From Boswellia sacra (Eukaryota; Streptophyta; Magnoliopsida; Sapindales; Burseraceae), in contig SNVD02001118.1 of NCBI GenBank assembly GCA_013180625.2, forward strand, positions 1 to 64,000: a stretch of DNA of 64,000 bases. The letters run 5' to 3'. How positions within the stretch are numbered: the first letter of the stretch is position 1; the number at the start of each line of letters is the position of its first letter. The position numbers and the translations under genes are program-made. The notes beneath the pieces were generated by a model. That model saw only the letters and a program-made list of their open reading frames with translations, was not told the origin of the DNA and searched no databases. Shown one piece after another: positions 1 to 64,000 of the stretch.

Positions 1-1
1 C

Positions 2-391
2 TCTTGTGAGTTTTCAGATAATCTTGTTTTCCATATGCCAGGTTTGGGAAAAAGCTCTTATGCCAAAAAGCGAAGAGCGAAAAGGTTACAAGTTTGTCCC
101 AGATGTGCAAGATGGACTTGTAACCAGCGTTGCCGCTCCTTGGGATATTTGTCTAAAAATCGAGAGGATAAACTACAGTTCATCAAGAATGGACTGAGTA
201 AGGAGTCTTTGGATGATATCCGAACGACTCTTGAGACGCATTCTTGTGGACTTGTGCAGCGTGAAATTTTTAATTTGTGAACACAATTCCGAGATGAGCA
301 GGAACGCTATAGTCTTGGGAATCTGACTCAAAACGACCCTGTTTGCCAGTTTATAAGAAAACTGGATGGGAAGCATATCCCCAACTCATAG
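2..391 (+). pseudogene. Cysteine-rich basic ORF of element A, 3' part (CRP-A)
   Basis: The frame is open from the window edge and aligns with CRP-B (19859-20413) and CRP-C (33210-33766). Visible features are a GKSSYAKKRRAKRL-type basic tract, then a four-cysteine finger C-x2-C-x4-C-x3-C (CPRCARWTCNQRC), then an FIKNGL segment and a C-terminal part with CQFIRKLDGK. A TGA at 278-280 interrupts the frame where B has TGG (Trp), so this copy looks broken by one transition. The shared natural stop is TAG at 389-391. The feature order recalls carlavirus cysteine-rich nucleic-acid-binding proteins. Function is not established; nucleic-acid binding is an inference. The 5' end is missing. Confidence 0.75.
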
Positions 392-702
392 AAAGTGTTT
401 AAGCCGTTTCTGGACGTAAAACCAGAGGAAGATGTGAGCCACAGTCACAACTACCTGTACATTTGCATGCGTGCCATCATTTTTGAATTTTAATACCTCA
501 TTGCTGTCATTTTTGAATTTGTATGTTTTGTTTGACTTATGGTGTCTTATTTCATCATCTTTTGACCTTTTTTTGCATTATTGTCAACTTTTTCAACACC
601 GAGCTACCTAGATAGATATCATCATTAGCATACCTTTTTGCACTCCATAAATACCACATGTCTTGTTCTCTTCTTCACACAGAGTTAGAGAGTTGCATAG
701 AC

Positions 703-1353
703 ATGGAGGGAACTTCACAACGTCGAATCCAAAGGATATGTGTATTCTGCGGATCTCGACCGGGTAAAAGTGAGGAGTTTGTAGAAGTAGCAAACTATCT
801 TGGTAGGCTACTGGCTGAAAGAAAGATTCATGTGGTTTATGGAGGAGGTAGCCTCGGGTTAATGGGTTGCGTATCAACAGCTGCACATGTAGGAGGCAGT
901 CAAGTGTTAGGAGTTATTCCTAAAGCTTTGGCTGTAGAAAGCATTGTTGGAAAAACGGTTGGGAAGGAGTTACAGGTCTCCTCTATGCATGAACGCATGG
1001 CACATATGCTCATCAATTCAGATGCCTTTATTGCTTTACCAGGTGGCTTTGGCACTCTTGAAGAAATTTTTCAAATTGCCTCTTGGGCCCAACTGAATCT
1101 CCATAAAAAACCCATAGGTTTGTTGAATGTTAAAAATTTCTTTGATCCTTTGATAATTTTTGTTGATGCAGCTGTGGAACAGAATTTTATCCCTCATTCA
1201 GCGAGAAAGATCCTTATTTCTGCCACTTCTGCTGGTGAGCTACTTGACAAATTACAAGAAGTTGAGTATGAACCTGACCCAGCTAGTACTCAAATTAATT
1301 GGGCAGGAGGGCAAAACAAAAAGTGCAAATTGGATCTGAATCTCCGTTTGTAA
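703..1353 (+). CDS. LOG-like: LOG-family cytokinin-activating enzyme, intronless, in element A
   Basis: The 216-aa product carries the LOG family hallmarks: CVFCGS near residue 14, GGGSLGLMG near 48, GVIPK near 70, MHER near 95, and the PGGFGTLEE nucleotide-binding/catalytic motif near 113, followed by SWAQLNLHKKPIGLLNV. LOG enzymes cleave ribose 5'-phosphate from cytokinin nucleotides to give free cytokinin. I chose the ATG at 703 over the in-frame 658 because it aligns with the starts of the other two copies and gives the same length. Plant LOG genes normally have several introns; this one has none. It lies 311 bp after CRP-A and inside a retrotransposon tail. The usual Lys after MHxR is Met here. 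The C terminus ends KLDLNLRL, an LxLxLxL tail not expected in host LOGs. Catalytic activity is inferred. Confidence 0.9.
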   Translation: MEGTSQRRIQRICVFCGSRPGKSEEFVEVANYLGRLLAERKIHVVYGGGSLGLMGCVSTAAHVGGSQVLGVIPKALAVESIVGKTVGKELQVSSMHERMAHMLINSDAFIALPGGFGTLEEIFQIASWAQLNLHKKPIGLLNVKNFFDPLIIFVDAAVEQNFIPHSARKILISATSAGELLDKLQEVEYEPDPASTQINWAGGQNKKCKLDLNLRL

Positions 1354-2363
1354 TTCTTTTCTTGTCTTTTATTTTATTTTATTTTTAGCATGTTATTTTA
1401 TGAGTCTTTCAGGTCAACTCTCGTGAATAACAGAAGCTTCAGGTAATGTCTCCTATACTTTATCTCTCTACATTTAAACATTGAGGACAATGTTTCATTT
1501 GGTTGGGGGGGAAGGATAGTAGACATAAGTGTGTCTTGAAATTTTATTTTTTCTTGCAAAAAAAAAAAAAAAAAAGCGAGTTAGTAATTAGATTCAGAGT
1601 GCGGTGTAAGGAGTTCAAATCAAATCTCTTGAGACGCATTCTGGGTCAGGAATGGCAGAGTATGGAGGGCCAGTTTGAACTCTTGAAACCCATTCTAACC
1701 AATTTGTCATTTTATTCTTGCATTTTTGAAGACTTATTTGATATTATTTAGTCTTGATTTTTGAATTTTATAACAAGGAGGTCTTATTCATTTCACTTTG
1801 AATCATTCAAATCTATGAACTCTCACAACCTTATCATTTAATAAATTGTGTGCTTATGTGCTCATTAAGCAAGTATCTATGAATCTTTCTTCACACACAC
1901 ACATACCTTGATGTATGATTATGGGTGGCGAAATGAAATATTGCAATATTTGAGTTCTTTTGTTTTGTTTAGGATAACAACAAAAGGAAGGGGAAAGTTT
2001 AAAAAAAAAATAAAAAAATGAAAAATGAAAGAAAAAAAAAAGAAGAGAGAAAGCAATGGTGGATAAGTTTGGTCTTGTAGCCTCCTTAATTCGAGCAATT
2101 AAGCCCGAGGGGTGCCTCAACACCTAATACCCTAAGACCAACTGGTTTGGGAGCTATTGGCCCAAAGCTCGCTACATGGATTAAGGAGAAAGCTTAATGG
2201 GATTGAACATTGCACTATCCACAAGTTTCTAAGCAAAAATAAAGCATCGGCAACCCGAGTCGTTAAGCTCGTAGGGGTGTCTTAACACCTAATGCCCTAA
2301 GGCCAACTGGTCTGGGAGTCATTAGCCTAAGGCTCGCTACATGGGTTAAAGATGCATTCTTTC

Positions 2364-2395
<32 letters not shown>

Positions 2396-2705
2396 AAAAA
2401 TGTATAAAATGAATGAATATCCCCTACCTAAGGTTGTTAGCCTTAACAAATACTAGAACCGATATGGCTTATTTCTAATAAGCCCCATAGTCATGTGTCA
2501 ACTGAGCACAAAAGAAGTTTGTGGATATCTTGACTGAAGGGTACATGAGTCATTTAAAAAAAAAAAAATCAGTTGAGAGTTTGTTTATTTGGATAAAATC
2601 AAGGAGAGTGCAATAATGACCACCTTGGATGTAAAATTCTATAAATCACTTCTAAATAATAACGCTTTAATTGCTAGGGACTAGCAATAAGCTAGTTGGG
2701 GGGTG
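1354..2705 (+). other. Non-coding 3' tail of element A, with G-rich tract before the LTR
   Basis: No convincing ORF. The tail holds ACATTGAGGACAATGT (1478-1493, a 6-bp-stem hairpin) followed by a G-rich tract (1501-1515), the same pair as in B and C. It also has two copies of a CTCTTGARACSCATTCT motif (1626-1642, 1680-1696), an A-run at 1558-1575, two related units of about 90 bp able to fold as pseudoknots (2098-2184, 2258-2349), and purine-rich runs. The stretch 2690-2705, GTTGGGGGGTG next to the LTR, is the likely polypurine tract. Confidence 0.7.
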
Positions 2706-4233
2706 TGATGAACACTTAAATATGCATGTTTAATAAGAGTTTAGTTCATCATATTGCATTAATAGTGTCATTAAATTCCTCAACTTAAGCATATTTGTAG
2801 CATTTGCATCTTTGGAATTAATTTCTCTTAATTTTGGTTTTGTTACAGGTTCGGTAAAATGGGCATAACTCTCTATTTATAGATCAGAATGGTGCAATTC
2901 TTAATGTTTTGGAAAGCTGATTTAATTGTCTACAAGATTGCATTTCACAAACATCATCAAATTCGGGCTCTTAGTGGACCAAAATTGGGCTTGAAGTGAA
3001 CCCATCTACAGTCTCGGCCCAGTCTGACCAGGCCTCAGTATTTGGACCGTATCTCTCAAAATACGTATCCAAATTGTGCAAATCAATATGTTCTAGAAAG
3101 CTGAGAGAAATATCTACAACTTTCATGAAGACATGTGATTAAAATTCACAACATTTCGATGTCAAAATTGATGGTCAAAGTCGGTGCCTAATGATCCCAA
3201 TTGTCAAAGATATTTACAACTAATATTTGACAATTATGCCCTTGTAATTTGACAAGTTTGCCCCTGGATGTATCTATAAATAGAGGTGCCTTGTGACCCA
3301 TTAGGGCATCTTGGCCTTGGCTGGAACATTTTGGCTTTGGCTAGGATCTTGTATTGTGTTTTGTGTGTTTATGTTATTAATGAATTTCCTTTTTCTTGCA
3401 TTTTATTTTCTTTCTATTATAATGTTCTTCTAATTTCTCTTTTGCTAAGGTGAAAGGGTGAAACCCTTGATATGAGAATAAGGATTCTCTAACCCTTAAT
3501 ATGTGCTTAATAATCTTAATCTTATAATGTTTATTCAATATGATTTATATTTAATTTCTTAATCAATCTTGACACCACTCGTAAAGTGGAGGTCTTGATC
3601 CATTGTCGACAATCCTTGGCACATCAAATGCTTGGATCCTTTCTAGATGATGTATGGTTCTTCCTTACCGACACGAATCTAGTTAGGAACCTTGATTTGT
3701 TGTAGACATATGGTGATTGGCACATTGGATGCTTGAACCCATTTACAAGAAGTGGTATAAATATTGGTAATGAAACAAATATAATTCATATAACTAAAAT
3801 GGGTTAATTATCCTTATTTGAAATATCAAGGGCGGATCCCCTAACCTTAGCCTTCATTGTTATTGTGTTAATTCCTCTTGTATTTTAATTATTCTATTGT
3901 TTATGAACTTTTTATTTTATTTACTATGGTAGGTTCTACCACCTTATGAAATTGTTCTTTAATTTACTATGGTTGGTTATACCACCTATTTCCATGGATG
4001 GTTTTACCTCCTCTTGCTTTTTGTTTTATATTTGAATGGTCGGTAATACCGCCTACCATCTTACATATTTATTGATATTATCTTGTCATTTCTTTGAATT
4101 ATTCATATCATATTTGCTTATCTTATAATTTGTAACGCTAAAATCTTCTTCCTCGTGGATCGACCCCGATCTCACCGGGTTTATTACTTCGACACTCCTA
4201 TACTTGGGAGACAATCCTTTTTCGGATGTGTCG
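2706..4233 (+). repeat. LTR-A, 3' LTR of element A
   Basis: The 1528-bp LTR starts TGATGAACACTTAAATATGC and ends CGGATGTGTCG; the other copies end in CA. The same sequence occurs in reverse at 13902-15022 and 46373-47899, both with target duplications, which fixes the ends. A TATAAATA box lies at 3275-3282, suggesting the promoter. The bases before 2706 are internal tail, so this is a true 3' LTR and not a solo copy. Confidence 0.9.
3275..3282 (+). promoter_or_regulatory. TATA box of LTR-A
   Basis: CTATAAATAGAGG is a near-consensus plant TATA box about 570 bp into the LTR. It is conserved in the solo LTR at 46373-47899 (minus strand, near 47333-47340) and lost in the deleted solo LTR at 13902-15022. 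The transcription start is inferred to be about 30 bp downstream. Confidence 0.55.
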
Positions 4234-4536
4234 ATTTTAGCCCCATAGTGAGCGCATTAGCCCTTAGATGGGCACTTTAGCCCTCCAATGGGACACGCTA
4301 GCTCTCAAATGGGCACATTAGGCCTCTAATAGGCACATTAGCCCTTAGATGGGCATGTTAGCTCTCGAGTAGGCAAATCTTTTTATAGAAATAGAAGAAG
4401 ATAAAGATGATGAGAAGTCTGATGGAATGAAGATAGAGATGAAGATGAAGATGTCGAGATGGAAGAGGGAAAGATGAGATAAGAATACTTTATCAACCTT
4501 TATGTCTTGAAAACCTCTCCAAAGTAGAGGGCAAGC
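4234..4536 (+). repeat. 3' tail of a Tat-like element: minisatellite and polypurine tract
   Basis: An imperfect tandem repeat at about 4240-4375 has units of roughly 30 bp built on 'agcccttagatgggca'. The same repeat occurs in reverse at 29480-29558 and 38412-38450. A GA-rich stretch follows, then CAAAGTAGAGGGCAAGC (4519-4536) directly before the LTR, matching the minus-strand tract at 29335-29352. It is therefore the likely polypurine tract of the + strand Tat-like element whose 3' LTR follows. Confidence 0.6.
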
Positions 4537-6402
4537 AGTAGGCACAAGATTATTTAGGCTCGATGATGAAATGAAGATGAATGTCGAGTGAAGGAAATGA
4601 CTGGAATGCCTTTAGAAGTCAAAACAAAAAGGTGGCAAGGAATAAGCTGAAGGTCTTGAAAACTGACATGTGACATCAAAAAAAAATTCACAAAAATTAA
4701 TCCAAAAAGAGTTAATTTATGACTCATATATGTTGTGAAACTACAAATGTCTAGTTTTTATAGAAATTTACAGATCGTGAATCGAAATTGAACTCAAAAA
4801 GTTATGTACGATCAAACAGATGAAGGTCAAAAAGCCTACAATGAAAAATGCCAAAATAGGAAGGACCAAGGGTGAATAGTCGCTTAGCTGTCAAACCGCC
4901 ACCCAACTATTGACTAACAACCACCCGACTGTCATACAATCACCTAGCTAATGACTGACAGTCGTTCGGCTATCAAATAGCTGCCCACCTGTTGGTCCTG
5001 TAATTGTGGAAATTTTCATTTAAAACCTACTTTTTTTTTAATTTTGCTTCCTTTTTTAATTCCAACCCTCAGCTTTATAAACCCCCCTTGGCTCACTTTC
5101 CAAGACACCGATTATTGAGAATAATCATCTTTTGTTCCTCTTGAAGACACGCTCGAGAATTTGACGAGTCTTTTCTAATTTAAAGTTTTATTAGTTCTAT
5201 TGCTCTAAACCCGAAAAAGGTACGTCTTGAGAGCAATTCTCTCTTCTCCCTCCTATTTTATTGTTTACTTTTTTTACTTAGAATAAGCATGATTAGGTTT
5301 TATTTTGCTTAGAATAAGTATGTTTAAGATTTAATTTGATTTTTAGAATCATCCTAGGTTTATTATGGTTGTTTTTGCCCCTTGTTTGTTTTACGAGGTG
5401 GATAAGCGTGTCGAGGTAAGTCCACTTTCCCTTATTTATTAAAAGCATGTCTATGAACTTATTTTTTTGTGATTACTGAGAAACATGCTTTGGAGCACAT
5501 GATTAGAATCATGTTAGGAGAATTTATATTTACTTTGATATACGCTAGGAAATCGCATAGAATAGATGAGAATTACAATATTACCCATTGAATGTTTTGA
5601 TTTGGCTATAAGAGCCTTGTTTAATTTCAAATCTTTGAATTAGGCTAGAAAAGCCATGATAATATGAATTATGCTAGAATAGCACTGGGTAGAATGCCAT
5701 AAAAGAATTATCAAATCTAGGTAGAAGTGTCATAATTCTAAATTATGATTTTGTATTGAGTTAATTGATTTGTGAATATATGAATATGCTATAAATATAG
5801 CATATTTAGAAGTGCTATTATATGATGCCATGAAGTGGTGGCGGACTGACACTGATGGTGAGGGACTATCACTTATAATTGAATGACTGTATGAATGCTA
5901 TTTTTGAAGTGTTTGGAAATAGAATTTTTTAGGAATAATCAATGTAATCCTTTTCCCCTTCCCCCATGTTTGAAGGAATTGCAATTCTATTCTCTTCCTT
6001 CTTTCTATGGATGAATATATAATTGTTATTTGATTGAATAATCACCCCACATGTCTAATAAAGATTAAATGGAATGTATGCATAAAATGAACAACTTAAA
6101 TGGACTACGTAAAAGCAGGAGCTATTTTCGTTTGGTATACCCTAGTGGAGGCCAGATTTTGATATGACTAGGCGAATGGCTCGTACCTAACTTTCTAAAC
6201 CTATCTCTAAAGGGATAATGGTAGTTTAAGTCTTGAAGCGAGAGATCAAATTGCCCCTATTCATTCCAAATTGAATAATTAGGTGGCGACTCCATTTCTT
6301 CAGACATCCCATGGCTTATTTGTGTTCACTTAAGTCTCAAAAGAGGCTTTGACATAGTGTCATGGTCGTAAACACCCTAGCGAGATGAAAGCTCTATTCA
6401 TA
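4537..6402 (+). repeat. LTR-T copy 1 (Tat-like 3' LTR)
   Basis: About 1.87 kb, homologous to LTR-T copies at 39279-41283 (+) and 48287-50128 (-). The start is aligned to the TGTAGACACTGAATTTTTGA-type start of other copies (here mutated to AGTAGGCAC), and the end to '...ATGAAAGCTCTATTCATA'. It contains the family's internal GGTGGCGACTCC segment. It has no coding capacity. Confidence 0.7.
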
Positions 6403-8408
6403 TTCACCACCTATTTATTCAATTGAAAATGAATGGGGTCAGTCTGATTACTCGTTTTAGGACCTAAACTGCCCTCATCCTTTAAAAGATGGGTTCAAGA
6501 ATTTAGGTATGAGTCATTCATCTCGCTCAGATAAAAAATTCAACCTCCACTAGGATATACCAAATAAAAATAACTTAAGTTATTTTTACAGTCCACTTAA
6601 TTTTTCGTTTTATGCAAACATTTTCAATTTTGTCTTCATTAAACAAATAAGATTATTTTCGACCATGACAATTGTATATTCACAAAGAAAGAGGGAGGAG
6701 AATAGAGTTACATTCCTTTCAAACATGGTGGAATGGAAGGATGATTACTTTGCTCTTCAACAATAAAGTAAAGTTACTTCTAAACACTTCAAATATTATT
6801 CATTCATACATACAATTAAAGCATTCAATAATAGAAAGTGTATTCATGCATATCAAATCAATCAATTCGAGACTTGATAAATAGTGAATTCCTCACCATC
6901 ATATGTGAGTCTATTTATCGATTATCAAGCCTCTTCAAGCATATATGCACTCAATTATCAATAATGGTCCCTCACCATCAATGTGAGTCCATTATCACTT
7001 CATGGCACCATTCTAATTATATTTCTAAACATGATATTTATTTAAAATAAAGTCAATCAATCAATTTGTATCAATACAAAGCCATAATCTAAAGTCATGG
7101 TACTTATACCTAGATTTGATAATTCTCTCATGGCAATCCCAGCTAATCATTGTAACCATAGTGAATTATAGCATTTCTAGTCTAAACGTGGCAATTCTAG
7201 CCTCTAATCAATTAATCAATATCAAACATGGCTATTCTAGCCCAATTCAAGCACTCAAGGCTAAACATATTTCTTACCTATTCTGTGATATTTTCTAGTA
7301 TGCTTTAAAGCAACTGTAAGTTTCCTAGCATGATTCTAATCATGTGCTTTGAAGCATGATTGTAGACATGTGTTCTTAAACATGATTCTAAGCATTCACA
7401 AAGAAAATAAACTCCTATCATGATTTTAAATAAGGGAGGGAAAGCGGATTTACCTTGACACGCTTATCCATCTCGCAAAATAAATATAGGTTAGAAGAAT
7501 TCATTTCTAATCATGTGCTTTGAAGCATGATTGTAGACATGTGTTCTTAAACATGATTCTAAGCATTCACAAAGAAAATAAACTCCTATCATGATTTTAA
7601 ATAAGGGAGGGAAAGCGGATTTACCTTGACACGCTTATCCATCTCGCAAAATAAATATAGGTTAGAAGAATTCATAATAACCCTAATCATACTTTTAAGC
7701 ATTAAAATAAAACCTAAACATGCTTATATAAGTCTAAATAAACCTAAACATGCTTGATCTAAAGCTAGAAAAATAAAGAAGAAAAAATGAGGGAGAAAAG
7801 ATGATTGCTTCCAAGACGTACCATTTTCGGGTTTAGACCAATCGAACAAATAGAAAGATATTGAACTAGAAAAAAACTCTTTGAATTCTTAAGTGCATCT
7901 TCAAGAGGGAGAAGAGAGGATTTTGATGTGTGTTGAAAAGTGAGCCAAGTCGAGGTTTATGTAGTTGAAGGGTGCGAGTGAAAAAAGAAGGAAAAATCAA
8001 ATATGGAAGGTGTTTAACAAAAGTTATCTAAATTAGGGGAAGAACAGTCAGTCAGCTATGTGAGGACAATCAATCAGCTGTCCTACAACTTTAAGCCAAT
8101 ATTTTCCAATGTAGTCCTCCTTCAACCTTTGTCTGTTCGATCACACATAACTCTTCAAGTTTAACTTCGATTTATGATCTGTAAAATTTTATGAAAACTA
8201 GACTTCCATAGCTTCTAATGATATATGATCATCATTAGATTTCTATTGGATTAATTTTTGTGATTTTTCAAATTCCTTTTAGTTTTCCAAGCTTCGGTTC
8301 GTTTCTTCTCATCCTTCTTTCTTTTGCTTCCAAGGGCATTTCAGTCATGTCTATTGCTCAACATTCATTTTTATTTTATCTTTGAGCCTCAAAAATCAAG
8401 TGTCTACA
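6403..8408 (-). repeat. LTR-T copy 2, inverted and truncated
   Basis: Reverse orientation relative to LTR-T copy 1, abutting it. The far end is the LTR start (reads TGTAGACACTTGATTTTTGA on the minus strand, ending at 8408). About 130 bp of the LTR 3' end are missing at the junction near 6403. A direct 171-bp duplication lies within it. The two LTRs form an inverted pair with almost no spacer. Confidence 0.7.
7334..7675. repeat. 171-bp tandem duplication inside LTR-T copy 2
   Basis: Two adjacent, near-identical 171-bp units, 7334-7504 and 7505-7675, each starting TTCTAATCATGTGCTTTGAA. Other LTR-T copies have a single unit, so the duplication is recent and local, or an assembly duplication. 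Confidence 0.85.
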
Positions 8409-9427
8409 ATGGCAGTCTTAGCTCCAAAGGTAGAAGTACTGACTGAGCAGGAAGTTTAGCAAAAGCCTTGGACAAGGGTCAACCTTGGACAAAGGTCAAC
8501 CTTGGACAAGGATCTTCCCAAATTACTAAATCTCCTCTGATTCCCCACAGCATTCACAATAACATTTTTGGTGGCTGATCCACCAAACTGATTGAAATTT
8601 CCCCCTCCTCAATGTTGCCTTAGAAAACTCTTTTCGTTCTATGCCTCTAAATATTAAATTTCGATCCTTGATTCATGGAGATCCTCAAAAGTCTTCATTG
8701 GTATTGCTACCAACTTCCCTCTGAATATCGATAATGCTCCTTTGATAATCATGCAAACCTAATCCTTTTCACTAGGGCGATCAACCATCTGAACTATCTT
8801 TTCCCTCTATCAAGCTATATCGATAGCAAAATTTACTCAAGTTCAATCTCATACATGATCATCAAAAAGTTGATAACCTTCTCTTGGTTACTTTCAACTT
8901 TTGATTGACCTTTTTCAACAATCAAGGGTTTATGACCTCCTCCTGGTCATTAACTTGGTCTCCTGGTCATTAACTTGGTTATTAAAAGAGATCATGATAT
9001 GGATTGTATAATGAGTAATTAATACGGTTCTATGATCATTCATGGCTTAATGTAAGAAGTTCATATCCAAATATGTAAAAAGTGGTTGGGAAACCCTAAA
9101 GGAAATTACTAAGTTCATATATATGGGCTTCAGTCACAAAGGTCCAACATCCAAGGGCTCCTTCGAGCAAGAGATACACCTTGGGCCGGTCTTTTTTTAT
9201 ACCAAAAGGAATTGCTACGTGCTCAAAGGTGGTGACTATGATGAAAGTCATTAATGGGTGGAATAGAGCCAAGGATTTCAAACACCAAAGCCATACAGCT
9301 AAAGATTGGGCAAGTTGTGCATTGTGTGAAAGCATAGCAATGCAAAAAATAAGCATCAGCATAACAAGACAAAGGACTTAGCATTCCCTTCGAAATCAAC
9401 TTCTCTTATCCCTAGTGGAGTCATCAT
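8409..9427 (-). mobile_element. Tat-like element internal remnant: gag fragment, leader, PBS
   Basis: Minus-strand debris. Around 8430-8660 the minus strand reads a degraded stretch with QRRFSNLGRSLSKV, which recalls the region before the protease in Tat-type gag. 8990-9404 matches the leaders at 47905-48263 and 53400-53731. 9405-9423 is the complement of a TGACTCCACTAGGGATAAG primer binding site lying just inside the LTR at 9428. Short direct repeats occur at 8470-8515 and 8930-8985. No intact ORF. Confidence 0.55.
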
Positions 9428-10340
9428 TGTGAATAGGGTTTTTATCCTGCCAGAGCGATTGTGACCACGACATTGTATCAAAGCCTATTAAGAACTTAAC
9501 GAAACATAGGACAAGCCACAAAGGCAAGCCTAGAGAGTGAAATGAAAATGAAGTTGCCACCTATTTCTAACCATGGGAAAATTGTGAGTGACAGCAATCT
9601 AATCCCTTGCTTCTAGACCTAAATTACCTTCACCCATTCAATGACGGGTTCAAGAAGTTAGGCACTAGACTAAACCTCATCCAGATGTGAATCCAGCCTC
9701 CACTAGGGTTTGTTAAGTCTGGGATTTTTATTATATATCCGCATGTGAGGTGTGAGCATGTTATACATTCAAAGAAAGAAGGGAGGAGAATAGAGTTACT
9801 ATTCCAGAAAATATAAAGGAATGAGGAAAGGGAATACATCAATTCTATAAATTCATAAAATAAAAGAAAATGTAAAAAGTTGTAGAAAGTCATCCACTTA
9901 TATTCTCCAAATGACAATAGCAACAAAAAAATGTGAATAGAATGTATCAAATAAAACATCAAAACACAAGCATTAAAAACAACCATCCATAAACTAACAC
10001 AAATGGGTGAGATAAAACCTAATTAAGTAATAAACCTCTCACCACACCAATGTGAGTCCACTTATTACTTATTAGATTTTGATTCACCCAATACAAAGAA
10101 AAAAGGATGACAACACGGTATCAATTCAAAAGACTAACAAATTCCTAACATTCAATCTAAACACTACATTACATTCATGCCCTTAAAGATAAGCGCAAAC
10201 CAATGAGACGAAACCAACTTAAGCAATAAATCTCTCACCAACCATTGTGAGTCCATCTGTCACTTATTTGACTCAAGCTCGCAAGATAGAAGTAAAAATA
10301 ACATGATATTAATTAAAATGTTAATAAATTTTAATCATAC
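9428..10340 (-). repeat. LTR-T copy 3, partial 5' LTR
   Basis: The LTR 3' half, on the minus strand, ending at 9428 next to the primer binding site. It is homologous to 48287-49200 and cut at 10340, where another LTR-T copy begins. Confidence 0.6.
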
Positions 10341-12079
10341 TGTGAAGGGGGCTTTCATCCCTCCAGAGCGTTTGTGACCACGACACTGCGTCAAAGCCTC
10401 TTTCAAGACTTAAGGGAACACAAACGAGCTATGGGCACGTCTGGAGAAAGAGGTCGCCATCTAATTATTCAATCAGAATGAATGGAAAAAATCTGATCCC
10501 TCGCATCAGGACCTAAACTACCCTTATCCTTTAAGAGATGGGCCCAGGAAGTTAGGTACGAGTCTTTTGACCCGCCCGAATGTAAATCCAGCCTCCACTT
10601 GGAAAATACCAAATAAAAATAGCTCGTGTTATTACCTAGTCCCCTTAGATTGTCTATTTTATGTACACATTTCTGTTTTTATCTTTATTGGTCAAGTGGG
10701 GTGATTATTCAATCAAACAGCAATTACATATATCCATAGAAAGAGGGAGGAGAATATGTTACATTTTCATCATACATGTGAGGAGGAAAGAGGATTACAA
10801 CAGTTGTTATTTAACAAATAAAAATATTATATATATTCATATACATTCGAAACTCAATAGATGATGCATTCCTCACCACCATATGTGAGTCTATTCAACG
10901 TTTGTTAAGCTTCTTACATATCCATTTAACCATAGTTTACTAAGGCATTCATTCTTAGTAATGGTCCCTCACCATCAATGTGAGTCTACAATCACTTCAT
11001 GCATCACACAATTACACTTCTTAGTATACAAACATTCATGCATTAATAAATCATACAAAGGCATAATCAAATATCATGGCATTCTAGCCTACATTTGATA
11101 AATTATATCATGGCAATTCTACGTACAGCTATTCTAGCATTATTCATATCAATTCATGGCATTTCTAGCTTAATCATTGTTATCATGGCATATTCTAGCC
11201 CAATTCAAGCAATTGAAGTTAATCATAGCATCCAAGGGAAAATGATAATTCTTACATATTCTATGCTATTTCTTGGCATACATCAAAGCAAATATAAGTC
11301 TTCCTTAGCATGATTGTAATCATGTGCTCCTAAGCATGATTTTAAGCATCGACAAAGAAATTAAATTCCTAAGCATGTTTCTAATAAAGAAGGAATAGCA
11401 GACTTACCTCGACACGCTTATCCATCTTGCAAAACAAATAAGGATTAGAACATCCCATAATAACCCTAGCATACTTCTAAGCATCAAAATAAATCCTAAC
11501 GTGTTTATTCTAAGCATAAATTAACCTAAACATGCTTATTCTAAGGAAGAAAAATAAAGAAGAAAATGGGAGGGAGAAGAGAAAACTACTCTTAAAACGT
11601 ATCCTTTATGGGTTTAGAGCAATATAAAATGCCCAAAAAATATTAGATTAAAAAGGATTCCTTGGAATTCTCACAAGTGTAGCCCACAGGGAGACAGGGA
11701 CGATTTCTAGATACATTGAGAAGTGTGCCCAATATGTGCTTACATAGGCTTTCCTTGAAGTGAAAAAGTGATAAAACACTAATATGGGATTTAGATGAAT
11801 AATAATTCATGAACAATAATGTACGAACAGTACATCATGAACAGTGCACTACCTATTCTGCCCTTCCTATTTTATAATTTTGTAATGCAGTCCCTTCTAA
11901 CCTTTGTCTATTCAATTGCTTATAACTTTTCGAATTCAACTCTGATTCATGATCCGTAAATTTCTAAAAAAATTAGACATTCGTAGATTCGTAAAGGTAC
12001 ATGGCTCATCATCAAATTCTTAATGGATGAATTTCTATGATTTTTTGAAATTATATATTAGTGTTTGAGACCTTTCATC
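10341..12079 (-). repeat. LTR-T copy 4, left part (interrupted by copia element D)
   Basis: Homologous to 48287-50020 on the minus strand. It stops at TCATC (12075-12079), the target duplication of copia element D; the same TCATC recurs at 29221-29225, where the LTR resumes. The matching uninterrupted sequence is visible at about 49990-50128. Confidence 0.8.
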
Positions 12080-12445
12080 TATTGACCCAGGTATGACAAC
12101 CCAAGAGGGGGGGTGAATTGGGTTTTTATTTATCAAAATGGATTTGTAAAACTTTTCTTTGAAGATCAAAATTATATAACTCTTTCTTTGAGAATAAAGG
12201 TGAAGAAGATGAAAATAGAATGCAATAAAGAGAATAGCAATAAAGAACAATCACAAGTGCAAGTTAATGTAAAGAGGATAGGGATAGAGAGAGTGCAAAC
12301 TCAATTTACGTGGTTCGGCAAACCTTGCCTACGTCCACGGTCTCCTAGCTCCACAAGCTAAGCTTTCCACTAAGTTGTAGAAATCTTTACAACTTGCTCG
12401 ATGAACAACCTCACCAAGTCTTTTTCCTTCATCCCTTGATAACAC
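12080..12445 (-). repeat. Copia D 3' LTR remnant
   Basis: Matches the first 366 bp of the LTR at 27510-29220 (as read on the plus strand), including GAGGGGGGGTGAATTGGGTT. The match stops at about 12445, where LTR-B sequence starts abruptly. Confidence 0.85.
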
Positions 12446-12764
12446 GGTTGTCTACGGTTGATAACTTCAATGCTATAATTGGATTACAATTCTATGTTAA
12501 TTCACAAATTCATATCTTGTGGCAGAGAATGAACTCTTAACCAAGTGTCTCTCATTGATTTTTCACTCCATTTTACTTTGTATTGTGTTATTGTGCATTT
12601 ACATTAATATTTCATTTAGTTAATCCATCAACAAACCCCCCCATTTATTCTGTTGTTGCTTTTGAATAACAAATTCAATTAGAATCAATCCTCGTGGGAA
12701 CGATATCTTACTTATCACTTTATTACTTGTGCGACTAGTATACTTGCTAGTTTCGAACGCATCA
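12446..12764 (+). repeat. 5' LTR-B remnant of element B
   Basis: Only the last 319 bp of the LTR remain, matching 38093-38411 of element C. It ends TTCGAACGCATCA at 12764, immediately before the primer binding site. The LTR promoter part is absent. Confidence 0.88.
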
Positions 12765-12770
12765 AGTTTT

Positions 12771-12788
12771 TGGCGCCGTTGCCGGGGA
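12771..12788 (+). other. Primer binding site of element B
   Basis: TGGCGCCGTTGCCGGGGA, 6 bp after the LTR end, is the form typical of Athila-type elements. Confidence 0.85.
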
Positions 12789-12870
12789 TTGATTTTCTAA
12801 TCAATTTGTTATTCTGTTTTTACTACTAATTCTTGATTGTTATTTCTTGATTGTTTGTGTTTAGGCTTTT

Positions 12871-13901
12871 ATGTCCGAGGGAGAAGCGGATCAACGACTT
12901 AAGAGAATTAAGGAGTTTCTCCAATCCTCGAATTTAAGGCTAAATCGGTCAATTTCAACTCCACCTCCAGAATTTGACCTTGCACAACATACTTCCCTCC
13001 CATCTTCTTGCAGTTCAATCAAATCTGAATCGGAAGTAATGGCGATGGAAAACGATCAGACTCTTAAGGAGTTAGCGGCTCCAATTATTGATCAACAACC
13101 GCTATGCATAAGCACCAATTTTGAGATAGATTTTGAACTTAAATCTGGACTGATTCATCTCTTGCCTACATTTCATGGTTTTGCAGGAGAGGATCCGAAC
13201 AAACACCTCAAAGAATTTCATGTGGTATGCTCAAGTATGAAGCCAACCGGCGTTTCTGAAGAGCAAATTAAATTGAGAGCTTTCCCATTCTCATTAGCAG
13301 ATTCGGCAAAAGATTGGCTATACTACCTACCACCAGGTACCATTACCACTTGGAATGAGATGAGTAAACTCTTTTTGGAGAAATACTTTCCAGCCTCGAA
13401 AGTTACAAATATTAGAAAAGATATTAGTGGCATTCGACAACACAATGGAGAATCACTTCATGAATATAGGGAGAGATTTAAGAGGTTATGTGCTAGCTGT
13501 CCAAACCACCAAATTAGTGATGGACTCCTAATTCAATATTTCTATGAGGTTCTCCTACCCATGGAAAGGAGTATCATTGATGCTGCTAGTGGTGGAGCAC
13601 TAGTTAATAAAACACCGAACGTGGCAAGACGTTTGATTAGTGACATGGCAGCGAACTCCCAACAATTCAGCAGTCAATTTGAGCCACAACTATCAAAAAG
13701 AGTAAATGAGGTAAGTACTTCAAACATTGAACAACTTTGTGAACTTACCTCTCTTGTAAAAAAAAATGGCTGTAGGACATATGCAGCAATCTTATGCATG
13801 TGGAGTATGTTCTGGCATGGACCATCCAATCGACATGTGTCCAACTTTGCAAGAAGGAGATACAGAACAAGCCAATGCCATGGGTGGATTTCCAGGACAA
13901 C
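12871..13901 (+). pseudogene. gag: gag of element B, 5' part
   Basis: The start is the ATG at 12871, about 80 bp after the PBS. The retrotransposon gag domain is visible from about residue 100: FHGFAGEDPNKHLKEF, then DWLYYLPPGTITTWNEM, then FLEKYFPASK and LHEYRERFKRLCASCP. It forms the element's particle. A one-base change in the A-run at about 13757-13765 shifts the frame; the correct frame continues as MAVGHMQQSYACGVC, a zinc-knuckle-like segment, up to GGFPGQ. At 13902 a solo LTR splits the gene, which resumes in frame at 15028 once the 5-bp duplication is discounted. Confidence 0.88.
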
Positions 13902-15022
13902 TGACACATCCGAAAAAGGATTGTCTCCCAAGTATAGGAGTGTCGAAGTAATAATCCCGGTGAGACCGAGGTCGATCCACGAGGAAGGAGATTTTAGCGT
14001 TACAAATTATAAGATAAGCAAATATGATATGAATAATTCAAGAAATAACAAGATAATATCAATAAATATGTAAGATGGCAGGCAGTATTACCGACCATTC
14101 AAATATAAAACAAAAAGCAAGAGGAGGTAAAATCATCCATGGAAATAGGTGGTATAACCAACCACAGTAAATTAAAGAACAATTTCATAAGGTGGTAGAA
14201 CCTACCATAGTAAATAAAATAAAAAGTTCATAAACAATAGAATAATTAAAATACAAGAGGAATTAACACAATAACAATGAAGGCTAAGGTTAGGGGATCC
14301 GCCTTGATATTTCAAATAAGGATAATTAACCCATTTTAGTTATATGAATTATATTTGTTTCATTACCAATATTTATACCACTTCTTGTAAATGGGTTCAA
14401 GCATCCAATGTGACAATCATCATATGTCTACAACAAATCAAGGTTCCTAACTAGATTCGTGTCGGTAAGAAAGAACCATACATCATCTAGAAAGGATCCA
14501 AGCATTTGATGTGCTAAGGATTGTCGACAATGGATCAAGACCTCCACTTTACGAGTGGTGTCAAGATTGATTAAGAAATTAAATGTAAATCATATTGAAT
14601 AAACATTATAAGATTAAGATTATTAAGCACATATTAAGGGTTAGAGAATCCTTATTCTCATATCAAGGGTTTCACCCTTTCACCTTAGCAAAGAGAAATT
14701 AGAAGAACATTATAATAGAAAGAAAATAAAATGCAAGAAAAAGGAAATTCATTAATAACATAAACACACAAAACACAATACAAGATCCTAGCCAAAGCCA
14801 AATTGAATCAGCTTTCCAAAACATTAAGAATTGCACCATTCTGATATATAACTAGAGAGTTATGCCCATTTTACCGAACCTGTAACAAAACCAAAATTAA
14901 GAGAAATTACTTCCAAAGATGCAAATGCTACAAATATGCTTAAGTTGAGGAATTTAATGATACTATTAATGCAATATGATGAACTAAACTCTTATTAAAC
15001 ATGCATATTTAAGTGTTCATCA
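13902..15022 (-). mobile_element. Solo LTR-A inserted in gag of element B
   Basis: A 1121-bp LTR-A in reverse, TGACACATCC...GTTCATCA, flanked by the perfect 5-bp duplication ACAAC (13897-13901 and 15023-15027). Compared with the full copy at 46373-47899 it lacks about 406 bp at roughly 14803, including the TATA region. A solo LTR arises by recombination between the two LTRs of an earlier full insertion. Confidence 0.95.
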
Positions 15023-15027
15023 ACAAC

Positions 15028-15836
15028 CAAGGCAAAGGTATGACCCTTTCTCCAATACTTACAATGCTGGATGGAGAGATCACCCTAATTTAAGATATGG
15101 GAATCGTCAACCAATCGCCCCAAATGCCATGCCAAATCGACCACCAGGTTTCAATCAATCAAGGGTGTAGCAACCATTTCAAGCACAACCACCACCAATA
15201 CCACAACCAGCACCACAACCAGCTCCACAAAATTCTGGTATGTCTCTCCAGGATATTGTTAAAGCACTTGCCACTAACACAATGCAATTTCAGTAGGAAA
15301 CTAGGGCAAGTATCCTAAACTTGGAAAATCAAATGGGACAATTGGCCACTAACATGAGCAAATTTGAGAGTCAAAGCTCAGGAAAATTACCTTCTCAGCC
15401 GGTGATCAATCCAAGAGAGAATGCTAGTGTTGTAACTTTGAGAAGTGGGAAGCAATTAGAGATTCCACCAAAGAAATCACAAACTGATGAAGGGGATGAC
15501 ACCACTCCCACCATGAATAAAACATCAACTTCTAAGGTAAATCCTAAAACCCATATTCCTTCATATGTTACTCCTCCACCTTTTCCTAGCAGATTTGCAA
15601 AATCAAAGAAGGAGGAACAAGAGCAGGAAATCTTGGAGACTTTTCGCAAGATCAAGGTAAATATACCACTTCTGGATGCTATTAAGCAAGTACCTTGTTA
15701 TGCAAAATTTCTCAAGGAGTTATGCACCAACAAGAAAAAGTTGAAAGGAAATGAGAAGGTAAGTGTGGGGAAAAATGTTTCAGCTGTATTGCAAAGAAAA
15801 ATTCCTCCGAAATGCAAAGATCCAGGTACGTTCACC
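15028..15836 (+). pseudogene. gag: gag of element B, 3' part
   Basis: Continues the gag frame with a Pro/Gln-rich stretch, then LENQMGQLATNMSK, KLPSQPVINPREN and PPPFPSRFAKSKKEEQEQEI, all typical of the Athila gag C terminus before the protease. In-frame TAG codons at 15168-15170 and 15294-15296 stand where CAG (Gln) is expected. The downstream frame is open from 15321. A one-base loss near 15838 moves the frame into the protease. Confidence 0.85.
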
Positions 15837-16500
15837 ATTCATGCACCATTGGTGATACCAAGTTTGAAAGAGCTACGTTAGATTTAGGAGCATCTATTAA
15901 TGTCATGCCATATTCTATTTATGCTTCTTTGAATCTTGGACCTCTTGCTGAAACTGGTATTGTAATTCAACTTGCTGATCGTTCTAATGCATATCCCAAG
16001 GGAGTTGTGGAAGATGTGCTTGTGCAGGTGAATCAATTGGTATTTCCAGCAGGCTTTTATGTTCTTGAAATGGAGGATAATACATCGCCAATCCAACACC
16101 GATTCTTTTGGGGAGACCATTCTTGAACCTGCCCGAACTAAGATTGATTGTGTCATGATGGCCTCTTACCATGGAAGTTGCATGGCGATGTGATTCATTT
16201 TCATATTTTTAGGCTGAGGTACCCTAGTGACTTGCATTCTGTTTTTGCAGTGGATGTTATCGATTCTTTGGCACAACAACTTTTTGAGTTCACTCACAAG
16301 GATGCATTCGAAGTAGCCATTAGTGAGCACATAGGGCAGAAAATTCCAGAGAATCGAGGCAGTTGATACAGTGTCTAAAGAAGTGGAGGAAGTTGTGGCA
16401 AGCTTGGATGAGACTAATAACTATCACCAAAACAGATATGATTTTTTCGTACATTGAATTGCCTTTATCTAATGAGAAATTCTTCCTTCGTGATGACAGC
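15837..16500 (+). pseudogene. pol: Retropepsin (aspartic protease) region of element B
   Basis: The protease motif DLGASINVMP is clear, followed by NLGPLAETGIVIQLADRS and VVEDVLVQVNQLVFPAGFYVLEM, as in Athila-type elements. It would cut the gag-pol polyprotein. Frameshifts near 15838, 16090 and 16370 and several stops break it. The homologous region in element C (31850-32430) is open. Confidence 0.82.
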
Positions 16501-18130
16501 CCCTTACCTTGGAGCTTAAGCCTCTTCCAGAACATTTGAAGTATGTATTCTTGGGTGAGAAAGATACTTTGCCAGTCATAATAGCAAAGGGCCTTGCACC
16601 ATTACAAGAAGAGAAACTCATCCGAGTGCTTCGAGATCACAAAACAGCCATTGGGTGGACGATCGCTGACATCAAAGGTATTAGCCCAGCAATATGCATG
16701 CACTGTATCTTATTAGAGAAGGATCCAAGCCCACTCGAGAAGCACAGCGGAGGTTGAATCCTCCAATGATGGAAGTTGTCAAGAAAGAAATCCTGAAATT
16801 GTTAGATTTGGGTGTGATTTATCCAATTTCGGATAGCAAGTGGGTGAGTCCAGTCCAAGTTGTTCCGAAGAAATCTGGTGTTACGGTGGTTAAGAATGAC
16901 AAAAATGAGCTAGTTCCCACTCGTATCCAAACCGGGTGGCGAGTTTGTATTGATTATCGAAAGCTCAATTCTGTAACTTGCAAGGATCACTTTCCTTTGC
17001 CATTCATTGATCAAATGCTGGAGAGATTAGCAGGTCATTCTCATTATTGTTTTCTTGATGGCTATTCAGGATATAATCAGATTGTCATTGCCCCTGAAGA
17101 TCAAGAGAAATCTACATTTACATGCCCATTTGGTACATTTGCGTATCGACGCATGCCGTTCGGTCTTTGCAATGCCCCTGCCACTTTCCAAAGGTGTATG
17201 GTAAGTATTTTCTCTGATTATGTTGAGAACATCATTGAGGTTTTTATGGATGACTTTAGTGTTTTTGGTGATTCTTTTGATGAATGCCTTGATAACCTTA
17301 CACTTATACTTCAAAGATGTATGGAAACTAACTTTGTTCTATATTAGAAAAAATGTCATTTTATGGTAGATCAGGGTATAGTTTTGGGACATGTTATTTC
17401 TGCTAAGGGTATAGAAGTTGATAAATCCAAGATAGATCTTATATGTTCCTTACCCCTTCCTACAAGTGTGCGGGATATTCGTTCGTCTCTCGGTCATGTA
17501 GGTTTCTATCATCGATTCATCAAAGATTTCTCGAAGATAGCATTGCCTCTATGCAGATTATTGCAGAATGATGTGGCCTTTGAATTTGATGAGAAATGCA
17601 AAGAGGCATTTGAGAAACTGAAGGAACTCTTGACTTCAGCTCTAATAATCCAATCTCCAAATTGGGATTATCCATTCGAGATCATGTCCGATGCGAGTGA
17701 CTACGCTGTGGGTGCCATTTTGGGTCAACGAATTGGCAGAATTCCACATGCCATTTACTATGCATCTCGGACTTTAAATGATGCTCAACTTAATTATTCT
17801 ACCACTGAGAAAGAGCTGCTAGCGGTTATTTTTGCTTTAGAAAAGTTTCGATCTTATTTGATTGGTACTAAAGTAACCGTTTATTCTGATCATGCAGCTT
17901 TGAGGTACTTGCTCACAAAGAAAGATGCTAAACCAAGGCTTATCAGGTGGATACTCCTTTTACAGGAATTTGACTTGGAGATCAAAGATAAGAAGGGAAG
18001 TGAAAACTTAGTTGCAGACCATCTCAATCGCATTGTCCATGACGAGGATGTACTGCCATTACAAGAAAGTTTTCCGGATGAACAATTGCTGTCTCTACAT
18101 GTAGCAGCACCTTGGTATGCAGATATTGTC
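16501..18130 (+). pseudogene. pol: Reverse transcriptase and RNase H of element B
   Basis: The linker LELKPLPEHLKYVFLGEK starts the region; a frameshift near 16700-16735 follows. RT is readable from AQRRLNPPMMEVVKKEILKL with VCIDYRKLNSVT, FPLPFIDQMLERLAG, PFGLCNAPATFQRCM and the catalytic FMDDFSVFG. An in-frame TAG at 17345-17347 replaces an expected TGG. The frame then reopens with [15 protein letters not shown], thumb motifs, and RNase H with [35 protein letters not shown] and [11 protein letters not shown]. It copies the element RNA to DNA. Non-functional here. Confidence 0.92.
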
Positions 18131-19375
18131 AATTACTTAGTTACGAAGAAGCTACCACATGACTTGACTCTAGCTCAAAGAGACAAGATCAAGAACATTG
18201 CCAAGTATTACATATGGGATGATCCGTACTTATGGAAGCATTGTTCTGACCAAGTGATAAGAAGGTGCATTTCTGAATCTGAATTTAATTCAATTTTAAC
18301 CTTCTGTCATTCTTATGCATGTGGAGGTCACTTCGGACCAAAAAGAACAGCCCTTAAAGTTCTTGATTGTGGATTCTACTGGCCATCATTGTTCAAAGAT
18401 GCATATCTATTCTGCAAAGCTTGTGACCGTTGTCAAAGGACAGGTAATTTAAGTGCCAAAAATCAAATGCCACAAACCCCTATACTTATTGTTGAGATTT
18501 TTGATGTGTGGGGTATTGATTTCATGGGTCCTTTTCCTTCATCTTTTGGTAATGTTTACATTATACTTGCTGTGGATTATGCTTCTAAATGGGTGGAAGC
18601 AAAAGCTACGAGAACTAATGATGCTAAAGTTGTTGTAGATTTTGTGAAATCTAACATTTTTCGAGATTTGGAACACCAAGAGCCATGATTAGCGATAGAG
18701 GGACACACTTCTGTAATAGATCATTTGAAGCCTTGCTCAAGAAATACAACATCACTCATAGGGTGTCTACTACATATTATCAACAAACTAGTGGTCAAGT
18801 TGAAGTTTCAAATCGGGAAGTCAAGTCCATTCTCGAGAAGACAGTGAATCCTAAAAGAAAAGATTGGAGCCTATGATTAAATGATGCACTTTGGGCATAC
18901 CGAACTGTTTACAAGACACCTATTGGTATGTCTCCGTATAGGTTAGTCTATGGTAAGCCATGTCACCTTCCAGTAGAGCTTGAACACAAAGCATGGTGGG
19001 CAGTAAAGCTTTGTAACATGGAGATGGATGCTGCTGAAGAACAAAGGAAGCTTCAACTGCAAGAATTGGAAGAACTTAGAAATGATGCCTATGAGAATTC
19101 CAGAATTTACAATGAGAGAACTAAGGCATTTCATGATAAAATGATCTCCAGGAAGAATTTTGAAGTGGGACAGAAAGTTCTTTTATTTCATTCTCACCTC
19201 AAGTTATTTTCAGGTAAATTACATTCTCGATGGGTTGGACCCTTTGCTATTACTGATGTCTTTTCCCATGGGCAGTGGAAAATCAAGAGGCTTAAAAAGC
19301 GGAAAAGATTAAGGTGAATGGGCAAGGTTGAGCCTTACTATGAGAAGGTTAGTGATATCAGGATATCGATAGGTA
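18131..19375 (+). pseudogene. pol: Integrase of element B
   Basis: The zinc-binding N-terminal domain ends in [14 protein letters not shown]. The core reads [15 protein letters not shown] (first Asp), [18 protein letters not shown] (second Asp) and [18 protein letters not shown] (Glu), then [25 protein letters not shown] one-base loss near 18661 and TGA at 18874-18876 (CGA expected) break it. The C-terminal part, [29 protein letters not shown], ends near 19317 with a further frameshift. It would insert element DNA into the host genome. Confidence 0.9.
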
Positions 19376-19858
19376 CTTTTTTACGAGTCCAACTTTATCT
19401 TGATGGTTGGACAGATAACGTCAGGCTGAGGACATTACCCAGCGCTATTGGGAGGTAACCCATGTTTTTGAAACATAAATAAAAGACAAAGAAAAGAAGG
19501 TAGTAGGATCATTTTTAGTGTGTCTCGAGGAGATTCCTTTCATAGGCCATCAAATTGATCAGGTTTATCTCTCTTTGCCATCTGTCTTATTTGTTTTTAT
19601 ATTTTTTACTTGTTTTTGACTTTTGTTTGCTATTGTGTTGTTATCTCTTTTATGTGTCTTTAGTTTCGTTTCTGTTTTTTTTCTCTTTTCCTTGTGTTTA
19701 ATTTGATTATTTCGTACTTCGAATTCATTTGTGCAACAGCTTGAGGAAACATCCAAAGGGGAGCTGAAACCATTACCCGAAGGTTTGAAACGTGCATATC
19801 TTGGAGAAGAACAGGCTCAATCGCATTATCAGTAATATCTCTCCTTTTCTTCTCTTCA
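19376..19858 (+). other. pol-CRP spacer of element B with candidate intron and repeated linker
   Basis: After pol comes 'GGCTGAGGACATTACCCAG', conserved in C (32756). At 19529-19562 the frame reads LEEIPFIGHQIDQ up to CAG|GTTTATC; a T-rich stretch of about 175 bp follows, ending TTTGTGCAACAG|CTTGAGG. Joined across this, the reading continues LEETSKGELKPLPEGLKRAY and stops at TAA 19833-19835. The second piece resembles the linker before RT in the same element (LELKPLPEHLKYVFLGEK). Element C conserves the layout and both splice-like borders. This could be an intron or splice acceptor for a downstream mRNA. No RNA evidence. Confidence 0.5.
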
Positions 19859-20413
19859 ATGGATGCCGATATCTTTCTGTCGAACCTTCGTAAATATTTT
19901 CCTTCACTTCCTCAAAATGCTGTGTTTAAAATTTAAAAAGTACGAATGACTAGACTTTGGGTATTGATGCTCTTAAATCTGCCTGCGGATATCCGATGGC
20001 TTATCGAAGCCAAGGTGAGATTGTCCGGTGAGCCTGACATTAATCTAGCAAAATACATGCCTGGTCTAGGGAAAAGCTACTACGCCAAAAGGCGAGGAGC
20101 GAAAAGGTTACAAGTATGTTATAAATGTGCTAGATGGAATTGTAACCAGACTTGTCGTTCATTAGGTTTTGCGTCCAGGAATAGAGAAGATAAACTTTCA
20201 TTTATTTAGAATGGTTTGAGTAATGAGTCGCTGGATAATGTTTTGTTAACTCTCGAGTCACATTCTTGTGGACTTGTTCAGCGTGAATTGCTTAATCTAT
20301 GGATACAATTTCGTGATGAATTGCAGTGTTATAGTCTAGGGAATCTGACTAAAAACGACCCTGTTTGCCAGTTTATAAGAAAACTGGATGGGAAGCAAAT
20401 CCCCGACTCATAG
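19859..20413 (+). pseudogene. Cysteine-rich basic ORF of element B (CRP-B)
   Basis: The ATG at 19859 (MDADIFLSNLRKYFPSLP) and TAG at 20411-20413 bound 185 codons broken by only two stops, TAA at 19934-19936 and TAG at 20207-20209 (AAG in both other copies). Features: MTRLWVLMLLNLPADIRWLI at residues 30-49, a basic tract GKSYYAKRRGAKRL near 66-79, a four-Cys finger C-x2-C-x4-C-x3-C near 82-94, FI-NGLSNESL near 115, and a C-terminal half with SHSCGLVQRELLNLW and CQFIRKLDGKQIPDS. The basic tract plus finger recalls carlavirus nucleic-acid-binding proteins; the C-terminal half matches nothing I recognise. It sits where Athila elements carry an env-like gene. Confidence 0.75.
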
Positions 20414-20640
20414 AAGGCGTTTCAGCCGTTCCTGGACGTAAAACCAGAGGAAGATGTGAGCCACAATCACAACTACTTGTATATTTTAATGTTTGTTGTT
20501 GTTGTCGAATTTTTTTTTCTTGTTTCGTTTGATCTGATTATCAATGTTGTTTTTGTGTTGTTATTGTTTGTTGATTTTGTTTGTTTTAATTTCAAGTTTT
20601 CTTTTTGACAAACCATATGACTACCTTATGGCATAAGTAC

Positions 20641-20841
20641 ACGTGGGAGACAAGTGTGGAGGTTTTGTCAACCTCCACCGAAAGCATATCTCCATTTTTA
20701 ATGCTTCACGTGGGAGACAAGTGTGGGGCTTTTGTCAACCCCTGCCGAAAGTGTATCTCCATTTTCCATGCTTCACGTGGGAGACAAGTGTGTAGGCTTT
20801 GTCAAACCTCGCCGAAAGCATATCTCATTTTTTCAAATTTT
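20641..20841 (+). repeat. Three 67-bp tandem repeats with G-box and hairpin, upstream of LOG-B
   Basis: Units begin at 20641, 20708 and 20775. Each starts with CACGTGGG (CACGTG at 20640, 20707 and 20774), a G-box/ABRE-like core, then GAGACAAGTGT, then a hairpin such as GGAGGTT-TTGTC-AACCTCC. The array ends about 200 bp before the LOG start; TATATA at 20925-20930 lies about 113 bp before the ATG. Element C has the same array; element A does not. It could act as an internal promoter or as an RNA structure. Confidence 0.7.
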
Positions 20842-21037
20842 GGGACGATAAATCTGCATCGAGCAACCCCCACCCCCCACCGAAATTATGTCCCCATGTG
20901 TCAAATTTGAGAGTTATACGTGTGTATATATCCATTTTGCATATTCTCAAATGTCATTTTATAACCTGTCTTGCACTTGAATCGCATAATACCTAACGTA
21001 CATCATTGTCTTGCACAAGTTTAGAGCACTTTTAGAA

Positions 21038-21688
21038 ATGGAGAAAACACCAATTCGGCGATTCCAAAATATATACGTATTTTGTGGATCGCAATTTGGT
21101 AAAGATGGAGAGTTTACAACAGCAGCTCTTGATCTTGGTAGGACATTAGCTGCGAGGGGTATTCATTTGATTTATGGAAGGGGTAGTCTTGGGTTAATGG
21201 GGTGTGTGTCGACAGCTGCATCCTTAGGAGGAAGCAAAGTTCTCAGCATTATCCTAAACCATTAGCTGTACGAGATATCGTAGGCAACACCATGGGGGAA
21301 GAGTTACAGGTTTCTAGTATGCATGAGCGTATTGCACATCTGGTTATTAAATCTGATGCATTTATAGCTTTGCCCGGTGGTTATGGTACATTAGAGGAGA
21401 TATTTCAAATCACCTCTTGGTCACAGCTAAACATCCATCGGAAACCCATTGGTTTGTTAAATGTCAATAATTTTTTTGATGGTTTGTTGTCTTTTCTTGA
21501 TCAAGCAGTAGAAAAAAAACTTCATCTCATAGTCGGCGAGGCAAATCCTGGTTACAGCTTCAACTGCAGGGGAGTTAATTGACAAATTACAAGCATTCGT
21601 CTATTCGCCTGATCCAACAATATCTTGGATAGATTGGTTTGGAGAAGGCAATAAGAGGCGTAAACTGGATTTAACGCTCCATCTGTAA
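21038..21688 (+). pseudogene. LOG-like: LOG-family gene of element B, frameshifted
   Basis: Aligns along its full length with the open copy in element C (34390-35040). ATG at 21038, TAA at 21686-21688, 651 bp in total because two errors cancel: one T lost near 21250 and one A gained in the A-run near 21512. GGGSLGLMG is altered to GRGSLGLMG. MHER and PGGYGTLEE are kept. The C terminus, read in the correct frame, ends RRKLDLTLHL, again the LxLxLxL tail. It would have been a cytokinin-nucleotide phosphoribohydrolase-like protein; this copy is not translatable in full. Confidence 0.9.
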
Positions 21689-23687
21689 TCTCTATCTTTT
21701 GCTTCATTTTCGTTTGCTTTCTCTTTATTGTGTTTATTTGAGTTTTTTTTTATGTCATTTCTTTTGAGTTTTTTTTAGATTATTTCTTTCACCGTAGGTA
21801 ATATTTTCTAATCTTTGCTTTTAGAATGGTGGCTTAAAAAGTTTAAGTTCTCTTGAAACGCATTCTGGATCTCTTCAATCCATAGTGGCTGAATAAGGAG
21901 GCTAACTTCTAAACTTTTTCGACCCATTCTAACTGACTTGTTTTTGTTTGCTAACTTGTTGGACTTTGTTATTTCATGAGTAGGTTTAATTTTATGTAAT
22001 TTAGAGTTGTTATGTATTTTTGTGTCTTTACCAGTTCTGACTAAAAAAAAATTGTGAAAAAATCTGAGAATGGCAGAATATGGGGTTTCCTTAACTCTTG
22101 AAACGCATTCTCTCCAAATAAATCTGTAGTTTGTTTATTTCATGTTGTTTGAAGTGTCTTGTTTCTCGTTTTGTTTTTTCATAATAAAGGTATATAGGCT
22201 GGAAACCTTAAGTCTGCGGGCTACTGGTCCTAAGGATTGTTGAAATATACAATCTTGACTCAGGTGTAACAACGACACGTACCTCTTTTCTTGCATTTTG
22301 TGGGTCAATGATAAGATAATGATTGAATTAAGAATAACTCTTGGAAAATGATAATGATGCATGGATCTGTGTGCTTGAAATGTTTATTGGTTTTCGCTTT
22401 GCTTTTGATTCCTTGCGCAACATTGAGCACTGAGCTATTATCACTGAGTTATTTGTTCACTTAGATAAAGTTTATGTAATTTAAATGTTTCTTCAGATTT
22501 CAATGAATTCTAGAACTTGTTTGATGGTCACTCGAAGCGAAATCCTAGACTGTGCAACATTGGGGAAATGATTTAGGCCATCTTTGGACCGTTTGAGCCT
22601 TAACAGCCAACCCTGACTGAAATTGATCCCTAGTTACCCCTTTGAGCCTTTGTAAGCCTTTTTCTTTGTTAACACACTAAAAGATTTCCTAACCTCAAAT
22701 GAATTTGTTCCAAACAGTTTATCCCTTACCTATGAGCATGTAGATCATTCACAATTAAATGTTGAGCTCTGTTCTGGTTTTGGGAAGTTAGAGGAGGTTG
22801 GGATGTGTCATGAGCAATGCAAGTGAGTTCTATTATGTTTGTAAAAAAAAAAAGAAAGAAAAAAAAGAAAGAAAAACCAATCTGTACTTATCGTCCACGT
22901 ACTTACACATTGAGGACAATATGTTATTTAAGTGTGGGGGAGGGAAAGTGTAATAAAAAAAAAGAAAAAAAAGAACAAAAGAAGAAGAATAAGAGATCTA
23001 TACCCTTAAGTGTTCTTAAAAAGAATGAAACAACAAAGTGTGAGGGTATAGTTTTCTTTTTTTTTCTGCAAAAAAAAAAAAGATTGAGTTGTTCTAAATA
23101 ATTTGGGGGAGAGAACCTCAGTGCAATTAAAATGAGAGTTGTTTGGTACAGTTGTTTGTGAGCTCTTACATAAGCCAATTGAATGCTTATCGTGTGTTGG
23201 GTGATTATGGACGACTAAATACTTATCCTTTATCATACCTTTCCCGCCAAGCAAACGTTCAGGGAACTTTACTAAAGATGCCGGTAACTTGATCCTACGG
23301 TGTTGTGCATGTCTACATTAGTGGAGAGTGACTTGAAAAGCAAGCCTATGGAGTTCATTTATACACACATCTTCAATATTAAATATGATTCATTTTTTAT
23401 GCATAAACTCATCCGGGTTACAAGTGATTAGGTGAGAATGGCTCTACACACACACACGCTTGAGGAATTGAAATGAAGCGAAATTAATCTTTGAGATAAA
23501 ATTCTTGATCAAGTGCATTATTTTGAAGTTTTTCTTGGGTTTATAATTAAGTACAATCTTTGAGGCCTATTTGCAAGATGAAGCATTTGTGTGTTTTAAT
23601 TTTTTTGATTGATTCTGTTTCGGTTTAGTTTTATTTCATATTGTCGTAGTTTCTCGAGGACTAGCAAAGTCTAAGTGTGGGGGAATT
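21689..23687 (+). other. Non-coding 3' tail of element B
   Basis: No credible gene. It has CTCTTGAAACGCATTCT at 21850-21866 and 22095-22111, a CCTTA...TAAGG hairpin region near 22206-22236, ACATTGAGGACAAT near 22907 with AAGTGTGGGGGAGGG just after, adenine-rich runs, and a final CTAAGTGTGGGGGAATT (about 23671-23687) that is the polypurine tract abutting the 3' LTR. The order matches the tails of A and C. Confidence 0.7.
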
Positions 23688-25119
23688 TGATAAGTGTCTA
23701 TTTAAATATCTTTTTCATATCAATTCATCCATGTTTCTTTGCTATATTCCTTGGTATTTTTATGTTTTTGTGTGGTTTTGATGTTTGTAGGAGTTTTGGA
23801 GCAACTTGCACAAAAATGGCGTAAAACCCTTCATTTTCACCTCTGCTAGTCAGTGATCTTCTCGGAATTAATTGTATTGTTATACAATGAACCCGATGAC
23901 ATGTTATATACCGTTGGAAAGCTCTCGAAGTCTATTTTCTGGAGAAATTTACGGTTTATAAATCCATTCAGTGTACCAAAAGTTGTAATCAAAATAGTGT
24001 GAGAAGTATAGAAATGTAATTCCACAAATCACTGTAGCATGTATAATACGGGACACTGTAGCAGGTTACTGTAGCAGAGTATTTAAACACATTTTAGGCT
24101 TTTATTTTGATAACTTGAAGAGGGGAAAACGTGGGAGGAGGCTGCATTTCTGGATTTCTCTCATCCCTTGGAGTTCTTGAAGGAGAAAGAAGATTTTGAA
24201 AGAGGAGGAACTACAATTCCAAGAAGATTCATCTACAAAGAAGATTTTCAAAGAATTTGCTAATTTCTTTCTTTCCTTTTCAATTCTGGAATTTCTCTGT
24301 ATTGTATTTGTTATTCTGATTGAATATGTGTAACTAAATTTGAATTGGTTGAGGGTGATTTCAAAGCCCTTGATATGGATTTTGTGAGTTGATTGTGTAA
24401 GAAATTGTTATCCAATTCTCTAATTGAAGTTGCTTGTATTTTCCCATATCTAGTGCTTATGATTGCTTACTGATTGTATTTGGAATGGCCAACTGAATAT
24501 AATCTGTTGTTGTCTATTGCTAGATTAGAAATCTTGATCCGTAATTGTCATGAATTTCCAATCATTAGTAGCAAAATTGTGATCAGAGATTGCAATTGGA
24601 AAATACAACCTAGGTTAAATAATCCGAACTTGTGTGAGTATTGCTTAGATCAACCTATCTTTCTCATCGTAATGCTTCTATTGAATTAAACTTAGAGAGC
24701 TTGTTCTAGGTTGTTTAATGGATAGAGATTAAATAAAGAGCTTGTTTTATTTAACACAAAGTAAGGAAAGATTGGGATAACAGAGCTTGTTGTTTATCTA
24801 CGTTGATACGCTTCAGTGACTGTAGTTGGTGTACCATTCTATGTACTCACAATTCATGAGCTTGTGGCTGGAATGGGAGCACTTAACCAAATGCTCTCGT
24901 TGATTTTTTCACGGAGTCGCATTTACTTTGTGTTGTGTTATTGTGCATTTCTTAATATTCGATTTAGTCCGTCCTCAACAAAACCCCCCTAGTGTATATT
25001 CTGTGTGTGGTGCTTTTTGAATAACAAATTCAATTAGAATCAATCCTCGTGGGAACGATATCTTACTTATCACTTTATTACTTGTGCGACTAGTATACTT
25101 GCTAGTTTCGAACGCATCA
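23688..25119 (+). repeat. 3' LTR-B of element B
   Basis: A 1432-bp LTR, TGATAAGTGTCTATTT...TTCGAACGCATCA. A CACTGTAGCA-type motif is repeated near 24030-24080 before a TATTTAAAC box. About 130 bp near 24795-24925 are unusually divergent from C's LTRs while both sides match well, so that patch may be poor consensus. Confidence 0.9.
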
Positions 25120-25430
25120 AAAAGCAAAATTAAGACATATCCAACATGCCTAATTTTCTTTTAATTATACAAAATCTATCTTAACTAAGGGGTTTAGTCA
25201 TATTTGGGTCTAGGGACTAATTCCCAAACTTGATTTCTCTCAAATTGGTTTAATTCTTCTTGGATAGCCAAAATCAAACTTTCGTCATTTTCGGCTTCTT
25301 TAAAAGATTTTGGTTCAAATTGAGAGACAAATGCAAAATGATTACAAAAGTTCTCAAAAGAAGATCTAGTTCTCATACCTTATGATGGTTCACCAATAAT
25401 AAGATCTTTTAAGGTGAGCTTTTGCGTACC
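25120..25430 (-). pseudogene. pol: Copia D reverse transcriptase, 5' fragment
   Basis: The minus strand reads GTQKLTLKDLIIGEPS, then RTRSSFENFCNHFAFVSQFEPKSF, then IQEELNQFERNQVWELVPRPKYD, the usual linker and start of a copia RT. It ends in stops near 25194 and is cut by the insertion of element B at 25120. No catalytic residues remain. Confidence 0.82.
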
Positions 25431-25800
25431 TTCATTCCTTTGGTAATTCTTGGGAAGAATCATTTACTTCCTCAAGCTTTTCTTGTTGAAGTTATAATTC
25501 ATCTTGGCTCTTTTCATCAAGCCTTGATTCCTTGATTTGCCTTTCTTACCTCAACAATATCATCATCAATATCACCATGTCCGATTACCCTTCCTTTGGC
25601 ATTATCACCGAAGGTCACATATCCTCGTTTCTTTATGATTAATCTTGAGAACTTGGAGGCATCTTCGGTCATATGCCTTGAGCATCCACTATCTAAGTAC
25701 CACTTGTGTTTGCCACTTTGTCTCTACAATCAACATTCAAGGAGTAACTTTTTTGTACCCAAAAGTTCTTGGGTCCTTGGGGGTTAGTTATGCTACTTTT
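25431..25800 (-). pseudogene. pol: Copia D protease fragment, integrase deleted
   Basis: The minus strand shows KWYLDSGCSRHMTEDASKFS, the copia protease with catalytic DSG, then RGYVTFGDNAKGRVIGHGDI. The expected integrase does not follow. The sequence jumps within about 60 bp to the acidic linker LQQEKLEEVNDSSQELPKE that precedes RT. Confidence 0.78.
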
Positions 25801-26393
25801 TGGAACTCATATTTGTTTCAAATTAGGATTTCTCTTAATATAGCAAGAATGCACTTTGTGTCCTTTTCTTCCACAATAAGTATATGAATGATTAGGATTA
25901 TTCCTAGAAAATGCATGAGCAAAATAATTTTTAAAATATTTTTTTTTATGAGTTTTATATCCTAAACCTCTTTTATCAAAAACACACCTTTGGTTTTGTA
26001 ACATAGAATTCAAATTTTTTGTGCTTTTTGTAAAACTATCAACAATATTTCTTAAGTCATTATTTTCCCTTTTCAAAATAACATTTTCTTTCTCTAATTT
26101 ATCAAAATCCTTTTGTTTTAAAAGATGTCATTTCAGTTTTTAATAAAGTTATTTACTTTTCCAAATACTTTCAAAATCTTTTCTGCTTTAAAAATTTCAT
26201 TTTCATTTTCTAAACTTAAATGTATTTCTACAGACCTCTGCTAATTGAAAAAATAATACCATGAATTTTTTGAGATGCTTTTTGGGGGGGGGGGGGGGGA
26301 AAGCATTAATTTTTGAATTTTGCTTATCAACTTGCACATGTAAATTTCGGAATGCATCAAGTAATTCATCATATGAAAGTTTAGGATCATAGT
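25801..26393 (-). pseudogene. Copia D gag-protease spacer, degenerate
   Basis: A minus-strand stretch with YDELLDAFRNLHVQVDKQN (26330-26390), a frameshifted coiled region, and a knuckle-like CGRKGHKVHSC segment near 25830. It carries a 16-G homopolymer at 26284-26299. It represents the C-terminal gag region of SIRE-like elements, broken by several frameshifts. Confidence 0.65.
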
Positions 26394-27455
26394 TTAAATA
26401 CTTACCTCGTCTTCACTTAAAGCCATGAAACACATGTTTTCCACTTCGCAATCTTCTTCTTCGGTGGAGCTACCTTCACTATCATCCCAATTTGTGGCTT
26501 TCATTGCTTTGGATTTCTTCTTTTGACTCTTGAAGTAAGGACAATCCATCTTTACATGTCCCGGTTTCTTGCACTCATAGCAAATGACTTGATCATTTTT
26601 CTTATCTTGCTTTGAGCTTTGCCCTTTGTACTCCCTTCTAGAATTCTTCTTGAACCCTTGGTTTCTTCTAATAATCCTTTTTAGCTTTCTTGTGATGAAT
26701 GCAAGATCTTCATCATCTCCTTCATCGTCGGACTCATCATCTTCTTTTGTTGAAGATTTGAAAGCAATATTTTTCTTTTTCTTGAAATCTTCTTCATTCT
26801 CCTTCAAGGTGATTTCATGAGTCGTGAGAGAACCCATAAGTTCTTCTAATGGTAGTTTCGTGAGGTCCTTTGCTTCTTAAATTATCGTCACCTTTGGCTC
26901 CCAAGATTTTGGTAGACACCTAAGAATCTTTCTCACCATTTCAATATTAGAATAAGATTTACCAAGAGATTTTAAACTATTAATAATATCGGTAAATCTA
27001 GTAAACATTTCAGAAATTGATTCATCCGATTTCATCTTAAAAAGCTCATAACTATGAACTAGCATACTAATTTTTGATTCTTTAACTTGACTAGTTCCTT
27101 CATGAGTTACTTCAAGTGTGTGCCATATTTCTTGTGCCGTAGAACAAGTAGATATTCTATTAAACTCATTTCTATCTAGAGCACAATCTAACACATTCAT
27201 AGCTTTAGCATTCAAACTCAATTTCTTTTTATCATCTTCACTAAACTCTTTAGGATCTTTAAGCATGCATTCCCCATTTTCAATTTTGGTAGGAACAAAA
27301 GGTCCTTCCAAAATAATAGACCACAAATCATAATCAAAAGATTTCAAGAAAATACTCATTCTAGTTTTTCAATAAGAGTAATCACTTCCATTAAAAAATG
27401 GAGGTCTAGAGATAGAAAGCCCCTCAACATATGAAGTTGGATTAAAAGTTGCCAT
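26394..27455 (-). pseudogene. gag: gag of copia element D
   Basis: One frame from ATG at 27455 (MATFNPTSYVEGLSISRPPF) to the stop at 26394, with stops near 27360 and at 26877. The gag polypeptide domain is clear: DYDLWSIILEGPFVP, ALDRNEFNRISTCSTAQEIWHTLEVTHEGT, and MFTRFTDIINSLKSLGKSYSN, then LPKSWEPKVTII. The C-terminal half holds the CCHC knuckle CYECKKPGHVKMDC and an acidic tail. It would form the virus-like particle. The first stop lies where SIRE-like gags usually have Trp. Confidence 0.88.
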
Positions 27456-27487
27456 AGCTCAAAATCGGTTAAGATTTAAAAAATTGA

Positions 27488-27509
27488 GCAACCTTGCTCT
27501 GATACAACT
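27488..27509 (-). other. Primer binding site of copia D
   Basis: The minus strand reads GTTGTATCAGAGCAAGGTTG directly after the LTR, the initiator-tRNA-Met type PBS (TATCAGAGC core) of plant copia elements. Confidence 0.75.
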
Positions 27510-29220
27510 TATTGACCCAGGTATGGCAACCCAAGAGGGGGGGTGAATTGGGTTTTTATTTATCAAAATGGATTTGTAAAACTTTTCTTTGAAGATCAAA
27601 ATTATTTAACTCTTTCTTTGAGAATAAAGGTGAAGAAGATGAAAATAGAATGCAATCAAGAGAATAGCAATAAAGAACATCACAAGTGCAAATAAATGTA
27701 GAGAGGATAGGGATAGAGGAGAGTCAAACTCACTTTATGTTATTCGGTCAAACTGCACGACGTTCGCACGGTGCTCCTAGCATCTACAAGCTATGCTTTC
27801 CACTGTAAAGTTGTAGAAATCGTTACACTTGCTTGATGAACAACCTCACCAAGACTTTTTTCCTTCACCCGTTGATAACCCCACACCAGAGTTCTTCTTG
27901 ATGAACAACCTCACCAAGGCAACTTTCTTCAACTCTTGATAACACCACACTAAGAGTTCTTCTTGATGAACAAACTCACCAAGGAAAGAGTTCTCTCAAG
28001 GATAACTTTTATCCTTTACAAGAAGATCTTACTCTCACCACAATACAAGAACAAAGTAAATTTTTACAATGAAACTACAACTCTCTTCAAAGAGTAGATA
28101 AATAATATAAAAGCTCTCTAGACTTGATATTTCTCTTTCTTTTTGCTTGATAGATACTTCTCTTCTTTTCTCTTTGTCTTACTAAATGCATGGGAGAATG
28201 GCTCCTTTTATAGGCAAATGAGATGAGCTTGAACAAGTGAAGACACCAACTCCAAATTTTCTTCCCACCATAAAAATCGTAATCTTGTCTACCATTTTTG
28301 TCAATTTTCCATTTGCAATTTGAAAATATGCAAAACATAAAATATCTGTACAAAATAAGCTTTCCAACGCATCAATAACCAAGTCATTTGGATATTTTTA
28401 GCGTAAGATATGGCTAGAAAACCATTCAGTGTGCATGTGACTTGATTTTTCTTCCATGTGTCAGTTCACCAACTTGCATGTGTATTATGTCAGCCTTCCG
28501 TTTGAAATTTGAATTTCCTCAAAGAATATTAAACTTTATCCATTAAATTATCTTTCCAATGCCATAAGAATCAAGTTATTTGGATATCTCTAACTTAAGA
28601 TATGGATAAAAAATCATTCGGTGCTCATATGAGTTGATTTTTCTTTTCTATGTCTATCCACCGAATTGCATGTCAATTATATCAGCCTTCTATTTGAAAT
28701 TTGAATTTCTTCTAAACATATGAAAGGTGTCTCATTAAGTTCTCTTTCCAATGCTGCAAGAATCAAGTCATTTTGATTTTTTTAGCTCAAGATATGTCCA
28801 AAAGAGTATTCAGTGCTCATGTCAGCTACTTCCATTTGTCTTTCAACTTGCATGATGATTTGAACAAACTTGCACTTGAAATTTGAATTTCTTTAAAACA
28901 TATGAAATGTTATAAATTGAGCAAGCTTTCAAAAGGCTTAAGAATCACATCATTTAGACATCTATAGAGATATATATGACCAATTGATTGAACATTTCTC
29001 ATGTGTCATATTCCTTGAGTCAATCCTTGTTCTTAAACTTTGGTGCCCTTAACATGTAGTCTTCTCTTTAGCTTCAACACTTCATTTTAATAAGCCTCTC
29101 CTTGATTTTATAATTATTTCAATGATCTTACTCTTGCACATAAATAAACATGTTAGTAAATTTCAATTAATCAATGTGTATTGTTATCATCAAAATTATC
29201 ATGTAGCCTTAGTGCTAACA
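27510..29220 (-). repeat. 5' LTR of copia element D
   Basis: The 1711-bp LTR, read on the minus strand, runs TGTTAGCACTAAGG...CTGGGTCAATA. The ends are fixed by the PBS on one side and the TCATC duplication on the other. It ends in TA rather than the usual CA. Around 27720-27800 it differs from the left LTR remnant by many small indels; the remnant keeps the common ACGTGGTTCGGCAAACC string. Confidence 0.82.
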
Positions 29221-29334
29221 TCATCAACTCCCTCTCACCTTTCCTTTCTTGGCCCCCAAGGGGATTTTGGTCATTTTCTTTGCTCCTCATTCATCTTCAT
29301 TCCTTCATCGAGCCTAAAAAATTCAGTCTCTATA
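29221..29334 (-). repeat. LTR-T copy 4, right part
   Basis: Continues the Tat-like LTR broken at 12079. TCATC is the duplicated target. It matches 50015-50128 and ends TCTCTATA at 29334, where the LTR start is expected. Confidence 0.75.
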
Positions 29335-29558
29335 GCTTACCCCCTACTTTAGAAAGGTTTGTGAGACATAAAAGTGGACAAAGAATTCTTGCTTTGTCTT
29401 GCTTTCTTCCATCTCGAGATCTTCGCCTTCATTTTTATTCTATCAGACTTTCTTATCATCTCTCTCTCTCTCCTTCTTGCTCTTACAAAAAGTGTGTCCA
29501 TTCAAGGGCTAGTGTGCCTATCTAAGGGCATGAGGTGCCCCATCTGAGGGTGAATGTG
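29335..29558 (-). repeat. Tat-like 3' tail with polypurine tract and minisatellite
   Basis: On the minus strand CTAAAGTAGGGGGTAAGC (29335-29352) adjoins the LTR, as at 4519-4536, so LTR-T copy 4 is a 3' LTR. A CT-rich region near 29455-29475 and the 'aagggctagtgtgccta' minisatellite follow. Element C is inserted at 29559; the tail resumes at 38412. Confidence 0.65.
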
Positions 29559-30970
29559 TGATAAGTGTCTATTTATGTATTACTTTCATATCAATTTGTC
29601 CATGTTTCTTTGCTATATTCCTTGGTATTTTTATGTTTTTGTGTGATTTTGATGTTTGTAGGAGTTTTGGAGTAACTTTCACAAAAATGAAGTAAAACCC
29701 TTCATTTTCACCTCTGCTAATCAACCAATTTCTCAGAGTTGATTGTATCGATATACAATTAACCGGATAACATGCTATATACCATTGAAAAGCTCTCGAA
29801 GTCTATTTTCTGGAGAAATTTACGGTTCACGAATTTATATAGTGTACCAAAAGTTATGATAAAAATGGTATGAGAAGTGTATATTTGTAATTCCACATAT
29901 CACTGTAGCATATTATTAAATACGGGGGCACTGTAGCAAGTTACTGTAGCAGAGTATATAAACATATTTTAGGGTTTTATTTTCATAACTTGAGGAGGGG
30001 GAAACTACTTGGAGGCTGCAGCTCTGGAATTCTCATCTTTTGGAGTTCTTGAAGGAGAAAGAAAGCTTGGAAAGAGGAAGAACTATAATTCAAAGAGATT
30101 TACATTAGAATTGCTAAGTTTTTCCCTTCCCTTTCATTTTCTGAAAAATTTGTATGTTGTATTGTATTTATCACGTTTTTGAACATGTGTAACTGAATCT
30201 GAATTGGTTGAGGGTGATTTCAAAGCCCTTGATATGGTTTTTGTTAGTTGATTGTGTAAGAAATTGTTATCCAATTCTCTAATTGAAGTTGTTTGCATTT
30301 TCCCATATCTAATGCTTATGATTGCTTGCTGATTGTATTTGAGGTGGCCAACTCAATATAATCTGGTTGTTGTCTATTGCTAGATTAGAAATCTTGATCC
30401 GTAATTGTCATGAATTTCTAATCATTAGTAGCAAAATTGTGATCAGAGATTGCAATTGGAAAATACAACCCAGGTTAAATAATCCGAACCTGTGTGATTA
30501 TTGCTTAGATCAACCTATCTTTCTTATCGTAATGCTTCCATTGAATTAAACTTAGAGAGCTTGTTCTAGGTTGTTTAATGGATAGAGATTAAATAAGAGC
30601 TTGTTTTATTTAACAACAAAGTAAGGAAAGATTGGGGTAATAGAGCTTGTTATTATCTACGGTTGATAACTTCAATGCTGTAATTAGATGACAATTCTAC
30701 AATTAATTCGCAAATCCATATCTTGTGGTAGAGAAGGATCTTTTAACCAGGTTTCTCTCATTGATTTTTCAATCTGTTTAAATTTGCATTGTGTTATTGT
30801 GCATTTACATTAATATTTCATTTAATTAATCCATCAACAAAACCCCACCATTTATTCTGTTGTTGCTTTTGAATAACAAATTCAATTGGAATCAATCCTT
30901 GTGGGAACGATATCTACTTATCACTTTATTACTTGTGCGACTAGTATACTTGCTAGTTTCGAACGCATCA
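29559..30970 (+). repeat. 5' LTR-B of element C
   Basis: 1412 bp, TGATAAGTGTCTATTT...GAACGCATCA, nearly the same as 37003-38411. Three ACTGTAGCA motifs near 29902-29950 precede a TATATAAAC box. Confidence 0.93.
29955..29963 (+). promoter_or_regulatory. TATA box of LTR-B (element C)
   Basis: GTATATAAAC follows three ACTGTAGCA repeats within 60 bp. The same arrangement is at 37396-37404 in the 3' LTR and, altered to TATTTAAAC, in element B's LTR. It is the likely promoter of the element RNA. Confidence 0.5.
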
Positions 30971-30976
30971 AGTTTT

Positions 30977-30989
30977 TGGCGCCGTTGCC
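30977..30989 (+). other. Shortened primer binding site of element C
   Basis: TGGCGCCGTTGCC is kept, but the following GGGGA of element B's site is replaced by the start of an inverted block. Confidence 0.75.
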
Positions 30990-31330
30990 TTGTTTGTCCT
31001 GGAAATCCATCCATGGCATTGGCTTGTTCCATATCTCCTTGCAAAGTTGGATACATGTCGATTGGATGCTCCATGGTAGAATATACCTCACATGCATAAG
31101 ATTTTTGCATATGTCCTACAGCCATGTTTTCCACAAGAAAAGTTAACTCAAAAAGTTGTTGTTCAATGTTCGGAGTGCTTACCTCATTTACTCTCCATGG
31201 TAGTTGTGGCTCAAATCCGCCACTGAATTGACGGAAGTTTACTGCCATGTCATCTAAACACAAACAATCAAAAAAGAAAAACAAACAAAAATATGAATCA
31301 ACAATGAAAACAAAATAACAAATCGATTAG
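30990..31330 (-). pseudogene. gag: Inverted leader and gag fragment in element C
   Basis: The minus strand holds the element leader (31252-31329, matching 12790-12865) fused to a mid-gag piece that reads MAVNFRQFSGGFEPQLPW, then NIEQQLFELTFLVENMAVGH and ANAMDGFPGQ. On the plus strand normal gag resumes at 31332. So a block of about 340 bp, already lacking the first roughly 255 gag codons, has been flipped in place between PBS and gag. It would prevent normal gag expression from the leader. Confidence 0.8.
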
Positions 31331-31331
31331 C

Positions 31332-32474
31332 ATGAGCAAATTCGAGGGCCAAGACTCAGAAAAATTGTCTTCTCAAACGGTGATCAATCCAAGAGAGAAT
31401 GCTTGTGTGATAACTTTGCAAAATGGAGAGCAATTAGATGTCCTGCCAAAGAAATCACAAACTGATGAAAGAGATGACACCACTTCTACCATGAACAAAA
31501 CACTGACTTCTCAGGTAAATCCTATAACTCCCATTCCTTCATATGTGTCTCCTCCACTTTTTCCTAGCAGATTGACAAAATTGAAGAAGGAGGAACAAGA
31601 ACAAGAAATCCTGAAAACTTCTCGTAAAATCGAGATAAATATACCACTTCTAGATGCTACCGAGCAAGTACCTTGTTATACAAAATGTCTCAAGGAGTTA
31701 TGCACCAGCAAGAGAAAGTTAAAAGGGAATGAGAAAGTAAGTGTGGGGAAAAATGTTTTAGCTGTACTACAAAGAAAATTTCCTCCGAAATGCAATAATC
31801 CAGGTACGATCACCATTCCATGCACCATTTGTAAAACCAAGTTTGAAAGAGCTATGTTAGATTTAGAAGCATCTATTAATGTCATGCCATATTTTATTTA
31901 TGCTTCCTTAAATCTTGGACCTTTTGCGAAAACTGGTATTACCATTCAACTTGCTGATCATTTTAACGCATATCCCAAAAGAGTTGTGGAAGATGTGCTT
32001 GTGCAGGTGAATCAATTGGTTTTCCTAGCAAACTTCTATGTCCTTGAAATAGAGAATGAGACATCTCATAATCCAACTCCGATTCTTTTAGGGGGACCAT
32101 TCTCGAAAACTGTTAGAACCAAGATTTATGTTCATGATGGCACTCTCATCATAGAGTTTAATGGCAAGGTGATATGTTTCAATATTTTTGAGGCAATGAG
32201 GTACTCTAGTGACTTACATTCTGTTTTTGCAGTTGACGTTGTTGATTTTTTGCCACAACAATATTTTGAGTTAACTCGCAAGAATGGATTGGATGTAGCT
32301 ATTAGTGAGCATATAGGGACAGAAAATTCCAATGAGTCAGGAATTTTTATACAAGTGTCCAAAGAAATGGAGGAAGTTGTGGCAAGCTTGGATGAGACTA
32401 TAGCTATCAACACAACAGGTATGGATGTTTCGTACATTCAATTACTTTCTCAAGGAAACTTCTTCCTTCTGTGA
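31332..32474 (+). CDS. gag-pol: gag C terminus plus protease of element C, open
   Basis: 380 codons open. The N-terminal part matches the gag C terminus (SQTVINPRENACVITLQNGE, PSYVSPPLFPSRLTKLKKEE), then the CTICKTKFERAMLDLEASIN stretch with the retropepsin motif changed from DLGAS to DLEAS, then the PR body LADHFNAYPKRVVEDVLVQV. The first Met (31332) is internal to the original gag, so this is an in-frame remnant rather than a natural start. The Gly-to-Glu change in the protease motif suggests an inactive protease. Homologue: 15350-16500 in element B. Confidence 0.8.
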   Translation: MSKFEGQDSEKLSSQTVINPRENACVITLQNGEQLDVLPKKSQTDERDDTTSTMNKTLTSQVNPITPIPSYVSPPLFPSRLTKLKKEEQEQEILKTSRKIEINIPLLDATEQVPCYTKCLKELCTSKRKLKGNEKVSVGKNVLAVLQRKFPPKCNNPGTITIPCTICKTKFERAMLDLEASINVMPYFIYASLNLGPFAKTGITIQLADHFNAYPKRVVEDVLVQVNQLVFLANFYVLEIENETSHNPTPILLGGPFSKTVRTKIYVHDGTLIIEFNGKVICFNIFEAMRYSSDLHSVFAVDVVDFLPQQYFELTRKNGLDVAISEHIGTENSNESGIFIQVSKEMEEVVASLDETIAINTTGMDVSYIQLLSQGNFFLL

Positions 32475-32748
32475 TGAAAGCCAATACCTTGGAGCTTAAG
32501 TCACTACCTGATCATTTGAATCATGGATTCTTGGGTGAGAATGATACTTTGCCAATTACAATGGAAATGGGCCTTGCACGAATAAAAGAAGAGAAACTCG
32601 TCCGAATACTTACAGATCACAAAATAGCTATTGGGTGGACGATTGCTAACATCCAAGGCCCAGCCATATGCATGCACCAATTCTTGTTGGAAGAAGGATC
32701 CAAGCCCACTAAAGAAGCACAGCGGAGATTGGACCCTGCCATGATGGA
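32475..32748 (+). pseudogene. pol: PR-RT linker remnant of element C
   Basis: Reads LELKSLPDHLNHGFLGENDT, then IGWTIANIQGPAICM and PTKEAQRRLDPAMME, the segment just before RT. At 32748/32749 it joins directly to the post-pol spacer (CAACGTCGGGCTGAGGACG), skipping sequence equal to B 16775-19416. RT, RNase H and integrase are all absent. Confidence 0.88.
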
Positions 32749-33209
32749 ACCAACGTCGGGCTGAGGACGTTAAACCAAGCGCTTATTGGGAGGCAACCCA
32801 ATGTTTTTGAAAAATAAATAAAAAAAAAGAAAAGAAAAATAAAATGAGGTAATAATGATTGATTTTTGTGTCTTGAGGAGATTCCTTTCATAGGCCATCA
32901 AATTGATCAGGTTTTATCTCTCTTTGTCATCTGTCTTATTTGTTTTTATATTTTTTTACTTGTTTTTTATTTTTGTTTGCTATTGTATTGTTATCTCTTT
33001 TATGTGTCTTTAGTTTCGTTTCTACTCTTTTCTTTTCCTTCCTTTTGTTTAATTTGATTATTCCGTGCTTCGAATTCATTTGTGCAACAGCTTGAGGAAA
33101 CATCCAAACGGGAGTTGAAGCCACTGCCCGAAGGTTTGAAACGTGCATATCTTGGAGAAGAACAGACTCAATCATATTATTGGTAATATCTCTCTTTGTC
33201 TCCTCTTCA
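32749..33209 (+). other. pol-CRP spacer of element C with candidate intron
   Basis: Same layout as 19417-19858. CLEEIPFIGHQIDQ ends at CAG|GTTTTATC; about 185 bp of T-rich sequence follow, ending GTGCAACAG|CTTGAGG; then LEETSKRELKPLPEGLKRAY and a TAA stop near 33183. The border dinucleotides GT...AG are kept in both copies. Confidence 0.5.
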
Positions 33210-33766
33210 ATGGCTGCGGATATCTTTCTATCGACATTCGTAAATTTTTCCCTTCCCTTTCGTCAGAATGCTGTGTTTAAAATTTATCGAAGTACGCAAT
33301 GACTAGACTTTGGGCGTATGATGCTACCTTAAATGTGTGTCGCGTGGCGGATATCCGACTGGCTTGTGTGCGTGAGCCACTGAGATTTCCAGAGAACCTG
33401 ACATTATCTCCGCAAAATATATGCCTGGTCTAGGGACAAGCTACTACCAAGAGGCGAAGCAGCGAAGAGTTTACAAGTATGTTTAAAATGTCCAATGGAT
33501 TATACCTGACTTGTCGTTCATTAGGTTTTGTGTCCAGAAATAGAGAAGATAAACTATCATTTATTAAGAATGGTCTAAGTAATGAGTCGCTGGATCTGTC
33601 TCTTATACACATCTAGATGTGTATAAGAGACAGGCGTGAATTGCTTAATCTATGGACACAATTTCGTGATGAATTGCAGTGTTATAGTCTAGGGAATCTG
33701 ACTAAAAATGACACTGTTTGCCAGTTTATAAGAAAACTGGATGGGAAGCAAATCCCCGACTCATAG
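33210..33766 (+). pseudogene. Cysteine-rich basic ORF of element C (CRP-C), disrupted
   Basis: Aligned with CRP-B from an ATG at 33210 (MAADIFLS) to TAG at 33764-33766. The finger region (33420-33520) and the stretch 33320-33480 have many small indels, so the frame is lost several times. A 38-bp Tn5 mosaic-end palindrome at 33596-33633 replaces about 43 bp of coding sequence. The C-terminal part (CQFIRKLDGKQIPDS) is clean. Much of the damage may be assembly error rather than real decay, so the true state of this gene is unknown. Confidence 0.65.
33596..33633. other. Back-to-back Tn5/Nextera mosaic ends (library artefact)
   Basis: CTGTCTCTTATACACATCT followed at once by its exact reverse complement. 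This 19-bp sequence is the hyperactive Tn5 mosaic end used in tagmentation kits. It replaces about 43 bp present in element B (near 20235-20278). It is almost certainly an adaptor junction left in the assembly and not plant DNA. Confidence 0.95.
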
Positions 33767-33997
33767 AAGGCGTTTCAGCCGTTACTGGACGTAAACCAGA
33801 GGAAGATGTGAGCCACAATCACAACTACTTGTATATTTGAATGTGTGTTGTTGTTGTCGAATTTTATTTCTTTCTTGTTTCGTTTGATTTGATTATCAAT
33901 GTTGTTTTTTTGTGTTGTTGTTGTTTGTTGATTTTGTTTGTTTTAATTTCAAGTTTTCTTTTTTACAAACCACATGACTACCCTATGGCATAAGTAT

Positions 33998-34198
33998 ACG
34001 TGGGAGACAAGTGTGGAGGTTTTGTCAACCTCCACCGAAAGTATATCTCTACTTTTCATGCTTCACGTGGGAGACAAGTGTGGCGGTTTTGTCAAACCAT
34101 GCTGAAAGTGTATGTCCATTTTCCATGCTTCACATGGGAGACAAGTGTATAGGTTTTGTCAAACCCCGCTGAAAGCATATCTCATTTTTTTCAAATTT
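33998..34198 (+). repeat. Three 67-bp G-box/hairpin repeats upstream of LOG-C
   Basis: Units start at 33998, 34065 and 34132, the same period as in element B. Unit hairpins are GGAGGTT/AACCTCC, CGGTTT/AAACC(A) and AGGTTT/AAACC(C). The CACGTG core is intact in unit 2 and changed in unit 1 (TACGTG) and unit 3 (CACATG). CATATATCC near 34274 lies about 115 bp before the LOG ATG. Confidence 0.7.
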
Positions 34199-34389
34199 TG
34201 GGGCGATAAATCTGCATCGAGCAACCCCCACCGAAATTATGTCCCCATGTGTCAAATTTGAGAGTTTTACGTGTGCATATATCCATTCTCCATATTTTCA
34301 AATGTCATTATTATAACCTATCTTACACTTGAAAAGCATATTACCTAACATGCATCATTGTCTTACACAAGGTTAGAGCACTTGTAGAA

Positions 34390-35040
34390 ATGGAGAAAAC
34401 ACCAATTCGGCGATTCCAAAATATATGCGTATTTTACGGATCGCAATTTGGTAAAGATGGAGAATTTACAACAGTAGCTCTTGATCTTGGTAGGACATTA
34501 GCTGTGAGGGGTATTAATTTGATTTATGGAGGGGGTAGTCTTGGGTTAATGGGGTGTGTGTCGACAGCTGTATCCTTGGGAGGAAGTAAAGTTCTCGGCA
34601 TTATTCCTAAACCATTAGCTGTGCGAGATATCATAGGCAACACAATGGGGGAAGAGTTACAAGTCTCTAGCATGCATGAGTGTATTGCACATATGGTCAT
34701 TAAATTTGATGCATTTATAGCTTTGCCCGGTGGTTATGGTACATTAGAGGAGATATTTCAAATCACATCTTGGGCTCAGCTAAACATCCATCGAAAACCC
34801 ATTGGTTTGTTAAATGTCAATAATTTTTTTGATGGTTTGTTGTGTTTTCTTGATCAAGCAGTAGAAAAAAACTTCATCTCACAGTCGGCGAGGCAAATCC
34901 TGGTTACAGCTTCAACTGTAGGGGAGTTAATTGACAAATTACAAGCATTCGTTTATTCGACTGATCCAATAATAGCTCGGATAGATTGGTTTGCGGAAGG
35001 CAATAAAAGGCGTAAACTAGATTTAACGCTAAGTCTGTAA
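34390..35040 (+). CDS. LOG-like: LOG-family cytokinin-activating enzyme, intronless, in element C
   Basis: 216 aa, open throughout. Motifs: ICVF.GS near 12, GGGSLGLMG near 48, LGIIPKPLAV near 69, ALPGGYGTLEE near 111, and SWAQLNIHRKPIGLLNVNNF. The conserved catalytic-site Arg of MHxR is Cys here (MHEC), while A and B keep Arg, so this copy may be catalytically dead. The C terminus KRRKLDLTLSL joins a basic cluster to an LxLxLxL tail. The gene lies 624 bp after CRP-C and 1.96 kb before the 3' LTR. About 60% identical to the element A copy. It is clearly element cargo: no introns, the same flanks in B and C, and an LTR and TSD on each side. Confidence 0.9.
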   Translation: MEKTPIRRFQNICVFYGSQFGKDGEFTTVALDLGRTLAVRGINLIYGGGSLGLMGCVSTAVSLGGSKVLGIIPKPLAVRDIIGNTMGEELQVSSMHECIAHMVIKFDAFIALPGGYGTLEEIFQITSWAQLNIHRKPIGLLNVNNFFDGLLCFLDQAVEKNFISQSARQILVTASTVGELIDKLQAFVYSTDPIIARIDWFAEGNKRRKLDLTLSL

Positions 35041-37002
35041 TCTTTATCTACTGGTTTGCTTCACTTTTGTTTGCTCTCTTTTTATTGTGTTTATTTGAGA
35101 TTTTTCATGTTATTTCTTTTGAGCTTTTTCAGGTTATTTCTTTCGTCCCAGATAATATTTTCTAATCTCGGTTTTTAGAGTGGTGGCTTAAAAAGTTCAA
35201 GTTCTCTTGAAACGCATTCTGGATCTCTTCAATCCATAATGGCTGACTAAGGAGGCTAACTTCTAAACTTTGTAGACCCATTCTAACTAACTTGTTTTTG
35301 TTTGCTGACTTGTTGAACTTTGTTATTATATGAGTAAGTTTAGTTTTGCGTAATTTAAAGTTATTATGTGTTTTTATCTTTATCAGTTTCGATTTAAAAA
35401 AAAAATTGTGGAAAAACCTGAGAATGGCAGAATATGGGTTTCCTTAACCCTTGAAACGCATTCCTCCTTAATAACTTTGTAGTTTGTTTATTTCATGTTG
35501 TTTGAACTGTCTTGTTTCTTGTTTTGTTCTTCATAATAAAGGTATATAGGCTGGAAACCTTAAGTCTGCGGGCTATCGGTCCTAAGGATTGTTGAAATAT
35601 ACCATCTTGACTCAGGTGTAACAACGCCACGTACCTCTTTTCTTGCATTTTGTGGGTCGATGATAAGATAATGATTGAATTAAGAATAACTCTTGGAAAA
35701 AGATAAATGATGCATGGATCTGTGTGCTTGAAATGTTTATTGGTTTTCGCTTTGCTTTTGATTCCTTGCGCAACATTGAGCACTGAGCTATTATCACTAA
35801 GTTATTTGTTCACTTAGAGGAAGTTTATGTAATTTAAATGTTTCTTCAGATTTCAATGAATTCTAGAACTTGTTTGATGGTCACTCGAGGCGAAATCCTA
35901 GACTGTGCAACATTGGGGAAATGATTTAGGCCATCGTTGGACCGTTTGAGCCTTAATAGCCAACCTTGACAGAAATTGATCCCTAGTTACCCCTTTGAGC
36001 CTCTGTAATCCTATTTCTTTGTTAACTCACTAAAGATTTCCTAACCTAAAATGATTTTGTTCCAAACAGTTAATCCCTTACATATGAGCATGTAGATCAT
36101 TCACAATTAAATTCTGAGCTATGTTATGGTTTTGGGAAGTTAGAGGAGGTTGGGATGTATCATGAGCAATACAAGTGAGTTCCATTGTGTTTGTAAAAAA
36201 AAAAAAGAAAAACAGAAAAAAAAAGCCAATCTGTACCTATCGTCCACGTACTTACACATTGAGGACAATGTGTTGTTTAAGTGTGGGGGAGGGGAAGTGT
36301 AATAAAAAAAAAGAAAAAAAAGAACAAAAGAAGAAGAATAAGAGATCTATACCCTTAAGTGTTCTTAAAAAGAATGAAACAACAAAGGGTGGGGGTGTAG
36401 TTTTCTTTTGTTTTCTGCGAAAAAAGAAGATTGAGTGTTCTAAATAAGTTTGGGGGAGTAACCTGGTGAATTAAAATAAAGATGTGTTATAGGGTTGAGC
36501 TCTACATAATCTTGAATGATTTATGTGTTTGTGGGTGATTTGACCCAAATTATTATCCTTCATCATACCTTCACCCAAGCCAAACGTTACAAGCTTAATA
36601 AAGTCCTACTTGATCCTTGGTGTTGTACATGTCTACATTAGTGGAGAGTGACTTGAAAAGCAGGCCTATGGAGTTCATTTATACACACATCTTCAATATT
36701 AAATATGATTCATTTTTATGCATAAACTCTTCCGGTTTACAAGTGATTAGGTGAGAATGGCTCTACACACACACACTTGAGGAATTGAAGTGAAGCGAAA
36801 CTAATATTTGAGATGAAATTCTTGATCAAAGTGCATTATTTTGAAGTTTTCCTTGGGTCATAATTAAGTACAATCTTTGAGGCCTATTTGCAAGATGAAG
36901 CATTTGTGTGTTTTAATTTTTTGTTGATTCTGTTTCGGTTTAGTTTTATTTCACATTGTCGTAGTTGCTCGAGGACTAGCAAAGTCTAAGTGTTGGGGAA
37001 TT
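35041..37002 (+). other. Non-coding 3' tail of element C
   Basis: No gene seen. Same markers as in B: CTCTTGAAACGCATTCT at 35214-35230 and a variant at 35448-35464, a CCTTAAG...CCTAAGG hairpin region near 35557-35587, ACATTGAGGACAATGT at 36256-36271 followed by GTGTGGGGGAGGGG, A-rich runs, and AAGTGTTGGGGAATT before the LTR at 37003 (the polypurine tract, with one G changed to T compared with B). Confidence 0.7.
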
Positions 37003-38411
37003 TGATAAGTGTCTATTTATATATCATTTTCATATCAATTCGTCCATGTTTCTTTGCTATATTCCTTGGTATTTTTATGTTTTTGTGTGGTTTTGATGTT
37101 TGTAGGAGTTTTGGAGCAACTTGCACAAAAATGGAGTAAAACCCTTCATTTCACCTCTGCTAATCAACCAATTTCTCGGAGTTGATTGTATCGATATACA
37201 ATTAACCGGATAACATGCTATATACCATTGAAAAGCTCTCGAAGTCTATTTTCTGGAGAAATTTACGGTTCACGAATTTATGTAGTGTACCAAAAGTTAT
37301 GATAAAAATGGTATGAGAAGTGTATATTTGTAATTCCACATGTCACTGTAGCATATTATTAAATACGGGCACTGTAGCAAGTTACTGTAGCAGAGTATAT
37401 AAACATATTTTAGGGTTTTATTTTCATAACTTGAAGAGGGGGAAACTACTTGGAGGCTGCAGCTCTGGAATTCTCTCATCTTTTGGAGTTCTTGAAGGAG
37501 AAAGAAAGCTTGGAAAGAGGAAGAACATAATTCAAAGAGATTTACATCAGAATTGCTAAGTTTTTCCCTTCCCTTTCATTTTCTGAAAAATTTGTATGTT
37601 GTATTGTATTTATCACGTTTTTGAACATGTGTAACTGAATCTGAATTGGTTGAGGGTGATTTCAAAGCCCTTGATATGGTTTTTGTGAGTTGATTGTGTA
37701 AGAAATTGTTATACAATTCTCTAATTGAAGTTGCTTGTATTTTCCCATATCGAATGCTTATGATTGCTTACTGATTGTATTTGGAATGGCCAACTGAATA
37801 TAATCTGTTGTTGTCTATTGCTAGATTAGAAATCTTGATCCGTAATTGTCATGAATTTCCAATCATTAGTGGCAAAATTGTGATCAGAGATTGCAATTGG
37901 AAAATACAACCTAGGTTAAATAATCCGAACTTGTGTGATTATTGCTTAGATCAACCTATCTTTCTCATCGTAATGCTTCCATTGAATTAAACTGAGAGAG
38001 CTTGTTCTAGGTTGTTTAATGGATAGAGATTAAATAAAGAGCTTGTTTTATTTAACAACAAAGTAAGGAAAGATTGGGATAACAGAGCTTGTTGTTATCT
38101 ACGGTTGATAACTTCAATGCTGTAATTGGATTACAATTCTATGTTAATTCACAAATTCATATCTTGTGGCAGAGAAAGAACCCTTAACCAAGTGTCTCTC
38201 ATTGATTTTTCACTCCATTTTACCTTTTATTGTGTTATTATGCATTTACATTAATATTTCATTTAATTAATCCATCAACAAAACCCCCTCATTTATTCTG
38301 TTGTTGCTTTTGAATAACAAATTCAATTGGAATCAATCCTCGTGGGAACGATAGCTACTTATCACTTTATTACTTGTGCAACTAGTATACTTGCTAGTTT
38401 CGAACGCATCA
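37003..38411 (+). repeat. 3' LTR-B of element C
   Basis: 1409 bp, paired with 29559-30970. The TATA box TATATAAAC is at 37396-37404. It is followed by the ATGTG target copy. Confidence 0.93.
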
Positions 38412-38590
38412 ATGTGCCTATCTAAGGGCGAATGTGCCCATTCAAGGGCTAGAAAACAACCTTATAATGCTATGAGAGACACTCTTCAATGCACCTACTT
38501 CTTAGGATTTGGTAACACTCTTCAGTATACCTACTTCTTAGGGCTTCAAACACTCTTAAGTGCACATTCTGGAAAAGAGCATTGACAGCC
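38412..38590 (-). repeat. Tat-like tail resumed: minisatellites
   Basis: Continues the tail cut at 29558, with 'ctatctaagggcgaatgtg' units, then a repeat of about 45 bp (CACTCTTCAATGCACCTACT, 38479-38570). The same repeat occurs in the opposite orientation at 44163-44460. Confidence 0.55.
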
Positions 38591-39278
38591 ATACTTATGG
38601 GGGAATGAAAGGAAGTTGACAAGTTTTTGTGCAATTTCGAGCTCCAATAAAAGAAGAAGAAAAAAATAAGAAAAATAAGAAAAGAGAAAAAGAAAGAGAG
38701 AGAAAACGGAAGAAAAAAGAAAAAGAAAGAAAAAGAAAAGAAGAGTACTAATCACATTGCACATAAAGTGTAAGGGTATAGCCACTTAAAATAAAAAGCA
38801 AAGCAAACTTGGTGGGTGAAAAATAAAATTTTTGGGGTACAAATGGAAGAAGTTAATGCCCTCAATTAAAACCTACAATGGTTGTATGATTATGGGTGAG
38901 ATAACCTTATAGTCTACTTTATCATGCCGTGATCCTAGCCTATCATTACAAGCTTTATGAAACCCTAATGATCCATGATATTGTGATGAGCCTACATTAG
39001 TGGAGAGTGGTGTGAAAAGCGGGCTTATGGCAGTCCTTCTATCTTTAGAGATTGATCACAAGTTTCTATTTGCATAAAATTATCCGAGTCTTAACAAGTG
39101 AAATATGGCTGGCTATACACACACACACACAAAGAATCTAGAATGAAGTAATTTTGACATTGGAGTCAAAATTGTGAATTATCACGATATCAATGCATTA
39201 CTATTAAACAATTGAATTTGAGAAATCTTTGAAGAACTTGAATGTGAATTAAATTGATATGCAACTTACATTCGACAA
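38591..39278 (+). mobile_element. Fragment of an Athila-like 3' tail
   Basis: Contains GATGAGCCTACATTAGTGGA and GAGAATGGCTCTACACACAC-like stretches in the same order as 23300-23640 of element B and 36620-36960 of element C. It is GA-rich at 38640-38745. Truncated at 39278 by LTR-T copy 5. No coding sequence. Confidence 0.55.
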
Positions 39279-41283
39279 TGTAAACACTGGATTTTAGAGG
39301 CACGAGAATGAAGTTAAGATGAATGTTGAGCAAGAAAATGGCCAAAATACCCTTGAGAGTCAAGAAGAGAATAGTGAAGGGAAGTTGGTGAAGAGTCTGA
39401 AAAACTAACACATGACTTTGAAAATTCATAAAAAATAATCCAGAAGGAATCTGATGATGAATCACATATTACAAAGCTACTGGTGTCTAGGTTTCATAGA
39501 AATTTATAGATCGCAAATCGGAGTTGAATTCCAAAGGTTATCTGTAATTGAAGGACCAAAGGTTCGGAGGGACTACATCGAAGGATGACAAAAAAGGAAG
39601 GGGCCAAAAGGAAATTAGCCTGCAGGCCACCAAACAGCCGCCCGGCCATTTGGCAGCCGCCTAGCTATTGGCCAATGGCCGAACGTCCATTATATGGCTG
39701 CCTGACTGTCTGAAGATGGCCGCCTGACTCTTGTTGTTTTATTTCTGGAAATTTACTTTAAAAATTTCCTTTTTCTTTTGCACCGCTCCCTTATATAAAC
39801 CCTACTCCCTTCACTTTGCAATTCACACCGATTGTTAAATACAATCATCTCTTTCTCTCTTTTGAAGACGTTCTCAAGAATTTGAGAAGTCTTTTCGAGT
39901 ATATTTTTAGGCGTTCTATTGCTCTAAACCCAGAAAAGGTACGTCTTGAGAGCATAATTCTCTCCTCCCTCCCATTCTCTTTTATTTTTCTTGCTTAGAA
40001 AAAGCATGTTTAGGATTTTATTTATGCTTAAAAGCATGATTAGGGTTATTATGAATTGTTCTAGCCCCATTTGTTTTGCAAGATAGATAAGCGTGTCGAG
40101 GTAAGTCCATTATCCCTCATTTATTTAGAAACATGTTTAGGAATTTAATTTTCTTCACGAATGCTTAGAAATATGTTTAGGAGCACATGATTAGAATCAT
40201 ACTAGGAGAACATATATTTGCTTTGATATATGCTAGGAAATAGCATATAATAGGTTTTGATATATGCTAGGAAATAGCATATAATAGGTAAGAATTACCA
40301 TTTTGTCCTTAGATGTCTTATTTGAGCTAGAATAGCTATGATTGAAGTGAATTGCTTGAATTAGGCTAGAAATGCTATGTTTTGGCTAGAATATGCCATG
40401 ATAACTATGATTAGGCTAGAATTGCCATGAATTGACATGAATTATGCTAGAATAGCAATAGGCTAGAATGCCATGATACTAGATTATGACTTTGTATTAA
40501 ATTAATTAATTAATTAATGTATGAATATACCACGAATATACTTTAATTAGAATAATGCTATGAAGTGATGGTGGACTCATACTGATAGTGAGGGACTATC
40601 ACTAAAGAATGATATATGTATGAATATGCATGTAGAGGTTTGATAAACGTATAATAGACTCATATATAGTGGTGAGAAATTCCTTATTTATCGATTCTCG
40701 AATTTATTACTTATTAAATGTATGATTCGCATGAATATGCTTTTATTATTGAATACTTGATTTATGAAAATGTTATGTTTGGAGTGTTGTAAGTAGAATT
40801 ACTTTAATTTATTATTGAAGACTAATGGATGTAATCATCTTCCCCTTTCCCCCTATTTGAAAGGAATTGCAATCTATTCTCCTCCCTCTTTCTATTTATG
40901 AATATATAACTATTTTGATTGAATAATCACTTCACATGACTAAAGAAGATAAAATATGAAATATTTGCATAAAACGAACAATGCTAAGTGGACTAAGTAA
41001 TAACACGAGCTATTCTTATTTGGTATTTCCCTAGTGGAGGCCGGATTTATATCCGGGCGGGTCGAGTGACTCGTACCTAGCTTCCGGAACCCATCTTTGA
41101 AAGGGTGAGGGTAGTTTAGGTCCCAAAGTAAGGGATCAGATTACCCCCATTCATTCCCAATTGGGTGGCGACTCCATTTTTCAAACGTGCCCATGGCTCG
41201 TTTGTGTTCCCTTAAGTCTCGAAAGAGGCTTTGACACAATGTCATAGTCGCAAGCACTTTGGAGGGATGAAACCTTATTCATA
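39279..41283 (+). repeat. LTR-T copy 5
   Basis: A full-length LTR-T of about 2.0 kb, TGTAAACACTGGATTTTAGA...CCTTATTCATA. No PBS follows and no polypurine tract precedes, and I see no matching 5-bp flanks, so both sides may be rearranged. It includes a 33-bp tandem duplication at 40222-40287. Confidence 0.72.
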
Positions 41284-43087
41284 GGCATTTCAACTTATTA
41301 TTGGAGGATGTTGGGTTTATTGAAAACATGTCAAAGAGAAAAAAATCTATCAATAGTTTCAATTAAGGGTATCAAAGAGGCAACTTTGCCACCAACAGTG
41401 AAGAAGCACGATATATGGAGTTAGCCATTTCGTTTAGCATAGATGTCTACAAAGAAGGAGGAATAATGCCTTTGAAGTTGGATGAAGAAATTCCTTAAGG
41501 CGATACTAAACTCTTCATACAGGGGGTAAAGAATTATCCAAAAAAGGCGGCTTAGGTAAAAATTAAAGCATTAAAAAAAAGGATGAAGAAAGAACCTAAA
41601 GAAGTAGAAGACTGTTGCCAAATTGCTAACTTAGGTCAAGCTTGATTTGGTCTAGTTGATCAACGTCTTAGCCAAAATCAAGGGAATAGTTGTGAAACCA
41701 GGTCCCATATGAGGAATGATGGACACAAGATGTGGATCTCTGAGACTGTTTGATGAGACCAGTAGAAATTGTGCAAGAAGACAGAACTGAAGGAGGCAAA
41801 GCCAACCAGGCAAAGTCCTATCCATCATTCCAAGCAAAGGCACGATGGAAAATAATGTCACTCTACCACCCCTGGTATGAATGCCCATGGTGGAAATTGA
41901 GAAGTCAAAGAAGTGGGCAAGATCAGATGTTGATGGTGTCTGGATAGTAGGAAGAATGAGGCTCTCAAAACTAGATGAGTGATGATAGAGTATGGCGGAG
42001 AATTCATCATACAGAGGGCAAAAATCTTGCTAATTGAAATAGAAGACATGATCATGAGAATCCTAGAAGGTTCTATAGTCCTTAAGAAAAAGGACTTTGA
42101 GCTTAACATGACAAAGAAACTTCAAATGATAAAGACTGACGAATTCGTTTTATTTCCAGTCTACATCTTTTAAAGGCTTTAAAAGTGACTGGAGAGTCTT
42201 GGAAGAAGCTTAGACATGTTGAACTATGAGAAGAGGGATTGAAAGGGGTGAAGAAAAGTAGAAGGGAAAAAAGAAGACCGATGGTGATAGTCTTTACTTA
42301 TCATCAACATCAACTGAAGAAACAATAACCCGAACATAAAGATGTTCAACGTTCTAATCTAGATGAGCAGCCTCTTGATGACTTGTCCAGTCCAAGCAAA
42401 TGAATCATATAGTTAGAAAAACTATTAGGATAGGAGTCATGCATACATGAAGCATAGAGTAGCGCTTTACTTGGTACTGATGAGATATTTATAACATACC
42501 TATGAGAGTTAGCCTACATACGAAAGACTTGTGATACCCACATTGCATTACATTGTATTGTATTTTATGAGTTACAATTGGTTAAAGAATGATAGGAAAC
42601 ATGAAAAATACATAGTTAGAAGACTTATTAGAATGGTAAACGACCCAAAAGTGGCCAAGTTTTGTAGAATCATAATGTAGTATGAAATACAGAGGGTAAC
42701 CGCAAAAGAAATGGGAATAGAAGTAGCACGATATGCAAGTTACTTGGACAAGTAGCTCAGTCTCGATGAGATCTAATGATCGCTTGGAGCAAGATGATGT
42801 GCTAAATGCTTGGATGAAATTTCTAAGCAGTACAACATGCCAGAAGAAGAACAACCTTATAGATGAGCATTACCATAACAAGAAGGATTTGTATAGTTAA
42901 AGTTAGTTGAAGTATAGCACATTTGAGAATAAAGGTTTGAGATGGCCAACCATGTAAGAAGTGCGAGTGTAGTCCATAAGACATTTAGTTGGCAAGATCT
43001 ACAAATCGACTAGAACAAGTCAAACTTCCTCAAGGGAGCTCCTATTGTCTAAATGAGACATAATAATTTGTAAGAAGAATACATCAC
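41284..43087 (+). other. Degenerate retroelement-like sequence, no recognisable gene
   Basis: A-rich on the plus strand with only short open stretches. Nothing matches a domain I know. Its position between an LTR-T copy and Tat-type tail repeats suggests decayed internal sequence of a Tat-like element, but this is inferred from context only. Confidence 0.35.
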
Positions 43088-43321
43088 CTTGAAGAAGAAA
43101 TCTCCCTCGAAGAAGAAATCCTTCTCAAAGAAGGCATCCACCTCGAAGCAGAAATCTCCCTCAAAGAAGTTATCCACCTTGAAGAAGGAATCTCCCTCGA
43201 AGAAGGCATCTTCCTTGAAGAAGGCATCTTTCTCGAAGAAGGTATTCACCTTGAAGAAGGAATCTCCCTCGAAGAAGACATCTACCATAAAGAAGGCGTC
43301 TACCTTGAAAAGGCATATCTT
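43088..43321 (+). repeat. 18-bp coding minisatellite (Lys/Ser-rich hexapeptide repeat)
   Basis: About 13 units of 18 bp, such as CTTGAAGAAGGAATCTCC. The plus strand reads repeated KKxSPS/KKASxL hexapeptides in an ORF of 115 codons (43089-43436), and the minus strand reads FFEGDS/FFKVDT repeats. The period of 18 keeps both strands open. The source is unclear; it lies in Tat-like debris. Confidence 0.8.
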
Positions 43322-43439
43322 TTGTTTCACCATGAAGAAGGAATTTGAAGTCTACCCTATAGAAGAAATTTTGAAGAAAAAATTCAAACTTCACCTTGAA
43401 GAACTTGAAAAGAAGATTTATAGTCAGATGGTTTGAAGG

Positions 43440-43640
43440 GTAAAGGATAAAAGGCCAAAGAGAAAAAGAGGAGAGAGAAGAGAGATAGAGAAAAAGAGAA
43501 AAGAGAAAAAGATAGAAGAAAGAGAGAAGAGAAAGAACAATGAAGAGAAAGAAGAGATGGAAAGAGAAAGAGAAGAAGAGAGAGAAAAGAAGAAAAAAAG
43601 AGGAAGAGAGAGAGAGAGAAAGGAAAAGAAGGAAAACTTT
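43440..43640. repeat. GA-rich low-complexity tract
   Basis: Almost pure purine on the plus strand (GAGA/AAAGAG runs). Long open frames on either strand here are composition artefacts. 43641-44162 has no gene I can see. Confidence 0.8.
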
Positions 43641-44162
43641 ACAGTGGCCATCACCAGGCCATGACAATAGTTTAGCAACTCACAAGGAAAGAAGAGTAAC
43701 ATCAGTCAATAGAATCTTCAATCGGAATCATATGGAAGAATTCCTCCAGATATTGGAAAGCAATTTGTTGAAGAACACACTGAATAAGTTACAAACTTTT
43801 TAATTGATTTTACAGCATTAAAAAATGTTTAAATCATGGAAAAGTTTAACTCTTGCAGGAATTCTTAAAGACAATGGAAAGATCTCCAGGGAATTAGATA
43901 ATGAACAACATGAATACGAGAATGAAAAACTCAAGAGATTTCCCTAGTAGACTAGAAGAAATCAAGAATAGAAGTAGGAATACTCAAAAGAAGGGTAACA
44001 CAATGAGGACGAAGAATGGAAGAAACATGAAGCATACTTAGAAGAAAGGCATTAAACCCAACAAATGCAAAGTTTGAAGAGATCAAAGAATAATGAAGAA
44101 TACTTAGCCAACGGCATAAGGAATGAAAAGGTTTAAAGACGACAAAGCAGTGCATGATAGAA

Positions 44163-44460
44163 GTTTTTCAAGTGGGCATGCATTAGAAGGGAACCCTAGG
44201 AAGTAGGTGCACTTAAGAGTATTTTAAGCCTTTAGAATAGGCACAAGCCCTAAGAAGAGGCGGCGCATTGGAAGGTGTCAAAAACCCTAAGAAGTAGGTG
44301 CACTTAAGAGTATTTCAAGCCCTTAGAATAGACACAAGCCCTAAGAAGAGGTGTACTGAAGAGTGTTGAAAACCCTAAGAAGTAGGTGCACTTAAGAGTG
44401 TTTGAACCCTTTAGAATAGACACATTGAAGAGTGTTACCAAACCCTAAGAACTATATGTT
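44163..44460 (+). repeat. Minisatellite of Tat-like tail
   Basis: At least four imperfect units built on CCCTAAGAAGTAGGTGCACT and TTTAGAATAGRCACAAGCCC, partly alternating. The reverse complement of the unit occurs at 38479-38570. Confidence 0.7.
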
Positions 44461-44994
44461 ATGAGTAAGGGGTACTATATAAGGAAAATTCTTCTATTGT
44501 TTGGATACATTTTATAGTTAGACAAAGAAAAGGCTTGATTAGGCTCGATAGGGCATCCTAGTAATGATAAATTAAGTATAGGTGGCTTGAAAGGCTCAAT
44601 CGATCCAAAAAAAGGCCTAAATCACTTCTTTTATATCATGAAGCCTAGGATTTCACCTCGAGTAGTGATCAAACAGGTTATGGTGCCTTATAAGATCTCA
44701 ACATCAAGCTTTATTCACATAAAGTTGCTTTAAGTGGTATTGAGTTCCATATTCATGTCTATTGTGCTCAAATGATTGAAGAATCAAGAATGAAACTCAT
44801 CTAAGAAAAAGACTCAAGCATGGAATCAACACAATCTCATGTATTACCAAAAATCTATTTCCAATGAGTACCATGATTTTATCAATGATCACCAAAAGAA
44901 AACACAACTCTCATATCATTCTTAAGACAAAGCATTTCAAAACATCATTATTTTCTCTCTAAATTAGGAATTCTCCCATTATCGATCAAGTCTT
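44461..44994 (-). other. Tat-like sequence downstream of gag
   Basis: 44690-44990 matches 51541-51829 (CCATATTCATGKCTATTGTG, ATGATTTTATCAATGATCA) next to the second gag remnant. No ORF. Confidence 0.45.
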
Positions 44995-46010
44995 TTTTCG
45001 AAGCATGCACTTATGCATCATCATTGTTCGACCCGCTAGATTTAAAGATGTACAGTGCTCGTGGAGCGCACTTCCGAATGTCATACTGCTTTTGATTTCT
45101 ATTGCTGCTTCTCCTCTGTCGGGCCTCCAAATCTTCTATTTGAATGCCCGAATCACACAAATCTTTGGATGTCTTGATTGGAAAGCCTATAAGCCTATCA
45201 CTGATGAAAGCATGGCTCCATTGATCACTATACGAACTTGATCCTTCTCCATGGGCCTCGTGGTCATCTTGGCAGCTTTGGCCCTCTAATAGACTAGATA
45301 TTTTGAGAAAGTCTCATTGGGCTTTTGACATTTCGTCTTCAAATCTCTCAAAGTTACCCCCAGTTGGTTGTTATGGCGATACTACTCTAGAATTGTTCGG
45401 ATAGCTCCTGCCAATCTTCTCAGACTCTCTTGGGGAGGTCATGGTACCATACTACTACATTATCTTTTAGGGATAGCATGAAGTACTTCAATATGTGCTC
45501 CTTTGACAAAGGAGTGGTGACCATGACAGCTGTATAATGTCTTAGATGTGTGTTCAGATTGCCCTCGCCATTAAACTTGGACAAGTTTGGCATGCGAAAT
45601 TTGGGAGGCAAATCATTGTCCCTAATGAGCAAAATGTCATCTAGGTCTTCGACCCGTTTTAACCCCCTTCTTCTTCAAGAGAGATTAGACTTTATCCATC
45701 TCCTTGGTCAATTGCTTGACCGATTTGGGGTTTTCTTGATTGATTAGGTTTTTCCCCTTGTCTTCGTCCTGGCTTGTCTCGCCATTTTCACAACCATTAC
45801 CCTTAACTAGAGATTGATTCATATGGTTAGGCACATTCTATAGAGCTTCAACAAGTTGGGCCACTTATTATTGGAGTACGATCATGTCAACTCTCAATTG
45901 GGCTACTCCAGCATTGTTGTTGTTGGGTGAAACCATTTCGTCAACTGGATTTTCTTGTCTTGTCAAAAGATCACCTCATCTAACCCAATTTATGATGGCG
46001 ACAAAATAAA
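44995..46010 (-). pseudogene. gag: Tat-like gag remnant 1
   Basis: The minus strand reads LPPKFRMPNLSKFNGEGNLN, then HLRHYTAVM, LSKEHILKYFMLSLKDNVVV and WYHDLPKRV (45420-45632), the retrotransposon gag domain as in Tat-type elements. Upstream on the minus strand (45640-46010) is a degraded N-terminal half with a VKQLTKEMDKV-like coiled segment. Stops and frameshifts throughout. Homologous to 51830-53040. Confidence 0.75.
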
Positions 46011-46372
46011 GGTGTTAATGCCATGCATGCATTCATGTATGCATGATATTCATGCTTATACAAGTGCATACACACGCTTTTAGCCTTCTAATCTTGTTCC
46101 TCCTACACACTTGAGGTCGAGTCTCTTTTCCTTGGATTTTTGGCTTCATTCCCAAGACATCATGGGATGTGGGAATGTGAGATTTTCTCTTCTAATTCTA
46201 ACATTCATGTTAATGCTGAATTCTTTATGATTATCATAACATGGTTGTCAAAATGTCATGATAACCTTAAACTCATGGCACATATACCCATTTTATTCTT
46301 ATGAGTGACTTGACATGTGGCATTTGTTCATGGTTCCATGAGGTTTTTAGTTGATTTTATTCTAATCATACG
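46011..46372 (-). other. Leader of Tat-like element, left of solo LTR-A
   Basis: Matches 53041-53400 of the second copy (CATCATGGGATGTGRGAATG, GTGGCATTTGTTCATRGTTC). Non-coding. The target copy ATACG is at 46368-46372. Confidence 0.6.
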
Positions 46373-47899
46373 TGACACATCCGAAAAAGGATTGTCTCCC
46401 AAGTATAGGAGTGTCGAAGTAATAAACCCGGTGAGTCCGGGGTCGATCCACGAGGAAGGGGATTTTAGCGTTACAAATTATAAGTTAAGCAAATATGATA
46501 TGAATAATTGAAAGAAATGATAAGATAATCTCAACAAATATGTAAAGATGGTAGGTGGTATTACCGACCATTCAAATATAAAACAAAAGGCAAAAGGAGG
46601 TAAAACCATCCATGGAAATAGGTGGTATAACCAACCATAGTAAATTAAAGAACAATTTCATAAGGTGGTAGAACCTACCATAGTAAAAAATAAAAAGTTC
46701 ATAAACAATAGAATAATTAAAATACAAGAGGAATTAACACAATAACAATGAAGGCTAAGGTTAGGGGATCCGCCCTTGATATTTCAAATAAGGATAATTA
46801 ACCCATTTTAGTTATATGAATTATATTTGTTTCATTACCAATATTTATACCACTTCTTGTAAATGGGTTCAAGCATCCAATGTGCCAATCATCATATGTC
46901 TACAACAAATCAAGGTTCCTAACTAGATTCGTGTCGGTAAGGAAGAACCATACATCATCTAGAAAGGATCCAAGCATTTGATGTGCCAAGGATTGTCGAC
47001 AATGGATCAAGACCTCCACTTTACGAGTGGTGTCAAGATTGATTAAGAAATTAAATATAAATCATATTGAATAAACATTATAAGATTAAGATTATTAAGC
47101 ACATATTAAGGGTTAGAGAATCCTTATTCTCATATCAAGGGTTTCACCCTTTCACCTTAGCAAAAGAGAAATTAGAAGAACATTATAATAGAAAGAAAAT
47201 AAAATGCAAGAAAAAGGAAATTCATTAATAACATAAACACACAAAACACAATACAAGATCCTAGCCAAAGCCAAAATGTTCCAGCCAAGGCCAAGATGCC
47301 CTAATGGTTCACAAGGCACCTCTATTTATAGATACATCCAGGGGCAAACTTGTCAAATTACAAGGGCATAATTGTCAAATATTAGTTGTAAATATCTTTG
47401 ACAATTGGGATCATTAGGCACCGACTTTGACCATCAATTTTGACATCGAAATGTTGTGAATTTTAATCACATGTCTTCATGAAAGTTGTAGATATTTCTC
47501 TCAGCTTTCTAGAACATATTGATTTGCACAATTTGGATACGTATTTTGAGAGATACGGTCCAAATACTGAGGCCTGGTCAGACTGGGCCGAGACTGTAGA
47601 TGGGTTCACTTCAAGCCCAATTTTGGTCCACTAAGAGCCCGAATTTGATGATGCTTGTGAAATGCAATCTTGTAGACAATTAAATCAGCTTTCCAAAACA
47701 TTAAGAATTGCACTATTCTGATCTATAAATAGAGAGTTATGCCCATTTTACCGAACCTGTAACAAAACCAAAATTAAGAGAAATTAATTCCAAAGATGCA
47801 AATGCTACAAGTATGCTTAAGTTGAGGAATTTAATGACACTATTAATGCAATATGATGAACTAAACTCTTATTAAACATGCATATTTAAGTGTTCATCA
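46373..47899 (-). mobile_element. Full-length solo LTR-A in Tat-like leader
   Basis: 1527 bp, TGACACATCC...GTTCATCA on the plus strand, flanked by the perfect duplication ATACG (46368-46372 and 47900-47904). Nearly identical to 2706-4233 in reverse. It keeps the TATA region (47333-47340). Confidence 0.95.
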
Positions 47900-47904
47900 A
47901 TACG

Positions 47905-48286
47905 GAATTTACATCCATAGACATGCATTTTATCAAGGGTTTTGGATATTCATCCTATTGAAAATTTCTAAAGTCGTCTATATGGGCTTGAGTCTTAAGG
48001 GTCCAATGGTCGAGGCTCATTCTAGTGAGAGATGCCACCTTGGGCTAGTCTCTTTTTATATCAATTCAATGGTACGTGCTCAAAGGTGGTGACACTAACA
48101 TGAGTCCTCTAGGGGTCGAATGGAGTCAAAGACTTCTCATGCTAATGCCACGCGACTAATTTAGGTATTTCGTGCTCATTGTCTACAAAAGTGTAGTGAT
48201 ACAAGGACTCATTATACCAACAGAAGGTATTAGAATTTGGTATTCTTATCAGAATCAACTTCTCTTATCCCTAGTGGAGTCACCAC
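47905..48286 (-). other. Leader and primer binding site of Tat-like element
   Basis: The leader resumes after the solo LTR. 48264-48282 reads TGACTCCACTAGGGATAAG on the minus strand, the primer binding site next to the LTR end at 48287. Parallel copies are at 9405-9423 and 53732-53750. Confidence 0.65.
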
Positions 48287-50128
48287 TGTGAATGGGGCTT
48301 TCATCTCGCCAGAGCATTTGTGACCATGACACTGTATCGAAGCCCCTTTTGAGACTTAAGGAAACATAAATGAGCCATGGGCATGTCTAGAGAAAGAAGT
48401 CGCCACCTAATTATTCAATTGGGAATGAACGGGGAAAATCTGATCCCTCACTTTAGGAAACTACCATCATCCATTCAGAGATGGGCTCGAGCAGTTAGGT
48501 ACGAGTCTTTCGACTCGCTCAAATGTAAATCTGGCCTCCACTTAGGAAATACCAAATAAAAATAGATGGTGTTGTTACTTAGCCCCTTAGATTGTCTGTT
48601 TTATGCACACATTTATGTTTTTATCTTTATTGGTCAAGTGGGGTGATTATTCAATCAAATAGCAATTATATATATCCATAGAAAGAGGGAGGAGAATATG
48701 TTACATTTTCATCATACATGTGAGGAGAGAGGATTGCAACAGTTGTTATTTAACAAATAAAAATATTACATATATTCATATACATTCGAAACTCAAAAGA
48801 TGATGCATCCTCACCACCATATGTGAGTCTATTCAACGTTTGTTAAGCTTCTTACATGTCCATTTCAACATAGTATACTAAGGCATTTATTCTTAGTAAT
48901 GGTCCCTCACCATCAATGTGAGTCTACCATCACTTCATGCATCACACAGTTACACTTCTTAGTATACAAACATTCATACATTCATAAATCATACAAAGGC
49001 ATAATCTAATATCATGGCATTCTAGCCTACATTTGATAAATTATATCATGGCAATTCTACGTATAGCTATTCTAGTATTATTCATATCAATTCATGGCAT
49101 TTCTAGCTTAATCATTGTTATCATAGCATATTCTAGCCCAATTCAAGCAATTGAAGTTAATCATAGCATCCAAGGGAAAAATGGTAATTCTTATATATTC
49201 TATGCTATTTCCTAGCATACATCAAAGCGAATATAAGTTTTGCTTAGCATGATTCTAATCATGTGCTCCTAAGCATGATTTTAAGCATTCGCAAATAAAT
49301 TAAATTCCTAAGCATGATTCTAATAAAGAAGGGATAGCAGACTTACCTAGACACCCTTAACTGTCTCACAAAAAAAAATAAGGATTAAAACATTTCATAA
49401 TAACCCTAGCATACTTCTAAGCATCAAAATAAATCCTAACATGCTTATTCTAAGCATAAATTAAGCTAAACATGCTTAATTCTAAGAAAGAAAAATAAAG
49501 AAGAGGATAGGAGGGAGAAAAGAAAACTGCTCTCAAGACGTACAATTTCTGGATTTAGAGCAATATAAAATGCCCGAATAATATTAGACTAAAAAGGACT
49601 CCTTAGAATTCGCACAAGTGTGTCTTAGAGGGAGAGAAAGAGGATTTCTAGATACCTTGAGAAGTGTGTCCAATGTGTGCTTATATAGGCTTTCCTTGGA
49701 GTGAAAAAGCGATAAAAAATCGATGTGGGATTTGGATGAACAGTAATGCTTGAATAGTAAAGCACGAACAATATATCATGAATAGTGCACTTCCTATTCG
49801 GCCCTTCTTATTTTACAATTTTGTAATGTAGTCCCTTCTAACCTTTATCTATTCAATTGCTTATAACTTTTTAAGTCTAACTCTGATTCATGATCTGTAA
49901 ATTTCTATGAAAATTAGACATCCTTAGATTCGCAACGGTATATGACTCATCAGCAGATTCCTCATGAATTAATTTTTGTGATTTGTTTAAGTCATATGTT
50001 GGTTTTTGAGACCTTTCACCAACTGCCCCTCACCTTTCCTTCATCAGCCTCTAAGGGTATTTTGGTCATTTCCTTGCTCCACATTCATCTTCATTCCTTC
50101 ATCGAGCCTCAAATATTCAATGTCTACA
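48287..50128 (-). repeat. LTR-T copy 6 (5' LTR of a Tat-like element)
   Basis: 1842 bp. The minus strand starts TGTAGACATTGAATATTTGA and ends GCCCCATTCACA, followed by the PBS. It serves as the reference for the family; it is uninterrupted at the site where copia D entered copy 4. Confidence 0.8.
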
Positions 50129-51540
50129 CAAGCAATTTAAGTATCATGTTGATATGCTATTCTCATGCAAATATATCCAGGTAAAACATAGAATTAGCAT
50201 GGGCATATCATAAATAACAACAAATGAGATACTATCAAAGTAATGACTCATGAACAACAATTACAAGTCTATCATTACTTATCAACGCTCATCAAGAAAG
50301 AGAAGCAATAAAAGAGAAAGAAAAGATGCATATTTCATAATAAAATCACCCTTAAAATATACTTCTAACTTGGCGTTATTCATATCAAAGTTTGGTCCCT
50401 CACCATCAATTGTAAGTTCACAACACATCTAAATGAATAGAGAAGAAAAAAAGAAGAACAACAAAACATAACAAAACATATTAACCCTAACATGATTCTA
50501 GCACATTATCGCATATTGGACATTAATTAACATACAATTAAATAGCTTGTATCAACATCCCCAACATCAATTATGGGTTGACCATCATGTGTCAATAAAC
50601 AATAGAGAAGGAGTAGAAGAAGAAATAGAAATATAACATCAAAGCATTATTCATTTAAAAGCAAAAGTCGCCCACCAATAGTTCTGAGTCCACCATTAAT
50701 TTTCCATGAACAAGGAAATAAAAGAAGAAGGAGATAATCATATTATCATAAAAGCATATAAGAAATATTACTCCTAGCATGATTCTAAACATGTTACACT
50801 CATAATCCTAGCATGATTCTGGCATAATATTAAAGCATAAATAACCTAAGCATAAGTCTAACATACATAGGCCTAAGACATGCATACTAGCATATCAAAC
50901 ACATAAATAACCTAAACATGATTCTAAGTACATATGCATAAACCAAAATAGGAGGTCCTCAGGACTTACCTGGATTCTTACACTACTAGAAGCAGAATCT
51001 TCACTTTGATAGGTGCAATAGAGTAAAACAAAGAGCACCTCTGGACATCGAGAACTCCTTCAAGATGACACTTTAGGAAGACTCCCGATACCTCTCAATT
51101 CCTACTTTTTGGACTCTCTAGTAACACTCAAAAGGGTATGAGAATCAATGGAATTCAATCCCTTTGATGAACTGTAGCATTTCTTTGCATAGGCATCATG
51201 CGAGCATATAAAATGATGCAAAACCAATATGGGATTCGAAACAACAAGCGTGCACCTGTTCAAAGGTTTATAAGTACAAAACTTAATATCTGGATAGATG
51301 GATGGTTGTGATGAAAACCCAATTAGGGACATGAAGTCACACGTGTGTCCTAATCAGGTTTTGAATTCTAAATAAGCTCTCATTTCTACCTTCCCATTAT
51401 GTTCAACGGCTGTATTATCTACTTTTCCCACATCCTAATGTCTTTTTTTGGAGTTATGATGCCTTTTAGATTCAATTTTGCATCTAGTTAGTGTGTCTGG
51501 CTATCATCATCAAGTATCTAAACTATAAGCCAAAATCTAT
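50129..51540 (-). repeat. Divergent LTR-T-like sequence
   Basis: Repeats family signatures at low identity: CCCTCACCATCAATTGTAAG (50398), GCATGATTCTAAACATG (50780) and GGACTTACCTGGATTC (50961), in LTR-T order. Boundaries are uncertain. No gene seen. Confidence 0.45.
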
Positions 51541-53754
51541 TCCTTAACACAAAACTCTATTCTCATAAAGTTTCTCTAAGTAAAAGATTCCATATTCATG
51601 GCTATTGTGCTCAAAAGGTTGAAAAATGAAGAATGAAATTAATCTAGCAAAAAGAGTCAAGCATATAAACAACACAATCTCAAGCATTATCAAAGTTTTA
51701 TTTTCAATGAGTATCATGATTTTATCAATGATCATCAAAAGAACATATAACTCACACATTTCAATTCATATAAAATTTAAAACAAATCATTTCAAAGCAT
51801 ATTAGCATCACTATTCTCTTTTTGCGTCGAGGATTCTTCTCCTGTCAATTAGGTCTTATATCTCGTGATGAAGGTGATGACAATTGTCGGTCATATGGCC
51901 AGTTAGTTGATGGAAAGCACAATGCTCATGATGCTTATCATTGGTTGGGCATGGGTTTTGGTGTTAATGAGAGCAACACAGATCAGGCGCGGAGCTTCTC
52001 AAATGCTTGCGACACGGGTCGTCCCAACTGACTAAACTTCCTTGGTTGATTTATAGCATGCATTTCTACATCCTCATCCTCCGACGTGCTGGTTTGGTCA
52101 TATTGCCTTTGATTTCTTCAAGGGTAGTTATTATTGTTCTTCTTCTACCTAACCTCCAAATCTTCTATTTGAATGCCTGAATCATACAAGTCCTCAAAGG
52201 TTTTAATAGGAAAGCCCACAAGCATATCACCAATAAAAGAATGGGCTTCATTAATTACTATGCACACCTGGTCCTTCTCCGCAGGCTGCATTGTCATTCT
52301 GGAAGCTCTGGCCCTCCATCAAACCAAGTATTTTGAAAAAATCTTGTTGAGCTTTTGGCGAGTAGTGTCTCTGAATGCTGCAATGATACCCCTGACAGGT
52401 GTTGTAACAGTAATACTGTACAAGTTGTTCAGGTAGTTCCTCCTATCCTCTCAGACTCTTCTGAACAATTCGTGATTCCACACCACTGCATCATCTTCCA
52501 AGGACAACATGAAGTAATTCAAAATCAACTTCATTGACAAAGAAGTAGTGCCAATAACCTCAGCATACTATCTCAAATAGATCTTTGGGTTGCCCACTCC
52601 ATTGAATTGGGCAAGTCAAGCATGCGTGACTTTAGTGGTAGGCCACTATCTTCAACTAGTGGAATGTCAGCTAGGCTTTTAACCCCTTTTAGCCCTTTCT
52701 TCTTAAAGAATAATTGCAACTTCTCTATGTCTTTGGCCAACTGCTTGGCTAATTCGAGTTCATCGTGGACAGTTAGGCCCTTCCTCCTGTCTCTTCTTAG
52801 GTTAGTCTCACCTTCATCAGCACAATTGTCATTGGGCAACGACTAATTTGCTTGATTGGCTCATTTCACATGATCTTCACAAGTTGGGCTATCTATTGTT
52901 GCGTGGCAGTCATGTCGGCCTCAATTGTGCTATTTTTGTGTTTGGATTTAGCACAACCATCTCAACGGTTGATTCTTCTTGTCTTGTCAAATAACTACCT
53001 TGTCTAATCCAAGCTATTATGGCTGCGAACTAAACGTGTTAATATCATTACATAATGTATGCATGATAAAATGCATCTCATACAACGACATAGATACACT
53101 TTCAATCTTCAAACCTTAATCCTTCCATAGACGAGTGGTTAAGTCTCTTTTTCTAGAACTTTTGGCTTTATCCCCAAGTCATCATCATGGGATGTGAGAA
53201 TGCGAGATGATCATCTTAATCCTAACATTCAAGTTGACATTAGCAACCTCAAGATTATCATAACATGCCTTCAAATGTCATGACTACTTAACAAATGGCA
53301 CATGCCCCCTTGTTTTCAAAAAAGGTGATATAGCATGTGGCATTTGTTCATAGTTCCATGAAATTTGGATCTAGTCATAAAGGGCCATGTCCATCAACAT
53401 GCAATTCAACGTGGTTTTTGGATATTCACCCTATTGAAAATTTCTAGAGTTCTTCTATATAGGCGTGAGTTTTAGGGGTCCAATGGTCTAGGCTCCTTCA
53501 AGTGAGAGATGCCCCCTTAGGTCAGTCTCTTTCTATGCCAAGTTAGTAGTATGTGCTCAAAGGTGGTGACACCAACATTAGTCATCTAAGGGTTGAATGG
53601 AGCCAAAGACTTATCGTGCCAATGTCATACAACTAGTTTAAGCAATCTGTCCTCATTGTGTGCAAATGTGCAGTGATTAAAATAACAAAACAAGCTATTA
53701 AGATTTGGTATCTCAATTAGAATCAACTTCTCATATCCCTAGTGGAGTTGCCAC
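51541..53754 (-). pseudogene. gag: Tat-like gag remnant 2 with leader and PBS
   Basis: The minus strand in 52573-52839 reads LAKQLAKDIEKLQLFFKKKG and SGLPLKSRMLDLPNSMEW, aligning with remnant 1 (VKQLTKEMDKV, DNDLPPKFRMPNLSKFN). 51830-52572 continues the gag domain with many stops. 53041-53731 is leader. 53732-53750 is the PBS complement beside the LTR. Together with the LTR to the right it is a second decayed minus-strand Tat-like element. Confidence 0.65.
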
Positions 53755-54985
53755 TATGAACAAGGCTTTCATCTCGACAGAACATTTGTTACCATGAAGC
53801 TGTGTCAAAGCTTCCTTCGAGACTTAAGGAAACACAAACAAACTATAGACATATTTGGAGAATGAAGTCACTACCCAATTAGTCAATTGGGAATAAATAG
53901 GCGCAATCCAATCCCTCGCCCCAGGTCCTAGGTTATCCTCATCCCTTCATAGATGGGTTTGGGAAGTTAGATAGGAGCCTTCGGCCTACCCGAATATAGA
54001 TCTAGCCTACAATAGGGTATACCAAATAAGAATAGCTTACACTGTTATTGAGTCCACTTAAATTGTTCATTTTATGCGCACATGCTTCCAATTTTATCTT
54101 CATTAATCATGTGAGGTGTATTCAGCAAAAGGAATTGTATATTCATATATAGAAAGGGATGAGGAGAATAGAGTTACAGTTTCCTTCAAACATGGGGGAT
54201 AGGGAATAGGATTAGATTCGTTTGTTATTCTACAATAAAATAAATGTCCTTCTAAACACGTATAGTTCGTAACATATTCATACAAATCAAGTATATAATG
54301 TAAACAATCAATTTGAGACTTGATAAGCAATGAATTTCTCACCATCATATTTGAGTCTTTTGTTATCAAGCCTTTTCATTCATATTCATACATATATTTA
54401 TTCTAAGTGATGGTGGCATACCATCAAATGTAAGTCTACCACAACTTCATAGCATTATTCAATCATATTTCTAATCATGGCATATTCAAAGCAATTATTA
54501 TAATAAATTAATTAAAATTAAAAATAAAGCCATCAACTAAATCATGGCAATTCTACCTAATTTATAATTTTATCATGATAATTCTACCTAATATTGATAA
54601 TCCTGTCATGACAATTCTAGCCTAATCATGGCATTCATATAAAACATGACAATTCTAGCCTAATCATGGAAATCATGGCATTGCTAGCCTAATCATCGCA
54701 TTTCTTGCCTATTACTAAAAATCATGGCAATTCTAGCCTACTTCTAACACACTATTTCCTAGCATAATTCAAAGCATTTGTAAGTTTCCTAGCATGAATG
54801 TAATCATGTGCTCCTAAGTATGATTCTAAAGGCATTCACAAAATAAATAAATAAATAACTCATAAACATGCTTTTAACTAAAGGAGGTATAGTGGACTTA
54901 CCTTGACACGCTTGTCCAAGCTTGCAAAACAAATAAATGACTAAAATAATTCATAATAATCCTAATCATGCTATAAGCACTAAAG
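53755..54985 (-). repeat. LTR-T copy 8, partial
   Basis: The 3' two-thirds of LTR-T on the minus strand, ending near 54985 where similarity stops. It includes an array at 54541-54740 of ATCATGGCAATTCTAGCCTA-type units, about 20-40 bp apart, found at lower copy number in the other LTR-T copies. Confidence 0.65.
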
Positions 54986-56120
54986 AGTTGCCTATGGTTT
55001 CAAGCCCGATAACTATAAACCAAAAACCAAAGTTGAAACAGGGTTCGGTGTACGAAAATGTCAAAAACCAAAACTCAAGACCAAAATCAGAAGAGCCTAA
55101 ATCTAGGGTTCTTTTACATAGGACTGTGTGCCAACTAAACTTGAGGAGAAAGCAAGTTGGCTGTTGTCTAGGTGTTTGTGCCATATAACCATATGATTCC
55201 AATAATGTAAACACTATTTTCCTACCCTTTTAGTGATTTGTAGGAGCTTTTGTGCCTCTTTCATTTGGGTTTTGTACACTCTAGCTTCATTTTGATGACT
55301 TGGTGAGCCCGAGGGCAATGAATGCATTGCCACCCTTGCTTTTATGATTATATGCATATATTTACATGTTTTATGCTTTTCTTTGTGTTTTTATGGCTCT
55401 CTACATGTTTCAATTGATATATGTGATTGCCATGAGTTTTCATTTGTCTTTTGAATATGGGTGCTATGGCCATGACTATGTATGCTTTATTTTGCTATTT
55501 CCTAGTCAAAATATGAGTTTATGAGTGCTTTGTATGCCACTTTTACATTTATTATGAATTTTATATTTTGCTATGACTTTTGTGAGTTTTGATGTCATTT
55601 CATGGTTTATATGTCTAGAAATGCATACTAGGCCTTATTCCCTCGTGGTGGTTCACAATACATGTGTATTTTTCTCCATTTTATGAAGTTCACATGCATG
55701 AATAACATGAATAGTGATTATATGAGTTAGACATCTCTATTCTACTCATTTTACTAAGGAGAAAAGTTATAATACGTGGATGAAAGGATTAAAAAAAAAA
55801 GAAAGAAAGAAAGAAAATTGAATAATAAAGATAAAAACAAAAAAATATATTGAAAAAAATATAGTTTACTAGTTACCTCCATTCCAGTCAAGTAACTCAA
55901 CGGCAAAACATTCCCATATAATTATACTTTTATTATAATTTTATCGCCACTTAAATCTTGTAATTAATAGAATAGTATGAAATAAAATTGGGAGCGATAT
56001 AGAAAGTATCAATTTGCATGGCAACGCTTGTTTCTCAACTTAATGGGCCCGGTAATACACATTAATTCTCGCCTCCTCTCGTTGTTGATCTAATACGATA
56101 CGATAAGAGTGAGGTTGCAC
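54986..56120. other. No gene recognised
   Basis: AT-rich sequence without similarity to other parts of the window. The 83-codon open frame reaching 55188 starts inside LTR-T and has no domain I know. A GAAA/A-rich low-complexity tract lies at 55790-55860. Possibly the least repetitive stretch of the window, together with 56641-57601. Confidence 0.5.
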
Positions 56121-56128
56121 ATTATCAC

Positions 56129-56632
56129 CCGTGGCGGAGCCACATAGAAGAGACCGTGGGAAATTGCCCCCACTTATTTAAGAAAATCCTCATTATTCAC
56201 TTCTGAGTTTTAATATTATTGCCCCTACTATAAATTATGTTCTCTACTTTATTGCTCATACGAGAGTCAAATTTTTCTTTAATAAACCCACCTGAACTTA
56301 CAAATTTTACTTGCAATCAAAAGTAAATTACTAACGTTACTCTTCTTTCACAATATAAATTACTCCTTCGTGATCAATCTATTTTTCAACCTTTAATTAT
56401 CAAAGTTCTTCAAACTCTTTACAATCTATTTTATCTCAATCTTATCTATCAAACAAAAATGTGAAGTCAAGATGACAGAATTCAAATTACAAGTTCTTGG
56501 AATAGAATATAAGTATATATACTTTTTTTTTTCTTGTCCATTTAGGATCTAACAAAGAAATGATAAAAAATTTTTTTATTATTATTGACCAAAGTTAGCC
56601 CCCACTAATTCAAAATCTTGGCTACGCCACTG
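56129..56632. mobile_element. Non-autonomous hAT element 1
   Basis: 504 bp bounded by terminal inverted repeats (left CCGTGGCGGAGCCAC, right reads CAGTGGCGTAGCCAAG inward) and a perfect 8-bp target duplication ATTATCAC (56121-56128 and 56633-56640). The 8-bp duplication and CAGTGGCG-type end fit the hAT superfamily. No transposase. It includes the GCCCCCACT strings near each end. Confidence 0.9.
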
Positions 56633-56640
56633 ATTATCAC

Positions 56641-57601
56641 CGTGCAGCCCTGCCATATATTCTGACTCTCCTCTCTCACATTGGATATATTTAGCATATA
56701 TGTGGTGGCGGTTGTGTTGGAAATTGTCTACGGAATCTGCTGACTATATCACGCATATTGTTGTTATTTTAATATTGTTCAGAAGAAATTCTGAATATTA
56801 GATACATGCAATATTGCAGCGTTGGAAGATGCAACTCATGATAAAAAAATAATCTATAAGCCACAGACTGATGATTCGCAAGAAAAGATAATTAACACGC
56901 ACCAAGAGCAAGATATATAGAGAGAGTCCCCACATGGTCGAGCTCTTGCTGTCATTGGATGTAATGGTGTCGGCTTTTGGGTTTACAGAAATTCTTCAAT
57001 TTGTTTTTGTTTATTGAAGAGTTGTCTCAGAGGATGCAGGAACTGAGACGGCTTTCATGTGCAATGCCATGTACTTCCAAACTTAACTGCATGCCTAACC
57101 ACGTGAGTGTATTACAATAATACATAAAAATGAACTGGATCGATTTTAATACAAATCAATCAAATAATTACAATCTTGTAACTTCGTCTTTTTATTGCAA
57201 GCTTCCTATATAAATCTTTTATCATATTCTGAATTGCCTAATGATTGAACCCAATGGGACGGGAACATATGCACTGCTTTGTGTTGATCCAATCTTATTG
57301 GTTATGTTTGATGGATTTTGTCATATTTCAATTTTTAATATATAATTTCCCTGTTATAAAGCTAGGGTTAATGGATGGGTTTTCGATTTGAATACAAATA
57401 TTCGAGTAGATTTTCATTCATTCTTTGAAAATTACTCATTTTTGTAAAAATTTTTCAAGAGTTTTGCCTTTAATTAAAAATTAATTTTTTTATTTGCCAG
57501 GTAATCCACTTCTAATAAGTTTCTTGGAGTGGAAGAAACGTATCTTTACCAGTTGTGCAAATAAATAGTATATTAGGTTTGATTTTGTTGTTCGTAAACG
57601 A
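56641..57601. other. No gene recognised
   Basis: Low-repeat AT-rich sequence with no long ORF and no match inside the window. I see no domain or RNA gene. Confidence 0.5.
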
Positions 57602-57609
57602 TTATTGAG

Positions 57610-58120
57610 TAGAGGTGGCAATTTGGGTCATGACACGCGAACACGACATGAATGCGACACGAACACGATACACGATTAATAAATGGGTCAGATTCATGTT
57701 GAGGGGGTTCAACATGCTAACCCGTAATAAAACGAATAGTTAAACATATTTTGTTTATCCTTAATATGTAAGCTCATTTAATGATATAAATTATTATCTA
57801 CTTACAACATATATATTATAAAACTAAAAATTTTATATTATAAAATAAATTAATTTACAAAATAATAAATTATAATGATTTAATAATATTTTATACTAAT
57901 AATGGTTTATATTATAAAAATAATTTTAATTGATATAAATATATAAAATATAATATATTATGCATAAGTAGGTTAAATAATTAAGTAAATTATGTGAATT
58001 AAATATGACACGATTACAACATATGGGTAACACGTTTAATAACCGTGTCAGATCCGTGTTTTATGTCTTAACACGAATAATTAAATGGGTGACACGACAC
58101 GACACGAATTGCCACCCTTA
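57610..58120. mobile_element. Non-autonomous hAT element 2
   Basis: 511 bp, ends TAGAGGTGGCAATT and (inward from the right) TAAGGGTGGCAATTCGTG, flanked by the perfect 8-bp duplication TTATTGAG (57602-57609 and 58121-58128). Sub-terminal CGACACGA/GACACG repeats are on both sides; the centre is very AT-rich (57770-57960). A hAT-type MITE with no coding capacity. Confidence 0.9.
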
Positions 58121-58128
58121 TTATTGAG

Positions 58129-58462
58129 GCATAAAACTGAGAATTAAGATTGTTTAATATGGTAGGTGCGTGTTGACCGGCCTTCACGGTTGAAGTTTTG
58201 ATTTTTATTATATTCTATCTTATATCATATATGTTTGTCCCTCTCCTCTCGTGCACGGATACCGCTACTGTTGTGTTACGATGGATTTTCCCCTTTTTTT
58301 GTTTTGCTATTAAATATAGATTTAGAAAATCAAATCTTGATATTGGTAAACAAAAATAAAATATTTACAGAACCGAATGTTAACATATTAGAGCGTTATA
58401 ATTTGTTACAGATTGACACTATCGTGTAAGTCATGGCGTGCTCAATGTCAAGAAAAAAAAAT
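58129..58462. other. No gene recognised
   Basis: A short stretch between hAT element 2 and the copia LTR. Nothing supported. Confidence 0.5.
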
Positions 58463-59344
58463 TGTGGACACACATTGAGAGTTCTGGAAGTATGCAGTTA
58501 TAAGAAATATAACAGTAAACTGTAATGTCAATCGGCACAAGAGGATTTTTACGTGGTTCGGTTATAAAACATACATCCACGGACAGCTATAGAGCTGCAA
58601 TTCACTAAGTTCTTATTTGTACAATCGTTTAGGATCTTTTACAGTGCTGACTCACCCTCACACACTAACCTAATGTTTGTAAAACAAAATCTTTGTAAAG
58701 ATCTTAAACTCTAGTGACACTGCCCACTCTCTGTCACGATAATTTAACAACACACTGTTAAGTTATATATAACAAATGATGTCTGACGCTGAATTACATA
58801 AACACTTAACCCGCAAGTTATCACAAATGTCTACTAACTCACACAAACTTAATCAATAACTAATGTACAATTTCTATCTCTCATACATGTATCAAGGACT
58901 TATCAAAACAATAAAGACATTCCTTATTGCGTTGAAGCTCTCTCCCTTTGTTGTTGGAATGCCGAAACAAAAACTCACACAACACACATAATTAGCATAC
59001 TCCGTTATGTAGAAATAACTTTGTTTATATAATGGTATGCCTGGACAAAATCTCCTAGAAATCCTGTAAAAATTCTAATCGAAATCATATTAGGACTAGG
59101 AGAAATAAAATAGGGAGGAATATAATTAAACTCCTAAAGGAATTAGGACAAATAAATATTCTCCTATTCTAATTAGGATACAAGATACTATATCCTAATC
59201 TAAAGAGATATTTATTATAAATCAAATACTTCCTAAAATATAATTTTAGTAACAGTAAAATAAGAAACAAAATAATATTCTTGTTTTATCACAAGTTAGA
59301 CAAAATTCATCATATGCATGGCACATGCACGTTGACACCAACAA
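58463..59344 (-). repeat. 3' LTR of copia element I
   Basis: The minus strand starts TGTTGGTGTCAACGTGCATG at 59344, right after the polypurine tract. The other end is placed at 58463 from TGTGGACACA, which gives a short inverted match (TGTTGG/CCACA); this left end is tentative. It contains the ACGTGGTTCGG string common in copia LTRs (about 58551). Confidence 0.7.
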
Positions 59345-59360
59345 TCTCCCCCTTTTTGGC
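59345..59360 (-). other. Polypurine tract of copia I
   Basis: The minus strand reads GCCAAAAAGGGGGAGAT directly before the LTR start TGTTGG, the classic SIRE-type arrangement for second-strand priming. Confidence 0.85.
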
Positions 59361-59903
59361 AACTTGTGATGAAAACACCAAACTGTTTTTGATTAAAGAA
59401 AAACACACATGATAAGTTAATCATAACAATAAGCTATCATGAAGTAGCAAGCAGAAAATACATGTATAAAGAATTATCTTGTGTGCTATTACAAATCTCA
59501 TAACAGAACACTGTCGGAATACGTATATCCTACAAACAAAATGAAGTTGTCAAACTGATCAAGCAACACATTAATCAATTCATGATCTGAGCAATCAGAT
59601 CAACAATGAAATCATGATCAGAGCAAAAACATTTGAGCAAAACATTCATCGAAGCAAGATAACACAAACACATTAAAAACACAATGTATGAAAACACACA
59701 AAGCAAGCATAAGCATAAGAAGTTCTTCTTACTCCCCCTTACTCCTTACTTACATCCCTTGAGCATAAGAAATATAAACAGAGTTAGAATAAGAAATATA
59801 AACAGCGTTAGAAGTAACAGAGATATAGGAATATAGAAACAAAAAACAAAAACAACTCATTTTATCTCTCCCCCTTGATTTCAGCACTCGTGCTAAAAGC
59901 ACT
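59361..59903 (-). other. Non-coding 3' region of copia I
   Basis: No ORF. It contains secondary C-rich (minus-strand purine) runs near 59738-59750 and 59868-59876, resembling extra polypurine tracts. Confidence 0.55.
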
Positions 59904-61762
59904 TTAACGAAGTCTTGGAGACTTTCGAACTGGTGGGGAAAATGAATTGCCAGGATGCTTCTTGAATCTGCCAGCCTTCTCTTTATATCTCTTCTTGGTT
60001 ATGGTAGGAGTTGGCTGCTCAGAAGCCTCATGAGCAGGTGGCTCTGCAGCTGTGTCATAAGAGATGGCAATAACTTCAGCTACAACTCTTCGAATCTCCC
60101 TCTCAAGTCTTTTTGCACTAGTTTCTGTTGTGGGTAACACAATAGCAAGTTGTTGAGTAGAAACCAGTGATTCTTCAACCAGTGTAGGTGGTGGAGATGT
60201 GGCTGGTGCAGTTGTGTTTTCAGTAGAAAAGGGTGCCTATGTGTATTCTTCCTCAAGTTATGCTGCAGGTGATGAGATTGGAGCTTCAGGTGGTGGTGAA
60301 TCATGATGCTCTGCTACTGGGATTGAAGAAATAGGAGGTTCATTGTCAGCAGATGGTGAAGACAGTTTGTCTCAGATTCAACTTGAGTTGGTTCATCTGA
60401 CAGTGATTCATCTCGTAATGCTGGAGCTGCAGAATCAATTGTCTTCATCTGTTTGTCAGATGGTTTCTTCACCATTTCATCTTTCCTCTTTCTCTTCAAT
60501 TTTCTTCCCTTAGCAATTGACTTGATTTTCTTTTGCTTCTGCTATTTTTCTGCTGTTATGTCTGTCTTAACAGCAGTTTGTGCAGCTTGTTCTGCTTCAG
60601 CCATTTGCTGAGTTTCAGTAGATATTAGATTGTCAAGAACACTCAATTGACTCTCAAGAACCAGATTCTCAGTTTCCTTTGGTTATTGCTCTTCTTCTGT
60701 ACCAGAATGTCATGCAAATTTTGCCTTCAAAGCAGAGTTTATCAACACAAGCTGTTCTTTCATATTTTTCATCTGATTTTTTTTTACTCTCTTTGGCTTT
60801 GGTTCAGGTACAGGCAAGTCAGACTTATCACGTAATCGAAGTAGAAAGCCCTTTGTAATTGATTTTGATAGGATTTCAGTATGTTCCTTAGGGCTTATAG
60901 GAATGCTATTTTGCGCAAGAATCCCTTGAATCAAACAGGGAAACACAAGCAAGTGATAGTCAGAATGATATGGACCTATCTGAACTATCATCCTATAGGC
61001 TAGGAAACCAAAATTGATTTATCGATTTGTGCCTAAGCAGTACAAAAATTTGACTCTGTCTTCCCAAACTTGATTCTGATGGGAAGAGGGAAGCCAATTG
61101 AACTGTGCAATCTTATGCATCACTCTATATTTCTTTCTAAGGTATTGTTGGTCTATGCCATCTCTCAGTTTTCATTCAATGTCTATTCTACCAGTCAATT
61201 CCTCAATCATTTCAGCCATGTTAAATTCCTCATCTAAAGAATGCAAACTACCTATAGGAATATCCAGAAAAGTGTTTATGACATTCAGAGAGAATTTCAC
61301 AAACTTTCCTCTACAATAAACTTTATGATAATGAAAACTTTTTGGATCATGAATGGCAGTTGAGATATTTGCATAGAATTCTTGAATTAAAGACTTCATA
61401 GGGGGTAGGAAGTTGTTTACCGTATGAGTACAGTATATAGACTTAAGCAACTCACTTAGGCCATAGGTGTTGAAATTAGTAAGTTTTAATGGCCTTTCCA
61501 TCTGCAACTTCCTTTGTGAAGTGTACTTCTCGAACTTCTGCTTGATGTCGGCTGTGAGAAACTTATTATACTTCAACTTAACTTTGTCTTTCATCTTCTT
61601 TACTGGAACTTGTTCATCCTCACTCATGGCAGGATCAACAGCGATCTCTGCATGTTCTTGTTGTGTTGGAGATGACGGTGCGTTATCACTCCTGTTATAA
61701 CTGGATTCGCTCTAAGAAGATGAAGAACTGGTGGATTTTGAGGATTCTGTGTTCGTCGCCAT
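59904..61762 (-). pseudogene. env-like third ORF of copia I
   Basis: Starts MATNTESSKSTSSSS at 61762, with a stop a few codons later, and runs through 61172-61627 (QVPVKKMKDKVKLKYNKFLT, then a domain with LTNFNTYGLSELLKSIYCTH, HYHKVYCRGKFVKFSLNVIN and FLDIPIGSLHSL), 60710-60991 (MIVQIGPYHSDYHLLVFPCL) and basic, Pro/Glu-rich pieces down to KSPRLR at 59904. Stops and at least one frameshift split it. The middle domain resembles the uncharacterised 'putative plant transposon protein' domain seen in third ORFs of SIRE-type elements. No clear membrane segment is visible, so an envelope role is not supported here. Confidence 0.65.
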
Positions 61763-62495
61763 TGTTAGGGTTTGTAATCTACACAAAGTTCTTAGAACTA
61801 GAAGAGAAACAGGACAAGGGACAGTGGAGAAACTGTTTTGGGAGTATGGTATGAACAGGAGAAGCCCATTAGGCTGATTTTAAAAAAAAAAATTGTTTTT
61901 AACAAAACAATTAATGTTAATTTCTTTTTCAAAAACCGTTTCATAACTGACATTAATGAAAAAATTCAAAATTTGATTCCCATTAGAATAAGGAATTCTA
62001 ATAGAATTAGGATTCCCGCCACTGAAACTTCTCCTCCTCGATTCAATATAGGTAACATGACACTTTGACACATAGACACACAAGCAAAGTCAAATTTTGG
62101 ATTGGCACAAAGAACATCGTATGTTATGAAAAATGTAATATAAAATAGTTGAAAATAACATAACAATAATATCTGGACATCATATGAATCATTCTAAGAG
62201 AGCATATTTCAGAGCTGTTTTATTTACTTTTCCAATTGACTTAATCTAATTGAGTGATTAACTTGAGCATGCTTCTTACACACACAAAAGTTAGTCTCAA
62301 TGTGAATTTTCTAAATAAATACAATAGCTTTCACACATCATATACCGGGAGCCCTCTCTGTATTTTTCATTTTTAAACCAGTATTTTATCATTCACACAA
62401 TTTTTATATCACAGCTCACACATGCTTAATTAGAAGAAAATATATGATGTTACAGATACAAATAACATAACAGTAAGCAGTGTTTATTCAGATAA
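61763..62495 (-). other. Spacer between pol and env-like ORF of copia I
   Basis: Non-coding, AT-rich. No motif recognised. A splice acceptor or internal promoter for the third ORF could lie here but is not identifiable. Confidence 0.5.
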
Positions 62496-63998
62496 CTAAT
62501 AGATGCCTAAGGCCTTTCTTTGATTTTCAAATCTTGTTGTATCCAATGTCTTAGTAAACAAGTCAGCCAATTGCTTATTAGTGGAGAAGTGTTCAATGTG
62601 TATCACCTTAGACTCTACTAGTTCCCTTATACAATGGTATCTTATGTCAATGTGTTTTGTTCTAGAATGCTGAACAGGATTTTTGGAACTATTTATAGCA
62701 CTAGTATTATCACAAAACACAGTTATGGGCTTTTGTTCAATACCATAGTCACTCAACATTTGCTTCATCCACAATAGTTATGTGCAACAACTCCTTGCTG
62801 CTATGTATTCGTCTTCAGTAGTAGATAAAGAAACAGAATTTTGCTTTTTGATGTGCCATGAAACCAAGTTAGTACCAAGATAAAAGCATCCTTCTGAGGT
62901 ACTTTTTCTGTCATCTGCATTTCCTGCCCAGTCAGCATCACTAAACCCTGCAAGATAATCATTTGTATCTTTAGAAAACCATATTCTATAATCATGTGTT
63001 CCATGAACATACTTGATGATTCTCTTAGCTGCTGCAAGATGTGATTCCTTTGGATTTGCTTGAAGTCTTATACAAAGCCCTACACTAAAACCCAAGTGTG
63101 GTCTACTTGCTGTGAGGTATAACAGGCTGCCAATAATGCTTCTGTACAAACTTGCATCAACATCTTTTCCTACATTGTCTTTTAAAAGTTTAAGGTTAGT
63201 ACTGATAGAAGTTTTGGTTGGTTTTGATTTCTCAAGCCCAAATTTCTTTACAAGATTTTTTGCATATTTTGATTGAGATATGAATATACCATCATTCATT
63301 TGCTTAACCTGCAATCCAAGAAATAAATTTAATTCTCCTACCATGCTCATTTCAAACTCTTCTTGCATCAACTTAACAAACTCATTAGTTTTGCTTTTGT
63401 TAGTTGATCCAAATACAATGTCATCCACATATATTTGTGCAACAATAAAATAGTTAGATGCATGTTTGATAAACAAAGTCTTATCATCGCTGCCTCTTAT
63501 ATAACCTTTGTTGATCAAAAAGTTTGTCAACCATTCATACCAAGCTCTAGGAGCTTGTTTCAAACCATACAAGGCTTTGTGCAATTTGTACACAAAATAA
63601 GGATGTTTAAGATCTTCAAAACCTTTAGGCTGTTCAACAAAAACTTCTTCATTGAGATAGCTATTTAAGAATGCTGGTTTAACATCCATTTGGTACAATT
63701 TAAAATCAAGCAAACAAGCAATTGCAAGTAGTAATCTGATTGACTCAAGTCTAGCTGCTGGTGCAAAGGTTTCATCAAAGTCTATGACTTCTACTTGTGT
63801 GTAACCTTGTGCAACTAGCATAACCTTATTTTTTACTACTTGTCCACTTTCATCAGTTTTATTTTTGAATATCCATTTAGTTCCAATTAGATTTGCATTT
63901 TCTGGCCTAGGAACTAATTCCCATACTTCATTTCTTTTAAACTGATTAAGTTCATCTTGCATGGCTTGAATCCATGCATCTTCTTTTAAGGCCTCTTT
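62496..63998 (-). pseudogene. pol: Reverse transcriptase and RNase H of copia I, partial
   Basis: One minus-strand frame, open from the window edge. RT has EVWELVPRPENANLIGTKWI, FDETFAPAARLESIRLLLAI, LYQMDVKPAFLNSYLNEEVF, YGLKQAPRAWYEWL and the catalytic YVDDIVFGST. RNase H has GFSDADWAGNADDRKSTSEG, SLSTTEDEYIAA and, after a TAA at 62778-62780, VFCDNTSAINSSKNPVQHSR to the stop at 62496. The single stop lies where CAA (Gln) is usual, a C-to-T change. Otherwise intact, so this element is younger than copia D. Confidence 0.9.
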
Positions 63999-64000
63999 CA

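What the first reader, a model, noticed from the sequence alone, without database searches (positions are those of the whole stretch)
34390..35040. Retrotransposon carries an intronless LOG (cytokinin-activating) gene as cargo
Seen: open or nearly open 216-codon LOG genes sit in the same place, between pol and the 3' LTR, in three Athila-like elements (703-1353, 21038-21688, 34390-35040), with element tail and LTR on the 3' side and, for C, a TSD on both sides. Known: plant LOG genes have several introns and their product makes free cytokinin. Inference: a spliced host LOG mRNA was captured by an ancestor and kept. An element able to change local cytokinin could favour the dividing or meristem cells in which new insertions reach the germ line.
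Basis: partly seen in the sequence, partly recalled or inferred. Interest (0 to 1): 0.88.

Follow-up and report, generated by a model that had tools for sequence, protein, structure and literature searches.

The report
Jumping genes carrying a remodelled enzyme
Jumping genes in this plant genome carry and conserve an intron-free gene of the plant hormone-enzyme family LOG, beside a gene resembling a plant-virus nucleic-acid-binding protein; this LOG differs from host LOGs in its substrate pocket and its tail, was likely captured once from a host messenger RNA, and would now help the jumping gene to manipulate its host cell.

Summary
Three Athila-like elements have a LOG gene between integrase and 3' LTR: A open, B frameshifted, C open but without the catalytic arginine. 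It is not local: 150 of 150 scored LOG matches in the 639-Mb source genome are unbroken, and 20 of 20 fetched loci are LTR-element copies. Element-type LOGs form one clade (99/95), supporting a single capture. In 18 usable copies picked by non-coding flank, shared changes are mostly synonymous (36:14) and private ones not (43.5:80.5; p about 1e-5), indicating selection on the gene.

The plain cytokinin reading is weakened: catalytic Arg/Glu are usually kept, but the pocket pair Lys100/Glu125 is intact in only 1 of 171 element-type proteins outside the Sapindaceae type, and a basic plus LxLxL (EAR-type) tail is gained (147 of 176; host LOGs 0 of 59). A second cargo ORF upstream matches the carlavirus nucleic-acid-binding family (E 1.8e-10) and precedes LOG in 20 of 20 loci and one maple gene model. 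In 14 of 20 loci RT and integrase are gone while both cargo genes remain. LOG domains in Citrus and Populus Gypsy elements were already reported. Function is inferred.

The parts
34390..35040 (+). LOG ORF of element C (216 aa, open; catalytic Arg replaced by Cys; pocket Lys100->Ile, Glu125->Gln)
35005..35037 (+). C-terminal tail codons KRRKLDLTLSL (basic stretch plus LxLxL, EAR-type)
29559..30970 (+). 5' LTR of element C
   Evidence: LTR-LTR K2P 0.044
30973..30989 (+). stretch holding the primer-binding site of C (TGGCGCCGTTGCC, tRNA-Asp type as recalled)
31308..32474 (+). gag-protease linker remnant of C; RT and integrase are deleted downstream
33434..33834 (+). broken NABP-like ORF of C, upstream of LOG
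   Evidence: Pfam match of this piece itself only E 0.16; assigned by similarity to A and B
36988..37002 (+). polypurine tract region of C
37003..38411 (+). 3' LTR of element C
29554..29558 (+). target site duplication ATGTG, left
38412..38416 (+). target site duplication ATGTG, right
703..1353 (+). LOG ORF of element A (216 aa, open; catalytic Arg and Glu kept; Lys100->Met, Glu125->Gln)
1318..1350 (+). C-terminal tail codons of A, KKCKLDLNLRL
2..460 (+). NABP-like ORF of A (in-frame stops; cut by the window's left end)
   Evidence: (Carla_C4 E 1.3e-6)
2706..4232 (+). 3' LTR of element A
   Evidence: 98.6% to the LTR of an A-family element elsewhere in the genome
12447..12764 (+). end of the 5' LTR of element B (truncated)
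12767..12783 (+). primer-binding site region of B
12865..13900 (+). gag of B, then interrupted by an A-family LTR copy
15297..15881 (+). gag-protease linker of B (no Pfam family; assigned by position and by likeness to the Acer fusion)
16685..17347 (+). reverse transcriptase of B
17348..18688 (+). RNase H and integrase of B
18877..19317 (+). integrase C-terminal part of B (assigned by position; no Pfam family above its cut-off)
19937..20482 (+). NABP-like ORF of B (in-frame stops)
   Evidence: (Viral_NABP E 7.3e-8)
21038..21688 (+). LOG of B, frameshifted
23688..25119 (+). 3' LTR of element B

Best explanation
A lineage of Athila-like LTR retrotransposons carries two conserved cargo genes between integrase and the 3' LTR, a plant-virus NABP-like ORF and an intronless LOG, and the LOG likely came from one captured host messenger RNA and is predicted to act as a nuclear, TOPLESS-recruiting effector with changed nucleotide specificity rather than as a plain cytokinin activator. 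Shown by sequence: position, one clade against the host LOGs sampled, purifying selection, catalytic Arg/Glu usually kept, Lys100/Glu125 lost, basic plus LxLxL tail present, constant NABP-LOG order, and presence of both genes in copies that lost RT and integrase. Inferred: capture from a spliced mRNA; altered substrate; that the tail is a nuclear signal plus a working EAR motif; that the NABP-like protein counters RNA silencing as a carlavirus relative does; that the pair helps pol-less copies to be transcribed and mobilised by autonomous relatives. The steps would be: LTR transcription; LOG made from a subgenomic or spliced message; entry into the nucleus; titration of the TOPLESS co-repressor (or hydrolysis of a nucleotide); weaker host silencing and more transposition.
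For: Element-borne: LTRs, TSD and shared slot; 20 of 20 genome loci with the NABP-like ORF upstream of LOG on the same strand, 17 of 20 with a C/B-type 3' LTR and 2 more with an A-type LTR pair; identical 5-bp TSDs in 5 of 6 loci with both LTRs wholly covered, LTR pairs 0.003-0.074 diverged in 9 loci. Beyond this species: gene models of Acer saccharum (P0135) and Xanthoceras (P0003, P0123) join gag-protease linker to LOG, and Acer yangbiense P0136 joins the NABP-like ORF to LOG. One clade. Selection: A-C LOG dN/dS 0.15-0.16 against 1.1-2.0 out of frame; flank-picked copies pN/pS 0.25, shared 36 syn:14 nonsyn, private 43.5:80.5, Fisher p 1e-5 to 2e-5; NABP-like A-B 0.16, pooled pN/pS 0.30 in 12 pol-less copies. 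Remodelling; LOG fold with a disordered tail (mean pLDDT 87; residues 203-216 under 50), best PDB match 2a33. NABP: PF05515 E 1.8e-10 to 2.6e-10 in 6 of 6 open copies scanned, no NABP hit in 10 shuffles. Pol-less: 14 of 20 loci have no RT or integrase hit beyond short remnants.
Against: No activity, localisation or TOPLESS binding is tested. LxLxL alone is not enough: in PMC7446885 (passages read) none of ten LxLxL-containing Hpa effectors tested bound TOPLESS. 29 of 176 full-length element-type proteins lack LxLxL; 9 of these are Sapindaceae-type and end at the basic stretch, others are truncated or have one Leu changed. Many copies are broken: only 6 of 18 flank-picked LOGs are open, B and C of the window are defective, all three window NABP-like copies carry stops, and 6 of 12 pol-less copies have a broken NABP-like frame. 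The protein sets are the top 120 rows of three searches, many from unnamed metagenomes; the first 20 genome loci were chosen among the best-scoring LOGs. Shared changes may include recurrent mutations. Host LOGs of this genome were not reached, so the donor gene is unknown. No RT phylogeny against named Athila references was done.
Confidence: 0.55

Rival explanations
1. The element LOG is still an ordinary cytokinin-activating enzyme: it releases free cytokinin in cells where the element is transcribed and so raises division and inheritance of new insertions; the pocket changes are neutral and the tail is only a localisation or stability feature.
For: Fold, PGGxGTxxE and catalytic Arg/Glu kept in A; purifying selection; the early-branching Sapindaceae type (11 of 11) and P0140 keep Lys100/Glu125.
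Against: Lys100 and Glu125, named as adenine/prenyl-site residues in PMC4979012 section 6, are kept together in only 1 of 171 element-type proteins outside the Sapindaceae type (169 lack both, P0182 keeps Lys only); the host LOGs sampled keep the pair in 59 of 59.
Confidence: 0.25
2. Passenger: LOG and the NABP-like ORF were captured once and are carried along without function; conservation reflects recent amplification from few master copies.
For: Many copies are broken (12 of 18 flank-picked); low LTR divergence in some copies.
Against: Between families A and C dS exceeds 1.3 while dN is about 0.22-0.25; changes shared by copies are mainly synonymous and private ones are not; L212, L214 and L216 are invariant in 22 diverse proteins that I chose; the cargo is present where RT and integrase are lost.
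Confidence: 0.1
3. Host genes hit by elements: ordinary host LOG paralogues into or beside which retrotransposons inserted independently.
For: Database names such as LOGL10 in Populus treat some as host genes.
Against: Same slot and NABP-like neighbour in 20 of 20 loci, TSDs outside the LTRs, one clade.
Confidence: 0.02

Closest known systems
YgdH (LOG-type) domain in Gypsy LTR retrotransposons of Citrus sinensis, C. clementina and Populus trichocarpa (Alvarado-Marchena et al. 2022, PMC9289625: abstract, passages and section 12 seen; it cites Steinbauerova et al. 2011, which is not held and was not read)
   Same: LOG-type domain inside Ty3/Gypsy elements of rosid hosts; Populus proteins in our lists belong to the element-type clade
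   Different: in what I read, two sentences on the domain's presence and on LOG; no tail, pocket, NABP-like neighbour, selection or pol-less copies
[quoted passage not shown] review PMC7264820, part 1 of 3 of the text read)
   Same: sense ORF between pol and 3' LTR, present in most copies examined; pol-less Athila copies that keep env are known (PMC2410132, passages)
   Different: the cargo here is a recognisable enzyme of host kind plus an RNA-virus-like protein, not env-like
Orchid Gypsy elements with a working AlkB m6A demethylase (PMC9289625, abstract)
   Same: host-type enzyme acquired by a Ty3/Gypsy lineage and proposed to reflect host surveillance against TEs
   Different: different enzyme; activity shown there, not here
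Plant and bacterial LOG enzymes (AtLOG3 2a33, AtLOG8 1ydh, CgLOG 5its)
   Same: fold, PGGxGTxxE, catalytic Arg/Glu
   Different: pocket Lys100/Glu125 lost, basic plus LxLxL tail present
Carlavirus cysteine-rich / nucleic-acid-binding protein (PF05515, PF01623; potato virus H CRP, PMC3689765, passages)
   Same: profile match over about 105 residues, basic motif followed by a Cys cluster
   Different: Cys spacing C-x2-C-x4-C-x3-C against C-x2-C-x9-C-x4-C in potato virus H; sits in a retrotransposon; silencing suppression untested
Pathogen effectors that bind TOPLESS by an EAR motif (HaRxL21, PMC7446885, passages; Jsi1, PMC8126959, search listing only)
   Same: HaRxL21 has LxLxL at its C terminus, as here
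   Different: carried by a transposable element on an enzyme; binding untested

Membership tests
LOG (cytokinin riboside 5'-monophosphate phosphoribohydrolase) | PF03641 / TIGR00730 match and LOG fold | tested here: met
   (TIGR00730 168 and 164 bits, cut-off 96; equivalog NF058542 under its cut-off of 300, but so is Arabidopsis P0174)
LOG (cytokinin riboside 5'-monophosphate phosphoribohydrolase) | catalytic Arg99 and Glu122 (CgLOG numbers) | tested here: met
   met in A, in 19 of 19 parsed of 20 loci, Arg in 18 of 18 and Glu in 17 of 18 flank-picked copies, Arg in 159 and Glu in 163 of 171 database proteins; not met in window copy C (Arg->Cys)
LOG (cytokinin riboside 5'-monophosphate phosphoribohydrolase) | prenyl/adenine pocket Lys100 and Glu125 | tested here: not met
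   changed in A and C; kept together in 1 of 171 element-type proteins outside the Sapindaceae type. So it is filed as LOG-family by fold, not as a cytokinin-activating LOG
LOG (cytokinin riboside 5'-monophosphate phosphoribohydrolase) | phosphoribohydrolase activity on cytokinin nucleotides | not testable with these tools
   needs an enzyme assay
Athila lineage of Ty3/Gypsy | gag, RT, RNase H, integrase in Ty3 order, one RNase H region, no chromodomain | tested here: met
   Pfam on the open pieces of element B; no chromodomain match; the interrupted piece 18689-18876 was not scanned
Athila lineage of Ty3/Gypsy | 5-bp TSD | tested here: met
   not evident for one A-family element (C657)
Athila lineage of Ty3/Gypsy | placement by RT/RH/INT phylogeny with named Athila elements | not tested
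Athila lineage of Ty3/Gypsy | env-like or Athila ORF-1 (PF03078) | tested here: inconclusive
   no PF03078 match in scanned pieces; PMC6317226 (passages) finds it in 16% of Athila elements, so absence does not decide
EAR-motif proteins | LxLxL motif near a terminus | tested here: met
   147 of 176 full-length element-type proteins, 0 of 59 host
EAR-motif proteins | TOPLESS binding / repression | not testable with these tools
   needs yeast two-hybrid or co-IP
Carlavirus-type NABP/CRP | profile match above curated cut-off | tested here: met
   PF05515 41-42 bits (cut-off 23) in 6 of 6 open copies scanned; no NABP hit in 10 shuffles, two of which gave unrelated hits at E 0.08 and 0.25
Carlavirus-type NABP/CRP | basic motif followed by zinc-finger-like Cys cluster | tested here: inconclusive
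   basic stretch and four Cys present in A and B, spacing differs from potato virus H; the structure model was poor (pLDDT 48)
Carlavirus-type NABP/CRP | suppression of RNA silencing | not testable with these tools

The most novel reading that the evidence does not exclude
The element carries a two-part counter-silencing kit built from foreign genes: a silencing-suppressor-type protein taken from a plant RNA virus and a host LOG turned into a TOPLESS-sequestering nuclear enzyme; pol-less copies spread because they keep only this kit and borrow the replication machinery.
Probability: 0.3. Interest if true: 0.9.

Novelty: new variant of a known kind. Interest (0 to 1): 0.72.

Why it matters
Plant LTR retrotransposons often carry extra ORFs of unknown use. 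Here the cargo is recognisable, its relatives occur in several rosid families, and it is present in copies that have lost their own replication genes, which makes the question 'what do extra ORFs do for the element' directly testable by enzyme, TOPLESS-binding and localisation assays. It would also show capture of an RNA-virus protein by an LTR element, and it warns that genes annotated as LOG or LOGL10 in rosid genomes may belong to transposons.

Tried and rejected
Led nowhere: viral contigs with P0002 (3 pattern matches, 0 relatives), with alignment A3 (24 of 41 stretches are relatives, 24-31% identical, not followed), with B's RH-INT piece (4 pattern matches, 0 relatives). The fold of the NABP-like piece was too poor to search (pLDDT 48). 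tRNA and Rfam scans of the window: none. Papers on PF05515/PF01623: one search found 2 papers, both on glyoxalases by their titles; the 10 listed of 4,588 papers hold none of those accessions. Steinbauerova 2011 is not held.

Considered and rejected: host genes hit independently; a peroxisomal C-terminal signal for the tail, because residue -3 is mostly Leu (read off; rule recalled); independent capture in A and C (not sister rows in the tree, but holding them together is not rejected, AU p 0.373; both lie in one 11-row set at 98/81). The claim that A lacks an LTR, first drawn, was dropped. An early note of 18 loci with a 3' LTR is corrected here to 17, and an LTR coordinate in an early note by one base.

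Not reached: host LOG genes of this genome (P0151 unanswered) and a genome-wide PF05515 count.

Full report
1. Observation. The window is plant DNA (by its retroelements and relatives) from a 638.6-Mb assembly in 7431 contigs, organism not named. LOG frames lie at 703-1353 (A, open), 21038-21688 (B, frameshifted) and 34390-35040 (C, open); A and C match PF03641. C is bounded by LTRs 29559-30970 and 37003-38411, K2P 0.044 over 1407 sites, with TSD ATGTG, a primer-site-like stretch and a polypurine tract. B and C align at 89% over 5.8 kb through LOG, and A aligns with both at 68-75% over its NABP-like and LOG parts. A's 3' LTR is 2706-4232, recognised because two A-family elements elsewhere have 1.53-kb LTR pairs around LOG (C657, 95.9% identical, no TSD evident; C6751, 98.1%, TSD CTCTC read from the flanks), and the window stretch is 98.6% identical to that LTR.

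2. Genome-wide. PF03641 gave 10198 first-look candidates, of which 150 were scored; 150 of 150 were over the cut-off without internal stop (a lower bound, the candidates are not a copy count). I fetched 20 of these 150 with about 10 kb each (two cut by contig ends). In 20 of 20 the NABP-like ORF, or in L050 its end, precedes LOG on the same strand; 17 of 20 have a C/B-type LTR on the 3' side, 2 are A-family with their own LTR pair, 1 (L044) shows only the 5' LTR. In 14 of 20 there is no RT or integrase hit beyond remnants of at most 47 residues; 4 have both RT and integrase, 1 (L052) has integrase, 1 (L050) is too short to tell. Five of the six loci whose two LTRs are wholly covered show identical 5-bp TSDs; for the sixth (L039) the ends were not resolved. 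LTR divergences in nine loci (three compared over a part) run from 0.003 to 0.074. So pol-less elements of about 9 kb carrying NABP-like and LOG genes have inserted recently; that they are mobilised in trans is inferred.

3. The LOG protein. The model of protein A is confident over the core (mean pLDDT 87) with residues 203-216 under 50, and its best PDB matches are plant LOGs 2a33 and 1ydh. With CgLOG numbering (PMC4979012, section 6 and passages), the catalytic pair is Arg99/Glu122, and Met96, His97, Lys100, Glu125 and Trp129 form the inferred prenyl site. Of 241 proteins of 195-245 aa (of 253 held): Lys100/Glu125 occur together in 59 of 59 host LOGs, 11 of 11 Sapindaceae-type (three of them unnamed metagenome proteins) and 1 of 171 other element-type proteins (P0140; P0182 keeps Lys only, 169 lack both); Arg99 is kept in 159 and Glu122 in 163 of 171. 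The labels host and element-type were set by name and search context; the tree below, with the trait columns left out, gives the same split. Element-type proteins end in a basic stretch plus LxLxL: 147 of 176 full-length ones (200-245 aa; 1.4 expected on shuffling) against 0 of 59 host; 154 of 176 if Ile, Met, Val or Phe may replace Leu; by representatives 50 of 62 against 0 of 17. Of the 29 without it, nine are Sapindaceae-type and end at KRRLA, KRRLD or RKLA. In A and C all four tail leucines are kept although their codons differ. In the genome loci the tail is LxLxL in 19 of 20. Likeness to the SUPERMAN/SRDX motif is recalled. LxLxL does not by itself predict TOPLESS binding (PMC7446885, passages).

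4. Origin. A tree of 84 rows (79 representatives of the 241 proteins at 88% identity, 2 Acer fusions, 3 PDB-derived fragments), with tail and pocket columns left out, makes the 64 element-type rows one side of a branch (99/95, 100% of 200 bootstraps); Sapindaceae-type rows and P0140 branch before the remaining 57, the latter split weakly (89/63). Relatives were listed for Reevesia (48 clusters, 199 member sequences by my sum; members are not certified to be of one species), Diplodiscus, Pterospermum (one cluster of 327), Populus, Melia, Parasponia, Xanthoceras and Acer; for most of these the element context was not examined. Gene models join them to element sequence: Acer saccharum P0135 44-199 matches B's gag-protease linker (E 1e-21), Xanthoceras P0003 and P0123 carry a short piece of the same linker (E 6e-4 and 8e-4), P0137 resembles P0135 by eye though its linker gave no hit at the cut-off, and Acer yangbiense P0136 1-142 matches the NABP-like ORF of B, A and C (E 4e-47, 5e-40, 2e-25). 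P0136's model skips the Cys cluster, and its first 142 residues alone hit no Pfam family. That the donor was a spliced mRNA follows from the uninterrupted frame; plant LOG introns are recalled, not tested.

5. The NABP-like ORF. Pieces of A and B hit Carla_C4 (E 1.3e-6 and 2.1e-4) and Viral_NABP (E 5.7e-5 and 7.3e-8); six genome copies open over 158 codons hit Viral_NABP at E 1.8e-10 to 2.6e-10, 41-42 bits with cut-off 23, over about 105 residues; 10 shuffles gave no such hit. All three window copies are broken; intact copies exist elsewhere. [quoted passage not shown] Function here is inferred.

6. Selection. A-C LOG: dN/dS 0.154 with saturating dS 1.6; by a second alignment 0.16 in frame, 1.10 and 2.04 out of frame. 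NABP-like: A-B 0.16, A-C 0.24, B-C 0.51 in frame; out of frame 0.85-1.37. As a control, the gag-protease linker B-C gave 0.36 in frame and 0.64 and 0.94 out of frame, so out-of-frame values can fall below 1. In 12 pol-less copies pooled pN/pS is 0.18 for LOG, 0.30 for NABP-like and 0.51 for the protease-region remnant (out of frame 1.56/3.06, 1.12/0.87, 0.73/0.74); matched stretches free of stops and length shifts: LOG 11 of 12, NABP-like 6 of 12, remnant 6 of 12. Those copies were chosen among the best LOG scores, which favours LOG. I therefore took the 20 best matches after the window itself (of 40 scored, 949 first-look candidates) to a 351-base non-coding stretch downstream of LOG: 18 of 20 cover at least 200 codons and 2 were dropped; 6 of 18 are open; Arg99 18, Glu122 17, Glu125->Gln 18, Lys100 lost 18, LxLxL seen in 16 (in the other 2 the alignment stops before the end); pN/pS 0.25 against 1.21 and 1.86 out of frame. 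Changes shared by two or more copies: 36 synonymous, 14 non-synonymous; private: 43.5 and 80.5; Fisher p 1e-5 to 2e-5 with rounded counts. I read this as a gene kept in the transposing lineage that decays after insertion. Arabidopsis Athila gag, pol and env show values of 0.09-0.46 in a table of PMC2410132 that I take to be dN/dS (passages only, header not seen).

7. Known or new. Alvarado-Marchena et al. 2022 (PMC9289625; abstract, passages, section 12) report the YgdH domain in Citrus and Populus LTR-element consensuses, in line with Steinbauerova et al. 2011 (not read). The large survey PMC6317226 (passages) counted extra ORFs of at least 250 codons, so a 216-codon ORF would be missed. My ten searches listed no other paper whose title or abstract start describes LOG in retroelements or an NABP-like ORF in them; no search paired the EAR motif with LOG, only parts of each list were shown, and this library lacks most subscription papers. 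Hence a new variant of a known kind.

8. Mechanism. I commit to the remodelled-effector reading at about 0.55, of which the cargo part (one lineage, selected) is much firmer than the TOPLESS part. Main rival: ordinary cytokinin activation.

Noticed in passing
window 13902-15023 and 46373-47899: Further copies of the A-family LTR (96-99%): one, internally altered, interrupts B's gag; one stands on the minus strand without a partner LTR in the window.
   Followed up: partly
window 20640-20832: Tandem array of a 67-bp unit (2.9 copies) between the NABP-like ORF and LOG in element B.
   Followed up: no
window 26394-27368 (-) and 62778-63998 (-): Ty1/copia gag with zinc knuckle, and copia reverse transcriptase (RVT_2).
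   Followed up: no
window 61172-61711 (-): ORF with a weak match to Transposase_32 (E 2.8e-7, below its curated cut-off).
   Followed up: no
proteins P0003, P0004, P0123, P0124 of Xanthoceras: Gene models with two LOG domains, likely annotation fusions across neighbouring element copies.
   Followed up: partly
P0112 (Pterospermum kingtungense) and Reevesia clusters: Cluster of 327 LOG proteins (90% identity clustering); LOG or LOGL10 annotations in rosid genomes may often be transposon genes.
   Followed up: partly
window 4538-12088 and 39238-54984: Several diverged inverted and direct repeat blocks of about 1-1.7 kb (64-89%), origin not worked out.
   Followed up: no
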